A stretch of 64,000 bases of DNA from Bacteroidota bacterium. Lineage in GTDB: Bacteria; Bacteroidota; Bacteroidia; Palsa-948. Where the stretch lies: positions 90,942 to 154,941 of the forward strand of contig PLUL01000030.1 in assembly GCA_003164895.1 (NCBI GenBank), in the 5' to 3' direction. The translations under genes were made by a program, and so were the position numbers. Positions within the stretch are counted from its first letter, which is position 1. Every line of letters starts with the position of its first letter. Shown here piece by piece: positions 1 to 64,000 of this stretch. Under the pieces are notes generated by a model, which was not told the origin of the DNA, did no database searches, and saw only the letters and a program-made list of their open reading frames with translations.

Positions 1-2
1 TG

Positions 3-1811
3 TACACTCCTCTTACTGTTGGGGTTACTTATTACGATCTTCAATCAAACGCTGCTGTGCCAAGAAGAATTATTAATTACGGCGATGGCACTTTGTCTTT
101 TATTTGGACATATTCAAATTATTCTAACCAAAATACAGCACACGCTGGTTGGCCGGATCGTGGAACAGGTTATAACTATTGGAATGGTACTGCACTCAAA
201 TTTCCAGCTGGTCCAACTGCTCGATTAGAAGGCATGAGAACGGGATTTCCTGGTATTGGTATTTTAGGAAATGGCAGCGAAGTTGTAATGGCTCACATTG
301 GCGCAAGTCCTTATGGTTTACAGCTTGGTACTAATCCATCCAAAGGCGGGACATTCGGTACTTTTATGGCTTCTGGAGCTACTTTGGCCGCATCAAGTGT
401 CCCTGGTTTTGAAGGACTCGCTGGTGCAGCAACCACTATGACCGACTGGTGCAGACTGGCAACAGGTGGTTCAGATGGAAATACCATTCATTCAATATCA
501 AATTACAATGCTGCAGCCCCTGCGGTTGATATTAAAGGTATCAAATCTCCTATGGTATATTCTCGTTCTACTGATGGAGGAGCTTCTTGGGATTTAAAAT
601 CCATTATGCTTCCCGGATATGATAGCACCCGTACCATTACTGGTGGCGGAGATGATTATGCAGTTGATGCAAATGGAACTACAGCTGCAATTATGTTAGG
701 TGGTGTTGGAAATGACCTAACACTTTGGAAATCTACTGATAACGGCACTACATTTTTAAGAACAATTATTGATTCCTTACCACATCCTTTAGTTAAAAAT
801 CCAAGCTACACTTTCACGAATGATACCTTATGGTCAAACGATGAAAACATGAGTGTTGTTGTAAGTTCTACAGGAAAAGTGCATGTGGCTTATACTAAGG
901 AAAGAGTGTTAGAAGCTGGAGATTCTCTAACTGGTATTTTCACTGGTGACATGAGTCTTAATTACTGGAATGATTCAACAAAACAAACAGTAAATGTACC
1001 CGTGTTGCTTGCAGATGTAGATGCTGTTGCAAATGGCGGAAACGGAAATGGTATTTACGAAGTAGCATTGAATACAACATACTTAAATACTACAACAGCA
1101 CCTTATGGCGCAGAGTACGGCAATAGTGCTCTTCTCTCTAAACCAAGTATGGCTGTGGATGGAAAAAATATATTTATTGTTTTCTCTCTTCCTGAAGACG
1201 CAGATTCAACACTTACATCAGTTGCAACAGATCCTCAATATGAAACCAGTTTCCGCGATGTTTGGGTTATTGCTTCTCAAGATGGTGGTGCAACTTGGGG
1301 ACATGCACAGAACATCACTTGCGTTGCAGGTGGAGGTCAAGAAAACGCATTTGCTTCATTGGCAAAATTAGTTGACACCGATCTACACATTCTTTATCAA
1401 AATGATTTAATTCCAGGTACTGCGTTAGTCAATGGTGGAACAGCTTATGTTAACGACAATATTAATTACATGAAATATGTTAAAGTTAGCAAGGCACAGG
1501 TACTTGCAGGTACAGCGTCTTGCAATGCAAATGGTATAAACGAGATTAATACTGTATTCAGCATTGCAAATGCTTATCCTAATCCTACTACAGGTGCAAC
1601 AACCATTGAAGTGGATTTGAAACAGAATAGCAACCTTGCTATCGAAGTTTCGAACATGATTGGACAAATTGTTTACACTACTTCTGAAAATAATCTTTCA
1701 GTTGGAACTCACAAGTTCACAGTAGATGCTTCTAAGTTAAATACCGGTGTTTATTTTTACACTGTAAAATCTAAAGATTTCCAGATCACTAAAAAGTTGA
1801 TCCGCGAATAA
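3..1811 (+). CDS. T9SS-sorted secreted protein with BNR/Asp-box repeats (5' partial)
   Basis: The reading frame is open to the left window edge, so the N-terminus and signal peptide are missing. At least three Asp-box-like motifs (STDGGASW, STDNGTTF, SQDGGATW) suggest a sialidase-like beta-propeller, though no catalytic sialidase residues could be assigned. The last ~75 residues (from AYPNPTTGATTIEVDL to the terminal KKLIRE) form a typical type A T9SS C-terminal sorting domain, so the protein is probably exported across the outer membrane and attached or released by the type IX system. The substrate is unknown. A hairpin terminator follows 20 bases after the stop codon. Confidence 0.85.
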   Translation, partial: YTPLTVGVTYYDLQSNAAVPRRIINYGDGTLSFIWTYSNYSNQNTAHAGWPDRGTGYNYWNGTALKFPAGPTARLEGMRTGFPGIGILGNGSEVVMAHIGASPYGLQLGTNPSKGGTFGTFMASGATLAASSVPGFEGLAGAATTMTDWCRLATGGSDGNTIHSISNYNAAAPAVDIKGIKSPMVYSRSTDGGASWDLKSIMLPGYDSTRTITGGGDDYAVDANGTTAAIMLGGVGNDLTLWKSTDNGTTFLRTIIDSLPHPLVKNPSYTFTNDTLWSNDENMSVVVSSTGKVHVAYTKERVLEAGDSLTGIFTGDMSLNYWNDSTKQTVNVPVLLADVDAVANGGNGNGIYEVALNTTYLNTTTAPYGAEYGNSALLSKPSMAVDGKNIFIVFSLPEDADSTLTSVATDPQYETSFRDVWVIASQDGGATWGHAQNITCVAGGGQENAFASLAKLVDTDLHILYQNDLIPGTALVNGGTAYVNDNINYMKYVKVSKAQVLAGTASCNANGINEINTVFSIANAYPNPTTGATTIEVDLKQNSNLAIEVSNMIGQIVYTTSENNLSVGTHKFTVDASKLNTGVYFYTVKSKDFQITKKLIRE

Positions 1812-1830
1812 TTACTTGAGATTCTAAAAG

Positions 1831-1863
1831 AAACCCCGTTCAGAAATGTTCGGGGTTTTTTAT
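1831..1863 (+). terminator. Rho-independent terminator
   Basis: AAACCCCG (1831-1838) pairs with CGGGGTTT (1851-1858) around a 12-base loop, and a T-run follows. It lies between the T9SS gene and the convergent bshB1, so it may serve both. Confidence 0.8.
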
Positions 1864-1875
1864 TGGAAAATAAAA

Positions 1876-2583
1876 TCAAATAAGAATTTCTCCGCGATAT
1901 TCTTCGGCTACATTAAATCCTTCGGCATATTTAACATTTATCATTCTTCCATGATTTTCCGCCTTAAGATATATATCATCTAAAAAACGAGAACTGGAGA
2001 TAAACGTAGCAGGTTCTTTTGAATTCGGATTAAAAAATTGTGAACGAAATGCTTTTATAGCTTCCATTTTTTTCTCCATGAAAGGTGTGATTTCTACAAT
2101 AAAGTCAGGATTGAGATTTCTATATTGAATATAATGATAAACAACTTTTGGTCTCCACTCTTCTTGCTTTTTCCCATTTAGTTTTGTTTCAATCTTCCTC
2201 AATCCGGCAAAAAAGCTGGCATCAGCAACTAATTTTGCTGCGCGCCCATGATCGGGGTGGCGATCTTCCAACGCATTTGCAAGGATAACATCCGGTTTAT
2301 ACTGTCGAATTTTTTTAATAACAGCAATCTGATGCTTCTTATCATTCTGAAGAAATCCATCTTCCATTTTTAGATTCTCACGAAAAAGCACACCAGTAAT
2401 TTTTGCTGCATCAGCCGATTCTTTTAAACGAATAGCAGCACTTCCTCGAGTGCCGAGCTCACCTCGGGTTAAATCAACGATTCCCACTTTTTTACCAAGC
2501 GAAATATTTTTCATAATTATTCCGCCGCATGAAATTTCTACATCATCGGGGTGAGCGCCAAAGGCAAGAATATCTACTTTCAT
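1876..2583 (-). CDS. bshB1: Bacillithiol biosynthesis deacetylase BshB1
   Basis: This is a 235-residue PIG-L/LmbE-family protein. In bacillithiol synthesis it removes the acetyl group from GlcNAc-malate before cysteine is added. The zinc-binding AHPDD motif is at residues 10-14, and the RGELGTRGS and DRHPDHGRA segments are typical of the BshB1 branch. The length is normal. The gene stands alone and is divergent from the ccm genes. The call rests on family motifs; a related PIG-L deacetylase is the main alternative. Confidence 0.85.
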   Translation of the reverse strand: MKVDILAFGAHPDDVEISCGGIIMKNISLGKKVGIVDLTRGELGTRGSAAIRLKESADAAKITGVLFRENLKMEDGFLQNDKKHQIAVIKKIRQYKPDVILANALEDRHPDHGRAAKLVADASFFAGLRKIETKLNGKKQEEWRPKVVYHYIQYRNLNPDFIVEITPFMEKKMEAIKAFRSQFFNPNSKEPATFISSSRFLDDIYLKAENHGRMINVKYAEGFNVAEEYRGEILI

Positions 2584-2679
2584 AAATCATCAAAAAAAAT
2601 TAATTTGCGCTAAAATACTAAAAGAGAAAACACGTAATACAATTTCGTAATTTCGCATCGTTAGAATTTTAAAAGATAT

Positions 2680-3336
2680 ATGTTCAAAGAACTTTCCGCT
2701 CTCATACAAAAAGAAATTCTGCTCGAATGGAGACAACGCTATGCGCTGGGCGGAATGTTTTTGTATGTGGTGGCAACAGTTTTTGTGTGTTTTCTCTCGT
2801 TCAAAAATGTGATTGATGCAAACGCGTGGAACGCACTATTCTGGATCATTATACTTTTTGCTTCAATAAATGCTTCTGCAAAAAGTTTTTTGCAGGAAAG
2901 CAGAGGGAGATTGCTCTATTATTACACGCTAAGCAGTCCGCAGGCGTTTATATTATCAAAAACTATTTACAACGCAATCCTGATGCTGATTCTTTCTGTC
3001 ATTTGTTTTGCGTTTTACAGTTTATTCATGGGAAACATGGTTGAAAATATGCCACTCTTTATTTTGATAATTATTCTCGGTTCTATTGGCATTTCTTCAC
3101 TTCTCACCATGATCTCTGCAATCGCATCCAAAGCAAATAATAATTTCACCATCATGGCGATTCTTGCTTTTCCTATCATTATGCCGATTCTTATCACCAT
3201 TATAAAACTTTCTCAGAACGCGATTGATGGCACCGATTTTTCTTACAACCTGAAATATTTTTCTGTTCTTTTCTCTCTCGATATTATTGTCGTCATATTA
3301 TCCTATTTATTATTTCCGTATCTTTGGAAAGATTGA
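2680..3336 (+). CDS. ccmB: Haem exporter membrane protein CcmB
   Basis: This 218-residue protein has about six hydrophobic segments. Its N-terminal block (LIQKEILLEWRQRYALGG) matches the CcmB family. CcmB is the membrane part of the CcmAB ABC complex, which works with CcmC to load haem onto CcmE. It is the first gene of the ccm cluster here. No ccmA ATPase gene is adjacent, so CcmA must be encoded elsewhere. Ten bases separate it from ccmC. Confidence 0.85.
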   Translation: MFKELSALIQKEILLEWRQRYALGGMFLYVVATVFVCFLSFKNVIDANAWNALFWIIILFASINASAKSFLQESRGRLLYYYTLSSPQAFILSKTIYNAILMLILSVICFAFYSLFMGNMVENMPLFILIIILGSIGISSLLTMISAIASKANNNFTIMAILAFPIIMPILITIIKLSQNAIDGTDFSYNLKYFSVLFSLDIIVVILSYLLFPYLWKD

Positions 3337-3346
3337 ATATCTATCT

Positions 3347-4006
3347 ATGAAAAAGAATTGGTGGAAAATACTTTGCGCTCTGTTTTTGGTTTACGTCATT
3401 GTTGCCGGATTTCTTTCGGATGTGCCGCATCTTCCTATTCTTCACGAAACGATTCGCAATCAATATTTCCATGTCTGCATGTGGTTTGCCATGATTACTT
3501 TATTAACCACATCACTTATTTTCAGCGTCAGATATTTGTCAAATCCAAAAATGAATAACGACATTATTGCTTCAGAAGCAGCACGCACCGGGATTTTTTT
3601 CGGCACACTTGGTTTGATCACCGGAAGCATTTGGGCTCGATTTACTTGGGGAGCATGGTGGACGAATGATGTAAAATTAAATGGAGCTGCAATCACTATG
3701 CTGACATATCTCGCTTATCTCGTTCTCCGAAACGCAATCACAGATGAGCAAAAACGCGGAAAAGTTTCTGCCGTTTATAATATTTTCGCTTATGTGATGA
3801 TGTTGGTTTTCATCCTTATTTATCCGCGCATGAGCGATTCGCTTCATCCGGGAAATGGCGGAAATCCTGCTTTCAGCAAATATGATTTAGACAGTACCAT
3901 GCGGATGGTTTTTTATCCTGCTGTTATCGGCTGGACTTTGCTCGGCGTATGGATTATGACATTAAGAATCCGAATTCAAAAAATTAAATTACAAACTGAA
4001 TTATGA
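3347..4006 (+). CDS. ccmC: Haem handling protein CcmC
   Basis: This is a 219-residue polytopic membrane protein of the CcmC/CcsA/HemX superfamily. The tryptophan-rich haem-binding motif is present as WGAWWTND, and histidines lie in the flanking membrane segments. CcmC presents haem to CcmE at the outer face of the inner membrane. I chose the ATG at 3347 rather than 3287, because the upstream start would overlap ccmB and the protein from 3347 matches the family N-terminus. The stop overlaps the start of the next gene by 4 bp. Confidence 0.9.
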   Translation: MKKNWWKILCALFLVYVIVAGFLSDVPHLPILHETIRNQYFHVCMWFAMITLLTTSLIFSVRYLSNPKMNNDIIASEAARTGIFFGTLGLITGSIWARFTWGAWWTNDVKLNGAAITMLTYLAYLVLRNAITDEQKRGKVSAVYNIFAYVMMLVFILIYPRMSDSLHPGNGGNPAFSKYDLDSTMRMVFYPAVIGWTLLGVWIMTLRIRIQKIKLQTEL

Positions 4007-4218
4007 AAAAATTTCTTGCAACATCTTTCTTGCTAATCATTTCTTGTTTTCTTTTCGCACAAGAAAAAGTAGAAATGGCTGATGAGCTCCGTTCCTCCGG
4101 AAAAATTTATGTTGTAGTAGGAGTTCTTGTAACAATTATGGTTGGCATTATTCTCTTTTTAATTATGATTGACAGGAAAGTTTCGGATATTGAAAAGAAA
4201 TTAAAAAACAAGGCATGA
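4003..4218 (+). CDS. CcmD-like small membrane protein
   Basis: This 71-residue protein starts inside the ccmC stop codon region (ATGA overlap). It has an N-terminal signal-like hydrophobic segment ending near FAQ, a second membrane segment at about residues 34-54, and a charged tail. The position between ccmC and ccmE and the size fit the CcmD family of Bacteroidetes, which helps release holo-CcmE from CcmABC. Sequence signatures are weak, so the call rests largely on context. Confidence 0.7.
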   Translation: MKKFLATSFLLIISCFLFAQEKVEMADELRSSGKIYVVVGVLVTIMVGIILFLIMIDRKVSDIEKKLKNKA

Positions 4219-4277
4219 TTAGTATCATTCATATATATTAATTTCAATAGTATTAATTTGTATATTAGTATCAGAAT

Positions 4278-4664
4278 ATGAAAAAGTCACACATCATCGG
4301 AATTGTTTTAATTGCGATTGCAATCGGAGCAATATTTGCCTCGCTTGGAGATGCCAGCACGTATGCTTCTTTTTCCACCGCCCAAAATCATGAAGGAAAA
4401 GAATTTCATGTGGTTGGAAAACTTGATAAGTCGAAAGATATGATCTATCAACCGGAAAAAGATCCAAACATTTTTGTTTTTTATATGAAAGACAGTGACA
4501 GTACAGAGCGAAAAGTTACGCTTCATCAGGCGAAACCTCAGGATTTTGAACACACTGAGCAAATTGTTGCGATTGGAAAATGTGTTGGCAATGATTTTCA
4601 TGCAAGTTCTGTTTTAATGAAATGTCCGTCAAAATATGTTGACACCAAGCAGCAAAAAATTTAA
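4278..4664 (+). CDS. ccmE: Haem chaperone CcmE, CxxxY variant
   Basis: This 128-residue protein has an N-terminal membrane anchor (residues 5-23) and an OB-fold-like periplasmic domain. Classic CcmE binds haem covalently through the histidine of an HxxxY motif. Here the motif reads C-P-S-K-Y at residues 116-120, so a cysteine replaces the histidine. This is the variant known from Desulfovibrio and archaeal 'system I*' proteins. It lies 59 bp after the ccmD-like gene and 59 bp before ccmF. Confidence 0.88.
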   Translation: MKKSHIIGIVLIAIAIGAIFASLGDASTYASFSTAQNHEGKEFHVVGKLDKSKDMIYQPEKDPNIFVFYMKDSDSTERKVTLHQAKPQDFEHTEQIVAIGKCVGNDFHASSVLMKCPSKYVDTKQQKI

Positions 4665-4708
4665 TACTCACCATCATTTCTCCAAAGGAAAGAAAGTAGT
4701 TTAATTCG

Positions 4709-4716
4709 TATTTTCG
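4709..4716 (+). promoter_or_regulatory. TAnnTTCG -7-like element before ccmF
   Basis: TATTTTCG ends 7 bases before the GTG start of ccmF. It matches the Bacteroidetes -7 element TAnnTTTG except for C in place of the third T, and the same variant recurs before parB, dapB and gmd. No clear -33 TTG was found. A start this close would give a nearly leaderless mRNA. Confidence 0.35.
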
Positions 4717-4723
4717 TACTTCG

Positions 4724-7186
4724 GTGGAATCAGCAAACATTCAATATTTAGGCGAGCACCTCTGGGCAGGACAACTTGGAAATTGTTTAGTCATTCTTTC
4801 CTTTGTCGCTGCGCTTCTTGCATCGCTTTCGTATTTTTCTGCGGCAAATTGTGAAGTCAATTCTGAAGGAGAAATTTCCTGGAGAAAAATTGCGCGTCTA
4901 TCTTTTCTTGTTCATGCTTTTTCTGTTTTCGGAATGGTGGGCACATTATTCATTATGCTTTCTCAACATTATTTTGAATATGAATATATCTGGCATCATT
5001 CCAGCAAAGAAATGCCGATGCGTTATCTTGCATCTTGTTTTTGGGAAGGGCAGGAAGGAAGTTTTCTCCTTTGGACATTTTGGAATGCAGTGCTTGGTTT
5101 AATTCTAATGAAAGGTTCAAAAGAATGGGAATCACCGGTGCTGGCAATTGTTTCTCTCGTTCAGGTTTTTCTTTGCTCCATGCTTCTCGGAATTTTTGTT
5201 TTAGATTACAAAATAGGAAGCAATCCGTTCACTATTCTTCTGCGTGAGTATCCTGATTTTAAACATTTACCTTTCGTTCAGAATGCAAATTATCTATCAA
5301 AACTTGATGGTAAAGGTTTGAATCCACTACTTCAAAATTACTGGATGGTAATTCATCCACCTACACTTTTTCTTGGATTTGCTTCTACGGTTGTTCCTTT
5401 TGCTTTTGCTATTGCCGGCTTATGGAAAAAAAAATATACGGAATGGCAGCGACCTGCACTTCCCTGGACTTTTTTCGGAATCATGGTTCTTGGCACCGGA
5501 GTTCTTATGGGTGGCGCATGGGCGTATGAAGCGCTTTCCTTCGGAGGATTTTGGGCATGGGATCCGGTGGAAAACGCATCCCTCGTGCCTTGGCTTGCTT
5601 ATGTTGGCGCAGGACATGTGATGATGATTCATAAAAACAAAGGACAATCTTTATTCGCAACATTTTTTCTTTCTCTCATCGCATTTATTCTTGTTCTCTA
5701 TGCCACTTTTCTAACGCGTAGCGGAATTTTAGGCGATAGTTCAGTTCATGCTTTCACCGATCTTGGAATGTCGGGGCAATTACTAGTTTATCTTTTCTTC
5801 TTTATCATTATTTCTATTGTTCTTCTTGCTGTCAATTTCCGAAAACTTCCCAAACAAGCTCAGGAAGAAAGTATTTGGTCTCGTGAGTTTTGGATGCTTA
5901 TCGGAGCATTGGTACTTTTGATTTCCGCTTTTCAGATTTCGCTTACCACCTCCATTCCGGTAATCAATAAAATTTTCGGAACACATTTAGCGGCTCCTGT
6001 AGAAGGAAAAGCATTTAATCATTACCATCAATGGCAGATTCCGTTTGCCATTTTGGTTTTGATATTGATAGCATGTTCGCAATTTTTAAAATACAAAAAG
6101 ACAGATCCTAAAGAATTTAAAAAAAATATTTTCATCCCGCTTGGTATCGCATTGATTCTTGCCATTGCTATCAGTTTCTATTACGGATGGTTTTCGGAGG
6201 GAAAAACTGTTTTTTATGCCGCGCTTTTATTTGCTTGTCTGTTTGCAATCTTCGCAAATATTACTTATTTCTTTAAAATTCTGAAAGGGAAGTTCGATCA
6301 TGCCGGAGCTTCGATTGCACACATCGGTTTCGGGATGATATTACTTGGAGCAATGATCTCCACTTCAAGAAGTGAAAAAATTTCTGTGAATCAGAAAGGA
6401 GACGTGGAAATTTATGGAAAAGAATATTCAAACAAAGAGAATATCCTTCTTCAGCAAAACGACACCGCAAAGATGGGAGATTACTTTATAACTTATAAAG
6501 GAAAAAGAAAAGTTGGTGTAGATGTTTTTTATGATGTGGAATACCTGAAAAAAGATGCGAATGGAAGATTTTCCGAAACCTTTATACTCAGTCCGAGAAT
6601 CCAGCTTAACCAACGAATGGGAAATGTGCCTGAACCCGACACAAAACATTTTTTCACAAAAGATATTTATACGCACATCACCCTTGCTGACCTTGAAAAT
6701 ATGGGAGAGCAACCTCCTCAAATTACTTCCGGCGAATACAAAGAGCCGCACAATAATAACATCTCGGTTGGCGACACATTTTTTACGAATAATGGCATTG
6801 TAGTTTTACAAAAACTTAATACTGCTGTTGATAAAGAAAAACTTGGAATTCCAAAAGCACAAATTGCTGTGGGCGCTATGCTGAAAATTTTTAATGTGTA
6901 TGGCAAAATATTCGATGCAATGCCCGTTTACTACATTACTGACAGTGTTCCGAATACTATAGAAAGCAAAGTGGATGAACTCGGACTGAAATTTTCCTTC
7001 TGGCAAGTGAATCCGTCCACCGGAAAAGTTGACATTTCTGTTTCAGAAAAAGCATCCGGCAAAAAAGATTTCATCGTGATGAAAGCAATCATATTTCCTT
7101 ATATCAATATTTTGTGGATGGGTTGTATCATTATGATTATCGGCACAACACTTGCAATCCGTCATCGCCTGAAAAGAAACAATTAG
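4724..7186 (+). CDS. ccmF: Cytochrome c haem lyase subunit CcmF
   Basis: This 820-residue polytopic protein joins haem from CcmE to apocytochrome c. It carries the tryptophan-rich WAWDPVENASL motif of the CcmF/CcsA superfamily, and the IHPP and FLTRSGIL segments are typical. The C-terminal half has a large non-membrane domain followed by a last membrane segment. The start is GTG; the N-terminus (IQYLGEHLWAGQLGN) matches the family, so the start is credible. No CcmG, CcmH or CcmI gene is nearby, which fits the CxxxY form of CcmE. Confidence 0.92.
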   Translation: MESANIQYLGEHLWAGQLGNCLVILSFVAALLASLSYFSAANCEVNSEGEISWRKIARLSFLVHAFSVFGMVGTLFIMLSQHYFEYEYIWHHSSKEMPMRYLASCFWEGQEGSFLLWTFWNAVLGLILMKGSKEWESPVLAIVSLVQVFLCSMLLGIFVLDYKIGSNPFTILLREYPDFKHLPFVQNANYLSKLDGKGLNPLLQNYWMVIHPPTLFLGFASTVVPFAFAIAGLWKKKYTEWQRPALPWTFFGIMVLGTGVLMGGAWAYEALSFGGFWAWDPVENASLVPWLAYVGAGHVMMIHKNKGQSLFATFFLSLIAFILVLYATFLTRSGILGDSSVHAFTDLGMSGQLLVYLFFFIIISIVLLAVNFRKLPKQAQEESIWSREFWMLIGALVLLISAFQISLTTSIPVINKIFGTHLAAPVEGKAFNHYHQWQIPFAILVLILIACSQFLKYKKTDPKEFKKNIFIPLGIALILAIAISFYYGWFSEGKTVFYAALLFACLFAIFANITYFFKILKGKFDHAGASIAHIGFGMILLGAMISTSRSEKISVNQKGDVEIYGKEYSNKENILLQQNDTAKMGDYFITYKGKRKVGVDVFYDVEYLKKDANGRFSETFILSPRIQLNQRMGNVPEPDTKHFFTKDIYTHITLADLENMGEQPPQITSGEYKEPHNNNISVGDTFFTNNGIVVLQKLNTAVDKEKLGIPKAQIAVGAMLKIFNVYGKIFDAMPVYYITDSVPNTIESKVDELGLKFSFWQVNPSTGKVDISVSEKASGKKDFIVMKAIIFPYINILWMGCIIMIIGTTLAIRHRLKRNN

Positions 7187-7195
7187 AAATTCTTT

Positions 7196-7963
7196 GTGGA
7201 AAAAATTACTTTCATCGGCTCAGGAAATGTCGCCCAACAATTAGCGCCGGCATTAAAAAGATGTGGATATAAAATTCATGAAGTCTGTAGTCGTAATGCA
7301 GTTACAGGAAAGCTTCTGGCAAAAAAAGTTAATGCTTCTTTCACAAATGATATTTCAAGCGTAGAAGATACAGGAGGAATTGTAATTATTGCTGTGAAAG
7401 ACGATGCAATAACCGAAGTGGTGAAAAAACTTCCAGCTTTAGAAAATAGTTTGGTGATTCACACTTCCGGTGCTACAGATATTTCCTCACTGAAGAAGAA
7501 GTTCAAAAACTGCGGAGTATTTTGGCAGATTCAAACTATCAAAGCAAGAACAAAAGTGGATTTCAAAAAAGTTCCTTTGGTAATTGAAATAAATAATATT
7601 TCCTCAAAACAAAAGCTGATGAAATTGGCACATTCAATAAGTAAAATTGTTTATTCTCTTAACTCTCAGCAGCGAAGAGTTTTACATTTAGGCGCTGTTT
7701 GGGTGAATAATTTCCCAAATCATCTTTATTATCTTTCTGAATCTCTTTTAAAAAAGCATCATCTTCCTTTTGAAATATTCGGTCCATTAATTCTCTCTAC
7801 TACTGAGAGCGGGATGAAAAATCCAAAAGCATCGCAAACAGGACCTGCAAAAAGGAATGATAAAAAAACAATGAACGCACATTTAAAGTTGCTTCCAGAC
7901 AAAAATTACAGAGATTTGTACAAACTAATCAGCAAAAGCATCATCAAATTATATAATCCGTAA
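7196..7963 (+). CDS. Rossmann-fold and DUF2520 domain protein
   Basis: This 255-residue protein has an N-terminal NAD(P)-binding Rossmann motif (GSGNVAQQLAPAL), as in 6-phosphogluconate dehydrogenase or pyrroline-carboxylate reductase relatives. A C-terminal DUF2520 helical domain follows (segments HLGAVWVNNFPNHLYYL and GPAKRNDKKT). The substrate is unknown. The start is GTG, 9 bases after the ccmF stop, and the gene is probably co-transcribed with its neighbours. Confidence 0.8.
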   Translation: MEKITFIGSGNVAQQLAPALKRCGYKIHEVCSRNAVTGKLLAKKVNASFTNDISSVEDTGGIVIIAVKDDAITEVVKKLPALENSLVIHTSGATDISSLKKKFKNCGVFWQIQTIKARTKVDFKKVPLVIEINNISSKQKLMKLAHSISKIVYSLNSQQRRVLHLGAVWVNNFPNHLYYLSESLLKKHHLPFEIFGPLILSTTESGMKNPKASQTGPAKRNDKKTMNAHLKLLPDKNYRDLYKLISKSIIKLYNP

Positions 7964-7972
7964 CTTGTAATT

Positions 7973-8941
7973 ATGATTGCATTTATAAAATTAATTCGCC
8001 TGCCCAATCTTCTCATAATTGCTTTCACGCAATACATGATTCGTTTATGTTTGATTGAACCCATTCTAAAAGCTTCCGGATTTGAATTGCAAATGTCCGA
8101 TTTGGAATTTGCATTGCTTGTGCTTGCAGTGGTTTTTGTTTCGGCAGCAGGATATATCATCAACGATTATTTTGATGTACGCATTGACAACATTAACAAA
8201 CCCGAACAACTTGTCATTGACAAAGGAGTAAAACGCAGAGTTGCGATGGGTGCTCACGCTGTTTTGAGTTGTCTCGGTGTTGCAATCGGGATTTTCCTTT
8301 CATGGAGATGTAATATCCTTATGGCGGGAAGTACATTGTTTATATTCTCAGTTATCGGATTGTGGTTTTACTCTACCAATTTCAAATATCAGTTCTTTAC
8401 AGGAAATTTAATTGTATCTATTCTAACTGGAATGACTCCTTTCATGGTAGCATTGTTTGAAGTTCCACTTGAAATAATCAAGTACAACACACAACTTGTA
8501 GATCAGCAAATACATCTTGACACCACCACAACATCGAGTGTTCTTGTCTGGACAGGTGCATATTCAATTGCTGCATTTGCGCTTTCACTCATTCGGGAAA
8601 TGATAAAAGATATGGAAGATGTGGAAGGCGATATGGAATACGGATGCAGAACTATTCCCATTGTTTTAGGGATGAAAAAAGCGAAACTCATAGCGACAGG
8701 AATGATTTTACTTTTCATGGCAGGAATCGGATATGTTCAGCATTATCAATATGGGCTAAAAGAAAAATATTCTTTCTTGTATTTTCTTGTTCTGATTCAA
8801 TTGCCTCTGCTTTTTATCCTATTTCAAACATTTACAGCGAAGGAGAAAAAACATTTTCACTTGGCAAGTGTGGTGGTAAAAATCGTTATGCTGGTAGGAA
8901 TAAGTTTTTTATTTGTACTGAAGTTTTTTCTCTGGAAATAA
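7973..8941 (+). CDS. UbiA-family prenyltransferase
   Basis: This is a 322-residue protein with about eight to nine membrane segments. The first Mg-prenyl diphosphate motif NDxxDxxxD is at residues 64-72, and a second acidic motif (DMEDVEGDMEYG) is near residue 210. Members of this branch are often named geranylgeranylglycerol-phosphate geranylgeranyltransferase-like. A role in menaquinone side-chain attachment (MqnP) is possible, because mqnD and a UbiD gene are in the same window, but the acceptor cannot be read from the sequence. It starts 9 bp after the DUF2520 gene. Confidence 0.85.
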   Translation: MIAFIKLIRLPNLLIIAFTQYMIRLCLIEPILKASGFELQMSDLEFALLVLAVVFVSAAGYIINDYFDVRIDNINKPEQLVIDKGVKRRVAMGAHAVLSCLGVAIGIFLSWRCNILMAGSTLFIFSVIGLWFYSTNFKYQFFTGNLIVSILTGMTPFMVALFEVPLEIIKYNTQLVDQQIHLDTTTTSSVLVWTGAYSIAAFALSLIREMIKDMEDVEGDMEYGCRTIPIVLGMKKAKLIATGMILLFMAGIGYVQHYQYGLKEKYSFLYFLVLIQLPLLFILFQTFTAKEKKHFHLASVVVKIVMLVGISFLFVLKFFLWK

Positions 8942-8957
8942 AATTTCTTCATAAATT

Positions 8958-9539
8958 ATGCTGCAAGAAAAATTAAAAGATTACAACATAATTCTTGCTT
9001 CCAAATCTCCGAGGAGGCAATTCTTGATGAAGGAACTTGGGCTGGATTTTGAAATTAGAATCAAAGATGTTGATGAATCTTTTCCAAAAAATTTAAAAGG
9101 CAAAAAAATCGCTCTTTATCTCTGTAAAAAGAAAGCCGAAGCAGTCAAGAATGAACTTAAACCAAACGACCTGCTTATCACAGCCGATACAATTGTGTGG
9201 ATTAAAAACAAAGTACTCAACAAACCGGCTGATTACAACGAAGCTGTTAAAATGCTTCAACTGCTTTCAGGAAAAATGCACACGGTTTATACCGGTGTTT
9301 GTATTTGCACTTTAAGAAAAACTAAAATATTTTCCGTCAGCACAAAAGTTTTTTTCAGAAAACTCACGGAAAAGGAAATTCATTTTTACATTACCAACTA
9401 CAAACCTTACGACAAAGCAGGCGCTTACGGAGCACAGGAGTGGATTGGTTATGTTGGCGTAGAAAAAATTATCGGCTCTTATTTTAACGTAATGGGGTTG
9501 CCTGTGAAGGAATTGTATGAGGAGTTGATGAAATTGTAG
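8958..9539 (+). CDS. maf: Maf-family nucleoside triphosphate pyrophosphatase
   Basis: This 193-residue protein opens with the Maf signature (LASKSPRRQFLMKELG) and contains the conserved TADTIVW and GKMHTVYTGV segments. Maf proteins hydrolyse dTTP, UTP or modified nucleotides to monophosphates and are linked to septum control in some bacteria. Length and motifs are normal. It is the last gene of the run that began at 7196. Confidence 0.9.
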   Translation: MLQEKLKDYNIILASKSPRRQFLMKELGLDFEIRIKDVDESFPKNLKGKKIALYLCKKKAEAVKNELKPNDLLITADTIVWIKNKVLNKPADYNEAVKMLQLLSGKMHTVYTGVCICTLRKTKIFSVSTKVFFRKLTEKEIHFYITNYKPYDKAGAYGAQEWIGYVGVEKIIGSYFNVMGLPVKELYEELMKL

Positions 9540-9660
9540 TTTCCATACAACTTTGTCCATTCGTTAGTAATTAACACGCGTTTGTTTATAGTTTCCTTTG
9601 CCACTGATTTCATTTAGCAGTAAATTTATCGCAATTAAATTTCTAAACAAAGTTACCTTC

Positions 9661-10473
9661 ATGGGAAAAATTATAGCCATTGCAAATCAAAAAGGCGGAG
9701 TTGGAAAAACCACCACTGCCATAAATCTTGCCGCATCTTTTGCTGTGCTTGAACACCGCACGCTTTTGGTAGATGCCGATCCTCAGGCAAATTCCACTTC
9801 GGGTGTGGGCTTTGATCCCAAGAATATTAAATCAAGCATCTACGAGTGCATGATTGATGATGATAATCCGCGCGATATTATTCTCAACACGCAAACTCCT
9901 CATCTGGATCTTCTTCCTGCACATATTGATTTGGTTGGCGCAGAGATTGAACTCATAAATCTTCCTCAGCGCGAACGGATGATGAAAAAAGTTTTTGAAA
10001 AAATAAAAGACGATTACGATTTCATCATCATTGACTGTTCGCCTTCTCTCGGGTTGGTAACCGTAAATGCACTTACCGCCGCCGATTCCGTAATGGTTCC
10101 GGTGCAGTGTGAGTATTTTGCTCTCGAAGGATTGGGAAAACTTCTGAATACAATTAAAATTGTTCAGAATAAATTAAATACCAATCTTGAGTTGGAAGGA
10201 ATTCTTCTCACCATGTTTGACTCTCGTTTGAATCTTTCCAAGCAAGTAGTGGAAGAAGTAAAATTACATTTTCAGAATATTGTATTTGATACTATCATCC
10301 ATCGCAATGTTCGTGCTGCCGAAGCACCAAGTTTTGGTGAAACTATCATCATGCACGATGCAAGCAGCAGTGCAGCGGTGAATTATCTCAACCTCGCGCG
10401 AGAGATTCTGCAAAAGAACGAACTCACTCGTCTAACTGAATCGGAAAGAATTATTAATGTGGCAGAGGACTAA
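9661..10473 (+). CDS. parA: Chromosome partitioning ATPase ParA (Soj)
   Basis: This 270-residue ATPase has a deviant Walker A box (KGGVGKTT, residues 11-18), [11 protein letters not shown] and IIDCSPSLG. It acts with ParB to position origin regions. I chose the ATG at 9661, because the family begins [12 protein letters not shown]; an upstream in-frame ATG at 9598 would add 21 unlikely residues. It lies 64 bp before parB in the parA-parB-DUF5683-dapB-lepB order common in Bacteroidetes. No parS palindrome was noticed in the window. Confidence 0.93.
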
Positions 10474-10509
10474 AAGCGCACTTGCAGTAACAGTCAACAT
10501 TACTATTCG

Positions 10510-10517
10510 TATATTCG
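10510..10517 (+). promoter_or_regulatory. TAnnTTCG -7-like element before parB
   Basis: TATATTCG sits 20 bases before the parB ATG within a short run of ATTCGTA repeats. A TTG at 10482-10484 is 25 bases upstream, which is rather far for a -33 element. Confidence 0.4.
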
Positions 10518-10537
10518 TAATCAATTCGTATTCGTAA

Positions 10538-11440
10538 ATGGTTAAACGTTCATCACTCGGAAAAGGACTCGGCGCATTGCTGGAAGATTCCCGCACAGAT
10601 ATTACTTCTACTCCGAGAGTTGTAAGTGGAAATACTGCTGTTGCCGGCACAGTTGCAAATGTTTTTCTTTCTCAAATAGAAGCAAACCCTTTTCAGCCAA
10701 GAAATGAATTTGAAAAACAGGCACTCTCTGAATTATCAAAATCAATAAAAGAATACGGACTTATTCAGCCAATCACCGTACGCAAAGTCGGGTTTGATAA
10801 ATTCCAAATTATTTCAGGAGAAAGAAGATTCAGAGCATCACAGCTTGCAGGTCTTGATAAGATTCCGGCTTTCATACGCATTGCGAATGACAAAACGATG
10901 CTGGAGATGGCGCTGGTTGAAAATGTTCAGCGCGAAGATTTGAATTCCATTGAAATTGCTTTGGGTTACAAACGACTGATTGAAGAATGTAATTTCACTC
11001 AAGAACAATTAAGCCAGAAAGTTGGACAAGACCGTTCAACTGTTACAAATTTTTTGCGTTTACTAAAACTTCCTGAACCGATTCAAGCTGCACTTCGCGA
11101 TAAAAAAATAACAATGGGACATGCGCGCGCTTTGCTTTCGGTAAGTGATTCACAAATGCAGACAAAGATCCTGAATGAGATTCTTAAAAATGAATTATCA
11201 GTCCGCAGAATTGAAGAATACGCAAGAAATTATTCAGGTAAAAAATCAAATACAAAATCAAAAGTTCAGAAAAAATCTACAGTTCTGTCTTTTGAAGAGC
11301 AAAAAATGCAAGAAGACCTTTCTGATTTATTCAAAGTAAAAGTTTCTATTGAAAAACAAAATAATGACGAAGGGAAAATCGTTATTCATTTTCGAACCGA
11401 TGCAGAACTCAAAAAAATATCCCGCATTCTTGATTTATAA
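10538..11440 (+). CDS. parB: Chromosome partitioning protein ParB
   Basis: This 300-residue protein has the usual opening (SSLGKGLGALL). Its ParB N-terminal CTP-binding domain carries the ISGERRFRA motif (residues 92-100). A central helix-turn-helix (TQEQLSQKVGQDRSTVTNFLRL) and a C-terminal dimerisation region follow a lysine-rich linker. It binds parS and clamps DNA, partnering the ParA just upstream. Confidence 0.93.
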   Translation: MVKRSSLGKGLGALLEDSRTDITSTPRVVSGNTAVAGTVANVFLSQIEANPFQPRNEFEKQALSELSKSIKEYGLIQPITVRKVGFDKFQIISGERRFRASQLAGLDKIPAFIRIANDKTMLEMALVENVQREDLNSIEIALGYKRLIEECNFTQEQLSQKVGQDRSTVTNFLRLLKLPEPIQAALRDKKITMGHARALLSVSDSQMQTKILNEILKNELSVRRIEEYARNYSGKKSNTKSKVQKKSTVLSFEEQKMQEDLSDLFKVKVSIEKQNNDEGKIVIHFRTDAELKKISRILDL

Positions 11441-11447
11441 CTTTCCA

Positions 11448-12032
11448 ATGCGATTCATTTTCCTTTTTACTTTTCTGTTTTCAATCTCATATTCTTTTTC
11501 GCAAACTACGAAAGCTGCATCTGATTCAACAAAAAAAATATTCCCAAAGGATTCGCTGCGAACTTTCCGTTCACCAAAAAAAGCTGCGATATTATCTACT
11601 TGTCTTCCGGGTTTAGGACAAGCATATGACAAAAAATACTGGAAGATTCCAATTATTTATGCAGCGTTGGGTACAACTATTTATCTTATGCAGCATTACC
11701 ATTCCCAACTTCAGAATTACAAACAGGCATACAAAAATAAAGATACAGCGTATGCATTCAATTATTATTTCCCTTCCAGCAGTGATACTTACACCTACAC
11801 ATCGCGAGCAGATTTAGAAACGCAAGAACAACATTTCCGCAAATTCCGCGATCTAACAGTAATTCTTACAGCACTTTTTTATACGCTCAATATTGCAGAT
11901 GCTTATGTGGATGCTCACCTTTCAACATTTGATGTGAGCGATAATCTTTCGATGAATGTTTTGCCTTCAATAAATTTTATTTCAGCAAACCAAAAACCAT
12001 CGGCTGGATTGACGTTATCCTTCAAATTTTGA
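11448..12032 (+). CDS. DUF5683 membrane-associated protein
   Basis: This 194-residue protein has a signal peptide (MRFIFLFTFLFSISYSFSQ). The DUF5683-like region contains SPKKAAILSTCLPGLGQAYD and KYWKIPIIYAALG, followed by a membrane segment. I prefer the ATG at 11448, since the longer frame from 11349 runs 92 bases back into parB and lacks a signal peptide. The function is unknown. Its place between parB and dapB is conserved in the phylum. Confidence 0.8.
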   Translation: MRFIFLFTFLFSISYSFSQTTKAASDSTKKIFPKDSLRTFRSPKKAAILSTCLPGLGQAYDKKYWKIPIIYAALGTTIYLMQHYHSQLQNYKQAYKNKDTAYAFNYYFPSSSDTYTYTSRADLETQEQHFRKFRDLTVILTALFYTLNIADAYVDAHLSTFDVSDNLSMNVLPSINFISANQKPSAGLTLSFKF

Positions 12033-12053
12033 TTTTCATCGTAGGTCAATTCG

Positions 12054-12061
12054 TATATTCG
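12054..12061 (+). promoter_or_regulatory. TAnnTTCG -7-like element before dapB
   Basis: TATATTCG ends 26 bases before the dapB ATG. A TTTTG ending at 12031 is 22 bases upstream and could be the -33 element. Confidence 0.45.
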
Positions 12062-12087
12062 TAAACTTATTTTATAATTTATAAAGA

Positions 12088-12804
12088 ATGAAAATTGCGC
12101 TTTTTGGATATGGTAAAATGGGTAAGGAGATTGAGCAGATTGCTCTCCTGCGAGGTCATGAAATTGTTTTGAAGATTGATTTAAACAATATTAAAAATAT
12201 TTCAAAAGAAGATTTAAAAAAATGTGATGCTACTATTGAATTCAGTACTCCGGCAAGTGCTATGGTGAACATGAAAAAATGTTTTGATGCTGGAATCCCT
12301 GTGGTAGTCGGCACAACCGGATGGTATGACAAACTGGAAGAAGTAAAAAAAATATGCGAAGAAAAAAACGGATGCCTGTTCTATGCTTCGAATTTTAGTA
12401 TCGGAGTAAATATTTTTTTCAAAGTGAATGAATACCTCGCAAAGGTGATGAATAATTATCCTGATTATAATATCTCAATGGAAGAAATTCATCATGTTCA
12501 CAAATTAGATTCTCCGAGCGGCACTGCTATTTCTTTGGCGAACCAAATCATTGAAAATAATAAAAGGAAAAAGAAATATGTAAATACAAAAACTGAGAAA
12601 GCCGATGAACTCGAAATAATTTCTAAACGTGAAGACGAAGTTCCCGGCACACATACAGTAAAATATTTTTCTTCCATTGATGATATAGAAATCAAACACA
12701 CCGCTCACAACCGAAAAGGATTTGCCATGGGTGCTGTTCTTGCTACGGAATTTGTGAAAGGCAAAAAAGGAATTTTCGGAATGAATGATTTGATGCAGCT
12801 TTAA
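12088..12804 (+). CDS. dapB: 4-hydroxy-tetrahydrodipicolinate reductase DapB
   Basis: This 238-residue protein has the N-terminal nucleotide-binding GYGKMGKEI, then GTTGW, and the catalytic/substrate region HHVHKLDSPSGTA. It reduces the dapA product in lysine and diaminopimelate synthesis, using NAD(P)H in the cytoplasm. It is slightly shorter than the E. coli enzyme, as is common in Bacteroidetes. Confidence 0.92.
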   Translation: MKIALFGYGKMGKEIEQIALLRGHEIVLKIDLNNIKNISKEDLKKCDATIEFSTPASAMVNMKKCFDAGIPVVVGTTGWYDKLEEVKKICEEKNGCLFYASNFSIGVNIFFKVNEYLAKVMNNYPDYNISMEEIHHVHKLDSPSGTAISLANQIIENNKRKKKYVNTKTEKADELEIISKREDEVPGTHTVKYFSSIDDIEIKHTAHNRKGFAMGAVLATEFVKGKKGIFGMNDLMQL

Positions 12805-12872
12805 CAATATTTAACTTTCAACATGATTATATTTCTCCATCTTTGCATTTAAACTTGTAACCTTAAATTCTA

Positions 12873-14504
12873 ATGAATCTACTTATCATACTTTTTATTC
12901 TCGGTGTTGTAATTCCATTTATTGGTCTATATAAAATTTTTGAGAAAGCCGGTTACAAAGGATGGCAGGCACTTGTGCCAATTTATAATTATACCATTTG
13001 GTTGAAGATCATTAACAAACCAAAATGGTGGTTAATTTTTCTTGTTATTCCTTTCATTAACTGGATTGCTCTTTTGCTGATGCGCGCCGATCTTGCAAAT
13101 TATTTCGGCAAAAGAACTTTCGCACATCACCTCGCAGCATGGCTGCTTCCGTTCATTTATCTTCCCTATCTTGGTTTTGACCCGAAAATAAAATTGGTTG
13201 GATACTCGGATAAAGACAAAATCAGCAGAGGAACAATCCGCGAATGGGCAGATGCCATTGTATTTGCTGTGATTGCCGCTACCATTATCCGCACATTTCT
13301 GATTGAAGCATTTACAATTCCATCTTCTTCTATGGAAAGAACTTTGCTTAACGGCGATTATCTTTTTGTGAGCAAATTAAGTTATGGTCCGAGAATTCCT
13401 ATGACGCCGCTGTCAATTCCATTTGTGCACAGCAGTTTGATGGGAAAAAAATCTTATATAGAAAGTGTGCAGCTTCCGTATTATCGTTTACCTGGTTTTG
13501 GAAAAATAAAAAGAAATGATGTGGTGGTTTTTAATTTTCCTGAAGGCGATACAGTTGCCTTGATGAACACCAACACAAGTTATTACGGACTTTGCAGAAT
13601 TTACGGAAGGGAAGCAATTTGGCGCAACAGCGAAATTGCTTTCCGTCCGGTTGATAAGGAAGATAATTATATCAAACGTTGCGTTGCAATTTCGGGAGAT
13701 ACCTTGCAAGTTGTAAATAGAAAATTAATGATAAACGGAAAAGAAGCATTTCTTGCAAATACCGCTCAGTTCAATTACGATATAAAAGTAGATGGCGCGA
13801 TTAATCCTAAACGGCTGGAAGAATTAAACCTCAATGAACAAGCGCAAATTTCTAAAGAAGGATACGAAATGGCTTTTCCGCTTACTAATGAGAATCGTGA
13901 AAAACTAAAAACATTCAGCAACATAAAAGAAATTTCTCCGCAGCAGTTTGGCGCTGGAGAATTTATGCCGCAGATTGGAGGAATGCCAGATGATGTTTTT
14001 CCACACACTTCAAAATTTCAATGGAACCGCGACAACTACGGACCCATCGTAATTCCTAAAAAAGGTGGGACTGTGAAATTAACTATTGACAGTTTGCCGC
14101 TTTACGAACGGCTAATCAGTTTATATGAACATAATAAATTAGAAGTGAAAGACGGAAAGATTTTTATCAACGGACAGCAAACCGATTCCTACACTTTTAA
14201 AATGGATTATTACTGGATGATGGGTGATAACCGTCACAATTCACTTGACTCACGCTATTGGGGATATGTTCCCGATGACCACATTGTTGGGAAAGGAGTT
14301 TTCATCTGGATGTCGCTTGACCCATACACCGCAGGTTCAAAAAAATTCCGTTGGGAAAGAGCATTTACGTTTATTAATACTGAAGGATTGTCGCGTTCGT
14401 ACTTTATTCCGTTTCTTATTTTTCTCGGATTATTTTTCGGATATTCTTATTACAGAGGCAGGAAAATCATGAACACGCCGCCGTCAACTAAAGGGAAGGA
14501 TTAA
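12873..14504 (+). CDS. lepB: Signal peptidase I with N-terminal membrane domain
   Basis: This 543-residue S26-family signal peptidase cleaves signal peptides at the outer face of the inner membrane. The first ~100 residues form a hydrophobic DUF5684-like region (KAGYKGWQALVPIYN). A further membrane helix precedes the catalytic serine motif PSSSMERTL (Ser153). The lysine motif follows as YIKRCVAISGD, and the C-terminal box as MGDNRHNSLDSRYWG. About 170 residues separate the lysine motif from the C-terminal box, making the protein longer than E. coli LepB. It converges on the UbiD gene with a 1-bp gap. Confidence 0.9.
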   Translation: MNLLIILFILGVVIPFIGLYKIFEKAGYKGWQALVPIYNYTIWLKIINKPKWWLIFLVIPFINWIALLLMRADLANYFGKRTFAHHLAAWLLPFIYLPYLGFDPKIKLVGYSDKDKISRGTIREWADAIVFAVIAATIIRTFLIEAFTIPSSSMERTLLNGDYLFVSKLSYGPRIPMTPLSIPFVHSSLMGKKSYIESVQLPYYRLPGFGKIKRNDVVVFNFPEGDTVALMNTNTSYYGLCRIYGREAIWRNSEIAFRPVDKEDNYIKRCVAISGDTLQVVNRKLMINGKEAFLANTAQFNYDIKVDGAINPKRLEELNLNEQAQISKEGYEMAFPLTNENREKLKTFSNIKEISPQQFGAGEFMPQIGGMPDDVFPHTSKFQWNRDNYGPIVIPKKGGTVKLTIDSLPLYERLISLYEHNKLEVKDGKIFINGQQTDSYTFKMDYYWMMGDNRHNSLDSRYWGYVPDDHIVGKGVFIWMSLDPYTAGSKKFRWERAFTFINTEGLSRSYFIPFLIFLGLFFGYSYYRGRKIMNTPPSTKGKD

Positions 14505-14505
14505 A

Positions 14506-16389
14506 TTATTCTTCAGCAACCGCTCCGCCTTTGTAAAGCATTTTTTTGTATTTAAGAGAAGGGGATGAAATAAATGGAATGGTTGATGGAAACATTTTAC
14601 TCCACTTTTCATCCACACTTTTTATTGTTGCATCATCAGAGCATATAATGTTTGGCCAAGGTCGATCAAAGTCGTCAAACTGTTTGGTTTTACGTGTGCC
14701 ATCCATTCCGATTCCGTTCGCTGAAAGAAATGAATCCCTTTTTGGGTCAAAGTTATTTGCGAAGCGCCACATCGTATCTTTAATATCCATTACATCAACA
14801 GTATGTTCAACGTAAATTACAAATTTGATATTCTGAAATTCTTCTCTTGAAAATAATTGTTCATTCAATTCCTTAATATGATTTTTCCTGTTTTTCTCAA
14901 TAGAAATAAATAAAACGGAAATTCCTTTTTTCAAAAGAGAATAATTCACATCAACAATCTCGACAAATTTATTTTTGATACTATCCAATCCTAATACTTG
15001 ATACTTAATACTTGATACAGAAATCTCCTGTGGAAATTTCTTCGTTGCATCCACACACATCTTCCCGCCAAAAGCAAACTTTGAACAAGCGTGATCCAAA
15101 ACATCCATCGGTCCCTGCGAAAAATAAATATCGTTTTCAGGATATACATTTTCTGAAATCACTTTTGCTACTTCTTCGTAGTTATGAATGTTAGTTTCTC
15201 CGTCAACAATAACAAGAATTTTATTAAACATCATTTGTCCTGCACCCCACATGGCGTTCATTACCTTTTGCGCATGTCCTTCGTATTCTTTTTTAATTTT
15301 CACAATTACCAAATTATGAAACACTCCTTCAACAGGCATTGCCATATCCACAATTTCAGGAATGACAGTCATTTTCATTGGAGCGAGAAAGATGCGTTCA
15401 ATTGCTTTTCCTATCCACGCATCTTCCTGAGGAGGAATTCCAACAATGGTAGCCGGATAAATGGCATTCTTCTTATGCGTAATGCAAGTGATGTGAAACT
15501 TCGGGTAATAATCTGCCAGAGAATAATATCCTGTGTGATCACCAAAAGGTCCTTCCAAAATAAATTCTTCATTCGGGTCAACATATCCTTCAATAATAAT
15601 ATCGGCATCGGCAGGAACATACATTTCCTGAGTCAGACATTTTACTAACTCAACTTTTTTCTTTCTAAGAAATCCCGCAAATAAATATTCGTCCACATTT
15701 GGAGGAAGTGGTGAAGCTGCTGAGAAAACATACATAGGATCTCCACCGAGAGCAACTGCCACAGGCATTCTCTTACCGAGTTTTTTATATTCATTAAAAT
15801 GTCCTGCCGAAACTTTATGCTTGTGCCAGTGAAGTGCTGTAAGTTTTGGACCAAACACCTGCATTCTGTACAAACCGACATTTCTTATTCCCGATATTGG
15901 ATCAATAGTATGAATAATGGGAAGCGTAAGAAAATTTCCTCCATCGTGAGGCCAGCATTTCATCACAGGAAGTTTGGTAATATCGGGATCTTCCATAATA
16001 ATTTGTTGACACTCTCCCCTACCCGATCTTTCTTTCGGCATCCAGGAAGAAATTTTTCCAAGCTGGGGGAGAACTTTTAATTTATCCATAATGGAATCTT
16101 TTGGCGAAGAAAGAGAATGAAACATGTTTTCAATTTCTTTTGCCACATCATCAAGTTGATTTACTCCAAGCGCCATGCACATTCTTTTTTCAGAACCCAT
16201 GGCGTTGATAAGCAAAGGGAAAGGAGTTCCGGTATTTTCAAACAACAATGCTTTATTGTGATTTGATTTTGAAATTCTATCTACGACTTCAGAAATTTCA
16301 AGATGAGGATTTACAAATTCTTTAATGCAGATGAGTTCACCTGCTTTTTTAAGTTCGTCTATGAAGTGTTGCTGGCTTTTAAATGACAT
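14506..16389 (-). CDS. UbiD-family decarboxylase, probably menaquinone pathway
   Basis: This 627-residue protein is of the UbiD family of prenylated-FMN-dependent decarboxylases. Typical segments are GPFGDHTGYYS, the GIPPQEDAWIGKAIERIF block and FAFGGKMCVDATKK. It is longer than E. coli UbiD (~500 residues), as are many Bacteroidetes members. The presence of MqnD (44903) suggests it is the MqnL step of the futalosine menaquinone route, but this is inference from pathway context. Confidence 0.85.
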   Translation of the reverse strand: MSFKSQQHFIDELKKAGELICIKEFVNPHLEISEVVDRISKSNHNKALLFENTGTPFPLLINAMGSEKRMCMALGVNQLDDVAKEIENMFHSLSSPKDSIMDKLKVLPQLGKISSWMPKERSGRGECQQIIMEDPDITKLPVMKCWPHDGGNFLTLPIIHTIDPISGIRNVGLYRMQVFGPKLTALHWHKHKVSAGHFNEYKKLGKRMPVAVALGGDPMYVFSAASPLPPNVDEYLFAGFLRKKKVELVKCLTQEMYVPADADIIIEGYVDPNEEFILEGPFGDHTGYYSLADYYPKFHITCITHKKNAIYPATIVGIPPQEDAWIGKAIERIFLAPMKMTVIPEIVDMAMPVEGVFHNLVIVKIKKEYEGHAQKVMNAMWGAGQMMFNKILVIVDGETNIHNYEEVAKVISENVYPENDIYFSQGPMDVLDHACSKFAFGGKMCVDATKKFPQEISVSSIKYQVLGLDSIKNKFVEIVDVNYSLLKKGISVLFISIEKNRKNHIKELNEQLFSREEFQNIKFVIYVEHTVDVMDIKDTMWRFANNFDPKRDSFLSANGIGMDGTRKTKQFDDFDRPWPNIICSDDATIKSVDEKWSKMFPSTIPFISSPSLKYKKMLYKGGAVAEE

Positions 16390-16588
16390 GGGTATAAAAT
16401 CTTGTGCGAATGTACAAATGAATACGATTTATACTGAGATTACGCCGATTTCCGAAAAGATAAATACAGATTACACCGATGAAAAGCAACAAGGTAATCG
16501 GTGTAATCTTTCTGAAATCTTTGTAATCTAAGTATAATATTTTCTGCGCTTATTCAATAATTTTTTATACAATTGTATAAATTCCATT
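16390..16588. repeat. Intergenic cluster of GATTACRCCGAT repeats with a 13-bp inverted repeat
   Basis: GATTACRCCGAT occurs at 16438-16449 and 16469-16480, and inverted at 16497-16508. AGATTACACCGAT (16468-16480) and its exact complement (16497-16509) form a 13-bp stem around 16 bases. A further TGTAATCT lies near 16522. It sits between the divergent UbiD and phosphatase genes. No promoter was clear. Confidence 0.6.
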
Positions 16589-17920
16589 TTGTTGCTTTTG
16601 AAATCAACTGGGTCAGATATAAAACTTTACCGCAAACTTTTTCTTATAAGTTCAGCGGCTTATTTTCTTTTTTGGTTTGTGCTTATTAGCGTTGACTCAA
16701 AAGCTTTTGATCCAATTGCTGGCAGAGGGTTGGTTTCATTATCAATTCTCGCTGCATTTACATTAAGCTACACCAATAAATTTTTCAGAAACAATATTGT
16801 CATTGTCGCATATATTCTGTCTTACTTTCTTACATTCTATTACGTTTTTTTACTTGCAAAAAATAATTTTTCTAACATTTATTCCATCGGCATGATGACC
16901 ATCCTTTTTGGAATTGCAGTTGTGTTTAAAGAAAGTATTTCACTATTAATTTATCTCTCCACTTGTTTAATTTCGGTTGGCATCAGTTATTTGTTTCTGG
17001 AAAATCCGGAAGTGAAACCATTTTTATATCTGAGTATTCTGCTTACAACCAGTCTTGTTGCTTATCTTGTTATGAGCATTCGACTAAAAATTCAGGAAGA
17101 ACTAAGTATAAATAATATTCGTTTGGAAGACGCTTACAGAGAAATCAACGAGCAGAAAAAAATAGTTGACATTAAAAATCATGATATTACCGACAGCATC
17201 AATTACGCCCGAAAAATTCAGCAAGCAATAGTTCCTTCAAAAACAGGATTGGAAGAATTTCTTCCCGAATCATTTATCTATTACAGGGTGAAAGATATCG
17301 TAAGCGGAGATTTTTACTGGTATCATAAATACGAAGACGAACTTGTAATTGCAGCCGTTGATTGCACCGGACACGGTGTGCCTGGTGCGCTTGTTTCGAT
17401 GATCAGCGTATCTCTTTTAAAACAAACGGTGGATATACAGGGGATTCATCAGCCGGATAAAATACTTGCAAATCTTCAAAAAGAAATCACATCCTTCTTG
17501 CATCGTGGAAGCAATGACGGAATGGATATCGCACTTTGTTCTGTGAATCTGAATAAAATGACTCTCTCTTTTGCCGGAGCGATGCTGCGAATTATTATGA
17601 TACGCGATGGCGTTGCCAAAGAAATTAAAGGTGATCGTTTTCCCATCAGCCGAAATACAGCTATGAATACAATTTTCACAAATCATACCATCTCTTTAAA
17701 AAAAGGTGACGCATTTTATATGTTTACGGATGGATATTACGACCAGTTTGGCGGAACAAAACATAAAAAATTCATGTACAAAAATCTTGAGAAACTTTTT
17801 CTAAGCATCTACGATCTTGACATGCAAGAGCAAAAATCAATTATTGAAAACACGCACAAAAACTGGAAAGGCGAACTTGAACAGGTGGACGATATTCTTG
17901 TAATTGGATTTAAAGCTTAA
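16589..17920 (+). CDS. Membrane-bound SpoIIE/PP2C-type serine phosphatase
   Basis: This 443-residue protein has an N-terminal half with about six membrane segments (to residue ~170), a short coiled-coil-like linker (SINNIRLEDAYREINEQKK), then a SpoIIE-type PPM phosphatase domain. Metal-site motifs are visible: SGDFYWY, AAVDCTGHGVPGALVSM, DGMDIALC and TDGYYDQFGG. Such proteins usually act in partner-switching signalling, but no anti-sigma partner is adjacent. The start appears to be TTG; no ATG fits upstream of the first membrane segment. Confidence 0.85.
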   Translation: MLLLKSTGSDIKLYRKLFLISSAAYFLFWFVLISVDSKAFDPIAGRGLVSLSILAAFTLSYTNKFFRNNIVIVAYILSYFLTFYYVFLLAKNNFSNIYSIGMMTILFGIAVVFKESISLLIYLSTCLISVGISYLFLENPEVKPFLYLSILLTTSLVAYLVMSIRLKIQEELSINNIRLEDAYREINEQKKIVDIKNHDITDSINYARKIQQAIVPSKTGLEEFLPESFIYYRVKDIVSGDFYWYHKYEDELVIAAVDCTGHGVPGALVSMISVSLLKQTVDIQGIHQPDKILANLQKEITSFLHRGSNDGMDIALCSVNLNKMTLSFAGAMLRIIMIRDGVAKEIKGDRFPISRNTAMNTIFTNHTISLKKGDAFYMFTDGYYDQFGGTKHKKFMYKNLEKLFLSIYDLDMQEQKSIIENTHKNWKGELEQVDDILVIGFKA

Positions 17921-17935
17921 TAAAAATTACTTACT

Positions 17936-18361
17936 ATGAACAAACTAAAAATTGCTGCCATCCTGCTTTACATTGTATCATTTGGTATAATTGGTTTTGG
18001 AGTGGTTTATATTTACACAGGATTTACTGTTGGTCTCATGCCATACCATTTCCGTTTTCTGAATGTAAATTCATGCGATCAGCTTCCGCCAAACGTATGT
18101 GAGTTGATGAAAACTTTTGTTCAAATAATTGGCTTTGCCTTTTTATCAATCGGCATCGCACTTTTTTTTCTTATCAAAGGAATGTTCCGCGATGAACAGG
18201 TTGAACTCGATTGGAAAATAATTTCTATAATGCTTGCTGTATTGGTGCCGATCACTTTTATAATGTACCATCTTGCCTCTTACACACCTTGGTACATTGT
18301 TGCAGGCATTTTAGTTTTGGCAGTCGTTGCCCTTTTAATTATGCGACCACACAAGCAGTAG
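17936..18361 (+). CDS. Four-helix membrane protein of unknown function
   Basis: This 141-residue protein has four predicted membrane segments (about residues 7-29, 60-82, 93-110 and 117-135). Two cysteines lie in the loop SCDQLPPNVCELM. It starts 15 bp after the phosphatase gene and is probably co-transcribed with it. No family was recognised. Confidence 0.7.
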   Translation: MNKLKIAAILLYIVSFGIIGFGVVYIYTGFTVGLMPYHFRFLNVNSCDQLPPNVCELMKTFVQIIGFAFLSIGIALFFLIKGMFRDEQVELDWKIISIMLAVLVPITFIMYHLASYTPWYIVAGILVLAVVALLIMRPHKQ

Positions 18362-18384
18362 GTTTTTTTCTTTAAGAAATCAAG

Positions 18385-20451
18385 TTACTCTTTCACTATT
18401 TTTTTCACCGCTACACCTTTATTCGTTTTAAGTTGCAGAAAATAAATTCCACTTGGCGCTGAGCTTAAGTCAATTGTTGAATAGGTGAATGATTGAATTG
18501 CAGATTGATAAATCTTTTCTCCAAGCACATTATAAATTTCTATTTGGCTATTAGCTAATATCTGATGGCTATTGGCTTGTATTTGAAATTCTCCGTTAGA
18601 AGGATTAGGATAAATACTAATTAGATCATTCAGCGAAATTTCATTTACACCATTCGCATTATTTATCCTATAAATGTTTGACCTCGATGAATTTAAGCTA
18701 ATGGCATCGGTGATAGGATTTTTAGGATTCACCAAAGAAATAATACAAGGTTGATGAGGAATTACTTCTATTCTGTAGGCAGCATTTACGGTTGGAGCAT
18801 GCTGGTCAACATACACATTTGTGCCCCAGTTTGCAGAATCAATCTTCACCCAATTATTTGTATTGTAACCATCGCGATAAATATAATATTTGATAACAGG
18901 AAATCCGCAGTAATCAGTCCAAGTAAGATTAGCTACCGGAGGAGCAGACTGGGAAACTTGCAGATACATTGTTTCATGCACATTGCTGAGCGTACTTTCA
19001 ACATTAGTGTTGCTGACTGTAGATATTCTATAACTGTAAGCTGAAGTATTTGGATTCACACTGCTTGAAGTATCGGTATAAGATGAAAGATGACTGTAAG
19101 GCAAAGTTACAATTGGTTTAAAGAAAGATCCGACTTCTCTGTAAATTCTGAAACTATCAATAGTTCCTTGCGAACTTGGTTTATCCCAAACAATAATATT
19201 GTGTTGCGAAAGAGTATCAACCAACGAAATACAGATTTGCGGATAAGAAGGCGTATTGACATTTACTGTAACGACTGCGGCACCGCAGCCTTGCGAGTTT
19301 GTTAAAGTATATGTTGTAGTTACGCTTGGATTTGCAGTTGGATTAGCACAAGTAGTACAACTTAGTCCAGAAGAAGGTGCCCAATGATAAGTTGTTGTTC
19401 CTGTAGCCGATAGTTGTGTTGGATTCATTACGCAATAAGAAGTAGCCGACACAGAAAAATTAAGGGGTGCAGGTTGTATGATTATTACAGGAGTCATTTG
19501 CAAACATCCATTTGCATCTGTAACTTGTACAGTATAAGTACCAGCAATAAGCCCAGTTACTGTTTGTGAAATTTGTCCATTATTCCATTGATAAGTATAT
19601 GCCGGAGTTCCACCCGATGCGGTTACAGTTGCAGTTCCATTATTACCGCCATTGCAAGTTGGATTTGTTAAAATAATTGTGGTTGTAATTGCAAGTGGTT
19701 GAGTAATTGTGGCGAGTGCTGTTGCTGTACAGCCGTTTGAATCTGTAACCTTTACAGTATAAGTTCCGACAGAAAGATTGACTGCTGTTTGGGTATTTGC
19801 ACCCGAAGGAGTCCATAAATATGTATACGAAGCAGTTCCACCCGATGCATTGGCTGTTGCAATTCCAGTATTATATCCAGTACAAAGAACATTACTTGAG
19901 ATTGTAGCTGTAACCGATGGGCTACTCGTAGCAGTAATAGCAACTGAATGAGAAATCGTACATCCATGCGCATCCGTAACAGTAACAGAATACATTCCAG
20001 CAGAGAGCAATGATGCAGTTTGAGTAACTTGTAAAGGAGCCGTGCTCCATGAATAGGTATAAGGAGGAGTTCCACCTGATGGATTTACAGTTGCCGATCC
20101 GTTAGCTACAGTACAGCCGGCTTGAGTAGAAGTAACAGATGCTGTAATAGCTACAGGTTGTCCTATTACTACCGTTGCAGTTCCAATTCCATAATAATGG
20201 GTTGAATCTATTGTCTGCACGGTGTATGTTCCCGCACAAAGCCCGGTTGCTGTTTTTGTAGTTTGTCCTCCCGGTGTCCAGGTATAAGTATAAGGCGCAA
20301 AACCTCCTGCAGAATTTGCGGTGGCTGAACCATTACACATGTTATAACAGGTAGCATTGTTTACGTTGGAAATAGTGCATGTAATACTTTGCGCAAAAAT
20401 ACTTCCTGTCATTAATGCAACCGCGGAAAGTGAGAGTAGAAATTTTTTCAT
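18385..20451 (-). CDS. SprB-repeat adhesin-like protein with T9SS sorting domain
   Basis: This 688-residue protein has a signal peptide (cleavage near SIFAQ). Four ~75-residue SprB-like repeats span about residues 25-335; each has a C..G.ATA..GG..PYTYSW core and ends near AGTYTV.VTD..GC. A middle region has Ig/FnIII-like strands. The C-terminus (SIYPNPSNGEFQI to KKIVKE) is a type A T9SS sorting domain. SprB repeats are known from gliding adhesins of Flavobacteriia; this protein is far shorter than SprB. Expected to be a cell-surface or secreted protein. Confidence 0.88.
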   Translation of the reverse strand: MKKFLLSLSAVALMTGSIFAQSITCTISNVNNATCYNMCNGSATANSAGGFAPYTYTWTPGGQTTKTATGLCAGTYTVQTIDSTHYYGIGTATVVIGQPVAITASVTSTQAGCTVANGSATVNPSGGTPPYTYSWSTAPLQVTQTASLLSAGMYSVTVTDAHGCTISHSVAITATSSPSVTATISSNVLCTGYNTGIATANASGGTASYTYLWTPSGANTQTAVNLSVGTYTVKVTDSNGCTATALATITQPLAITTTIILTNPTCNGGNNGTATVTASGGTPAYTYQWNNGQISQTVTGLIAGTYTVQVTDANGCLQMTPVIIIQPAPLNFSVSATSYCVMNPTQLSATGTTTYHWAPSSGLSCTTCANPTANPSVTTTYTLTNSQGCGAAVVTVNVNTPSYPQICISLVDTLSQHNIIVWDKPSSQGTIDSFRIYREVGSFFKPIVTLPYSHLSSYTDTSSSVNPNTSAYSYRISTVSNTNVESTLSNVHETMYLQVSQSAPPVANLTWTDYCGFPVIKYYIYRDGYNTNNWVKIDSANWGTNVYVDQHAPTVNAAYRIEVIPHQPCIISLVNPKNPITDAISLNSSRSNIYRINNANGVNEISLNDLISIYPNPSNGEFQIQANSHQILANSQIEIYNVLGEKIYQSAIQSFTYSTIDLSSAPSGIYFLQLKTNKGVAVKKIVKE

Positions 20452-20505
20452 TGAGTTTTTATTTTATACGCTGAAGATAGTATTTTTTTGTGTTCACCAC
20501 TAATT

Positions 20506-20865
20506 TTATTTCTGAATTTTTATCTGATCTTCCGAAGTAACAACGATTTCCGGTTTTCCTTTAAAGATGGTTACTGTTCCGGTGATGCAAACAGTTTTGT
20601 CTTGTAAAAAATCTGCAGGAACATATTTAAACTTTGCTGCATCGTCTCCTGAAATCATTACGGTGAACGTGTTATCAGGATAAGGTTTGCCGAAATTGAT
20701 ATACGTGTTTTTCTTATCTCCGCTTGAAACATGAGTGCCGATCACTTTAGAACAAACGGTAATTTTCTTGCCTTCATATTTTGCAACGCTATCGAGCGGA
20801 ACGGTTTGTGAAAACGAAATTTGCGCTAAAGAAATTGCTACGAAGAAGAGAAATAGTTTTTTCAT
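20506..20865 (-). CDS. Small secreted OB-fold-like protein
   Basis: This 119-residue protein has a signal peptide (ending near QISFSQ). The remaining ~98 residues look like an OB-fold strand pattern: KYEGKKITVCSKVIGTHVS, NFGKPYPDNTFTVMI and KTVCITGTVTIFKGKPEIVV. Similar small periplasmic proteins exist in Bacteroidetes. The ligand is unknown. It stands alone between two minus-strand genes. Confidence 0.7.
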   Translation of the reverse strand: MKKLFLFFVAISLAQISFSQTVPLDSVAKYEGKKITVCSKVIGTHVSSGDKKNTYINFGKPYPDNTFTVMISGDDAAKFKYVPADFLQDKTVCITGTVTIFKGKPEIVVTSEDQIKIQK

Positions 20866-20961
20866 GGTATATCTTTTTTAATGAGTTTAAAATATTCAGA
20901 TTGATTTTATTTTTCGTTTGCTAAGGTAATAATTACTTCCTTAAATTATGAAAGAAGAATA

Positions 20962-22329
20962 TTAATTTCCCATTAGCCATTTTAACCATGACAATTTTCT
21001 TGCTGTGTTGGGAGGATATTTAATAGCAGGTTCCAGCCAGAAAGATTTATCCAGAATACTTTTGTAATGAGAGAATGTTTTAAATCCTGCTTCTCCGTGA
21101 TAACTTCCCGTTCCACTGGCTCCAATACCACCAAAGGGAAGGTTGCTGTTTGAAATATGCATCATGGCATCGTTCACTGCGCCACCGCCAAAAGAAAGTT
21201 CGTTCAATAATTTATTCTTTAGCGAAGAATCATTCGTAAAAATGTAACACGCCAATGGTTTTGGTCTTGATTTTATTTTCAGGATGACATCATCAATATC
21301 AGAATAAGAAATCACAGGAAGGATCGGACCAAATATTTCTTCCTGCATCACTTTATCCTCAAATGTTACATCAGTAAGAATTGTTGGAGCAATAAAATGT
21401 TTTTGAATATCTGTTTCTCCGCCAAAATAAATTTTCTTTTTATCAATCAATTCGGCTAAGCGGTTAAAGTTTCGCTCGTTTATTATCTGAACATAATTAT
21501 TGTTGTCAAACGAATAATCAAACTGTACAATAAATTCTTTCATGTAAGAAAGCAATTCGCCTTTTACAGATTCATCTGCCAGAATATAATCAGGAGCTAT
21601 GCAGGTTTGTCCTGCATTGAGGAACTTTGCCCACACCAATCGCTTGGCGGTGGCTTTTAAATTGCAGTTGCGTGTAACGATTGCCGGACTTTTACCTCCC
21701 AATTCAAGCGTTACAGGCGTTAAATGCTTGGCTGCTGCCTGATACACTATCTTTCCTACCGCAGTGCTTCCGGTAAAGAATATCTTGTCGAACTTTTCAT
21801 TCAGCAGTTCGGTGGTTTCATTTATTCCGCCTTCAACCACGGTAAAAAATTCCGCAGGAAAGTTTTCATTGATGAGCTTTGCCATTGCATTTGCGCTGGA
21901 AGAAGGTATTTCGCTGGGCTTTAAAACTACAGTGTTGCCCGCAGCAACTGCCGCCACCACAGGAGCAAGCGATAATTGAAAAGGATAGTTCCACGCACCG
22001 ATGATCAAACACACACCCAGCGGTTCGGGGATGATATAACTCTTGGCAGGAAAATTAAGTAAGCCGCTGCTCACTCTTTTTCTTCTCGACCATTCAGGAA
22101 GTTGCTTTATCGCTTCATCAATATCGCGGTAGATGAGACCGATCTCGGTGGTGTAGGCATCAAACTCCGACTTTTTAAAATCTTTATAGATGGCATCGCA
22201 CAAAACTTTTTCAGAAGATTTAATTAATGTTTTGAGTTTTTTTAATTGCTGAACCCTGAAACCAAGCTCTTTGGTTTTGTTGGAATTAAAAAAGGCGGTT
22301 TGTTTTTGTATAAGATATTGGTAAGACAT
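20962..22329 (-). CDS. Aldehyde dehydrogenase (class 3-like)
   Basis: This 455-residue protein has the motifs LELGGKSPAIV and NAGQTCIAPDY, where the cysteine is the nucleophile. A C-terminal hydrophobic/aromatic tail is typical of the ALDH3 group, which oxidises medium- and long-chain or aromatic aldehydes with NAD(P)+. GGGAVNDAMMHISN near the C-terminus also fits this group. The substrate is not predictable. Confidence 0.9.
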   Translation of the reverse strand: MSYQYLIQKQTAFFNSNKTKELGFRVQQLKKLKTLIKSSEKVLCDAIYKDFKKSEFDAYTTEIGLIYRDIDEAIKQLPEWSRRKRVSSGLLNFPAKSYIIPEPLGVCLIIGAWNYPFQLSLAPVVAAVAAGNTVVLKPSEIPSSSANAMAKLINENFPAEFFTVVEGGINETTELLNEKFDKIFFTGSTAVGKIVYQAAAKHLTPVTLELGGKSPAIVTRNCNLKATAKRLVWAKFLNAGQTCIAPDYILADESVKGELLSYMKEFIVQFDYSFDNNNYVQIINERNFNRLAELIDKKKIYFGGETDIQKHFIAPTILTDVTFEDKVMQEEIFGPILPVISYSDIDDVILKIKSRPKPLACYIFTNDSSLKNKLLNELSFGGGAVNDAMMHISNSNLPFGGIGASGTGSYHGEAGFKTFSHYKSILDKSFWLEPAIKYPPNTARKLSWLKWLMGN

Positions 22330-22380
22330 TTTACTAGAGGTATATCATCCTTACCATTTTTTTATACATCTATTCAATCA

Positions 22381-23622
22381 CTACTTCTTAGGAAACTTAG
22401 CCAAGATTTCTTTCACCGCATCTTTGTGAACTGTAATGTTCATCATTTTTAGTTTTATAAAATCTTCGTGCATGTACCAAAATCCTGGTGCGGTTTGATT
22501 GTTATGTCCTCCGCTGCCGGAGTCCTTGATTAAATACCAAGTTCCGTTTAGTTTTTCTTCGTATCCAACCAAGTGCATTCCGTGATCATCCGTAGTAGAA
22601 CCATTTGAAAAACGCATTTGGCGCGCATAGTCATCAATGTATGCCGATGGAATATCGTAGGTTGGAATCATACACACTCCTAATTTATTATCCATGCCAC
22701 TTTCTGAAACATCGCCTCCAATTGCCATTGAATATCCGTTTTTGATAGAAGTTTTTACAATGCTCATAAAATCATTCAGCGGCACGTTGTAATATTCTGC
22801 TGAATGCCACCAGTTATCAGCCACTTTATATTCTGCCTGAGTCCAATACGGATATTCCATTAAACTCATGAAATCAATATAATCATCAGGATTTAATTTG
22901 GTAACATTTTTAAGATATTCAAGCGGAGTCATTTTTTTTCCGGCAACGGTTACAGAAGTTGGCGGTTCTCCCATATAAAAATTCATAATTGATTTGATGG
23001 TTGAAACAACTTCATCTGTATTCCAATTGTTTGAAGTTTTAATTGACTGCAAATAGCTTTTCATTTCTTCCACCATTTTTTTGTGGTTATGATAAGGTTG
23101 TCCGATTTTCATTCCAGTGTAAGAATCAAGCGGAACAATGCCGTATTTTTTCATCATGATTCCAACTCCATTTGCTTCCGATCCATCATCAAAAACAGAA
23201 GTGCCGCGTGTGCGTACAAACTCTTTTGCTTTTTCCACATATTGCCAGTAAACAGTATATAATTCTGAAAGTTGAATGTCCTGATTGCTCAGGCGTTTGA
23301 TTTCCGATTCAAAAAAAGAAGTAGTGGAAAAACACCAACAAGTTCCTGTTTCACCCTGAGAAACTGGCTTTTGAGCAAAAACTGTTTTGAATTCAGAGGA
23401 AGATTTTGGAATATCAATTCCGGTAAAATCCATGCGTAACACCAATGGCTTATCAGATTTCTTAGGCGATTCAAATGCGTCAATCCCCTTTTGTATTTGT
23501 TCGTAAAACTCATTTGATTTTGGTTTGAACTCAGCTTTATCTTTTCGGTCTTGAGCAGATAAATTAGTCAAAGACAATGCAACAATCATTGTTGCGCTAA
23601 ATGATGCAATTAGTTTTTTCAT
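22381..23622 (-). CDS. Secreted C1-family cysteine peptidase (aminopeptidase C-like)
   Basis: This 413-residue protein has a signal peptide (to about LSAQ). The papain/bleomycin-hydrolase core shows the oxyanion Gln and catalytic Cys in VSQGETGTCWCFS and the catalytic His in DDHGMHLVGY. The position of the usual catalytic Asn (KNSWG) reads IKDSGSG, so Asp replaces Asn; this may be normal for the subfamily. Likely periplasmic or exported. Confidence 0.85.
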   Translation of the reverse strand: MKKLIASFSATMIVALSLTNLSAQDRKDKAEFKPKSNEFYEQIQKGIDAFESPKKSDKPLVLRMDFTGIDIPKSSSEFKTVFAQKPVSQGETGTCWCFSTTSFFESEIKRLSNQDIQLSELYTVYWQYVEKAKEFVRTRGTSVFDDGSEANGVGIMMKKYGIVPLDSYTGMKIGQPYHNHKKMVEEMKSYLQSIKTSNNWNTDEVVSTIKSIMNFYMGEPPTSVTVAGKKMTPLEYLKNVTKLNPDDYIDFMSLMEYPYWTQAEYKVADNWWHSAEYYNVPLNDFMSIVKTSIKNGYSMAIGGDVSESGMDNKLGVCMIPTYDIPSAYIDDYARQMRFSNGSTTDDHGMHLVGYEEKLNGTWYLIKDSGSGGHNNQTAPGFWYMHEDFIKLKMMNITVHKDAVKEILAKFPKK

Positions 23623-23644
23623 AAAATATTTTATAATTATGAAA

Positions 23645-23652
23645 CAAAAGTA
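23645..23652 (-). promoter_or_regulatory. TAnnTTTG -7 element before the C1 peptidase
   Basis: On the minus strand TACTTTTG lies 22 bases before the start codon of the C1 peptidase. It matches the Bacteroidetes -7 consensus; no clear -33 TTG was found. Confidence 0.4.
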
Positions 23653-23732
23653 AAAGAAAAATGGAATATAAATTTGTCGGATAGAATTAATAAAGTTCGG
23701 GCGAATTCAAGAGTAATATCTTTTTCGCAATT

Positions 23733-24956
23733 TTAAAAATCTCCTTCGTGGAATAATTTTTTCTTTGCTTCTTCGCTTACTTTGCTATGTCCATTTCCGT
23801 TGGTGCCATTTCCATTCTTTGAATTGGAAACCTGTTTGGCTGGTTTTTTCTTTTTGAAAAAAAACGGAATCTGTGCTAAAGCAGCAGCAATCACAAAAAT
23901 CAGAACGAAGGAAACAGTTGGGCTCATATTTCTGCAAGCAATGGCAAGGGCAATGATAAAAAGATTCGCTCCGTAAAGTGTCAGGGAAACACCGCGGTGA
24001 TTCAAACCTGTATCGAGCAAAGTATGATGAATGTGATTTCGGTCGGCTTCAAATGGAGAAACACCTTTCACTGTTCGGTAAACAAAAATCCGCAGAGTGT
24101 CAATAAGCGGATAGGCAAGTACAGCCATCACAAAAACGGGTCGTTGAATTTCAGAAACGATAGTGCCGCTGATATCTGCATTTGGAGTTTCAATGGCTTT
24201 GATGGCAAGCACAGCAAGCATCAAACCGATGAGAGTGGAACCGGAATCTCCCATGAAAATATTTGCAGGATAAAAATTAAAAAACAAAAATGCAAATAAC
24301 GATCCGGCAAGTGAAAAAGAAAGCAGAGACATTACAATATCTTGTGTTTCGTAAAACCAGATTCCGAAAATTGTGGAAGCGATGAAACCGATTCCGGCAG
24401 CAAGTCCGTCAATTCCGTCTATAAAATTGAATGCATTAATAATGACAATGATGGCAAAAAGTGAAATGAAAATACTCGACCAGAATGGGATTTCATCTAT
24501 GCGAAAAATTCCGTGCATGCTTTTTACGCGGATATCTGCCATGAGAACGATGATAAGCGCAACAAGAATATGAGCCGCTAATCTTTTTATCGGAGAAGTT
24601 CCGATGATGTCATCTTTCACCCCGACAAAAAATAAAATCATAACCGTGGCAAGGATATATTTGAAATCGCTCAATGCAGATTTTGTAACTTCCAGCGCAA
24701 GTGCATTTTTCAGGTAACTGGAATTTGCAACATCAATATCAAGAAGTGAATCGGATGGGAACCAAAGTACAAACGCTAAAAATGTTCCGGCAAAAATTAT
24801 AACTCCGCCAATTGTAGGAATGACTCGTTTGTGAAGTTTTCTTTCTTCGGTTGGCTCGTCAAATAATCTCTTTAGAACTGCGACTTTGATGAGCGAAGGC
24901 GTTGAAAGCAAAACAACTCCGAAAGCTGTGAAAAATGTGAGTAGTAATAATTCCAT
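23733..24956 (-). CDS. WecA/MraY-like polyprenyl-phosphate sugar-1-phosphate transferase
   Basis: This 407-residue protein has about ten membrane segments. The signature motifs of the glycosyltransferase 4 family are NAFNFIDGIDGLAAG and FMGDSGSTLIG; HIHH near the C-terminal third is typical of the WecA/TagO branch rather than MraY. It transfers a sugar-1-phosphate to undecaprenyl phosphate to start surface polysaccharide synthesis. It lies downstream of fcl and gmd on the same strand. Confidence 0.87.
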   Translation of the reverse strand: MELLLLTFFTAFGVVLLSTPSLIKVAVLKRLFDEPTEERKLHKRVIPTIGGVIIFAGTFLAFVLWFPSDSLLDIDVANSSYLKNALALEVTKSALSDFKYILATVMILFFVGVKDDIIGTSPIKRLAAHILVALIIVLMADIRVKSMHGIFRIDEIPFWSSIFISLFAIIVIINAFNFIDGIDGLAAGIGFIASTIFGIWFYETQDIVMSLLSFSLAGSLFAFLFFNFYPANIFMGDSGSTLIGLMLAVLAIKAIETPNADISGTIVSEIQRPVFVMAVLAYPLIDTLRIFVYRTVKGVSPFEADRNHIHHTLLDTGLNHRGVSLTLYGANLFIIALAIACRNMSPTVSFVLIFVIAAALAQIPFFFKKKKPAKQVSNSKNGNGTNGNGHSKVSEEAKKKLFHEGDF

Positions 24957-24962
24957 TCAGCA

Positions 24963-24970
24963 CAAATTTA
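24963..24970 (-). promoter_or_regulatory. TAnnTTTG -7 element before the WecA-like gene
   Basis: On the minus strand TAAATTTG ends 6 bases before the ATG, with a TTG 22 bases further upstream. The spacing fits reported Bacteroidetes promoters but implies an almost leaderless mRNA. Confidence 0.4.
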
Positions 24971-25062
24971 CGGAAAAAGTCAGGAAAGGTTACAAGAGAT
25001 TTTAATTAGCGAAAATTGGCGAAATCTGTGGCAATTTGAAGTTTTGATGTCGAATGAAAGAG

Positions 25063-25989
25063 TTAGAATTTAGTTTTCACTTCCTCATAAACTTTTCTGA
25101 TTCCTTCTTCCAAACCAATTTTATGTTTCCATCCGTGCGAATGAATTTTACTCACATCCATGAGTTTACGCGGAGTGCCATCGGGTTTTGCTGAATCAAA
25201 TTTTAAATCTCCTTCATATCCGACAATCTTTTTTATGAGAAGCGCAAGGTCTTTTATCGAGATGTCTTCTCCCATTCCAACATTTATTTGTCCGGCTTCA
25301 TTATATTTTCCCATCAAAAAGAAACATGCTTCTGCACAATCATCTACATACAGAAATTCTCTTTTTGGTGTTCCGCTTCCCCAAATTTCCACAGAAGATT
25401 TATTTTCTTTTTTTGCTTCCTGGAATTTCCTGAGAAGTGCGGGAAGAACATGTGAATTGTTTAAATCATAATTATCATTTGGTCCAAATAAATTCGTTGG
25501 CATCACGGAAATAAAATTGCAACCATACTGTTCGCGGTACGCATCGCACATTTTTATTCCGGTAATTTTTGCAATTGCATAAGGTTCGTTAGTATGTTCC
25601 AAAAATCCGGTGAGCAAATATTCCTCTTTCAATGGCTGAGGAGCAAGTTTCGGATAAATGCAGGATGAACCAAGGAACAAAAGTTTTTTTACTTTGTTTT
25701 CGTGGGAAGAATGAATCACATTATTTTGAATCATCAAATTTTCATAGATAAATTCAGCGCGAAAAGAATTGTTTGCGTGAATTCCTCCAACTCGCGCAGC
25801 AGCAAGAAAAATATATTCCGGTTTTTCTTTTTTGAAAAATTCTTTAACGGCAAACTGATTTCTCAAATCAAGTTCTTTGGCAGTTCGAGTAACAATATTT
25901 GTAAATCCTTCCTTCTGAAGTTTTCTCAGGATTGCAGAACCCACCATTCCCCTATGACCGGCAATGTATATTTTGTCGTTCTTATTCAT
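25063..25989 (-). CDS. fcl: GDP-L-fucose synthase
   Basis: This 308-residue short-chain dehydrogenase has the Rossmann motif [16 protein letters not shown], and the catalytic YxxxK as PYAIAKITG. It converts GDP-4-keto-6-deoxymannose to GDP-L-fucose for surface glycans. The start overlaps the end of gmd by 8 bp, so the two are clearly an operon. Confidence 0.92.
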
Positions 25990-27070
25990 GCAGATTCAAA
26001 ATAGTGTGGCCGCCTTCCAACAAATATTTATCGCGCTGGAATAATTTAATATCCGATGCTACCATTTCTTTTACTAGTTGCTGAACAGAAGTTTTAGCCG
26101 ACCAGCCCAGTTTCTTTTTTGCTTTGGATGCATCGCCAATCAGCAAATCTACTTCTGTCGGACGAAAATATTTTTTATCTATTTCAATAATAGTTTTTCC
26201 CGTGGCAGAATCTATTCCTTTTTCATTCTCGCGTTTTCCTTTCCATTCAATTTTTGTTCCAGTCTCGGCAAAAGCAAGTTCAATGAATTTTCGAACAGAA
26301 ATCTTTTTTCCTGTAGCAAGAACAAAATCTTCTGCTTCTTTTTGCTGGAGCATCATCCACATTCCTTCCACATAATCTTTTGCGTGTCCCCAATCTCTTT
26401 CGGCATCTAAATTTCCAAGAAAAATATTTTTCTGTAGTCCTAAAGAAATTCTCGCAGCAGCGCGTGTGATTTTTCGTGTTACAAAAGTTTCTCCACGCAC
26501 AGGGCTTTCATGATTGAAAAGAATTCCGTTGCAGGCAAACATTTTGTATGCTTCGCGATAATTTTTTGTGATGTAAAATGCGTATGCTTTTGCCGCACCA
26601 TAGGGGCTTTGCGGATTAAATGGAGTGGTTTCTTTCTGCGGAATTTCTAAAACGTCTCCGTAAAGTTCGGAAGTAGATGCCTGATAGAATTTTGTTTTCT
26701 TTTCCATTTTCAGGATACGAATTGCTTCCAAAAGACGAAGCGCTCCGATTGCGTCGGCATTCGCGGTGTATTCGGGGGTTTCAAAAGAAACACGAACGTG
26801 TGATTGCGCTGCGAGATTATACACTTCATCCGGCTGAGTTTCCTGAACAATGCGGATAAGATTGGTGCTATCGGTCAAGTCGCCATAATGAAGAAAAAAT
26901 TTCACGCCTTTCTCGTGCATGTCGTGGTAAAGATGGTCAACGCGCTGTGTGTTGAACATGGAACTTCTGCGCTTGATGCCGTGAACTGTATATCCTTTGC
27001 TTAACAAAAGTTCGGCAAGGTAGGCTCCGTCTTGTCCGGTGATACCTGTGATAAGTGCTGTTTTACTCAT
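25982..27070 (-). CDS. gmd: GDP-mannose 4,6-dehydratase
   Basis: This 362-residue protein begins with the Rossmann motif [15 protein letters not shown] and has STSELYGDV and the active-site YGAAKAYAF (YxxxK). It forms GDP-4-keto-6-deoxy-D-mannose, the substrate of Fcl encoded immediately downstream. Its upstream region is the left flank of the mobile island, so its promoter may be close to the insertion point. Confidence 0.93.
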
Positions 27071-27094
27071 TTTGTTCAGATGAAAATTGAACTG

Positions 27095-27102
27095 CGAATA
27101 TA
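27095..27102 (-). promoter_or_regulatory. TAnnTTCG -7-like element before gmd
   Basis: On the minus strand TATATTCG lies 24 bases before the gmd ATG. It is the same variant as before parB and dapB. It places the gmd promoter within the first ~60 bp of the gap, on the chromosomal side of the island. Confidence 0.4.
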
Positions 27103-27139
27103 CAAATGATTAATTCGCCATTTCGACCAAAGGTAGTAA

Positions 27140-27160
27140 AACCTAAAAACTGTTTAGGTT
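27140..27160. repeat. Inverted repeat near left island end
   Basis: AACCTAAA (27140-27147) and TTTAGGTT (27153-27160) form an 8-bp palindrome around five bases. AACCTAAAAA recurs near the right end at 42469. It could be an integrase core or arm site, or a leftover terminator. Confidence 0.4.
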
Positions 27161-27259
27161 TCAGGCTTTTCATAGGAAAAAAGGTTGGATTGGATTGAAG
27201 GCTTTTAGGGCTTTTAGATGGTTTATGTTACCCCCTTGTTACCCGCAATTTTTCTCAAA

Positions 27260-27324
27260 GGTTCACGAAGGTTCACGAACCAAAACTATGCCTTCCCTTT
27301 TGCGTCTACGCAATTAGGGGAAGG
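27260..27324 (+). promoter_or_regulatory. Integrase leader: 28-bp shared box plus nested hairpin
   Basis: The box (27260-27287) reads GGTTCACGAA, two bases, then TTCACGAACCAAAACT, and recurs before the excisionase-like gene at 30427-30454 with only the two middle bases changed. It is followed by a nested hairpin: CCTTCCC (27291-27297) with GGGAAGG (27318-27324), and inside it TTGCG with CGCAA around TCTA. The integrase ATG is 30 bases further on. The function is inferred to be shared control of integration genes. Confidence 0.6.
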
Positions 27325-27354
27325 TAATGTCAAACAATTTAAAACCTAAAAGCA

Positions 27355-28512
27355 ATGGGAGTTTATCTGAGAGAAAAAAAAGTGAGCGGAGGACAGGTGT
27401 CTTACTATTTAGACATTTATCACAACAAAGCACGTTGGTATGAATTCATCGGGATTCACATCAATAAAACTCATCCTACACCGGAGGACAAGGACAAGAA
27501 ACGGCTCGCGCAGGAAATCAGAGTGAAGCGGGAGAATGAATTAATCGTTCAGGACAACGGATTAATTGACAAAAGCAAGCGCAAAGCAAATTTTATTTCG
27601 TGGTTTGAAAAATTCATCAAGGACAAATCAAAAAATAATACGCACAATGGAACTACGCTTGCCCACCTGAAAGATTACGTGGGCAATCGTCCGTTGCCCT
27701 TCACCGCCATTACTGTTGAATGGATTAAAGGATTTACAAAATATATTCAAGGATTTGTAAGTAACAATACAAGCCGTCTTTACCTGATGAATATGTTTTC
27801 AGCATTGGAGGATGCAGTAAGGCAGGATATTATTATCAAAAACCCATTCCGGCTAATACCGAAGCATGAACGAGTAAAGCAGATGGATACTTACCGCCAT
27901 GCTTATTCGCTTGAGCAGCTTCAGCATTTAGTAGAAACACCATGCAACATTCATCCTCAAATAAAACAAACGTATTTGTTCAGTTGCTTTACAGGACTGC
28001 GTTGGAGCGATGTAAACAAATTGAAATGGTCAGAGGTAATCGTAAAACAAATTGACGGAAACGAAGAACATTTTATTTATTTTGAGCAGAAGAAAACTGA
28101 GGCGATAGAGTATGTTCCTCTTTCCGATCAAGCAGTTGAAATCATCAAACACAGGCAAAGCGAATTGTTGGAGTACAACGATAAAAGCCCTTACGTTTTC
28201 CCATTCATAAAAGAATATGACGAGAAGAATCAACTGATGCACAAACGAGTGAACCGTGCCTTAAAAAAATGGGCTAAGAAGGCAGGATTTGAAATAAAAC
28301 ACATGCACTTTCACTCAGGGCGACACACTTTTGCAACAAACGTACTGGAGAATTGTCCTGATGGTGATTTGTGGACGGTTTCAAAACTGCTCGGTCATAA
28401 AAACATAAACTCCACGCAGATTTACGCCCATGTGCGCGACAAGAAAAAATCAGCAGCAGTAAAGGCACTACCGAAACTGAAAATGAATATGATTTATTCT
28501 AAGGTTGCGTGA
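27355..28512 (+). CDS. Tyrosine recombinase / site-specific integrase
   Basis: This 385-residue protein has an N-terminal arm-binding region, a SAM-like core-binding domain (~100-185) and a C-terminal catalytic domain. Catalytic residues are visible: Arg216 in TGLRWSDV, HSGR at 320-323, LGHKN, and the nucleophile Tyr357 in TQIYAHV. It presumably integrates and excises the island. It is the first gene at the left edge, as is usual for such elements. Confidence 0.93.
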   Translation: MGVYLREKKVSGGQVSYYLDIYHNKARWYEFIGIHINKTHPTPEDKDKKRLAQEIRVKRENELIVQDNGLIDKSKRKANFISWFEKFIKDKSKNNTHNGTTLAHLKDYVGNRPLPFTAITVEWIKGFTKYIQGFVSNNTSRLYLMNMFSALEDAVRQDIIIKNPFRLIPKHERVKQMDTYRHAYSLEQLQHLVETPCNIHPQIKQTYLFSCFTGLRWSDVNKLKWSEVIVKQIDGNEEHFIYFEQKKTEAIEYVPLSDQAVEIIKHRQSELLEYNDKSPYVFPFIKEYDEKNQLMHKRVNRALKKWAKKAGFEIKHMHFHSGRHTFATNVLENCPDGDLWTVSKLLGHKNINSTQIYAHVRDKKKSAAVKALPKLKMNMIYSKVA

Positions 28513-28555
28513 GTTTCTGGTGGTGAGTAGGTTTCTTCGCACTTTCATTTTATTA

Positions 28556-28915
28556 TTATTTTTTCTTGTTGCTTTGTCTTGCGTGATACAATCTGATTTC
28601 TAACACGACCTTCATAAGTGTCAACGCTGTCACCGAACAATGTTTTAATTTTTTCTTTGAATATTTCTTGTCATTAGTTGTAATGTAGCCAATGAGGGCT
28701 TGTCGTATTTGTTCTTCATTGTCCAGTGATTTTTTTTTCTGTCTGTCGGCTTGCACTTTTTTGTCAACGGAGATAGCGAGTTGTCGCAGTTGCTGGTCTG
28801 TGTGCCATGCAAAACTTGCTAAGTTGTAAGCACTGTCCTTGCGTTTTACGAAGTCAATGAGTTGCTGTCTTGTGAGCCCGAAGATAAGTAGTCTTCGAAG
28901 ACCGTTGTTGTTCAT
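28556..28915 (-). CDS. Unknown basic protein of the island
   Basis: This 119-residue lysine-rich protein is probably cytoplasmic, with no signal peptide or membrane segment. No family was recognised. It follows the 59-codon gene by 9 bases and is probably its operon partner, behind the minus-strand structured leader. It converges on the integrase gene. Confidence 0.6.
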   Translation of the reverse strand: MNNNGLRRLLIFGLTRQQLIDFVKRKDSAYNLASFAWHTDQQLRQLAISVDKKVQADRQKKKSLDNEEQIRQALIGYITTNDKKYSKKKLKHCSVTALTLMKVVLEIRLYHARQSNKKK

Positions 28916-28924
28916 TGGAAATGT

Positions 28925-29104
28925 TTAATAAAGCATTATTATTTCCCATTCTAATTTTTCAATTCGCTTTTTATTGTCCTTAATCTTTTTTTCATTCATT
29001 GGTTTTTCATCCATAATCTGTCTTAGTAAATCTTCTATTTCTAATTCTTCATTCTGTCTTTCGTAGAAATGTATTTCTTCTGAAAATTGTCTTATGTGAA
29101 ACAT
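28925..29104 (-). CDS. Small charged protein downstream of structured leader 1
   Basis: This is a 59-residue, highly charged, probably helical protein (many Glu/Lys, likely coiled coil). A longer frame to 29188 exists, but its first 28 codons would run through the structured leader, so I use the ATG at 29104. That start is 52 nt past the leader's closing helix, matching the 50-nt spacing before mod. No family was recognised; an antitoxin or regulatory peptide is possible but unsupported. Confidence 0.5.
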   Translation of the reverse strand: MFHIRQFSEEIHFYERQNEELEIEDLLRQIMDEKPMNEKKIKDNKKRIEKLEWEIIMLY

Positions 29105-29128
29105 CTGAATTGGTTTTGGAGTTTGTAT

Positions 29129-29264
29129 AAAAAAGGGGCGCGGGTTAGTGAACACCTGAGGAGAGGTACCGCTAAGCACCCACAGCACAAATGAACACGC
29201 CCACGCCTTTGCATGAGCGATAGTCCATTCTTGTGCTGAAATAATTTTAGCGGTTTTCTCCTCA
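29129..29264 (-). ncRNA. Structured 5' leader, copy 1 (unknown class)
   Basis: On the minus strand four stacked helices form a rod. P1 is TGAGGAGA (29264-29257) with TCTCCTCA (29164-29157). P2 is ACCGCTAA (29254-29247) with TTAGCGGT (29175-29168). P3 is CAGCACAA (29238-29231) with TTGTGCTG (29190-29183). P4 is GCTCATGC (29218-29211) with GCGTGGGC (29206-29199) around AAAG. The P1/P2 junction is AA on one side and ACC on the other. After P1 come 12 nt, CCCGCGC (29144-29138), CCC and six Ts (29134-29129). Copy 2 at 34101 has the same architecture with different P1-P3 sequences. Confidence 0.75.
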
Positions 29265-29336
29265 AGAATATTCTAAACGCAATATTTTATGTTGTCTTGC
29301 TTGTACTTATATTTTGTTTTTAGTTTGTATTGATGG

Positions 29337-29344
29337 CAAATGTA
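29337..29344 (-). promoter_or_regulatory. TAnnTTTG -7 element of structured leader 1
   Basis: On the minus strand TACATTTG ends exactly 72 nt before P1 of leader 1; the equivalent TATATTCG is also 72 nt before P1 of leader 2. The matching distance supports both as real promoter elements. No -33 TTG was evident. The rest of the gap up to the 299-residue gene at 29516 shows only a further TACTTTTG on the plus strand (29504-29511), 4 bases before that gene's ATG. Confidence 0.5.
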
Positions 29345-29515
29345 TAAAAGTTAATTGGAAAATTTGTCTTTCGGTGAACTGTTAAGTTACCGCTGTCTTT
29401 TAACTTGTTATAGGCGCAATTTATTTACGCCACCCCCTTTGTTTGTCGAATAGGCGTATTAAAATACAAAAAGAAGGCGAGTCTTTTTTTGCAATAGAAA
29501 TATTACTTTTGCCTT

Positions 29516-30415
29516 ATGGAAACAAAACAACGATACGAACTTTACCTCAATCATATTTCTGCTTTGGAATCTTTCAGGTATCCCGATTCTTTTGAAGAAT
29601 ATAAAAATCATGTTGTGGATATGCTGCAATATTCCGACCGATTTGTTTTTGAAGATGCTTTGATGGAGGGGCTGAAAAACGATGAAGCTGTGAAAAGCGT
29701 TCAGCGTGATGAACCGCTAACCATGCAGCATATTTTAACTGCCATCCCGGATTCATTCGTGAATAAAGGCGAGAGCCGGAAAAAAAATAAAGAAGATAAA
29801 GAGCCAACGCCCATTTGGTATAATGTATGGGACGTGTATTATATCACGCCTGACGATGATTTATACTATGACCTGTTCTTTGTTTACAAGATTCGCGGGC
29901 TTGACTTGCTTGAACTGGATGACTTTTTGAGTTACCAGTTAGAAATTTGGTATGAAAATAACCTGAAAAAATTTATCCGCTTCCTTCAACTCATTACTCG
30001 CAAGCATGGAAAAAAACTTTTACCGCCTGAATACATACAAACAATCAGCGAATGGATTGCCGACACGGAAAAACAACCAGCCCTTGAAGGAAAAGAAAAG
30101 CCACAGGCAAAAACTGAAACCAAATTCAAGCGGGATCGGAATGACAACTCAACACGGCTGAATCAGGAACAAACAGCCCTTTTAATTTACTGTCTTCGGG
30201 AAACAAGAATAATCTTGGGGGAACAATACATTGATGAGAAGTATGTAGGTCAGGCATTTTCTATACTCACAGGTTTTAGTGAAAATACTCTCAGCAGAAA
30301 AATAGTTACTTCAACAGTACTGAAACTTGCAAATATTAAAAATACCCAAGCTGTTACTGAAGCATTGAAAAATGTTTTAAAATTCATCGAGGATAAGATA
30401 AAGCCCGAAGAATAA
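29516..30415 (+). CDS. Mobile-element protein of unknown function
   Basis: This 299-residue soluble protein has an acidic, tyrosine-rich middle (VWDVYYITPDDDLYYDLFF) and a helical C-terminal region (LNQEQTALLIYCLRETRII to the end). The C-terminal block resembles helical domains often seen in Bacteroidetes transfer-region proteins such as RteC-like regulators, but the likeness is weak and I do not assign it. It lies upstream of the excisionase-like gene. Confidence 0.65.
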   Translation: METKQRYELYLNHISALESFRYPDSFEEYKNHVVDMLQYSDRFVFEDALMEGLKNDEAVKSVQRDEPLTMQHILTAIPDSFVNKGESRKKNKEDKEPTPIWYNVWDVYYITPDDDLYYDLFFVYKIRGLDLLELDDFLSYQLEIWYENNLKKFIRFLQLITRKHGKKLLPPEYIQTISEWIADTEKQPALEGKEKPQAKTETKFKRDRNDNSTRLNQEQTALLIYCLRETRIILGEQYIDEKYVGQAFSILTGFSENTLSRKIVTSTVLKLANIKNTQAVTEALKNVLKFIEDKIKPEE

Positions 30416-30426
30416 AAAATTTCTAC

Positions 30427-30454
30427 GGTTCACGAACCTTCACGAACCAAAACT
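30427..30454 (+). promoter_or_regulatory. 28-bp box shared with the integrase leader
   Basis: GGTTCACGAA, CC, then TTCACGAACCAAAACT. It matches 27260-27287 at 26 of 28 bases and lies 71 bases before the HTH gene start (67 in the integrase leader). GGTTC-AC-GAACC inside it is a small palindrome, as expected for a protein-binding site. Confidence 0.6.
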
Positions 30455-30477
30455 TCTTTCCTAATCCTTCGTCTATA

Positions 30478-30524
30478 GTGTGAGAACCATGAGCGCGATG
30501 TTGCGCTCATTAAAACCCTCACAC
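30478..30524 (+). promoter_or_regulatory. Nested hairpin abutting the HTH gene start codon
   Basis: The outer stem is GTGTGAG (30478-30484) with CTCACAC (30518-30524). The inner stem is ATGAGCGC (30489-30496) with GCGCTCAT (30503-30510) around GATGTT. The outer stem ends one base before the ATG at 30526. Ribosome access to this start would depend on whether the hairpin is folded. Confidence 0.6.
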
Positions 30525-30525
30525 A

Positions 30526-30867
30526 ATGAGCATACAATTTTTAACCAACATTTCCGAGCAGGAGTTCAAGGAATTCCTCAAGGGTGCGCTGAAAGAGATC
30601 TTAAGCGAGAATCTTAGCGCATTACAACCGCAGTTGCCCGAAATTCTCAACGTACAGCAGGCATCAGAATTCCTGAAGCTGAAAGTCACCACTCTTTACG
30701 AAAAGACTTCGCGCAAGACGATTCCCCATTTAAAAAAGGGAAACAAACTTTATTTCCATCGCTCCGAACTGGAAGCATGGGTAAAGGAAGGCAAAGTCAA
30801 AACCCGTGAAGAGATTGAAGCCGAAGCGATCACCTTCACGCTGAATCATGAAAAGAAAGCCGCTTAA
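30526..30867 (+). CDS. Excisionase-family helix-turn-helix protein
   Basis: This 113-residue protein has a MerR/excisionase-like winged helix at about residues 42-90 (NVQQASEFLKLKVTTLYEK, HLKKGNKLYFHRSELEAW), as in many Bacteroidetes island proteins. It probably assists integrase-driven excision or regulates the island. Its leader shares the 28-bp box with the integrase gene. It is followed at 47 bp by a small acidic gene. Confidence 0.85.
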   Translation: MSIQFLTNISEQEFKEFLKGALKEILSENLSALQPQLPEILNVQQASEFLKLKVTTLYEKTSRKTIPHLKKGNKLYFHRSELEAWVKEGKVKTREEIEAEAITFTLNHEKKAA

Positions 30868-30914
30868 AAAACGAAGCAACCAATCAATGTCTAACAATTA
30901 AAACCCAAAACACA

Positions 30915-31157
30915 ATGAGAAAAGCAGAATTCTTTGTGCCATCCGAAGCGATGGTAGAGTTTGCCGATGCAATGGCAAGCCGAAAACTGGACAACACCGT
31001 TACTGGAACCACCACAGAAGGTGAAATCGTTGTCGAAGTAAACTACGAGCGCGATGAAACCGATGAGGTGGACAAACTGGAAGACGTCCTTGAAAAAATC
31101 CGCGAGCAGTTGGATGAGGAAAAGGACGAAGAGGAAGATGAGGAAAAAGAGAAGTAA
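30915..31157 (+). CDS. Small acidic mobile-element protein
   Basis: This 80-residue protein has an N-terminal half (residues 1-45) that looks like a short alpha/beta unit and a C-terminal half that is a Glu/Asp/Lys-rich helix (DEEKDEEEDEEKEK). No family is assigned. It is probably co-transcribed with the HTH gene and ends at a terminator hairpin. Confidence 0.6.
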   Translation: MRKAEFFVPSEAMVEFADAMASRKLDNTVTGTTTEGEIVVEVNYERDETDEVDKLEDVLEKIREQLDEEKDEEEDEEKEK

Positions 31158-31168
31158 ATGGTAATGAG

Positions 31169-31204
31169 AAGCGGTGAGAGAATTTCTCTTTCACTGCTTT
31201 TTTT
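31169..31204 (+). terminator. Rho-independent terminator after the HTH operon
   Basis: AAGCGGTGA (31169-31177) pairs with TCACTGCTT (31191-31199) with one G-T pair, and an inner GAGA/TCTC extends the stem. A run of seven Ts follows. Confidence 0.75.
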
Positions 31205-31210
31205 AAAATA

Positions 31211-31257
31211 AAAAACAGACATCTGTTTTTGCAAGACATCTAATAGCCATCAGATAA
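31211..31257. repeat. Palindrome plus copy A of a dispersed island repeat
   Basis: AAAAACAGA and TCTGTTTTT (31211-31219, 31222-31230) form a 9-bp palindrome. It is followed by AAGACATCTAATAGCCATCA (31233-31252), a relative of the GACATCT-NN-AGCCGTCT repeat found also at 33930, 39290 and 42284. The ATPase gene starts 21 bases downstream. Confidence 0.45.
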
Positions 31258-31278
31258 ACAAAAATAAATAATAAAAAA

Positions 31279-32745
31279 ATGAGAGACAGAAAATGCACTT
31301 ACTGTGGCGGACCCATTCCGCCTGAAAAAAGAGCTGATTCCATGTATTGTCATAGCACCTGCAAGGCAAAGCATTGGGAAGAAAAGAAAGGCAAGAATAA
31401 AGCCGCTGAAGTAAAACCTACGGTGGAAAAAGAACAACCCAAACTTCAGGTGGAGAGCCCGCTTGAAGGTCTCAGAGGCGTTACTGAAAACAAGCCCCAA
31501 ACAGACAGCTTATCTATGAAAAAGACAGCTGTTAAGCAGGAAATAACGCTTAATTCAGCTATTTCTATTCCTATACAAATTGAAACGCAGGCATACAAAG
31601 ATGCTTTGACAAAAAAAGAAAAAACTGCAAAGGATTTAAGTCGTGTTGAAAATCTGCTTTTACAATGCAGGGATAATATAGCTGAATGGGAAAGTGAGAA
31701 GGCAAAAATCAAACCTATAACAACAGAAAAAATCTTCTCCGCATGGCACTCAGATACCGATTTAGGCAATAAATATTTGGATGAGTTAGGGAAATCCGCT
31801 ATGATTGATTTAAAGAAAAGTGAAATAGAGGAAAAAATTTCATCGCTGAGTAAAACTAAAACAGAACTTGAAAAAATGCTGCCCTTAGCAAAAAAGGCGC
31901 TTGATGAGGTGCAGAAAAAATTAAACTCTGTTCCGCAATATGAGCCGGAGCGAAAATCTTATTTTATGGAAACTGCTAAAAAATTGCTGCTTTCAAAGAA
32001 AACAGAAGAAGAACTAATTCCATCCAAAGAAATGGAAAATCAACCTGAGCAAACAGAAGAAGATCAAACAGAATTTGAAAAAAACGATGCTATAACAGAC
32101 AGCAGAATCCTAAGCGCGCAGCAACTAAAGGATATGGAAATACAAACCTTTAAGTTCAGAGGCAGATGGAGGGAATTTTTCGGAACGCCTGCTACGATTT
32201 TTCACTTAGCAGTTCACGGAAATCCGGGTGAAGGAAAATCTACATTCTGCCTTCAATTTGCAAATTATCTTGCAGAAGATCACGGTAAGGTAATTTACAT
32301 CAGCGGAGAGGAAGGATTCTCACCTACCATCACGAAAAAACTAAATGAAATAAACGTGCATAAAAACCTTTTCATAACCAATTACAAAAAAATGGAGGAG
32401 ATAAAAGAGCATATCAGGAACATCTACAATTTTATTTTTATTGACAGTTTGGATAATATGGGGATTAACCCGGAACAACTGCGTGATCTGCGCGAGCATT
32501 ATCCTAATTCTTCTTTCATAACAATTTCGCAATCCACTAAAAATGGACACATGCGCGGCTCTCAGGAAATCGCTCACGATTGCGATATTGTTGCAAAAGT
32601 TGAAAATGGGTTCGCTATGACAACCAAAAACCGTTTTCATAAAACGGGATTTTTATTCGATGTTTTCCCGAACGACAAAAAAAATAATCTACCAAACAAT
32701 AAAATTGAGAAACCCAAAATGGGAACGCTGAGGAATGTCATATAA
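31279..32745 (+). CDS. Zinc-finger, coiled-coil RecA-like ATPase
   Basis: This 488-residue protein has an N-terminal zinc-finger-like cluster (C6, C9, C24, C28). A long charged region with heptad-like stretches (~90-230) follows. The C-terminal P-loop domain is of the RecA/RadA/DnaB type, with Walker A GNPGEGKS (314-321) and Walker B FIFIDS (Asp389). Such proteins occur on Bacteroidetes islands and may act in replication or recombination of the element. The exact role is unknown. Confidence 0.75.
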   Translation: MRDRKCTYCGGPIPPEKRADSMYCHSTCKAKHWEEKKGKNKAAEVKPTVEKEQPKLQVESPLEGLRGVTENKPQTDSLSMKKTAVKQEITLNSAISIPIQIETQAYKDALTKKEKTAKDLSRVENLLLQCRDNIAEWESEKAKIKPITTEKIFSAWHSDTDLGNKYLDELGKSAMIDLKKSEIEEKISSLSKTKTELEKMLPLAKKALDEVQKKLNSVPQYEPERKSYFMETAKKLLLSKKTEEELIPSKEMENQPEQTEEDQTEFEKNDAITDSRILSAQQLKDMEIQTFKFRGRWREFFGTPATIFHLAVHGNPGEGKSTFCLQFANYLAEDHGKVIYISGEEGFSPTITKKLNEINVHKNLFITNYKKMEEIKEHIRNIYNFIFIDSLDNMGINPEQLRDLREHYPNSSFITISQSTKNGHMRGSQEIAHDCDIVAKVENGFAMTTKNRFHKTGFLFDVFPNDKKNNLPNNKIEKPKMGTLRNVI

Positions 32746-32780
32746 TGGAAATTCGATTCCAAAGACCTGCATCTTTATTC

Positions 32781-32788
32781 TAATTTTG
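32781..32788 (+). promoter_or_regulatory. TAnnTTTG -7 element before the DUF1016 gene
   Basis: TAATTTTG lies 77 bases before the ATG at 32866 in the gap after the ATPase gene. It suggests an independent promoter for the nuclease gene. No -33 TTG was evident. Confidence 0.35.
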
Positions 32789-32865
32789 TATTTTTCAACC
32801 ACATTCCCTCTATGCAAGATTGGTGATAGAAACAGAAAAAACAGTAATTGTATAAAAAACAACAA

Positions 32866-33906
32866 ATGGGAAAACTCAAAAAAATAAATACCGAAGAGCA
32901 ACTTCTAAAAGATGTTGCATTGCTTATTGAGCAAAGTAAACAACATGTTGCACAAACCGTAAATGCCACGCTCACATTTTTGTATTGGAGAATTGGCAAA
33001 CGGATAAATGCAGAAGTGCTTCAAAACAAACGTGCCGAATACGGAAATCAAATTGTCGTGACAGTGTCACGACAATTGGTAGAGAACTACGGCAACGGCT
33101 TTAATGAAAAAAACATACATAGGATGATGCAATTTTCTGAAGTTTTTCCCTATGAAAAAATTGTCGTGACACTGATACGACAATTGAGTTGGTCTCATTT
33201 TGTAGCGTTAATACCACTTAAACAGCCCTTACAGCGCGAGTTTTATGCCGAAATGTGCCGCGTAGAAAAATGGAGTGTACGAACGCTTCGCAAAAAGATA
33301 GATGGTATGCTTTACGAGCGCACCGCCATCAGCAAAAAACCAAAGCGCCTGATAAAACAGGAAATAAAATTGTTGAGGGAAGAAGATAAGCTAACTCCTG
33401 ATTTGGTTTTCCGCGACCCCTATTTTCTCGATTTTCTTGGTCTGAAAAATACATTTAGCGAAAAGAATCTGGAAGATGCGATTTTGAGAGAATTGGAAAA
33501 TTTTATTTTGGAACTTGGACAGGGATTCTCATTTGTTGCACGCCAGAAAAGAATGATTATTGATGGCGATGATTTTAAACTTGATTTGCTTTTTTACCAC
33601 CGCACATTAAAACGCCTTGTGGCTATTGACCTGAAATTGGACAAGTTTAAAGCCGGTTACAAATCGCAAATGGAATTATACCTGCGCTGGCTTGAGAAAA
33701 ACGAAATGCAAGTCGGTGAACAAACACCCATTGGGTTAATACTTTGTGCCGAAGGGAACAAAGAACAAATAGAACTATTGCAGTTAAACAAGGCGGGAAT
33801 TAAAGTAGCCGAATACCTGACCGAACTACCGAGCAAAAAATTACTGCAACAAAAATTGCATCAGGCAATAGAAATTTCAAAAAAACATATTGAGAATAAT
33901 GAGTGA
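32866..33906 (+). CDS. DUF1016 / YhcG-type PDDEXK nuclease-domain protein
   Basis: This 346-residue protein has the N-terminal DUF1016 region (LTFLYWRIGKRIN, RQLSWSHFVALIPL). The C-terminal YhcG PDDEXK-like domain has YFLDFLGL, DDFKLDLLFYHR and AIDLKLDKFK, the last two holding the likely Asp...Asp-x-Lys metal site. YhcG proteins are common in defence islands and type I RM neighbourhoods. I use the ATG at 32866; a TTG at 32848 is also in frame. Two palindromic stretches lie inside the gene. Confidence 0.88.
   Translation: MGKLKKINTEEQLLKDVALLIEQSKQHVAQTVNATLTFLYWRIGKRINAEVLQNKRAEYGNQIVVTVSRQLVENYGNGFNEKNIHRMMQFSEVFPYEKIVVTLIRQLSWSHFVALIPLKQPLQREFYAEMCRVEKWSVRTLRKKIDGMLYERTAISKKPKRLIKQEIKLLREEDKLTPDLVFRDPYFLDFLGLKNTFSEKNLEDAILRELENFILELGQGFSFVARQKRMIIDGDDFKLDLLFYHRTLKRLVAIDLKLDKFKAGYKSQMELYLRWLEKNEMQVGEQTPIGLILCAEGNKEQIELLQLNKAGIKVAEYLTELPSKKLLQQKLHQAIEISKKHIENNE
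33051..33185. repeat. Two intragenic copies of a 27-bp palindrome
   Basis: AATTGTCGTGAC and GTCACGACAATT flank AGT at 33051-33077 (12-bp perfect arms). A second, slightly degenerate copy (AATTGTCGTGAC, ACT, GATACGACAATT) is at 33159-33185. They encode the related peptides IVVTVSRQL and IVVTLIRQL of the DUF1016 protein. Confidence 0.7.
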
Positions 33907-33929
33907 GAGTGTATGAAATCTGATGTTTC

Positions 33930-33959
33930 ATGACATCTTTAGCCGTCTGTATAGATGAA
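33930..33959 (+). repeat. Copy B of the dispersed GACATCT/AGCCGTCT repeat
   Basis: ATGACATCTTTAGCCGTCTG begins at 33930, 24 bases after the DUF1016 stop. It is nearly identical to the reverse complement of part of 42284-42311. It is the first notable element in the 362-bp gap that also holds structured leader 2. Confidence 0.5.
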
Positions 33960-34020
33960 AACTTGAGGTGGGGTAACACATAGTAAATCCGGTAATTCTT
34001 TAAAATAATCCAAAAAACAG

Positions 34021-34028
34021 TATATTCG
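34021..34028 (+). promoter_or_regulatory. TAnnTTCG -7-like element of structured leader 2
   Basis: TATATTCG ends exactly 72 nt before helix P1 of leader 2. The 72-nt stretches of both leaders share an A-rich segment with AAAAACAAAA and end with TTGCGTTWAG near P1. Confidence 0.5.
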
Positions 34029-34100
34029 TACTATAAATCAAAAACAAAAAACTATCGAGTAACAACTAAAGACATATTAAGAATTTGCGTTAAGCCGATT

Positions 34101-34248
34101 CTCGTATCAGAAAACTAGAAAATTTCTAATTGTAAACGAGAGATAGGTGAAACGCTCACGCGCTTGCGTGGGCTTTCCCTTATTTCGTTTACAGGTATTC
34201 TAGTACCTCTGATACGAGTAAGACGAAATGTCCCACGCAGGTTTTTTT
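34101..34248 (+). ncRNA. Structured 5' leader, copy 2, before type III RM (unknown class)
   Basis: P1 is CTCGTATCAGA (34101-34111) with TCTGATACGAG (34208-34218). P2 is ACTAGAA (34114-34120) with TTCTAGT (34198-34204). P3 is TGTAAACGA (34131-34139) with TCGTTTACA (34185-34193). P4 is GCTCACGC (34154-34161) with GCGTGGGC (34166-34173) around GCTT, extended below by GAAA/TTTC and AGG/CCT. The P1/P2 junction is AA versus ACC. After P1 come 13 nt, CCCACGC (34232-34238), AGG and seven Ts (34242-34248). The mod ATG is 50 nt past P1. Confidence 0.8.
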
Positions 34249-34269
34249 GTGGCTAGAAACACAAAAAAA
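34242..34269 (+). promoter_or_regulatory. Hairpin covering the mod start
   Basis: TTTTTTTGTG (34242-34251) and CACAAAAAAA (34260-34269) are a perfect 10-bp inverted repeat around eight bases. The last A is the first base of the mod ATG. Its 5' arm is the leader's U-run, so U-run pairing and translation could be coupled. Confidence 0.55.
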
Positions 34270-36386
34270 TGAGTGCAATAAGTAAGCAAGAAAAAGAATT
34301 AATTGTTGAGCTTCTCCAAAAAGGAGAATCCCTCCCCGAAGATTTAAAATACAAGTTATTCCCTGTAAAGCAGAAGGAATACGAATTAGTATATGGTGGC
34401 AAGATGCGAAAGGAAGACATCCTTGCAAACGAAGATGGAGTGTTCCCCGTTCCACTACAAATAGAAAAAGTTTTTAATGGCGAACGTAAATCATTTAAAG
34501 ATGGTTGGCAGAATATGATTGTGTTCGGAGACAATCTTCAATTTCTGAAAACTATTTATGAAAATAAAGACCCACTGATAAAAAATAAAGTAAAGGGCAA
34601 AGTAAAGTTGATTTATATAGATCCTCCATTTGGTACAGGGGATGAATATGATGGGAACAAGGGTCAAAAAGGGTATTCGGCAAAAACAAAGGGAGCCGAA
34701 TACGTTGAATTTGTTAGGAGAAGATTAATTGTTGCTAAAGAAATATTGTCGGACGATGGAGTAATAATGGTACGTCAAGGATTCAACTTCGGACATTATA
34801 TCAAAATAATACTTGATGATATTTTTGGAAAATCCAGTTTTGTAAATGAAATTATTGTTAATCGAGGTAAACAGCGTTTAGGTGGAACAAAAAAATATAG
34901 TACAGCAACCGATACGGTTTATTTCTATGCAAAGTCAGAAAGTTATTTTTTTCAGGGATTTAAACGAGAACGATATGACAATGAGGCAAAGGGAACCAAT
35001 ATGTTAATGAAAGGAAAGCGAAATCCCCCTGAACGAACATTTTTAGATCCTGATGGAAAAAAGGTAGTGCTTCTTCCGCCACATGATACACATTGGAAAT
35101 TCGTTCAACCGAAAATTGATGAACTGTATCATAAAGGAGTAATGTATTTAGCTCAAAGTCAAAAAGGTTTGCAATCTGGAATTACAAAAAAACTAGGAAA
35201 TAAATTAGTTCCTGTTGATTATGTTCCAAGTTTTAAGTTTGATGATGATAAAACAGTAGATGCTAATTGGACTGATATTCCGGGATACTCACAAGACACA
35301 GGCTATCCAACGGAAAATTCAGAGCAACTTTTACATCGGGTTATTTATACTGCAACAAAAGATGATGATTTAGTGATGGATTTTTTTGGTGGTTCGGGAA
35401 CAACAGCAGGCGTTGCAGAAAAATTAGGCAGGAAATGGATAACCTGCGATATAGGAAAACTTTCCTTTTATACAATTCAAAAGCGATTGCTGAATATCCA
35501 AAATAGCAAAGACCTTGACAGTCCAAAAGTGAAGTATGGCAAACCTGCAAAATCATTCATCACTGTAAATACTGGATATTATGATTTGAAAAAAGTATTT
35601 CAATTAAAGCAAAACGACTATTGCAATTTTGTCAGAAATCTATTTGAAGTAGAAGAAGTAAACAAAAAAATTAATGGAATTAAGATTGATGGTCAAAAGA
35701 AAGATGGTTACTACTGCCAAATATATCCTTACTGGCAATTTAAAGACGCATCCGTTGATGAGGACTACATCGAAGACCTTCATTCGCACATCGGAGCGCG
35801 CGTAGGGAATCGTTTTTACATCGTTGCTCCTGCAAACTATGTTGATTTTGTAAGTGATTATTACGAGGCTGGAAAAGTAAAATATTATTTTCTGAAAGTT
35901 CCATATCACGTTATCAAGGAGCTTCATAAAACAGAATTTAAAAAATTCCGCCAACCTCAAAGCAAAAGCAATGTCAATGACCTTGAAGACGCAGTAGGGT
36001 TTCACTTTATGCGTCAACCAGAAGTAGAAAGCAAATTAAGGGTTGACAAAAATCATGTTGAGCTAATGATTAAAAAATTTGTTTCTGATTTTACAGAACA
36101 GGAAAGCGGGCAGGATATGGCAAATTTTGAATCGCTGGCGATGGTGCTGTTGGATTTAAATTACAACGGCAATGAGTTTGAAATGGATTACTGTTTTTTT
36201 GCTGAAGATTTATTGCCCAAAAAGAACAAGGACGAAAATCAACTTAATGTTTTTTCCGAACAACTGAAACAGCAAAAGGAAATTGTTCTGCCTCCATTCG
36301 CAAAAAAAGAATGCGGAAAAAGTATCATGGTAGTATATGTGGACATCTATGGAAACGAATTCAAAGAAGAATTAAAAATTAAGTAA
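34269..36386 (+). CDS. mod: Type III restriction-modification DNA methyltransferase (Mod)
   Basis: This 705-residue adenine N6 methyltransferase is of the beta class. The catalytic DPPF (residues 118-121) precedes the AdoMet motif DFFGGSGTT (371-379). Regions on either side probably hold target recognition and the Res interface. It supplies specificity and self-protection to the Mod-Res complex. The stop overlaps the res start by one base (TAATG), so the two are translationally coupled. Confidence 0.93.
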   Translation: MSAISKQEKELIVELLQKGESLPEDLKYKLFPVKQKEYELVYGGKMRKEDILANEDGVFPVPLQIEKVFNGERKSFKDGWQNMIVFGDNLQFLKTIYENKDPLIKNKVKGKVKLIYIDPPFGTGDEYDGNKGQKGYSAKTKGAEYVEFVRRRLIVAKEILSDDGVIMVRQGFNFGHYIKIILDDIFGKSSFVNEIIVNRGKQRLGGTKKYSTATDTVYFYAKSESYFFQGFKRERYDNEAKGTNMLMKGKRNPPERTFLDPDGKKVVLLPPHDTHWKFVQPKIDELYHKGVMYLAQSQKGLQSGITKKLGNKLVPVDYVPSFKFDDDKTVDANWTDIPGYSQDTGYPTENSEQLLHRVIYTATKDDDLVMDFFGGSGTTAGVAEKLGRKWITCDIGKLSFYTIQKRLLNIQNSKDLDSPKVKYGKPAKSFITVNTGYYDLKKVFQLKQNDYCNFVRNLFEVEEVNKKINGIKIDGQKKDGYYCQIYPYWQFKDASVDEDYIEDLHSHIGARVGNRFYIVAPANYVDFVSDYYEAGKVKYYFLKVPYHVIKELHKTEFKKFRQPQSKSNVNDLEDAVGFHFMRQPEVESKLRVDKNHVELMIKKFVSDFTEQESGQDMANFESLAMVLLDLNYNGNEFEMDYCFFAEDLLPKKNKDENQLNVFSEQLKQQKEIVLPPFAKKECGKSIMVVYVDIYGNEFKEELKIK

Positions 36387-38962
36387 TGCAGGAAATTAAA
36401 ACATACAAAACAAAAGACCTTGTTCTGCAAGTTTCAAAGACATATAATCCTTTGACATTGAAACTTGATGAGTGGGACAGATTTCTTGATATACTATGCA
36501 ATAATCGTGAATATCAGAAGGAAGCTATCAAGTATGCTATTATTTATATGGCATCCGGCAGATACAAAAGCATTGAAGATTTAATTACAGAGAATTGGAA
36601 GAACAGCGACAGCGCAGAGCTAAGAACCCGCTATAAAGACGCGCGCGAATACATCGGCAACTTGCAATTACCGAATAAATTTAGCGGGAATATTGATTTA
36701 GCAACAGGAACAGGAAAAAGTTATGTGATTTATGGCATCGCACAGGTTATGCTTGGACTTGGTCTTGTGGACAAGGTTCTTGTTCTGTGCCCATCGCTCA
36801 CGATAGAAAAGGGATTGAAAGAAAAATTTGATGACCTAACAAGTGATTCAAAATTAAAGCAAGCAATTCCTCTCGACAGCAAATACAAAAACCCGCGAAT
36901 CATTCAGGCAACCCAAACTATTAAAGACGGAGATATTTGTGTAGAAAATATTCATGCTGTTTATGACAAGACGGGCTCGTCAATCCGAGAAAGTATTAAA
37001 GGAAACGGGCAAAAAGTATTAGTTCTTAATGATGAGGCGCATCATATCTTCAATGAAGTGCAGGGGCGGGACAAGGACATAAAAAAATGGAAAGAATTTT
37101 TAGAGAATCCTGATTACGATTTCAAGTACATTTTAGGATTCACAGGAACGGCTTATATTAATGATGATTATTTCAACGATGTGATTTATCGCTATTCCTT
37201 GCGACAAGCTGTAGATGATAAAATGGTGAAGCTTGTGGAGTATGTGAGCAAAGATGATTCTACCGATACCGGCGAAAAACTTCAGAAGATTTATCACAAC
37301 CATAAACAAAACAAATCATTTTACCATAGAGTAAAACCATTAACTATTCTTATAACTAAGGATATTGTAAATGCAAGACGATTGGCAGAAGATGTTCTTG
37401 ATTTTTTAGTTGAAAAGGAAAAACTTCCCAGAGAAAAAGCTGAAAAAAAAGTTTTAATTGTTACGAGCCATCAAGACCATAAAGCCAATGTTGCGAAACT
37501 CTCATCGGTAGATGATAAAGATAATCCGGTAGAATGGATTGTTTCAGTATCAATGCTTACTGAGGGATGGGATGTAAAAAACGTTTTTCAAATTGTTCCC
37601 TGGGAAGATCGGGCATTTAATTCAAAACTACTTATAGCGCAGGTTTTGGGAAGAGGTTTACGAATTCCTCCTGAATACCAAACACCGCAGCCAAAGGTTA
37701 CAGTGTTCAATCACGATGCGTGGAGCAGAAACATAAAAGGATTAGTTGATGAAATTCTTGAAATAGAAATGAAACTTCAAAGTTCTGTTCTTACTAAAGG
37801 AACAAGGGCATCACACCATTTTGACCTCTACACTATTCTCTACGAGAAAAAACAAAAGGAAAAACTCTCGAAGAAATCACAAAAGATTTTTGATTACACA
37901 AAAGGATATATAGAACTCATTGCACAGGTAGAGGAATCGGATAAGGATACTGAATACACCGACCTACACGGGAATGTCAGGGAACAAAATACAACCATTG
38001 AGTATAATACATTTACCATCGATGAAGTTGTAAATAAATTATACGATGAATTCAAAGTGAGGGAATGGGAAGGGAAGACATTAAAGCTACCCGAAGGCGA
38101 GTACACAAAAAATAATCTACCTCCCAAAAATGAAATTAAGAAAATCATTAGGGAATCAATGAACAAAGTCGGAATCAAGGGCGACAGGTTGGTTGTGAAA
38201 AATAAATACAAGATAGAATCCATGTTCAGCACTTTGCTCAGGAAGAAGAATAAAACCGTTGTAAACGAGCGAATAGCAACTGAACCTGAAAAACTTTCTA
38301 CTAAACAAATCGAAAAAGAATCAATAGCAGTAGGGAATTTAAGACATCATTCAACAGTTTTTTATACTGAAGATTTTGAAAGTGAGCTTCCAAAAGAAAC
38401 CTCAGAAATATTGCAACAAGTGATTGATGATGATACATTTTTGAAAAGCTCCTCAAAATCCGTTAATCCGCACTTGTTTAAAACTCCACTTGATATTGTT
38501 TTTACAAAATCAGACCCTGAACGAAGGTTTATTGAAATGATTTGCAAAAAAGAGAATGCTGAGAAGATTGATAGTTGGGTAAAATCGCGTGATGGAGGTT
38601 TTTACCATATTGAATACACTATCACCACTATCGCAGGCAGACACACTAAGCAGCAGAGCTACAATCCTGACTTCTTCATCAAAATAGTTTCAGGAAAAAC
38701 AACATACATTATTGTTGTGGAAATTAAAATTGACAATGATGATTCACAAGAAAACCGGGCAAAACTACGTTATGCAAAACAACATTTTGTAGACCTGAAC
38801 GATGAACTGAAATTAAAGGGAGTAAAACAACAATACCTATTTCATTTTCTAAGTCCCGAAAACTATACTGAATTTTTTGATTACCTCAAAAATGGAGAAT
38901 TGATTAAAGGAAATTTCAGAAGTGAGTTGGAAGATTTATTAGAAAAGGTTGAACAGGAATAA
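36386..38962 (+). CDS. res: Type III restriction enzyme helicase/endonuclease (Res)
   Basis: This 858-residue SF2 translocase has Walker A GTGKS (108-112), DEAH (216-219), a motif VI region (LIAQVLGRGLRIP), and a C-terminal PD-ExK nuclease (Pro-Asp at 761-762, E779-I-K781). It cuts DNA after ATP-driven communication between inverted Mod sites. All key residues are intact, so the system looks functional. Confidence 0.93.
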   Translation: MQEIKTYKTKDLVLQVSKTYNPLTLKLDEWDRFLDILCNNREYQKEAIKYAIIYMASGRYKSIEDLITENWKNSDSAELRTRYKDAREYIGNLQLPNKFSGNIDLATGTGKSYVIYGIAQVMLGLGLVDKVLVLCPSLTIEKGLKEKFDDLTSDSKLKQAIPLDSKYKNPRIIQATQTIKDGDICVENIHAVYDKTGSSIRESIKGNGQKVLVLNDEAHHIFNEVQGRDKDIKKWKEFLENPDYDFKYILGFTGTAYINDDYFNDVIYRYSLRQAVDDKMVKLVEYVSKDDSTDTGEKLQKIYHNHKQNKSFYHRVKPLTILITKDIVNARRLAEDVLDFLVEKEKLPREKAEKKVLIVTSHQDHKANVAKLSSVDDKDNPVEWIVSVSMLTEGWDVKNVFQIVPWEDRAFNSKLLIAQVLGRGLRIPPEYQTPQPKVTVFNHDAWSRNIKGLVDEILEIEMKLQSSVLTKGTRASHHFDLYTILYEKKQKEKLSKKSQKIFDYTKGYIELIAQVEESDKDTEYTDLHGNVREQNTTIEYNTFTIDEVVNKLYDEFKVREWEGKTLKLPEGEYTKNNLPPKNEIKKIIRESMNKVGIKGDRLVVKNKYKIESMFSTLLRKKNKTVVNERIATEPEKLSTKQIEKESIAVGNLRHHSTVFYTEDFESELPKETSEILQQVIDDDTFLKSSSKSVNPHLFKTPLDIVFTKSDPERRFIEMICKKENAEKIDSWVKSRDGGFYHIEYTITTIAGRHTKQQSYNPDFFIKIVSGKTTYIIVVEIKIDNDDSQENRAKLRYAKQHFVDLNDELKLKGVKQQYLFHFLSPENYTEFFDYLKNGELIKGNFRSELEDLLEKVEQE

Positions 38963-38971
38963 AAAAAATAA

Positions 38972-39388
38972 ATGCCCAAAGAATATAAACGCCTAACACT
39001 GGAGAAGCTCAGAAGTTACCCCAAACTTAAACATCTGACTGATGAAGAAGCTGAAGAAGCAATTGATGCGTTGGAAAAATTTTCTGTGATTGCGTACGAT
39101 TCTTATATGAGATTAGTTCGGTTAGGAGTTGCCGATGAAAACGGAGCTATTCCTCCTGATTGGGAAAATCATCCAGCTTTTTTGGCTGATGAAGAAAGAG
39201 CGCGTAGAGATGGATTGGAAAGGAACTTAAATAAAATAGGCAGAAAAAAAGCTATTTCGAGAGCTAAAAATAACCGTCTGAAAGCTGAAAAGTCGTCTAA
39301 ACAGCCGTCTGTAGCAGTCAAATTATGCACTGCCGTACCTGTAAGCAAGTTTTTACTACGCACGCATAATGAACAATCATCTACATAG
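38972..39388 (+). CDS. Third gene of the type III RM operon, unknown
   Basis: This 138-residue protein starts 9 bp after res. Residues 1-85 form a plausible acidic/helical domain (KLKHLTDEEAEEAIDALEKF), followed by a basic stretch (RKKAISRAKNNRLKAEK). The last ~35 codons overlap copy D of the dispersed CGTCT repeat (39271-39312), so the natural C-terminus may have been replaced by insertion of the IS21-type element. No family is recognised. Confidence 0.55.
   Translation: MPKEYKRLTLEKLRSYPKLKHLTDEEAEEAIDALEKFSVIAYDSYMRLVRLGVADENGAIPPDWENHPAFLADEERARRDGLERNLNKIGRKKAISRAKNNRLKAEKSSKQPSVAVKLCTAVPVSKFLLRTHNEQSST
39271..39315 (+). repeat. Copy D of the CGTCT repeat cluster
   Basis: Three CCGTCTG/TCGTCTA units lie at 39274, 39292 and 39304 inside the 3' end of the 138-residue gene. 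The part AAGTCGTCT with AGCCGTCTGTA matches copies B and C. It could be the left end of the IS21-like element, opposite to 42271-42315. Confidence 0.4.
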
Positions 39389-39490
39389 AATTCTCTACTA
39401 ATCTCTTCATAGCCTTCCTTCTTTTAACTATACGGATTCTTCCATAATCTAAATTGGAAAGTTTGCGCGCACTCGTGTACAGCGCGACCT

Positions 39491-39514
39491 TTATCGGGCA
39501 ATGAAGCCCGATAA
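39491..39514 (+). terminator. Hairpin after the RM operon and before the small HTH gene
   Basis: TTATCGGGC (39491-39499) pairs with GCCCGATAA (39506-39514) around AATGAA. The following bases are A-rich, then ATTTTTTT. It may end the RM transcript, or act as a leader hairpin for the gene at 39546, as seen before the excisionase-like gene. Confidence 0.5.
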
Positions 39515-39545
39515 AAAATCAATATTTTTTTAAAATTTATTCACC

Positions 39546-39764
39546 ATGAAACAAAACCTACAAGACAAACTGGAAATCCGACTGCGCGCCTATTCAATAA
39601 ATGAAGTGGCTGAACTTTATCAATTCAGCTTAAAAAGTATGAAGACATGGCTCAGCCATTATGCAAAAGAAATCGGACCGAGAATGGGACACTATTATAC
39701 GCCCAAACAGATGAAAATAATTTTTGATTGCATTGGAAAACCTGAAATAGTTCCGTTGAAGTAA
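39546..39764 (+). CDS. Small helix-turn-helix protein
   Basis: This 72-residue protein has a helix-turn-helix-like stretch (SINEVAELYQFSLKSMKTWLSHY) and the tail GHYYTPKQMKIIFDCIGKP, like MerR-type DNA-binding domains. It may regulate the adjacent transposase genes or be left over from the island. It lies 123 bp before istA. Confidence 0.65.
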   Translation: MKQNLQDKLEIRLRAYSINEVAELYQFSLKSMKTWLSHYAKEIGPRMGHYYTPKQMKIIFDCIGKPEIVPLK

Positions 39765-39887
39765 ATCTTTTTTCAGCTAAGAAAAACTTTTTTCATTCTT
39801 TTCTTTCCTTTTTCTCCCTTTTCGTGACTTTTACGGATTCGGGTATTTTTTCTTGTTGTTTATTCGCACCCGCAAAAAATTAATAGC

Positions 39888-41414
39888 ATGTGCAACATAA
39901 GACATATTCTTCGCCTACATACTCAGAGCCAAACCACCTCTGAAATAATTATGCAGACAGGAATTCCGCGAAAGGTTCTGAGAAAATGTATTCGGGAATT
40001 TAATGAGAGCGGATTGACTTTTGCAGAAATAAATGAGTTAACCGATACAGACCTCGCAGAACTTTTTACCAAACCCGAAGAACCACTCCTCAGCGAAAAA
40101 ATGCAAAAGCTATACGATCTCTTTCCTAAAATAGACAAGGAACTAAGACGCAAAGGAGTGACAAGAAAACTCTTGTGGCGTGAATACATCACAAAATATC
40201 CCGATGGTGCTAGCAGACAGGAATTCAATAAGCAGTTTGCAAAATGGAAAAGACGAATAATTCCTATTATGCACAGGGAACATATAGAAGGAGATAAATT
40301 GTTTATTGATTATGCAGGGAAAAAATTATCCATAATTGATGCAGATACTGGAAAGGCTAAACCAATAGAAGTATTCGTAGCCATTCTCGGAGCAAGCCAA
40401 CTTACCTATGTGGAAGCGGTGATGACGCAGCAGAAAGAAGATTTTATTCCTGCCTGTGAAAACGCTTTGCACTATTTCGGTGGCGCGCCTGCTGCTATTG
40501 TTCCCGATAATTTAAAGTCAGCCGTTACAAAAAGTGATAAGTATGAACCAAGAATCAATGAAACATTTGCTGATTTTGCTGAACATTATAATACAACCAT
40601 TCTTCCCGCGCGCGCCAGTAAGCCAACAGACAAAGCATTGGTAGAAATTGCAATCAACATTATTTATACCCGCATTTATGCAAAGTTGCGCGACATGAAA
40701 TTTTATTTGCTTGATGAATTAAATAATAAAATACTGATTGAATTGGAGGAACACAACAATGAGGGATTAAGCGGAAAAAATTATAGCCGAAGACAAAAGT
40801 TTGAAGAACTGGAGCGGGCAGCACTTCTTCCGCTTCCTGCATTGCGATATGAATTCAAAAAACAATTTTATGCGACTGTTTTGCGGCACGGTCATGTTTC
40901 GCTGAGTGCAGATCAACATTTTTACAGCGTTCCATATCAATTCATAGGAAAAAAAGTTAAAGGGATGTACACTCGGTACAATGTGGAAATATTTTATGAA
41001 TATGAACGAATTGCTCTGCATAAAAGAAAAATGTATAGCGCGTATAAATACACTACCGATAAGGAACACTTGCCAGCCGCGCACCGTTTTGTGTATGAAC
41101 TTACATCTGAGCGCCTGCTAATGCAAGCAGACGCAATTCATAAAGACGTACGGCTGTACATTTCAAAAATTATTAATAAGAAACATCATAAGGAGCAAGC
41201 ATATAAAGTTTGTTTAGGTATCCTTAGCTTCGTTCCGAAATTCGGCAACGATAGATTAATTAAAGCATGTCAGCGCGCGTTGGATTATGGCATCTATAAT
41301 TACAAAACCATCAAGAAAATTTTAGAGAGCGGATTGGAAAAACAAGATGATAGCAATGAAAATCTTCAAATGCCCCAGCATGAAAATATCAGGGGAAAAG
41401 ATTACTACCAATAA
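39888..41414 (+). CDS. istA: IS21-family transposase IstA
   Basis: This 508-residue protein has an N-terminal HTH region (TTSEIIMQTGIPRKVLRKCI). The DDE integrase core has Asp in LFIDYAGKKL, Asp in AIVPDNLKSAV, and Glu in DKALVEIAINI. A C-terminal Mu-type domain follows (YSVPYQFIGKKV). The frame is intact. It pairs with istB 56 bp downstream. Confidence 0.92.
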   Translation: MCNIRHILRLHTQSQTTSEIIMQTGIPRKVLRKCIREFNESGLTFAEINELTDTDLAELFTKPEEPLLSEKMQKLYDLFPKIDKELRRKGVTRKLLWREYITKYPDGASRQEFNKQFAKWKRRIIPIMHREHIEGDKLFIDYAGKKLSIIDADTGKAKPIEVFVAILGASQLTYVEAVMTQQKEDFIPACENALHYFGGAPAAIVPDNLKSAVTKSDKYEPRINETFADFAEHYNTTILPARASKPTDKALVEIAINIIYTRIYAKLRDMKFYLLDELNNKILIELEEHNNEGLSGKNYSRRQKFEELERAALLPLPALRYEFKKQFYATVLRHGHVSLSADQHFYSVPYQFIGKKVKGMYTRYNVEIFYEYERIALHKRKMYSAYKYTTDKEHLPAAHRFVYELTSERLLMQADAIHKDVRLYISKIINKKHHKEQAYKVCLGILSFVPKFGNDRLIKACQRALDYGIYNYKTIKKILESGLEKQDDSNENLQMPQHENIRGKDYYQ

Positions 41415-41470
41415 AAAAATACAAACCCAAATAAAAACAAACAAATAAACAACAACAAAAACAAATCACC

Positions 41471-42247
41471 ATGAACACAGCAACTTTGGAAAAAATGCGC
41501 AAGATGAACCTCTTCGGAATGTTAAGAGCTTTCAAAACAAGTATAGAGTCCGGGAAAACGGAAAACTATACTTCAGATGAAATGGTTTCTACTCTCATTG
41601 AATCAGAATGGGACGACAGAAAAAACCGCAGCGTTGAGAGGCAACTTAAAAATGCCAAGTTCAGATACAAGGCATCGCTTGAGCAATTTCATTTTACAAA
41701 TGACCGCAACGTGGACAAAAATCAGTTAATGCGTTTTGGCGAATGTAATTTTATTCGGAATGCCGAAAATATTCTCATCACCGGAAGCACAGGAACAGGC
41801 AAGAGTTACATCGCTTCCGCAATCGGACATCAGGCGTGTGGTCTTGGGTACAGAGTGCTATACTGCAATGTTGGAAAATTAATCGGAAAATTAAAAATGG
41901 GTAAAGGCGATGGCACTTATACAAAAGAAGTTGCAAAAATAGAACGGCAACATCTTTTAATTCTTGATGACTTTGGATTGCACGTATTGGACGCACAAGG
42001 ACGTTCAGCGCTAATGGAAATTATTGAAGACAGGCATGGGAAAAATTCCACCATCTTCATATCACAAGTTCCGGTAAACAAATGGTACGAAATAATCGGA
42101 GAGCAGACGGTAGCCGATGCTATTCTCGACAGGATTGTACATGGCGCACACAGATTAGAATTGAAAGGTGAATCCATGAGAAAGAAAAATCTGAATATTC
42201 CAGAGCATAGCAATAATGGAAAAGCGAAAGCGTCTGCGACAGCATAG
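41471..42247 (+). CDS. istB: IS21-family helper ATPase IstB
   Basis: This 258-residue AAA+ DnaC-like ATPase has Walker A GSTGTGKS and Walker B LLILDDFGL. It helps IstA choose and capture target DNA. Intact; ends ~24 bp before the right-hand tandem CGTCT units. Confidence 0.93.
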   Translation: MNTATLEKMRKMNLFGMLRAFKTSIESGKTENYTSDEMVSTLIESEWDDRKNRSVERQLKNAKFRYKASLEQFHFTNDRNVDKNQLMRFGECNFIRNAENILITGSTGTGKSYIASAIGHQACGLGYRVLYCNVGKLIGKLKMGKGDGTYTKEVAKIERQHLLILDDFGLHVLDAQGRSALMEIIEDRHGKNSTIFISQVPVNKWYEIIGEQTVADAILDRIVHGAHRLELKGESMRKKNLNIPEHSNNGKAKASATA

Positions 42248-42270
42248 GATTTTTTTTCATACGCTCTCAT

Positions 42271-42315
42271 AAAAGACATCTTGCAGACGTCTAAAGACGG
42301 CTCAAGATGTCTTTT
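42271..42315. repeat. Copy C: four tandem ~10-bp units inside a 13-bp inverted repeat
   Basis: AAAAGACATCTTG (42271-42283) and CAAGATGTCTTTT (42303-42315) are perfect complements. The region reads as four helical-turn-spaced units: AAGACATCTTG, CAGACGTCTA, AAGACGGCTC, AAGATGTCTT. Read in reverse it contains GACATCTTGAGCCGTCT, matching copies A, B and D. It may also act as a terminator for istB. Confidence 0.6.
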
Positions 42316-42642
42316 TCTCATAGGAGTTTTAAAACTACCTTTTGAAATTTATATTGGGAAAAATGCTGTAATACCAAAAAAGTATTTACATTTGCTTCGT
42401 GTTCCTTTGAAATATTGTCGGGTTTTTCATAGGGAAAAATACAATCCTATCGAAAGCAACCTAAAAATTTTCTCCAGTAACAATCAGGTCTGATTCGGAA
42501 GAAAGCGTTACCTGTTTGTTACTCATCCTACCTACAAACTCCTGCAACTCTTTGAGCATTAGGGAGAACAGGCAATAATGGCGATTTACAAATGAAAAAA
42601 TTCTTGGAATGCTAAAATATTTTCAAGAACAATTTAAGTAAA
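42316..42642. other. Right flank of the island, no gene seen
   Basis: No convincing ORF. It holds TTTTCATAGG (42424-42433), AACCTAAAAA (42469-42478) and GTTACC-N3-TTGTTAC (42507-42522), each echoing the left flank (27167, 27140 and 27227). The island boundary is probably between here and the end of the TolB-like gene. Confidence 0.5.
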
Positions 42643-43734
42643 TTATTCCACCCAATCTGCTATGAAAAGATTGGTGTCATGCGTTCCGTGATTATTCCGG
42701 TTGGAAGAGAAAATAAATTTCTTTCCATCAGGAGAGAACATCGGAAAAGCATCAAAAGTTCCATCGTGCGTAACTTTTTCCAAACTTGTTCCATCTAAAT
42801 TAACGAGGTACAAATTGAAAGGATAACCGCGTTCGTATTGGTAGTTTGAAGAAAAAATAATTTTCTTTCCTGAAGGATGAAAATACGGAGCCCAATTTGC
42901 GCCGCCAAGATGAGTTATTTGTTTCATGTCGCTTCCGTCAACATTGCAGGTGAAAAGTTCCATGTGAGTGGGCGCGACTAAATTTTGCGCGAGTAAATCT
43001 TTGTACTCTTTTATTTCTTCAGCAGTTTTTGGACGAGAGGCGCGGAACACAAGTTTTTTTCCATCGGGAGAAAAGTTTGCACCGCCATCATAACCAAGTG
43101 TATTGGTGATTTGTTTTACGTTTGAACCATCAATGTTCATAGTATAAATATCTATGTCGCCATTTCGGGTAGAAGTGAAAACAATTTTATCACCTTGTGG
43201 GGAAACCGTTGCTTCTGCATCGTAGCCGGGAGAATTGGTTAGTCTCTTGATTATTTTTCCGTTCAGGTCGGCAACAAAAATATCGTAGCTCGGATAAATG
43301 GGCCAAACATATTTGCCGATTTTTTTCTTGTCGGGTTCGGGTGGACAAGAATCTCCGGCAAGATGCGTGGAGGCAAACAGAATTTCTTTATCGTCTTTTA
43401 AAAAATAAGCGCAAGTGGTTCTTCCTTTTCCGGTGCTGATGAGTTTTGGTGTGAGTGAACCTTCAATGGAAGAAGTAAAAATTTGGTCGCAAAGAATATT
43501 TTCTTTTGGATTTCTTTTCTGCCATGAGATTTGTTTCCCGTCAAAACTAAAATAAGCTTCGGCATTATCGCCTCCGAAGGTCATCTGGCGAATATTCTTG
43601 AAATGTTTTTCTTCAGGATAAAGAATTAAGGAATCAGAGGTTGTGTTTGCGATTTTTGGTGCGGTGGAAATTTTTGCGAAAGAAAACATCAAGCATAAAA
43701 TTCCTGTTGCTGCAATCGGTAAAATAGTTTTCAT
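42643..43734 (-). CDS. TolB-like PD40 beta-propeller protein
   Basis: This 363-residue protein has an N-terminal signal peptide and at least four PD40/TolB-type repeats (VSPQGDKIVFTSTRNGD, FSPDGKKLVF, FHPSGKKIIFSSN, FSPDGKKFIFSSNRN). It is probably periplasmic or exported. No peptidase domain is present, so the role is open: a scaffold or sensor. It is the first chromosomal gene on the right of the island. Confidence 0.82.
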   Translation of the reverse strand: MKTILPIAATGILCLMFSFAKISTAPKIANTTSDSLILYPEEKHFKNIRQMTFGGDNAEAYFSFDGKQISWQKRNPKENILCDQIFTSSIEGSLTPKLISTGKGRTTCAYFLKDDKEILFASTHLAGDSCPPEPDKKKIGKYVWPIYPSYDIFVADLNGKIIKRLTNSPGYDAEATVSPQGDKIVFTSTRNGDIDIYTMNIDGSNVKQITNTLGYDGGANFSPDGKKLVFRASRPKTAEEIKEYKDLLAQNLVAPTHMELFTCNVDGSDMKQITHLGGANWAPYFHPSGKKIIFSSNYQYERGYPFNLYLVNLDGTSLEKVTHDGTFDAFPMFSPDGKKFIFSSNRNNHGTHDTNLFIADWVE

Positions 43735-43844
43735 AATTATTTTTTTAATGCGCGAATTTGCAAAATTAATTCAGGCGAATGGAGAAATGTCATGAGAAAG
43801 TAATTTTTTCTCATCTTTGCGATTCAAATTTCACTCTTAGAATT

Positions 43845-44897
43845 ATGTTTGAAGACAAAGACGCACGCACCGAACTTTCTAAACTCGGAGAATTCGGATT
43901 AATAAAACACTTAGCTGAACATATAAAGCTTGGCAATCCATCTTCCGTGAAAGGTATCGGAGATGACGCGGCTGTGATTCAATTCGAGAATGGAAAGCAA
44001 ACAGTTGTTACTACCGATATGTTGCTCGAAGGAGTGCATTTTGATTTGAGCTACTGCCCGATGAAACATCTCGGCTACAAAGCGGTTTCGGTGAATGTGT
44101 CCGACATCTACGCGATGAATGCTTCGCCAAAACAAATTCTGGTTTCCATAGCTGTTTCGAATCGTTTTTCGCTGGAAGCGATCGAGGAATTGTATGCAGG
44201 TATGCTTCTCGCTTGCGAAAAACATGGAGTTGATCTGGTGGGTGGCGATACAAATTCTTCGCGTTCAGGTTTGATAATCAGTATCACCGCGATTGGTGAA
44301 GTTGATAAAAATGATATCGTTTACCGAAGCGGCGCAAAGCCGGGTAATTTGCTTTGCGTTTCGGGCGATTTGGGTTCAGCGTATCTTGGTTTGCAGATTC
44401 TTGAGCGCGAGAAAAAAATATTCATGGAGAATCCACAGATTCAGCCTGACATGGAAGGAAATGATTATCTGCTCGAACGCCAACTGAAACCCGAAGCGAG
44501 AAAAGATATTATCGAACAACTGAAAGAGAATGGCATCAGACCGACTTCGATGATTGATATTTCTGACGGACTTGCTTCTGAAACACTTCATCTCTGCACC
44601 GAATCAAATGTAGGTTGCCGCTTGTACGAAAATAAAATTCCGATTGACCAAATTGCAATGCTTCGAGCGCAGGAATTTAATTTAAATCCAACCATGTGCG
44701 CGCTCAGCGGAGGCGAAGATTATGAATTGCTTTTTACCATTGAAATCAAAGACCACGATAAAGTAAAAAAGTGCAAGGATGTAATTATTATTGGGCACAT
44801 TACCGAAAAAGCGGAAGGCGCAAACTTAGTCCTCACCGGAACAGAAATGCTCACACCGCTTACTGCTCAGGGTTGGGATGCGTTGTTGAAGAAGTAG
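43845..44897 (+). CDS. thiL: Thiamine-monophosphate kinase
   Basis: This 350-residue PurM/ThiL-family kinase has GIGDDAAVIQ, VSDIYAMNASP, GGDTNSS, and DISDGLASE. It phosphorylates thiamine monophosphate to the diphosphate cofactor. I use the ATG at 43845, where the family N-terminus begins; a frame from 43779 adds 22 unlikely residues. It converges on mqnD. Confidence 0.9.
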   Translation: MFEDKDARTELSKLGEFGLIKHLAEHIKLGNPSSVKGIGDDAAVIQFENGKQTVVTTDMLLEGVHFDLSYCPMKHLGYKAVSVNVSDIYAMNASPKQILVSIAVSNRFSLEAIEELYAGMLLACEKHGVDLVGGDTNSSRSGLIISITAIGEVDKNDIVYRSGAKPGNLLCVSGDLGSAYLGLQILEREKKIFMENPQIQPDMEGNDYLLERQLKPEARKDIIEQLKENGIRPTSMIDISDGLASETLHLCTESNVGCRLYENKIPIDQIAMLRAQEFNLNPTMCALSGGEDYELLFTIEIKDHDKVKKCKDVIIIGHITEKAEGANLVLTGTEMLTPLTAQGWDALLKK

Positions 44898-44902
44898 AAA
44901 AA

Positions 44903-45688
44903 TTATTTGATTGCCTTTAGCAAAGTACTCACCGCTTTCCTTCCTTTTGCCCCGAGTGAAACAGAATATTTATTCACGTAAAGATGAATGTGCTGCTTAA
45001 TTACTTTGTTATCCATTTCCTGTGCATGCTTTTTTACAAATACTTTGCTTGATTCGGGATTTGCAAAAGCAAACTCAACGCTTCTGCGGATAACTCGTTC
45101 CACTTTCTTTTGAATGTCTTTCGGAAATTTTTTGCTGATGGCAATTCCTCCAAGCGGAATCGGAGATTTTGTTTTCTTTTCCCACCAATTGCCAAGGTCA
45201 ATTATTTTCTTCAATCCTTTCTGCTTATAGGTAAAACGACTTTCATGAATAATAACTCCCAAATCAAACTTTTCTTTCAGTACTGCATCTTCAATTTCAG
45301 AAAAAAGAATTTCTGTTTTGTTTTTTAGTTTAGGATAAGCAAGGGAGAAAAGAAGATTGGCGGTAGTATTCTTTCCCGGAATTGCAACTCGGAAGTTGGA
45401 AGTTAGATGTTTGATGTTAGAAGTTGAAACAACCATCGGCCCAACTCCAAAGCCAAGAGCAGCTCCTGAATCGAGAAGAGAATATTTTTTTTGGACATGT
45501 GCGTAGGTGAAAAAACTAAGTTTGGTAATATCTAATTTATTCTTGAAAGCTTTTTTATTAAGTGCTTCTACATCTTGAATTACTGCTTTGAACTTTAATC
45601 CTTCGGTGTCTATCTTACCAAGAAGCATTGCATCGAAGATGAAACAATCATTCGGGCAGGGGGAAAAACCAAGAGAAAGAGTTTTCAT
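44903..45688 (-). CDS. mqnD: 1,4-dihydroxy-6-naphthoate synthase (futalosine pathway)
   Basis: This 261-residue protein of the periplasmic-binding-like fold has the MqnD opening SLGFSPCPNDCFIFDAM and KLSFFTYAHV. MqnD converts cyclic dehypoxanthine futalosine to 1,4-dihydroxy-6-naphthoate in menaquinone synthesis. It overlaps the upstream thioesterase by 4 bp. It indicates the alternative menaquinone route, to which the UbiD and UbiA proteins in this window may belong. Confidence 0.9.
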   Translation of the reverse strand: MKTLSLGFSPCPNDCFIFDAMLLGKIDTEGLKFKAVIQDVEALNKKAFKNKLDITKLSFFTYAHVQKKYSLLDSGAALGFGVGPMVVSTSNIKHLTSNFRVAIPGKNTTANLLFSLAYPKLKNKTEILFSEIEDAVLKEKFDLGVIIHESRFTYKQKGLKKIIDLGNWWEKKTKSPIPLGGIAISKKFPKDIQKKVERVIRRSVEFAFANPESSKVFVKKHAQEMDNKVIKQHIHLYVNKYSVSLGAKGRKAVSTLLKAIK

Positions 45689-46101
45689 TTTTCAAATACT
45701 TCAATTCTTTTTTTCCATTTTTCTGGAACGGAGATATTTACTTTTTTCTCATAATCAAAAGAAACCTGTATGGTGGTTGCTTCTGCTAAGGGAATTTCTT
45801 TTCCGCTTTCATCCTTAATCATCACGTAAGAAAGTTCAAAACTTTTGTTTCCGATGCGGGAACATTTTGTGTAAACAAAAACTTTATCGTAATAAAGAAT
45901 AGGCATCTTGTAATCGCAAGTAGATTTAGCAAGAATAAATCCTTCTTTTTGCCAATCCATATCTTCAGCCACCACATCGTCAAAATATTTTGCTCGTGCA
46001 ATTTCAAAATAAGTGAAATGGTTTGCGTTATTCACGTGTCCCATCATGTCCAAATCTTTAAAACGAATTTGAATTGGAGTTTTGTGTTTGAATCCTTCCA
46101 T
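45685..46101 (-). CDS. Hotdog-fold acyl-CoA thioesterase (4HBT family)
   Basis: This 138-residue protein has the YbgC/4HBT motif FKDLDMMGHVNNANHFTYFE, whose aspartate is the catalytic residue in relatives. Its stop overlaps the mqnD start by 4 bp, so the two are co-transcribed. Such fusions of context are common for thioesterases that act on naphthoyl-CoA, but here the substrate is unknown. Confidence 0.85.
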   Translation of the reverse strand: MEGFKHKTPIQIRFKDLDMMGHVNNANHFTYFEIARAKYFDDVVAEDMDWQKEGFILAKSTCDYKMPILYYDKVFVYTKCSRIGNKSFELSYVMIKDESGKEIPLAEATTIQVSFDYEKKVNISVPEKWKKRIEVFEK

Positions 46102-46104
46102 AAA

Positions 46105-47985
46105 CTATGCGTATGTTTTATCTAATTCTTCGTAAATTGAATTTGCACTTTTGAACTCAGGAACAATTTCTTTCATCTTTTTTACGATGGCAGAACTGTC
46201 TTGATTTTGCAGAAGAGAAATAAGCACGTCCACTTTTTCAGAAACTTCTTTATGCGGATATTCTCTCACTTTGCCAACCAAAATCTGCGGATTGTGAGTG
46301 GGAAGAGTATTTTCTTTTGTAGCAAGAAGTTCTTCGAAAAGTTTTTCTCCGGGACGAAGTCCTGTGTAAGCTATCTGAATATCTTTTCCAAGTGTAAGTC
46401 CGGCAAGCTGGATCATTTTTTTTGCGAGGTCAGCAATTTTTACAGATTGTCCCATATCAAACACAAAAATTTCTCCACCTTTTCCCATCGCCCCTGCTTC
46501 CAAAACCAACTGACATGCTTCAGGAATCGTCATAAAAAAACGTGTGATGTCAGGATGTGTTACGGTGATTGGTCCACCGCGTTCAATTTGCTGATGGAAA
46601 AGTTCAATTACAGAACCGTTTGAACCGAGAACATTTCCAAATCTTGTGGTTACAAATTTTGTATGAGATTCTTTATTCAGCGATTGCACATACATTTCAG
46701 CAATTCTTTTTGAAGCGCCCATCACATTTGTTGGATTCACAGCTTTATCGGTAGAAACCATCACGAATTTTTCCACATGATATTTCACTGCAAGGTCAGC
46801 CATGATTTTTGTGCCGAAAATATTTGTCTGCACCGCTTCTGTAGGATGAAATTCCATCATCGGAACATGTTTGTATGCGGCAGCGTGATAAATAATTTGA
46901 GGAGAATATTTACTAAAAATACTTTCCATTCTATCTTTATTCTTCACATCAGCAATCACAATTTCGAAAGAACGCAAGTGAAAAATATTTTTCAGTTCAT
47001 TTTCCATTTCATAGAGCGGAGATTCGGCACTATCAACGAGAATTAATTTTTTCGGATTAAATTTTGAAAGCTGTCTCACAATTTCGCTGCCGATGGAACC
47101 CGCAGCGCCTGTTACAAGAACTATTTTATCAAGCGTGTGTTGTTTTATATTTTCTAAATCAAGTTTAATTGGATTGCGTTCGAGCAAATCTTCAATACGC
47201 ACTTTTTTTATCTGTTTGAAGCTGAGTTCGCCGTTTATCCAACTGCTCACCGGAGGCACATTCAGAATTTTCGTATTGTACTTCAGACACATTTCCACAA
47301 TTTCTTCTTTTCTTTTCGCAGGAATATTTTGAACGGAAATTATCATATGCGCCACATTTCCATCCCGAAGAAGTTCATCCAGTTTGTTAAATCCATAAAT
47401 TGTAATTCCTTCTAATTTGCTTCCCCATTTTTTTTCGTTGTCGTCAATGAATGCAAGAACTTTATATTTCATTCCTGCATCACGGTCAAGAGTTCGCTTG
47501 GTGATGATGCCCGATTCTCCGGCGCCGAAAATTATCACGCTTGTTTTTGTGCGGCTTGGATTTTTCCATTCGAAATATATAGATTTGAAAATTAATCGAA
47601 GACTGATCATGAGAAAAGTAGTCGTCATGTATTCGATAACTATGATGGAGTAGGGAACAAAAAATGTTTTTGTGAAAGCGTAATATCGCACCAAATTGGA
47701 AACAGCAAAAAATAAACTTGCCAGAGTTGTAACTATGAAAATGCGTTGCGCATCTTTCGAGCTGGTATAGCGAACAATGCCTTTATAGGTTCTTGCTAAA
47801 ATAAAACTCAGTGCGCGAATTCCAATTACAAAAGGAAATACTACTGAAAATGTGTTGATTTCTACCTGAGGAATGGCTGCGAAGTTGAAGCGAAGAAAGT
47901 AAGCGATGATGAGTGCAAAAAGACAAATAAATATATCAATCAGGAAAATTATCCAGCGCGGTGCGGTGCGTTCAAAGAGAATCAT
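46105..47985 (-). CDS. CapD/WbpM-like nucleotide-sugar 4,6-dehydratase
   Basis: This ~626-residue protein has about four N-terminal membrane segments, a first Rossmann-like domain (IIFGAGESGIITKRTL), and a C-terminal SDR domain (LVTGAAGSIGSEIVRQL) with the STDKAVNPTNVMGASKR segment of the 4,6-dehydratase/epimerase group. It makes UDP-linked amino- or deoxy-sugars for surface glycans. I use the ATG at 47985 rather than an upstream TTG at 47994. Confidence 0.9.
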   Translation of the reverse strand: MILFERTAPRWIIFLIDIFICLFALIIAYFLRFNFAAIPQVEINTFSVVFPFVIGIRALSFILARTYKGIVRYTSSKDAQRIFIVTTLASLFFAVSNLVRYYAFTKTFFVPYSIIVIEYMTTTFLMISLRLIFKSIYFEWKNPSRTKTSVIIFGAGESGIITKRTLDRDAGMKYKVLAFIDDNEKKWGSKLEGITIYGFNKLDELLRDGNVAHMIISVQNIPAKRKEEIVEMCLKYNTKILNVPPVSSWINGELSFKQIKKVRIEDLLERNPIKLDLENIKQHTLDKIVLVTGAAGSIGSEIVRQLSKFNPKKLILVDSAESPLYEMENELKNIFHLRSFEIVIADVKNKDRMESIFSKYSPQIIYHAAAYKHVPMMEFHPTEAVQTNIFGTKIMADLAVKYHVEKFVMVSTDKAVNPTNVMGASKRIAEMYVQSLNKESHTKFVTTRFGNVLGSNGSVIELFHQQIERGGPITVTHPDITRFFMTIPEACQLVLEAGAMGKGGEIFVFDMGQSVKIADLAKKMIQLAGLTLGKDIQIAYTGLRPGEKLFEELLATKENTLPTHNPQILVGKVREYPHKEVSEKVDVLISLLQNQDSSAIVKKMKEIVPEFKSANSIYEELDKTYA

Positions 47986-48077
47986 GAGTTGCAAATAATT
48001 TCCAAAGATAAAACAAATAGATTAAGGATTTTGGATTTAAACATCTACATAAATCACATGAAAAATGGATCGAAAGA

Positions 48078-48605
48078 TTACTTCAGTTTTTTGTAAACCA
48101 CAATTGTCCATGTTCCGCCTGGTCCAACTTCCAGATTGCGCATGTTGATTTGATATGGAAGATATCCAACAGCAAACATTCCCACACCAAGAAGAAAAAA
48201 ACTTATTGCACCATCTGAATCAGGTTGTTGATATATGGCAGCAGCTCCACTTCCTATTGCAACAGAGCCGGCAAGCATAAGTGGCATTCCAAGAATTCTT
48301 GTTATGACATGCAGGGTAGATTTTTTTCTTATTCCTGAAATTACAGAAAGTTTAACAGTATCTTTTCCAAATACAACGGCAGAAGTATCGAGTATAGCAT
48401 TAAGCGTTCCTGTTGAATATTCCCTATCGCCAAATTTAACGTAGGTAACCGTTGATCCTTTTTCGTACATCCAAGCTTTCCCCGATTTTTTATTTGTGAT
48501 TAGTAACCCTTCATGTCCCGAAGTAAAAATTATAAGCGTTCCACCCTGCCCGAATGAAAAAATACTAATCAAACAAATTGTTATAAGTAAAATGATTTTG
48601 CGCAT
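48078..48605 (-). CDS. Unknown exported/membrane protein
   Basis: This 175-residue protein has a signal peptide (to about SFGQ), a mostly beta region with SGHEGLLITNKKSGKAWMYE, and two membrane segments near residues 105-150. No family was recognised. It is divergent from gcvT. Confidence 0.6.
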   Translation of the reverse strand: MRKIILLITICLISIFSFGQGGTLIIFTSGHEGLLITNKKSGKAWMYEKGSTVTYVKFGDREYSTGTLNAILDTSAVVFGKDTVKLSVISGIRKKSTLHVITRILGMPLMLAGSVAIGSGAAAIYQQPDSDGAISFFLLGVGMFAVGYLPYQINMRNLEVGPGGTWTIVVYKKLK

Positions 48606-48690
48606 CTTTTAATTATTTTCTAAATATATCCAAGTTATGCATAGCACATAGTTGAATAATTTTACTTTTGCAATTATAACTTATTTTCTT

Positions 48691-49773
48691 ATGAAAAATA
48701 CTGCTATTACTCACAAACACGTCGCGCTTGGCGCAAAAATGGTTCCCTTCGCGGGATTCAACATGCCTGTTTCCTATTCGGGTTTGAATGACGAACATTT
48801 GACAGTGCGAAATTCAGTCGGCATGTTTGATGTGAGCCACATGGGAGAATTTATGTTGAAAGGGGAAAAAGCGCTTGATCTCATTCAGCTTGTAACATCC
48901 AACGATGCTTCAAAATTAATTGACAAAAAAATTCAATATACCTGTTTGCCGAATGACAAAGGTGGAATTGTGGATGATCTGCTGGTGTATCGCTGGAAAA
49001 AAGATGAATATTATTTGGTGGTGAACGCTTCCAATATTGAAAAAGATTGGAACTGGATTTCTAAATTCAATAAGTTTGGAGTAGAAATGAAAAACATGAG
49101 CGATGATTTGAGTTTGTTTGCGGTTCAGGGACCAAAAGCAATTAGTGCTTTACAAAAACTAACGGATGTTAATCTGTCAAAGATTGAATATTATGCTTTC
49201 GATATGGGAAAAATGGCAGGTTGCGATGGCGTGATAATTTCCAATACCGGTTATACAGGCGCAGGAGGATTCGAGATTTATGTTATGAATAAAGACGCTG
49301 AAAAAATGTGGGACGCTATCATGAATGCAGGAAAGGAATTCGGAATAAAACCAATCGGACTTGGCGCGAGAGATACCTTACGTTTGGAAATGGGATTTTG
49401 CCTCTATGGAAATGATATTGACGACACCACTTCTCCAATCGAAGCCGGACTTGGTTGGATTACGAAATTCACAAAGGAATTTACCAATTCAAAAAATCTG
49501 AAAGAGCAAAAAGAAAAAGGAGTCGCAAAAAAATTAGTTGGCTTTGAAATGATTGAGCGAGGAATTCCCCGTCATGATTATGAAATTGCAGATGCAAAAG
49601 GAAACACTATTGGAAAAGTTACTTCAGGAACACAATCGCCTTCGTTGAACAAAGGAATAGGAATGGGTTATGTGAAAACAGAATTTTCAAAACTTGATTC
49701 GGAAATATATATCAAGATTCGCGACAAAGCGCTGAAAGCAAAAGTGGTGACGGTTCCTTTCCTGAAAAAATAA
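48691..49773 (+). CDS. gcvT: Aminomethyltransferase GcvT (glycine cleavage T-protein)
   Basis: This 360-residue protein matches GcvT throughout: [35 protein letters not shown] and [13 protein letters not shown]. It transfers the one-carbon unit from H-protein to tetrahydrofolate. I use the ATG at 48691; an in-frame ATG at 48652 would add 13 residues. TACTTTTG (48663-48670), a -7-like element, lies 20 bases before this start. The stop overlaps comB by one base. Confidence 0.93.
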
Positions 49774-50495
49774 TGGAAGATAAAAAACCAAAAATAGACG
49801 CTTGCTTTTCTCCATTTCTCTATCCGGTTTACAAGGACGATAATAGCATTGTCGTTATCATTGATGTTTTGCGAGCCACATCCGCTATCTGCGTTGCTTT
49901 TGAGTATGGCGTGGAAAAAATAATTCCGGTTGCTACCGTTGAAGAAGCACGGGAATACAAACAGAAAGGTTTTTTAGTAGGTGCAGAAAGAAACGGACTT
50001 CCACTTAATGGATTTGATTTTGGAAATTCTCCTTTTAATTATATGGGCGATCATGTGAAAGGAAAAACCATCGTGCTCACCACGACTAATGGCACGCAAG
50101 CGATTGAAGCGGCAAAGAATGCGTACAAAGTCGCCATTGGTTCATTTTTGAATATTGATTCCTTATGTAATTGGCTTATTAAGGAAAATAAAAATATTTT
50201 ACTTCTTTGCTCAGGATGGAAAAATAAATTCAACCTTGAAGATGCAGTTTTTGCCGGAGCTGTAACTGATAAAATTTCACAAGGAAATGAAAACTACAAG
50301 TTGGGCGATGGATGTCTCGCATTGAAATATCTTTATCAACTGGCAAAAGAAAATCCAAATAAATTTCTAAGTCATTCCTCGCACAAGGAACGTTTAGCTG
50401 CGTTGAATCTGAAAGAAGATGTCAGGTATTGTCTCACTCCCAACCAAACCAAAGTAATTCCGATTTACAAGGATGGCGCGTTGGTGAAAATGTAA
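49773..50495 (+). CDS. comB: 2-phosphosulfolactate phosphatase family protein (ComB)
   Basis: This 240-residue protein has the ComB motifs VIIDVLRATSAI and TTTNGTQAI, and GGE-like variants are absent. ComB dephosphorylates 2-phosphosulfolactate in coenzyme M synthesis. Bacteroidetes lack coenzyme M, so a role in sulfonate or sulfonolipid (capnine) metabolism is a reasonable guess. It is coupled to gcvT by a TAATG overlap. Confidence 0.85.
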   Translation: MEDKKPKIDACFSPFLYPVYKDDNSIVVIIDVLRATSAICVAFEYGVEKIIPVATVEEAREYKQKGFLVGAERNGLPLNGFDFGNSPFNYMGDHVKGKTIVLTTTNGTQAIEAAKNAYKVAIGSFLNIDSLCNWLIKENKNILLLCSGWKNKFNLEDAVFAGAVTDKISQGNENYKLGDGCLALKYLYQLAKENPNKFLSHSSHKERLAALNLKEDVRYCLTPNQTKVIPIYKDGALVKM

Positions 50496-50507
50496 ATTGG
50501 TTTTGGA

Positions 50508-51020
50508 TTATTCAGCTTGAATCCTTTTTGTTTTATAAAAATTTTTGTCAGCTATGTAAATTGTTTTTGTCATCTCAGAATAAATCAGGTTGTTTTCATC
50601 TTGAAAACTTGCAGTAAGATCGATCGAATATTTATTTTCGGATTTTACTTTTGAAATTATTTCATTTAAAATCTCATCGGTCAAAAGAAATCTTGCAAAG
50701 ACTTTTGTTTTAATTGGTTTTAGAAATTTTATGGTCGCTGCTTTATCCCAAACCACATAATCATCGCCTAATATTTTTATTAGCTGAAGCATGTAAACAG
50801 GATCCAATGAGCCAAAAATACTTCCGCCAAAAATTGTCCCGACATAATTTCTTGTTTTCCAATTCAGTCCAAGTGAAACATGAATTTCTTTCCAGTCGTT
50901 TGAAATAAACGAAACTCTTCCACCGGTTCGTCTGAACGCAGGAAAAACATTCATCATCGTGCGGAACGATTTTGAATTGAAATTTTCTTTCTTGTCGGTT
51001 TTGAAAATTGTTCTTGTCAT
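50508..51020 (-). CDS. DUF4442 hotdog-fold protein
   Basis: This 170-residue protein matches DUF4442 thioesterase-like proteins (WKTRNYVGTIFGGSIFGSLDPVYMLQ, split by conserved glycines). It is probably a cytoplasmic acyl-thioester hydrolase, but the substrate is unknown. It converges on comB. Confidence 0.8.
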   Translation of the reverse strand: MTRTIFKTDKKENFNSKSFRTMMNVFPAFRRTGGRVSFISNDWKEIHVSLGLNWKTRNYVGTIFGGSIFGSLDPVYMLQLIKILGDDYVVWDKAATIKFLKPIKTKVFARFLLTDEILNEIISKVKSENKYSIDLTASFQDENNLIYSEMTKTIYIADKNFYKTKRIQAE

Positions 51021-51035
51021 CTCCTATTTTATATC

Positions 51036-52562
51036 TTACATTTTAACGAACCAATCTTTTGTGAACTCGTAATCCATCATGTCAACAAAATCATTTACGC
51101 GAATGGCTACGCTTTTCACTTTTCCGTTTTCCACTTTGAAATTTATTTTCTTTATTCCATAGGTAGCAACGCTGTAAGTACATAGGAAATCATTTTCACC
51201 AAGTGGTTCAAGTTTTCCGATGAGGAATGGATGATGAGAAAAATGAACGATAAGATTATTATTTTCAATTTTTATAGTAATCCTTCCGTAAACTTCATTC
51301 GTGAAGCTACCAATATAATCTTCTGGCTTGAGAGAAGGTTTTTGTTTTTTTGCAGCAACTTCTCGCATTTTATTTACTTCCGCATTTTCAAATTTGGTAT
51401 TTGCAGAAACAGCTTTGTAAATACGTTCGCTGATATTGGAGTAAGGAAGGTTCATATACGCATCAATAATTTGCGAACGAAGTGCAGCGTAAAATGAATT
51501 TGCATCGGTGTTGGTAAGCACCACAATTCCAAGATTTAACGATGGAATAAAACAAACTGTGGTTACAAAACCATCGGCTCCTCCATCGTGGCGGATAATT
51601 TTTATTCCGTGATAATCTACCATGAACCAACCAAGACCATATACTTGAAAGTTTGAACCATTTTTCGGATTCATGTCCGCAATGATGGTGTTGGATGAGC
51701 GGGTCATTTGCAATGCTTCAAACGAAACAATTTTTTTTCCTTCAAAACGTCCGCTGTCTAATTGCATCATCAGCCAGTTCGCTAAATCTTTCACGCAGGA
51801 ATTTATAGAAGCTGCCGGACCGAGATTATCCACATTTGCATAGGGAAGTAAAACAAGTTTGTCGTCAACAATTGTGTAAGGTTTGCAGGCGTTGTTATCG
51901 GCGATAATAGTTTTATAAGTGGTAGAAGTGTGATTCATCTTCAACGGAATGAAGTAGTGGTATTTTAGAAAATCATCCCATGAAGTATCCGTAACGAGAG
52001 GAATTATTTCTCCTGCTGTGAGAAATGCCGCGTTGCAATAACCGTAATGCGAACGGAAACTGTAAACAGGTTTCACATTGCGCATGTTCAGAATTAGTTC
52101 TTTGCGTAGAAGATTGCAGTTCCAGTTCAGCAGATCGCTTTGAAAAGTTTGAAATCCGATGCGATGGCACAGCAAATCTTTTATAGTAGCTTCTTTGGTG
52201 GCAAGCGTATCGTACAATTTAAAATACGGCATCCACTTGGTTACTTTATCATCCAGCGAAAGACGTTTTTGAAAATCAAGCAGTGCAAGCGAAGTGGCAG
52301 TGAATGCTTTTGTGTTGGAAGCTATTTGAAATAAAGTGTTCTCATCCACTTTATCTTGTTTGTCGGTAGCGCGAACCCCATACCCTTTCATTAGAACCAC
52401 TTTTCCATCTTTTACAATTGCCACTGCAGAGCCGGGAACATTCCATCGTTTCATTTCGCGTTCTACATATTTGTCAAGCGAATCTTGTACAAATGTTGGT
52501 TGAGTAAAAGCAATTGATAATGAAAAGTTGATAATGGATAATGAGAAAAGAAGTTTTTTCAT
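51036..52562 (-). CDS. Serine hydrolase, class C beta-lactamase-like
   Basis: This 508-residue protein has a signal peptide (MKKLLFSLSIINFSLSIAF). The catalytic SxxK is SNTKAF and the second motif YxN is YCN in HYGYCNAAF; HDGGADG is the KTG-box position. A C-terminal DUF3471-like beta domain follows. It belongs to the beta-lactamase/DD-peptidase/esterase fold. I start at the ATG at 52562, not the longer frame at 52625, to include a proper signal peptide. Confidence 0.85.
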   Translation of the reverse strand: MKKLLFSLSIINFSLSIAFTQPTFVQDSLDKYVEREMKRWNVPGSAVAIVKDGKVVLMKGYGVRATDKQDKVDENTLFQIASNTKAFTATSLALLDFQKRLSLDDKVTKWMPYFKLYDTLATKEATIKDLLCHRIGFQTFQSDLLNWNCNLLRKELILNMRNVKPVYSFRSHYGYCNAAFLTAGEIIPLVTDTSWDDFLKYHYFIPLKMNHTSTTYKTIIADNNACKPYTIVDDKLVLLPYANVDNLGPAASINSCVKDLANWLMMQLDSGRFEGKKIVSFEALQMTRSSNTIIADMNPKNGSNFQVYGLGWFMVDYHGIKIIRHDGGADGFVTTVCFIPSLNLGIVVLTNTDANSFYAALRSQIIDAYMNLPYSNISERIYKAVSANTKFENAEVNKMREVAAKKQKPSLKPEDYIGSFTNEVYGRITIKIENNNLIVHFSHHPFLIGKLEPLGENDFLCTYSVATYGIKKINFKVENGKVKSVAIRVNDFVDMMDYEFTKDWFVKM

Positions 52563-52634
52563 GATAAATATTTTGGCTTCAAAAGTAATTAATGGATTGA
52601 CATCTCTAATATCATCAAGATTCAATTAATATAT

Positions 52635-53636
52635 TTGCGAAAAATAATTTCCGTGTCGCAGAGAAAAACAATTCTTTTTTATTTCTTTTTGTCAATTGCC
52701 TGCTGCCTTTTGCCAACCTCTGCCTTTACTTGGGGTTTTTTCGCGCACAAAAAAATAAATCAGCTGGCGGTGTTTATTCTTCCTCCGGAAATGATCTCGT
52801 TCTACAAAAAGAACATTGATTACCTCACTGCTCATGCGGTAGATCCTGACAAGCGCAGGTATTCAAACAAAGCCGAACCGCCACGTCATTACATTGATAT
52901 TGATCATTACGGGCAGCATCCTTTCGATTCCATTCCGAAGCTATGGAAAGATGCTGTGAAAAAATATTCCGAGGATACGCTGAACGCGTATGGAATTGTG
53001 CCTTGGTATGTGGAGAAGATGATGTTTCGTCTCACCGAAGCTTTCAAAGAAGGAAATGTGGACAGGATACTTTATCTCTCCGCAAATCTTGGCCATTATG
53101 TTGCCGATACTCATGTGCCGCTTCACGTTACTGAAAATTACAATGGACAATTTACCAATCAAGTAGGCATTCACGGATTCTGGGAATCGCGTGTGCCGGA
53201 ATTAATGTTTGATAGGTGGGAATTTTTTACCGGAAGAGCAGAGTATGTAAATAAAGTAAACGACCGCATCTGGAAAATACTCAAGCAAAGTTACGAGGCA
53301 AAAGATTCTGTTTTAAACTTTGAAGCTGAGTTGACAAAAAAGTTTGGACCTGATAAAAAATATTCTTATGAGAAGAAAGGGAGCAAAACTGTGAAAGTTT
53401 ATTCAGCCGAATTTTCTCAAGCGTATGATAAAATGTTGAATGGAATGGTGGAGCGCAGAATGCGCAATTCTGTTTTTGATGTAGGAAGTTTCTGGTACAC
53501 CGCCTGGGTGAATGCCGGTCAGCCCAACCTGAATCGCCTGATGGATAAACAAGTTGCGGACTCACTCAAAACAGTTAAAGAGGAAACAGAAGAAATGTGG
53601 AAGACGGGCAAAGCGCCTAAAGGACACGATGAATAA
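52635..53636 (+). CDS. Zinc-dependent phospholipase C / S1-P1-like protein
   Basis: This ~333-residue protein has a signal sequence, then WGFFAHKKINQLAVF and the metal-site histidines and aspartates in AHAVDPDKR, HYIDIDHYG and LGHYVADTHVPLH. These match the zinc-dependent phospholipase C/P1 nuclease fold. The start appears to be TTG at 52635; GTG at 52653 is an alternative. It overlaps the convergent gmhB by 20 bp. Confidence 0.82.
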   Translation: MRKIISVSQRKTILFYFFLSIACCLLPTSAFTWGFFAHKKINQLAVFILPPEMISFYKKNIDYLTAHAVDPDKRRYSNKAEPPRHYIDIDHYGQHPFDSIPKLWKDAVKKYSEDTLNAYGIVPWYVEKMMFRLTEAFKEGNVDRILYLSANLGHYVADTHVPLHVTENYNGQFTNQVGIHGFWESRVPELMFDRWEFFTGRAEYVNKVNDRIWKILKQSYEAKDSVLNFEAELTKKFGPDKKYSYEKKGSKTVKVYSAEFSQAYDKMLNGMVERRMRNSVFDVGSFWYTAWVNAGQPNLNRLMDKQVADSLKTVKEETEEMWKTGKAPKGHDE

Positions 53637-54111
53637 TTATTTTCTCCGCAATTTCTTTTATTGGTGAATCAGCTTCGATTAATATTCCTTTCACACCCGC
53701 TTTTTCTGCCGCCTGAATGTCGCGCTCTTTGTCGCCTATCAAAAATGATTTTGAAATATCTATTTCGAAACGTGCAATTCCTTTCTCCAGCATTCCCGAA
53801 TCGGGTTTTCGGCAGATGCAAGGTTCTACATCCGAATGGTGTGGGCAATAATAAATTTCGGCAATGAAAATTCCATTTTGTTTCATGAGCGACAGCATGT
53901 GCGCATGCACGCGTGCAACATCTTCGTGTGTGTAAAGTTCCTTGGCAATTCCGCTTTGATTGGTAACCACGATGAAAATAAATCCTGCTTCCTGTAATTT
54001 CTTCAGCGATTCAATAATATCTCCGGTCAGGATAAAATCCTCCACGCGGTACACATAGCCGATCTCTTTGTTTATTACTCCATCACGGTCGAGAAAAATT
54101 GCTTTGTTCAT
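53617..54111 (-). CDS. gmhB: D-glycero-D-manno-heptose 1,7-bisphosphate 7-phosphatase (HAD)
   Basis: This 164-residue HAD phosphatase has the nucleophile motif FLDRDGVIN, VVTNQSGIA, the zinc-loop CPHHSDVEPCICRKP, and IGDKERDIQAA. It takes part in ADP-heptose synthesis for lipopolysaccharide. Size is typical of GmhB; the specific sugar is inferred. Confidence 0.88.
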   Translation of the reverse strand: MNKAIFLDRDGVINKEIGYVYRVEDFILTGDIIESLKKLQEAGFIFIVVTNQSGIAKELYTHEDVARVHAHMLSLMKQNGIFIAEIYYCPHHSDVEPCICRKPDSGMLEKGIARFEIDISKSFLIGDKERDIQAAEKAGVKGILIEADSPIKEIAEKIIIHRVL

Positions 54112-54118
54112 AAATTTC

Positions 54119-54204
54119 GATTCAAACGGATTGGAAAAGTTTCAGACGGATAAAATTACTCTTAATTTGTTTTCTGTTTTCATCCGTTTCAATCTGTTTG
54201 CATC
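54119..54204. repeat. Imperfect palindromic repeat between gmhB and rhomboid
   Basis: CAAACGGATTG (54123-54133) pairs with CAATCTGTTTG (54190-54200) with one G-T, and ACGGAT (54146-54151) with ATCCGT (54182-54187). The style resembles the cluster at 16438-16509. It may be a dispersed chromosomal repeat or a terminator-like structure. Confidence 0.4.
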
Positions 54205-54210
54205 TCTTCC

Positions 54211-54828
54211 TTAAAAAATATGTTTTACTGCATCAATGAAAGAAAAAAATGTTTGAGGTAAAACTACCAAAGTAAATACTGCGCCGAACAATGAACCCCA
54301 GTAATGCACATCATGCGCCACATTATCTTTTGCATTTTTTGAAGCGTACCAGCAGTAAACCAAATATAATATTCCAAAAATAGGAGCGGGAATCGGAATC
54401 GGAATAAACATGAGAGATAAACTCATGTAGGGATTCAGCAGGATGGATGAGAAAACCACTGCCGACACTGCGCCCGATGCGCCTACTGCATTGTAATAAT
54501 GATCGTTCTTGTGTTTTTCATACGAAGGAATCACCGAAGCAAAAATGCTGATGAAATAAAGCAGGAAGAAGGAAGCTTCACCTTTAAAAACCCCGAAAGA
54601 ATTTATAAAAATTGTTTCCACCATTCCTCCAAACATGTAAAGAACATACATGTTCATGCCGAGATGAATCCAATCCGAGTGGAGCAGGGCATGAGTGAGA
54701 AAACGATGCCATTCTTTATTGCTGTGAATAATGCTGGGGTTAAAAAGCATTTTAGAAAACATTTCTCGGTTTGAAAAAGCAGTAACAGAAACAAGACAGG
54801 TAATGGCGATGATGATGTAGGTTAGCAT
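54211..54828 (-). CDS. Rhomboid-family intramembrane serine protease
   Basis: This 205-residue, six-helix membrane protein has the catalytic serine in AVGASGAVSA and the catalytic histidine in DVHYWGSLFGAV. HSDWIHLGMNMYVLY holds the conserved L1-loop/HxxxN pattern. It cleaves transmembrane helices of unknown substrates. Confidence 0.88.
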   Translation of the reverse strand: MLTYIIIAITCLVSVTAFSNREMFSKMLFNPSIIHSNKEWHRFLTHALLHSDWIHLGMNMYVLYMFGGMVETIFINSFGVFKGEASFFLLYFISIFASVIPSYEKHKNDHYYNAVGASGAVSAVVFSSILLNPYMSLSLMFIPIPIPAPIFGILYLVYCWYASKNAKDNVAHDVHYWGSLFGAVFTLVVLPQTFFSFIDAVKHIF

Positions 54829-54831
54829 AAT

Positions 54832-56916
54832 TTATTTTGATACGATCATGAATTCTGTTCTTCTGTTTTTTGCTCTGCCTTCTTCGTTATCGTTTGAGGC
54901 AACTGGTTTTGATTTTCCAAATCCTTTGTGTCCGACAATTTGTTCTTTGTTAACGCCATGTGAACGCAGATATTCAAACACGGTGAACGCGCGGTCGGCA
55001 GAAAGATTCTGGTTGTCTTGATCGTTTCCTATGTTATCGGTGTGTCCGTAAATTTCAATTTTTATGGCTGAATTTGCTTTCATGTAATCCACAAACTCAT
55101 CCAGAACATTTTTTGATTCTTCGATCAGATCGGCTTTGTTAGGTCCGAAATAAATATTGTTCAGTGTGAATGCTTTTCCTTCTTTAACGGAATCGGTTTT
55201 TATTTCAATGGGTTTTACTACAGGTTTTATTTCAACTGCATTGGAAGCCTTAAGTATTTTTTTTGTCGCAGAATCGTTCATAGATAAAAGCTGAGAACTG
55301 AAAGCGTACCCGTCTTTTTTTACGATGAGAAGCTGGTCGTGTTTCTGTTTCACATTGGCAGCAATCACATATTCGCCTGTTGCTGAATCAACCACCGCTT
55401 TCGTAACTTTTTTTGTAACCACATCTTTCAATTCAACATTCGCCCCTGAAACCGATTTTCCTTCATCGTTGGTAACTTTTCCTTTCACGATCGCCACTTC
55501 TTCGGGACGCACATTCTGAGGAAGTTCGAAATAGTAAATATCTTTTCCGCCAACGCTTTTGCCCAATGTCTTCTGCGGATTATCGGACGAAAAATATCCG
55601 TACTTGCCATCGCTGCTCACAAAAAATCCAACATCATCGCCAATCGTGTTTATCGGATAGCCGATATTTTTTGGCTTCATCCATTTACCTAAGCTGTCCA
55701 TTCGAGAATAAAAAATATCAAAACCGCCAACACTCATGTGTCCGCCATAATCCTGATTCTCGCCCGAACTGAAATAAAGTGTTTTGCTGTCCCAGTGAAG
55801 GAATGGACATTTTTCATCTCCTGCCGTGTTGATGTTTCCGCCAAGATTTACAGGTGTTGTCCAGTTGCCGGTTACATCTTTTTCTGTTTTCCAAATGTCA
55901 ACTCCACCATATCCGCCCGGACGATTGCTTGCGAAGTAAAGAGTTTTCCCATCGGCAGAAATTGATGGCTGAGAATCCCAGTAGTCTTCGCTATTCACGG
56001 TTTTACCCAAACTCCTCACTTGGTTCCATTCTCCGTTAACAAAATCAGAAGTATAAATATCAAAGTTGCCGTTGTCGTTCACGGTGAAGAAAATATGTTT
56101 GTTGTCAATCGTAATCGAAGCACCTCCCTCGTTTGCATGCTGGTTGAAAGGAGGAGAAGGCATAGGCTGTCCTTCGTTGAACTTGCCGTTTGCCTGACGC
56201 TGGCTGTAACAAAATAGTTCGTGATCGGAAGCAGCCATGCCGGGAATAGAATTCATTCTGCTTACCGGCATCACGCGGGTAAAATAAATAAGTTCATTGT
56301 CAGGAGAAATGAACGGCAGGTATTCTTCACGCGGAGTGCTTACGCCTTCCAGAATCTTCGGATCATAAGGAACGGGATGCCCCATCACTTCTTTATAAAA
56401 ATTTGCCCAGCCGATGTATCGCTTGGCATCCACCAAATACCGGTCGTAACGCAGCTTGTCATATTTTTTAACATCATCATCTTTAAAATTCAGAAACTGT
56501 TTCATGTACTTTACCGCCGTGTCGTATTTTTCCTGCTCAAAGTAAAATTTGCCGAGATAGAAATAAGGGCTGGAATGAAAGGAAGGACAATTTCTCACCA
56601 CCGCCAGAAAATATTTTTCGCATTTTTCACAGGAAGACATATTATCCTCATCCGCGCGCCTTTGCCAGTGCATGCCAACTTCGTAATTGGCAGGAGCATA
56701 ATTAGGATCTTCCTCCACACATTGTTCCAGAAATTTTATGCGCTCGGCATATTCGTATTTTTTTTTGTCTAACGATTTCTGATAAAGTTTAATTGCATCC
56801 TCACTCGCCGAAGGACAATCGGGCAGCGGTTTTTCTTTTTGAGCAAACAGAAAAGTGAAAAACGAAAAGTGAAAAGCGCAAAGTAAAATCCATTTAATAT
56901 TCTTGCTGTAACTCAT
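54832..56916 (-). CDS. OmpA-family protein with TPR, PD40 propeller and carboxypeptidase-D-like domains (PorE-like)
   Basis: This 694-residue protein has an N-terminal signal, a TPR-like helical region (~30-190), a PD40 beta-propeller (~200-480) with FISPDNELIYF and GKTLYFASNRPGG, a carboxypeptidase-D-like beta-sandwich (VKGKVTNDEGKSVSGANVEL), and a C-terminal OmpA peptidoglycan-binding domain (IYGHTDNIGN, NRRTEF). This order is that of PorE of the type IX secretion system, but paralogues with the same order are common in Bacteroidetes. Confidence 0.85.
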   Translation of the reverse strand: MSYSKNIKWILLCAFHFSFFTFLFAQKEKPLPDCPSASEDAIKLYQKSLDKKKYEYAERIKFLEQCVEEDPNYAPANYEVGMHWQRRADEDNMSSCEKCEKYFLAVVRNCPSFHSSPYFYLGKFYFEQEKYDTAVKYMKQFLNFKDDDVKKYDKLRYDRYLVDAKRYIGWANFYKEVMGHPVPYDPKILEGVSTPREEYLPFISPDNELIYFTRVMPVSRMNSIPGMAASDHELFCYSQRQANGKFNEGQPMPSPPFNQHANEGGASITIDNKHIFFTVNDNGNFDIYTSDFVNGEWNQVRSLGKTVNSEDYWDSQPSISADGKTLYFASNRPGGYGGVDIWKTEKDVTGNWTTPVNLGGNINTAGDEKCPFLHWDSKTLYFSSGENQDYGGHMSVGGFDIFYSRMDSLGKWMKPKNIGYPINTIGDDVGFFVSSDGKYGYFSSDNPQKTLGKSVGGKDIYYFELPQNVRPEEVAIVKGKVTNDEGKSVSGANVELKDVVTKKVTKAVVDSATGEYVIAANVKQKHDQLLIVKKDGYAFSSQLLSMNDSATKKILKASNAVEIKPVVKPIEIKTDSVKEGKAFTLNNIYFGPNKADLIEESKNVLDEFVDYMKANSAIKIEIYGHTDNIGNDQDNQNLSADRAFTVFEYLRSHGVNKEQIVGHKGFGKSKPVASNDNEEGRAKNRRTEFMIVSK

Positions 56917-57261
56917 ACCTGCTTTCTTTTGAGAATGACTGCGAATTTACGAATGTCTGCATTATTTGAACATTCGTACAAATTCGTTATTTGTTTTATC
57001 CAGTTTTTAGCGGGACGTACCTTTGTAATGTTGTGCTTTTTTTCTTGCAATGATTAAATCTTTTTTTACATTTGCATACCCCCGTACACAAAATGCTAAA
57101 TAATACTGTAGTCAGCACTTGTAACTCATCATTCGCAATTCTTTATTTGCCCCAATTTTTTCGCTCACAGATAATTGTAAATATATTTCTGCCTCTTTGT
57201 TTATTTCAAAGATGCTTTTCTTTTTTTTACAAACTCAAACAACAATTAAAAACAAAACACG
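56917..57261. other. Intergenic region with promoter elements, no gene
   Basis: It holds ATTCGTAC/ATTCGTT repeats near 56972-56988, TACCTTTG (57018-57025), the promoter at 57045-57074, and a long T/A-rich leader. An ORF at 57072-57278 overlaps the lipoprotein start and shows no protein features, so it is not called. Confidence 0.5.
57045..57074 (+). promoter_or_regulatory. Bacteroidetes-type promoter (TTG-19-TACATTTG)
   Basis: TTG (57045-57047), 19 bases, then TACATTTG (57067-57074). This is the best match in the window to the published Bacteroidetes promoter pattern. It would give a ~180-nt leader for the lipoprotein gene. Confidence 0.55.
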
Positions 57262-57816
57262 ATGAAAAAATCAATTAAATTTTTTATGAGCATACTGCTT
57301 TTTGCAGGTGCGAGCAGCATCATTTATTATGGCTGTAAAAAGAAAGATAGTAATTCCAGTAGTAGTACAACAACTGCTACCTGTAGTGATGGAATTCAAA
57401 ATCAAGGAGAAACCGGAGTTGATTGTGGAGGACCGTGCCCAGCTTGTGCTGTTGCTTCAATGTCCGCAAAAGTAGATGGTAACCAATGGACAGCAAATTT
57501 TGTTACTGCGAATAACATGTCAGGCACACTGGCAATACAAGGTTCATATACACCCACTACCCAGGGAATTGATTTATCTTATTCCGGTACATTTGCAGTA
57601 GGAACATACACTTTAGGAAGTCTTGATGGTAACTATGCGGTATCAACACCTTCTACTGTTAATTGCATCATCCAAACCGGAACCATTACTTTCACGACGT
57701 TTAACACAACAACCAAAACTGTATCTGGTACATTTAGTTTTTCTTGTACTGATGCTACAACTCATGTTTCTCAGTCAATAACAAATGGCGTTTTCTCTAA
57801 TGTGAAATATAATTAA
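57262..57816 (+). CDS. Lipoprotein of unknown function
   Basis: This 184-residue protein has an N-terminal hydrophobic segment ending in YYGCKKK, a likely lipobox cysteine. A Ser/Thr linker and the Cys-rich motif CSDGIQNQGETGVDCGG follow; that motif is often seen in Bacteroidetes surface proteins. The C-terminal beta domain resembles DUF6252-type lipoproteins. It ends before a strong terminator. Confidence 0.72.
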   Translation: MKKSIKFFMSILLFAGASSIIYYGCKKKDSNSSSSTTTATCSDGIQNQGETGVDCGGPCPACAVASMSAKVDGNQWTANFVTANNMSGTLAIQGSYTPTTQGIDLSYSGTFAVGTYTLGSLDGNYAVSTPSTVNCIIQTGTITFTTFNTTTKTVSGTFSFSCTDATTHVSQSITNGVFSNVKYN

Positions 57817-57858
57817 TTGCTGAAGAGTTTTCTAAACAAGTAAAACAAAACACAAAGA

Positions 57859-57889
57859 AAAAGCTCTCTGAAAAACAGGGGGCTTTTTT
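57859..57889 (+). terminator. Rho-independent terminator
   Basis: AAAAGCTCTCTG (57859-57870) pairs with CAGGGGGCTTTT (57876-57887), with two G-T pairs, around AAAAA, followed by Ts. Confidence 0.8.
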
Positions 57890-57954
57890 GTTTTTCAGAA
57901 AAACTCTTTTGTAAATCACTATTTAGCTTGGACAGGTTAGGGTGCTTTTTTTTC

Positions 57955-57962
57955 TATCTTCG
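57955..57962 (+). promoter_or_regulatory. TAnnTTCG -7-like element before ctaB
   Basis: TATCTTCG ends 20 bases before the GTG start of ctaB. A TTG at 57928-57930 is 24 bases upstream. Confidence 0.4.
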
Positions 57963-57982
57963 CCCTCGCTAAAAAAATAATT

Positions 57983-58885
57983 GTGCAAAGTAAAACTTCT
58001 GCTGCCATTTCAGATTCAGTTATTACACCGAGCAAATTTTCGGATTATGCTGTATTTATAAAATTACGTTTGGCAAGTCTGGTTGTTTTTTCGGCAGTGC
58101 TTGGATTTTGCATCGTGAGCAAAGGAAATATTGACTGGATAAAAGTGGCGTGGCTCACTCTCAGCGGATTATTGGTAACAGGTTCAGCAAACGGTTTCAA
58201 CGAAATTATAGAAAGAGAAACAGATAAAATAATGGATCGCACCATGATGCGTCCGGTTCCGCAAGGAAGGATGAGTGTTCGCGAAGGAATTATTGTTGCA
58301 TCACTCATGGGAATTTTTGGTCTTGGAGTTCTTTGGTTTTTTTTGAATCCGCTCAGCAGTTTGCTCAGCGCACTTTGCATCGCTCTTTATGTAGGCGTTT
58401 ATACTCCTCTTAAATTAAAAACTGGTTTCGCTGTGTTGGTGGGAGCTTTTCCCGGTGCCTTCCCTCCCCTACTCGGTGCAGTTGCCGCCACACAAGATTT
58501 CGGACGTATTCCTTTTGAAGGATTAGTTTTATTTGCTGTGCAGTTTGTTTGGCAGTTCCCGCATTTCTGGTCTATTGCATGGGTAATGGACGATGATTAT
58601 AAAAAAGCGGGATTCCGTCTTCTTCCATCGGGAGAAAGAAATAAATCGAGTGCATTCCAGATATTGATGTACACACTTTTTCTTTTGCTGATGAGCATGG
58701 TGCCCGTTGCTTTTAAAATGACGCACACTATTATTGCTCCTGTAGTAATTATTATTGCAGGATTGATATTTGTCTATCCCGCAGTAAAACTTTACAGAGA
58801 CTGCACAGTGAAATCAGCAAGACAAGTGATGTTCAGTTCCTTCGCCTATCTGCCGATTGTTCAACTTGCAATTTTATTAGGATAA
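57983..58885 (+). CDS. ctaB: Protohaem IX farnesyltransferase (haem O synthase)
   Basis: This 300-residue UbiA-family protein has about nine membrane helices. The prenyl-diphosphate motif is NGFNEIIERETDKIMDRT, and MDDDYKKAGF is the second acidic motif. It makes haem O for the aa3-type oxidase encoded nearby. The start is GTG. It lies 6 bp before the next oxidase gene. Confidence 0.92.
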   Translation: MQSKTSAAISDSVITPSKFSDYAVFIKLRLASLVVFSAVLGFCIVSKGNIDWIKVAWLTLSGLLVTGSANGFNEIIERETDKIMDRTMMRPVPQGRMSVREGIIVASLMGIFGLGVLWFFLNPLSSLLSALCIALYVGVYTPLKLKTGFAVLVGAFPGAFPPLLGAVAATQDFGRIPFEGLVLFAVQFVWQFPHFWSIAWVMDDDYKKAGFRLLPSGERNKSSAFQILMYTLFLLLMSMVPVAFKMTHTIIAPVVIIIAGLIFVYPAVKLYRDCTVKSARQVMFSSFAYLPIVQLAILLG

Positions 58886-58891
58886 AATATT

Positions 58892-59470
58892 ATGGCTATT
58901 TCAGCAGAAGAGCAACAAGTGATCAAAAGCAAAGCCGCAAAGCCCATGCTGTGGCTTGCCATCGTTTCGATGTGCATGATATTTGGCGGGCTTACCAGCG
59001 CATACATGGTTCGCAGAGGAGATCCGGGATGGCTAATGTTCGAACTCCCAAAACTATTTTATTTCAGCACTGCAATTATAATTATCAGCAGCTTCACTAT
59101 GATTTGGGCGGTGCAATCGGCAAGAAAGGATAATTATTTCGGAGTGAAAGCAGGAATTGTGCTCACACTTATTTTGGGAATTGCATTTATTATTTGTCAG
59201 ATCAAAGCATGGGATTCATTGGTTGCCAAAGGTGTTTTCTTAACAGGCAGCAGCAGCAATCCTGCCGGATCATTCCTGTATGTTATCTCCGGCGCACATC
59301 TGGTGCATCTGCTTGGAGGAATCATTATGTTAATATTTGTTTGTATAAACTCTTTCAGGCAACTTTATCATTCAAAAAATTTATTAGGTTTGCAATTGAG
59401 TTCTATTTACTGGCATTTTTTAGATTTGCTTTGGATTTATTTATTTTTGTTTTTATACTTTACGCATTAA
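58892..59470 (+). CDS. Cytochrome c oxidase subunit III, first copy
   Basis: This 192-residue protein has five membrane segments and the subunit III features GGLTSAYMVRRGDPGW and SGAHLVHLLGG, plus YWHFLDLLWIYLF. Two tandem subunit III genes are usual in Bacteroidetes oxidase operons. Subunits I and II are not in this window. Confidence 0.87.
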   Translation: MAISAEEQQVIKSKAAKPMLWLAIVSMCMIFGGLTSAYMVRRGDPGWLMFELPKLFYFSTAIIIISSFTMIWAVQSARKDNYFGVKAGIVLTLILGIAFIICQIKAWDSLVAKGVFLTGSSSNPAGSFLYVISGAHLVHLLGGIIMLIFVCINSFRQLYHSKNLLGLQLSSIYWHFLDLLWIYLFLFLYFTH

Positions 59471-59507
59471 CATGAAAACTTAAACTCGAATTATAAAACC
59501 CCCATTT

Positions 59508-60224
59508 ATGTCTTCACACGCAATTGCAAAACCCCAAGGATGGGAAGGAGGAACATCCCCTTTTGGCGCAAGCACCGGAAAACTTTTCATGTGGTTCTTT
59601 TTAGTTTCGGATGCGCTTAGCTTTACCGGTTTACTCGCTGCACTCGGATTTATGCGCCACAAGTTTGCCGACATCTGGCCAAACGCCACAGATGTTTTCA
59701 CGCACTTGCCATTCACCCATGCGCATCTGCCTTTGTTTTATGTAGGATTTATGACATTCGATTTGATTCTATCATCTGTTACAATGGTACTTGCCGTTGA
59801 AGCAGGTCATCGCTGCGATAAAAAAGGAGTTACCCTCTGGCTTGGACTTACCATTCTTGGTGGCGCAATATTTCTTGGCTCACAGGTTTGGGAGTGGGCA
59901 ATATTTATTATTGGTTCTCCCGAAGGGGCAATGAGAACTATGTTCGTTGAAGGACATTGGATTCAGCAAGTGTTTCACGGAGCAAATCTTCAATACAACG
60001 AATACGGGCACACGCTTTACGCAAATTTCTTTTTCACCATCACCGGCTTTCATGGCTTTCACGTTTTCAGCGGAGTGGTGATAAATATTATAACGTTCAC
60101 GATGGTTCTGCGAGGAGTATTTGAAAAACGAGGTCATTACGAATGGATCGAAAAGATCGGTTTGTACTGGCACTTTGTGGATCTAGTTTGGGTATTTGTA
60201 TTTACTTTTTTCTATCTGCTTTAA
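59508..60224 (+). CDS. Cytochrome c oxidase subunit III, second copy
   Basis: This 238-residue protein has the subunit III C-terminal pattern TGFHGFHVFSGVVI and YWHFVDLVWVFVF. Compared with the first copy it has a longer extra-membrane loop. It is separated from it by 37 bp and belongs to the same operon. Confidence 0.9.
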   Translation: MSSHAIAKPQGWEGGTSPFGASTGKLFMWFFLVSDALSFTGLLAALGFMRHKFADIWPNATDVFTHLPFTHAHLPLFYVGFMTFDLILSSVTMVLAVEAGHRCDKKGVTLWLGLTILGGAIFLGSQVWEWAIFIIGSPEGAMRTMFVEGHWIQQVFHGANLQYNEYGHTLYANFFFTITGFHGFHVFSGVVINIITFTMVLRGVFEKRGHYEWIEKIGLYWHFVDLVWVFVFTFFYLL

Positions 60225-60256
60225 ACTTTACACATTAAACTTTAAACTTATTTTCT

Positions 60257-60685
60257 ATGGAATTTCACGATAGCTTTCCCGATTATGAAAAACTTGCTCA
60301 GCACGACAACGTTGCTGGAGTAAGTGTTAGAAAACGTTTAATGAATGTTTTCTGGCTTCTTTGCGCAATTACCATCGTTGAGCTATTCGTGGGATTTTAT
60401 TGGTCCCATGTTTCACATGCATACAATATTTCAAAAACATGGCTTATCATTGTGTTTGTAACATTTACACTCGTAAAAGCAGGATACATTGTTATGTCAT
60501 TCATGCATCTGGGTGACGAAAACAAACTGCTTAGATGGACAGTATTGGGTCCTTACTGTTTGTTTGTTGTTTATCTTATCTATATGGTTACTGTTACCGA
60601 AGGTTCTTACTCACAAACCTACCGCAACCTTATTGATCCTGCTCTTAAGATGAAGAAAGAAGCTCCTGCTCATCACGAAGAGTAA
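60257..60685 (+). CDS. Cytochrome c oxidase subunit IV family protein
   Basis: This 142-residue protein has three membrane segments and the sequence GYIVMSFMHLGDEN, typical of the prokaryotic subunit IV (CyoD/CtaF-like) family. It is the last gene of the oxidase run and is followed by a terminator. Confidence 0.87.
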   Translation: MEFHDSFPDYEKLAQHDNVAGVSVRKRLMNVFWLLCAITIVELFVGFYWSHVSHAYNISKTWLIIVFVTFTLVKAGYIVMSFMHLGDENKLLRWTVLGPYCLFVVYLIYMVTVTEGSYSQTYRNLIDPALKMKKEAPAHHEE

Positions 60686-60707
60686 TATATATTAAAGAAC
60701 TCTCTCA

Positions 60708-60740
60708 AATGCCTCTGCGAAAGCAGGGGCATTATTATTT
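60708..60740 (+). terminator. Rho-independent terminator of the oxidase operon
   Basis: AATGCCTCTGC (60708-60718) pairs with GCAGGGGCATT (60723-60733) around a GAAA tetraloop, followed by a T-rich stretch. Confidence 0.85.
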
Positions 60741-60750
60741 TGGTACGTGG

Positions 60751-60880
60751 CGCTAACAAGTTTGCGCTATGCGAGCTAACTTTTAAGTTTGAAAAATTGT
60801 ATCTTCGGTTTATGTTTGTAATGGCAGACGATTTTGTATTCCAAAATCCCACACATTGCAAACTTGCAAAACGTTAGTAG
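60751..60880. repeat. attC-like inverted repeat before a small gene pair
   Basis: GCTAAC (60752-60757) faces GTTAGT (60873-60878), and CAAGTTTGC (60757-60765) is the exact complement of GCAAACTTG (60858-60866). The spacing and the ACGTTAGTAGCAAC end resemble integron attC sites and Bacteroidetes cassette ends, though the R-box consensus is not fully met. TATCTTCG (60800-60807) inside it could be a -7 element. Confidence 0.45.
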
Positions 60881-60895
60881 CAACTAAAACTACAA

Positions 60896-61144
60896 ATGAC
60901 AATCATTGACCTTACCGGATTCATTGGAGTTGCAATTTTACTGATTGCATTTTTTTTAAACCTGAAAGGCATAATAAAAAAAGACAGTTTAACTTATCTG
61001 CTGTTGAATTTTGCAGGAGCAGGCATTGCTTGTTTTGCTTCGGTATTTTTAAAATATCTGCCTTTTATAATTCTTGAAGGATGCTGGGCATTGGTATCGG
61101 CAATAGGAATAATAAATTATTATTTTAAAAAACAATCATTATGA
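60896..61144 (+). CDS. Small membrane protein, CBU_0592-like
   Basis: This 82-residue protein has three membrane segments (about residues 6-24, 33-50 and 55-75), with GFIGVAILLIAFFLNL and LEGCWALVSAIGIINYY, which fit the CBU_0592 family. Function unknown. Its stop overlaps the next start by 4 bp. Confidence 0.75.
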   Translation: MTIIDLTGFIGVAILLIAFFLNLKGIIKKDSLTYLLLNFAGAGIACFASVFLKYLPFIILEGCWALVSAIGIINYYFKKQSL

Positions 61145-61524
61145 AAGAATTTATGTTTTACATCCGAAATGAAAAAGATGCAAAAAAATCATTGACTCCG
61201 GACGAGCATCTTGCATTCATAAAAAAATGTGAGATGTATATCGGAGCATTAAAAAGTGAGAACAAATTAATAGCTGCACAACCGATCGTGAGAGAAGGTG
61301 TAGTGCTGAAAAAGACGGGAAACGACTGGACACAAGAAGACATTGCATCTGACAAAGAAATGCAAGTGGGCTATTATCACATTTTAGCAAATGACCTTGA
61401 TGAAGCAATTAGCATTGCAAAAGCAAACCCTGAATTTGAATTTGTACCTTCTGCAACAATTGAAGTGAGACCTATAAAGACAAAAGAAATCGAAACAGGT
61501 TTTGTTTATCCGACAAAAAAATAA
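61141..61524 (+). CDS. YciI-like dimeric alpha-beta-barrel protein
   Basis: This 127-residue soluble protein has the YCII/DGPF-type pattern: EFMFYIRNE at the start, a helix with HLAFIKKCEMYIGALK, and GYYHILANDLDEAISIAKANPEF near the end. Such proteins may be enzymes or stress proteins. It is coupled to the membrane protein upstream by an ATGA overlap. Confidence 0.75.
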   Translation: MKEFMFYIRNEKDAKKSLTPDEHLAFIKKCEMYIGALKSENKLIAAQPIVREGVVLKKTGNDWTQEDIASDKEMQVGYYHILANDLDEAISIAKANPEFEFVPSATIEVRPIKTKEIETGFVYPTKK

Positions 61525-61604
61525 GACACATTTTTGAATAAAACAATTATATCCTTAATGCAGAAGGACAAAATAATGCGCAACAATTAAAATTAGTTCA
61601 GTTC

Positions 61605-61949
61605 TTATTTCTCTCTTATTCCGATTATCTGCACCGGTATTCCAGCTCCGCAGCCCTTTGGCTGATGAACTCTTAGCGTTCGGTAATTAAAAACTATTTC
61701 CAATCCTTCTTGATCAAATTCGTTTAAAGGAGTCATTGGTATTAAAGTCAAGGTATCGTGTTGCGGATTTTTGAAGGAAATAATTACCGCCCCACAACCG
61801 CCTGCACTGTACTTATGCGAAACTATTCCGGCAGATAATAGTGTGTCTGCCACAGGTTTTGTTTGCTTTACTGAAGAATTATTCTGCTTTGCTTTGCAAG
61901 CAAGAAATACAAACACTATCAAACAACAAATAGAAATAAAACGTTTCAT
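61605..61949 (-). CDS. Small lipoprotein of unknown function
   Basis: This 114-residue protein has a lipoprotein signal with the lipobox-like FVFLACK. The mature part has two Gly-Cys-Gly motifs (SAGGCGAVI and KGCGAGIP). Unknown family. It lies directly downstream of the T9SS gene on the same strand. Confidence 0.65.
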   Translation of the reverse strand: MKRFISICCLIVFVFLACKAKQNNSSVKQTKPVADTLLSAGIVSHKYSAGGCGAVIISFKNPQHDTLTLIPMTPLNEFDQEGLEIVFNYRTLRVHQPKGCGAGIPVQIIGIREK

Positions 61950-61952
61950 AAT

Positions 61953-63827
61953 TTATTGCACCGAAACTTTTATCACGCGTTGAAAATTTGTATTCCCGAT
62001 TCTCACATAATAAATCCCTCGCGCAATTCCTGAAACGTTAATTGTTGTTTCAACCGCATTGGAAAAAGGAGAAACACTTTTTCTTGCAATCATTTTTCCT
62101 TCGGTGTTAAAGAAATCAATTACAGATTTCTCATCCGAAGGAAGATTAGTTGCTTTAATGTTCAACTCATTTCCTGATTGAAAAGCAACAAGCATGGGCG
62201 CAGAAGTTTGAATATTTGCTACACCTGCTCCAGTGCATTTAGGAATCTGAAAAGAAAAGATCCGTGTGTGTATCGTACTGCTTGCTCCGATGTATTGATT
62301 GGTGTGCCAAAAAGAAATTCCATCGGATGGATCTACCGAAAGATGAGAGTAATCGCCCCATCGGTTATCACTTGTCCAGGATGAAGAACCTGCAATGGCA
62401 GTTGTTTCAGTAACCGTCATTTTTCCCAATGTATCGCAACTGGTTCGTCCGGTAAATCGTGTGCCCGGATAAACACTTGTTGGAGAAGAAACAGAATACG
62501 CAAGACCGATGTTTCCGTTTATGTCCATTGCAATGGCAGGATTCCATCGGCTCACACCATCAGCAGGAGAGTAGGTGCCTTGCTGATAAATGTTCCATTT
62601 AGTTGTTACAGTATCCTGATGAAGTTCATACCATCTTATTCCGGCTACAATACTTGAAGTTCCGGTGTTAACAGGATGACACATTAATGCAATATTATAA
62701 TTTGTCCATCTCAAATAAGGAATTCTATAGGAGAAAAAACCATCCAGCGCATCTATTTTATTTGAGGTGCCTGGTTGTGAAATATCTTGTTCAGTGCCTC
62801 CGGTGAAATAAGAATTAAAGGGTAAAGTTGCCAGTGAATCAAATTTTGTAAACGTGCCTGTTTTGCTGGTCCAGTTAGAAGTGATTTTATAAATAAAAAT
62901 CATATCCTTAAATTGAGATCCCCAATTATCATCCGTGAAATAAAAATAATATTGTGGTGAACCATAAGGAGGTAATTGCCCATCGGCATACAAGGTTTGC
63001 GGACAAAAAAATCCTGCATTGGGATTTGGGCTTCCAGTTGAAGGAACAACTATAAATCCAGCCGTTGGATCTCCAAGTAACATTTTAGCTCTTTCGTATA
63101 TAGTTACTTTTGGATTTGAGCAGTTACAGGTTTCGTAATATCCATCCGACCAAATAGAATATTTTGGGTAATCGGCATAATCGGAAGCGTCGGGTTCAAA
63201 CGTGTATAAATAATATGCACCTGTAGGATCATTTGTTTTTGAAACGGCAAATAATAATTTAGTGCAATTACCACCACCCGGACAAAGGAATTCTGTAATA
63301 ACCCAACGATCGGCAAACCTATCGTACATCACAACCGGATCACCATCATCTAAAGATCCCGGGAAAAGTGTTGCTAAATCAATGGCAGCTGTGGCAGCAG
63401 TTCCGTTTTTATTAAATACCTGATAATTGCTATTGATCGCCTGCACATAATAATTCGGACCAACCATTCCATTGGGGTCTAAGGGATCAAATCCTTGTAC
63501 ATTAGGCATTCCATCAACATTTACAATTGTACCCATTGTACTCACATCACCTTGCTCTCTTTGCACAATCGGGTCATCTGCAATAGATGGCGCTGTCTCC
63601 GGGTTTTGTACCGGATGTATATTTTTTCTTTCCCTATCCTTTGCTTCACGATGTCCGTACACTTTATTTAGGTCTGAAGGATGCTCTTTGGCTAATTGCC
63701 ACAAAGGTTTTGAAATTTCAAAATGAGAACATTGCTTGAAGTAAGAACCGTCAGCATTTCGGATTTCTGTTTGTGCAAAAAGCGTTGTGGAAACAACCAC
63801 AATTATGAGGGTATAAAGATATTTCAT
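61953..63827 (-). CDS. Large secreted protein with T9SS sorting domain
   Basis: This 624-residue protein has a signal peptide (to about TLFAQ), then a beta-rich region with the segments DPNGMVGPNYYVQAINSNYQ and DRFADRWVITEF and a propeller-like pattern, as in other secreted Bacteroidetes proteins of unknown role. The C-terminal ~75 residues (VIDFFNTEGKMIARK to IKVSVQ) are a type A T9SS sorting domain. No catalytic site was recognised. Confidence 0.82.
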   Translation of the reverse strand: MKYLYTLIIVVVSTTLFAQTEIRNADGSYFKQCSHFEISKPLWQLAKEHPSDLNKVYGHREAKDRERKNIHPVQNPETAPSIADDPIVQREQGDVSTMGTIVNVDGMPNVQGFDPLDPNGMVGPNYYVQAINSNYQVFNKNGTAATAAIDLATLFPGSLDDGDPVVMYDRFADRWVITEFLCPGGGNCTKLLFAVSKTNDPTGAYYLYTFEPDASDYADYPKYSIWSDGYYETCNCSNPKVTIYERAKMLLGDPTAGFIVVPSTGSPNPNAGFFCPQTLYADGQLPPYGSPQYYFYFTDDNWGSQFKDMIFIYKITSNWTSKTGTFTKFDSLATLPFNSYFTGGTEQDISQPGTSNKIDALDGFFSYRIPYLRWTNYNIALMCHPVNTGTSSIVAGIRWYELHQDTVTTKWNIYQQGTYSPADGVSRWNPAIAMDINGNIGLAYSVSSPTSVYPGTRFTGRTSCDTLGKMTVTETTAIAGSSSWTSDNRWGDYSHLSVDPSDGISFWHTNQYIGASSTIHTRIFSFQIPKCTGAGVANIQTSAPMLVAFQSGNELNIKATNLPSDEKSVIDFFNTEGKMIARKSVSPFSNAVETTINVSGIARGIYYVRIGNTNFQRVIKVSVQ

Positions 63828-63862
63828 AGAATGGGGTTTTGTTTTTTTTGAAATAGCAATGT

Positions 63863-63870
63863 CAAAGGTA
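63863..63870 (-). promoter_or_regulatory. TAnnTTTG -7 element before the T9SS gene
   Basis: On the minus strand TACCTTTG ends 35 bases before the ATG of the T9SS gene. Confidence 0.4.
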
Positions 63871-63921
63871 TATTATTCTTTTCAATAAAAAAAATGGGCA
63901 AGCGAATTACAATTCAAGCTA

Positions 63922-64000
63922 CTATCTCGCTACTATTATTTTATAAATCGCGCAGGATTTGTCGGAAGTAATTTCTAGAGAATAAATTCCTTGCGGAACT
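63922..64000 (-). CDS. C-terminal tail of a further T9SS-type protein (partial)
   Basis: Reading in from the right edge on the minus strand, an open frame of 25 codons ends at a TAG (63924-63922). The peptide VPQGIYSLEITSDKS, ending KIIVAR, is the end of a T9SS C-terminal sorting domain (pattern G.Y...I......KI...). The rest of the gene lies outside the window. Confidence 0.65.
   Translation of the reverse strand, partial: VPQGIYSLEITSDKSCAIYKIIVAR

Follow-up and report, generated by a model that had tools for sequence, protein, structure and literature searches.

Integrative elements of Bacteroidota hold their integrase and excisionase genes silent before expressing both at once, and to our knowledge the way they do so is understood for only a few of them. 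In CTnDOT, the rteC-exc region has the order regulator gene, operator, excision gene. In IS10 and IS50, an inverted repeat overlaps the promoter of the transposase gene and hides the start codon only in read-through RNA. Excisionase-type winged-helix proteins are already known to combine excision with promoter control. RdfS of ICEMlSymR7A activates intS and binds and represses its own promoter (PMC11963761), Apl of phage 186 has operators composed of direct repeats spaced by one helix turn (PMC7498355) and XisF4 of the Pf prophage is an excisionase that activates its own gene (PMC7379572). Direct-repeat operators with a spacing of about one helix turn are also used by BldC, which belongs to the same fold group.

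Here, we compare these systems with a locus in a 64,000-nt stretch of DNA (the window) from a Bacteroidota bacterium (Palsa-948; assembly GCA_003164895.1, contig PLUL01000030.1, forward strand 90,942-154,941). All coordinates refer to this window, and the genes, boxes, hairpins and predicted promoter elements given with coordinates below lie on its forward strand. A first-pass annotation had noticed a shared box ahead of an integrase gene and an excisionase-like HTH gene. Comparison with related elements points to a real and conserved regulatory module at these two mobility genes, with a concrete candidate operator of fixed promoter geometry that is conserved in elements of several Bacteroidota genomes, and with hairpins as a possible second protective layer.

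The island and its mobility proteins

On the evidence of its sequence, the locus is part of a 15.5-kb integrative island (27101-42595), which includes both the integrase and the HTH gene. The 9-bp direct repeat TACAAATGA is found at both island ends, at 27101-27109 and again at 42587-42595, with inverted TCGCCATT immediately inside. The empty site is present on a contig of the sibling genome G006, which matches the window to 27107 and resumes from 42645, ~60 bp apart. Homology to this empty site stops at the left repeat, the probable crossover region. The island thereby shows features of a tyrosine-integrase integrative element: one end lies close to the integrase gene, both ends bear direct repeats and a relative has the empty site. 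GTTAC repeats are likewise found at both ends and look like integrase arm sites. On the left, the GTTACCCCCTTGTTACC repeats (27227-27243, forward strand) are kept in the integrase leaders of all relatives, and on the right GTTAC/GTAAC repeats occupy 42477-42522; the mini-elements L064 and L065 also have GTTAC repeats at both ends. Other products of the island are a RadA-like ATPase, a YhcG-type nuclease and a DNA methylase encoded beside a helicase-like protein, which we take to be a type III restriction-modification pair. An insertion in the island reads as IS21-like.

The tyrosine integrase (27355-28512) has the Pfam domains Arm-DNA-bind_5, Phage_int_SAM_5 and Phage_integrase, and no plasmid relative above 60% identity was found for it. 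The HTH gene (30526-30867) encodes an HTH_17, excisionase-family winged-helix protein (Pfam HTH_17, 3e-13), which also scores above the cut-off for TIGR01764 and matches excisionase PHROGs weakly. RdfS is the top structural match of its model (E 0.027), which is of low confidence (mean pLDDT 59.5). The HTH gene is followed by a gene for an 80-aa acidic protein (30915-31157) that is conserved in relatives, and it is preceded, in relatives as well, by a gene for a 299-aa protein (29516-30415) with a conserved C-terminal domain. The 299-aa protein is of no known family, with no match in Pfam, NCBIfam or the PHROGs and no structural match for its model. RteC (PF09357) had been suggested by the order of the genes and by a loose similarity at the C-terminus, an assignment that was rejected because no Pfam match was obtained to E = 10 and the hhalign probability was 0.05%.

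The tandem box and the predicted promoters

Each of the two boxes has a core of 22 bp, located at 27260-27281 ahead of the integrase gene (box 1) and at 30427-30448 ahead of the HTH gene (box 2), and both are tandem direct repeats with a 10-bp period. The repeat is perfect in box 2 (10/10, TTCACGAACC-TTCACGAACC), and several integrase-leader copies of the box may include a third, weaker repeat on their upstream side. In their 28-bp versions, GGTTCACGAA-GG-TTCACGAACCAAAACT (27260-27287) and GGTTCACGAA-CC-TTCACGAACCAAAACT (30427-30454), the boxes are identical at 26/28 bases and end 67 and 71 bases before the respective start codons (ATG 27355 and ATG 30526), exactly as the first-pass annotation had described them. 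When up to three mismatches are allowed, the core occurs twice in the window and in none of 100 shuffles (0 expected). The whole 3.25-Mb genome has three copies; the third lies in the leader of another integrase gene, whose product belongs to the family of the window's integrase.

The annotation had also proposed a search for the box upstream of the corresponding genes of related islands. Leaders were drawn from same-genus genomes and other Bacteroidota MAGs, with integrases 62-74% identical to that of the window, and the box is present ahead of 12/12 integrases (window, L045, L046, L047, L048 and L060-L066) and 8/8 HTH genes (window, L045, L046, L049, L060, L062, L063 and L066). Among all collected leaders, the most divergent box still matches 12/20 consensus positions. 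In L045, a foreign gene separates the 299-aa gene from the HTH gene and the box remains beside the latter. Across 395 genomes of the class, a search with up to two mismatches recovered the box in same-genus leaders of the window's island family, once in another family, in the leader of an integrase (G278, the same leader as L063), and in five other places. The sole match in viral contigs falls within an unrelated coding region and was discarded. The box is thus present in the leaders of relatives and does not scatter at random over the genome, the two points on which the annotation had staked its claim. Co-divergence of the two boxes inside one element is weak (p = 0.09).

Across the 20 leaders, the distance from box to ATG ranges over 55-94 bp, so that the similar distances pointed out in the annotation apply to the two genes of the window and are not conserved as such; what is constant is the distance from the box to a predicted -7 element. 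The octamer TAnnTTTG, with at most one mismatch, begins exactly 23 bp past the box in 18/20 leaders, an offset that was spotted by eye in these same, non-independent leaders before it was counted, and at other offsets of these leaders it occurs at 1/1,215 positions. The 18 cases are 11/12 integrase leaders, in which the octamer reads TATAATTG, TATTATTG, TAATTTTA or TAGCCTTG, and 7/8 HTH leaders, in which it reads AATCTTTG, GATCTTTG, CATCTTTG, TACATTTG, CACATTTG or AATTTTTG. Spacers of different HTH leaders are 17-78% identical, and close common descent alone therefore does not readily account for a motif at a single offset. TAnnTTTG is the -7 element in the consensus of the Bacteroidota primary sigma factor, sigma-ABfr (PMC7366714). 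No -33 motif was seen in the leaders, and the box would span about -59 to -38 relative to the predicted start. Activator sites usually have this layout, from which we infer activation over repression.

The window's own element departs from this pattern. At the predicted -7 positions of its integrase leader (27305-27312, TCTACGCA, in the hairpin loop and inner stem) and of its HTH leader (30472-30479, TCTATAGT, 23 bp past the box and TAnnTTTG-like in relatives), the octamers are unlike TAnnTTTG, with 5 and 4 mismatches, and the sequence nearby holds none that comes within one mismatch. At this position the two leaders read TCTA followed by CGCA or TAGT, and they have CGTCTA in common at the same offset. 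Either both promoters of the window element have a deviating -7, or promoter strength has been lost.

The annotation had left open whether one regulator or one RNA signal acts on both genes. Conserved boxes, the fixed spacing in 18/20 leaders and the lack of genomic scatter speak for a regulator. An RNA signal is not supported, since the predicted transcription start lies downstream of the box and no sequence is common to the hairpins. The box hence looks like an operator of tandem 10-bp repeats placed ahead of two promoters.

Leader hairpins

Between box and start codon, each leader of the window contains a two-step hairpin, as the annotation had noted, and the two differ in sequence. The integrase hairpin spans 27289-27326 (fold z = -5.2), and the HTH hairpin spans 30478-30524, ending one base before the ATG (z = -5.4). 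Relative to dinucleotide shuffles, z ranges from -2.3 to -5.2 in nine integrase leaders and from -3.4 to -7.4 in seven HTH leaders; the hairpin is weak or non-significant in the integrase leaders L063, L065 and L066 and in the HTH leader L063. Compensatory changes are found in the relatives of both hairpins. With positions anchored on the box and not on the structure, and with the L060 integrase and L063 HTH leaders excluded, two-sided pair changes occur at 11 positions in the integrase set and at 11 in the HTH set. Pairing is thus kept while the sequence is free, which points to single-strand pairing and not to a protein operator. No Rfam match was found within the window.

The hairpins form a real second layer that overlaps the predicted promoter. 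The -7 of the integrase leaders is found either within the hairpin loop or at the stem's inner end (L060 deviates). In the HTH leaders other than L060 and L063, the 5' arm starts at the -7 or close to it, and the 3' arm finishes at or beside the ATG; the outer stem of L060 starts further upstream. An RNA begun about 5 bases past the -7 would, given these positions, miss much of the 5' arm. The predicted native 5' UTR of the HTH gene is 19-25 nt long in six of eight leaders, in agreement with the 23 nt that are commonest in B. thetaiotaomicron (PMC7366714). The predicted cost of opening the HTH start region is 5.1-16.1 kcal/mol when the RNA is read through and 0.5-5.4 kcal/mol in the predicted native RNA, with the lower value in the native RNA in 8/8 leaders. 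In the relatives, both the hairpin geometry and these energies fit a fold-back protection of the kind found in IS10 and IS50. As a control on start-codon hiding, the HTH gene of the window ranks 2nd of 36 window genes and is no outlier. The same kind of fold-back hiding was rejected for the integrase start codon, for which the opening energy does not change consistently; the 3' arm of the integrase hairpin stops about 28-31 bases short of the ATG in most leaders.

A proposed excision switch, its alternatives and known systems

We hypothesize, with a little more confidence than doubt, that a single island-encoded DNA-binding protein occupies the box and activates the integrase gene and the HTH gene together, and that the HTH gene is in addition protected from read-through. 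The operator would consist of two direct repeats of 10 bp, with a spacing of about one helical turn, and would serve both island promoters. The HTH protein is probably the box-binding protein: it is of the excisionase family, has RdfS as its best match and belongs to a fold group with direct-repeat operators one helix turn apart, which makes it the first candidate and the 299-aa protein the second. Bound head-to-tail on the repeats, it would activate its own gene as well as the integrase gene, a circuit with close precedents in the activation of intS and binding of its own promoter by RdfS and in the self-activation by XisF4. Near the integrase gene, where the box lies ~150 bp inward of the left end, the bound protein could double as a directionality factor, a role that would rest on one side only, since the right end is without a box. 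At the HTH gene, RNA from its own promoter would lack most of the 5' arm and leave the start codon free, whereas RNA read through from the upstream gene would form the whole hairpin and hide it. The integrase hairpin enters this proposal only as self-complementary sequence that overlaps the promoter.

Both promoters might instead be regulated, positively or negatively, by the 299-aa protein, with the HTH protein acting in recombination only. The order 299-aa gene, box, HTH gene is kept in most full elements and recalls rteC-exc of CTnDOT, and the conserved part of the 299-aa protein is its C-terminal domain. We nevertheless consider this assignment unlikely, as the protein has neither a family, a structural match nor a detectable RteC relation, and the HTH protein shows little variation in its DNA-contacting part, as a conserved box would predict. 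The box could also be bound by a repressor or serve autoregulation by the integrase, given that RdfS acts as a repressor on its own promoter and as an activator on intS and that integrase autorepression is also known there (PMC11963761). This appears quite improbable, because overlap with the core promoter would be more common for a repressor site, whereas the box stops 23 bp short of the -7 in what is, with no -33 seen, the usual activator-dependent layout. The box as att core or end repeat was dismissed, the ends being TACAAATGA repeats with GTTAC arms and the right ends having no box. That it is an arm-type or directionality-factor site, with its position before both genes secondary, we hold to be very improbable: box 1 does lie beside the GTTAC repeats near the left end, and directionality-factor sites are typically tandem repeats, but box 2 sits 3.2 kb inside the element and remote from the ends, no box was found at the right ends of the elements and the constant spacing to the -7 in both leaders indicates transcription.

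For the hairpins, the competing explanation is that of ordinary 5' UTR regulators, attenuator or riboswitch-like, which act in the native transcript and do not protect from read-through. Strong and conserved pairing would be expected of these too, and we regard the idea as rather doubtful while granting it a real chance; native RNA would miss much of the 5' arm, which lies over or ahead of the predicted -7, no T-run of a terminator follows the hairpin and Rfam offers no counterpart. Returning to read-through protection under a shared activator, we tentatively propose, with more doubt than belief, that the operator, the 23 bp, the -7 and the folded arms make up one compact cis-module at both genes, a positive-feedback excision switch that depends on one element-encoded activator and in which incoming transcription cannot express the excisionase. 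If so, host or neighbour-gene transcription entering a Bacteroidota island could not yield excisionase.

Among the described proteins, RdfS resembles the HTH protein as a winged-helix excisionase of an integrative element that binds att-region DNA upstream of the integrase gene. In contrast to the circuit proposed here, RdfS is a repressor of its own promoter, and a single shared box at a fixed distance from the -7 is not described for it (PMC11963761); the island protein is from Bacteroidota, and its binding is predicted. Apl is also a directionality factor that doubles as a transcription regulator (PMC7498355), but it acts on its promoters as a repressor, with five to seven repeats in each site, whereas the island boxes have two (perhaps three) and lie upstream of the promoters. 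Self-activation as proposed here is found with XisF4 and AlpA-type excisionases, which come from another phylum and for which no shared box at int is reported (PMC7379572). The island has a gene order similar to that of CTnDOT, but its regulator-like gene is not detectably RteC. Judged against open-access literature in a non-exhaustive comparison, the less familiar part of the module is the co-varying hairpins that overlap the promoter. In contrast to IS10 and IS50, the candidate protection here would concern an excisionase-like gene inside the island and not the start codon of the integrase.

Leader sequences of the integrase and HTH genes

At the position where the leaders of all relatives carry an octamer resembling the Bacteroidota -7 promoter element, TAnnTTTG, both leaders of the window's element (27305-27312 and 30472-30479) instead have TCTA together with CGCA or TAGT. 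The hexamer CGTCTA is common to the two leaders and is found at an equal offset from the box, the 22-bp tandem-repeat sequence present in each. GTTAC repeats, which are probable integrase arm sites, also occur 5' of the start codon in more distant Bacteroidota integrases (loci L072-L077; compare 27227-27243 in the window). In several of these distant leaders the copies are inverted (GTTACTT...AAGTAAC) and flank the probable promoter, an arrangement that perhaps reflects autoregulation by the integrase.

Mini-elements and the genes between integrase and HTH gene

Two mini-elements, at about 5730-9020 of locus L064 and about 5735-7250 of locus L065, keep the box and both ends, with terminal inverted repeats of roughly 30-38 bp, and lack the HTH gene and cargo; the former has an integrase and the latter a truncated one. 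The 299-aa product encoded at 29516-30415 belongs to a family with no library match and a conserved C-terminal domain (LNQEQTALLIYCL...), whose gene precedes the HTH gene in related islands. Between this gene and the integrase lie two small minus-strand open frames (119 and 87 aa; 28556-29188), neither of which has a Pfam match.

Insertion site and cargo

Another genome of the genus (L104, G003:C125) has a different 3.8-kb segment (about 13676-17462) at the same chromosomal place, and the site of the window island may therefore be an insertion hotspot. An IS21-like insertion occupies 39888-42247 of the window island's cargo (32848-42247), which also holds a YhcG-type nuclease (DUF1016) and a DNA methylase. 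The methylase adjoins a helicase-like protein, and we read this pair as type III restriction-modification. The genome that carries the window also has a second island, at locus L045, with different cargo (5929-9341); judged by the translations, this includes two neighbouring genes that resemble an AbiE-type toxin-antitoxin pair, as well as a type I-like DNA methylase.
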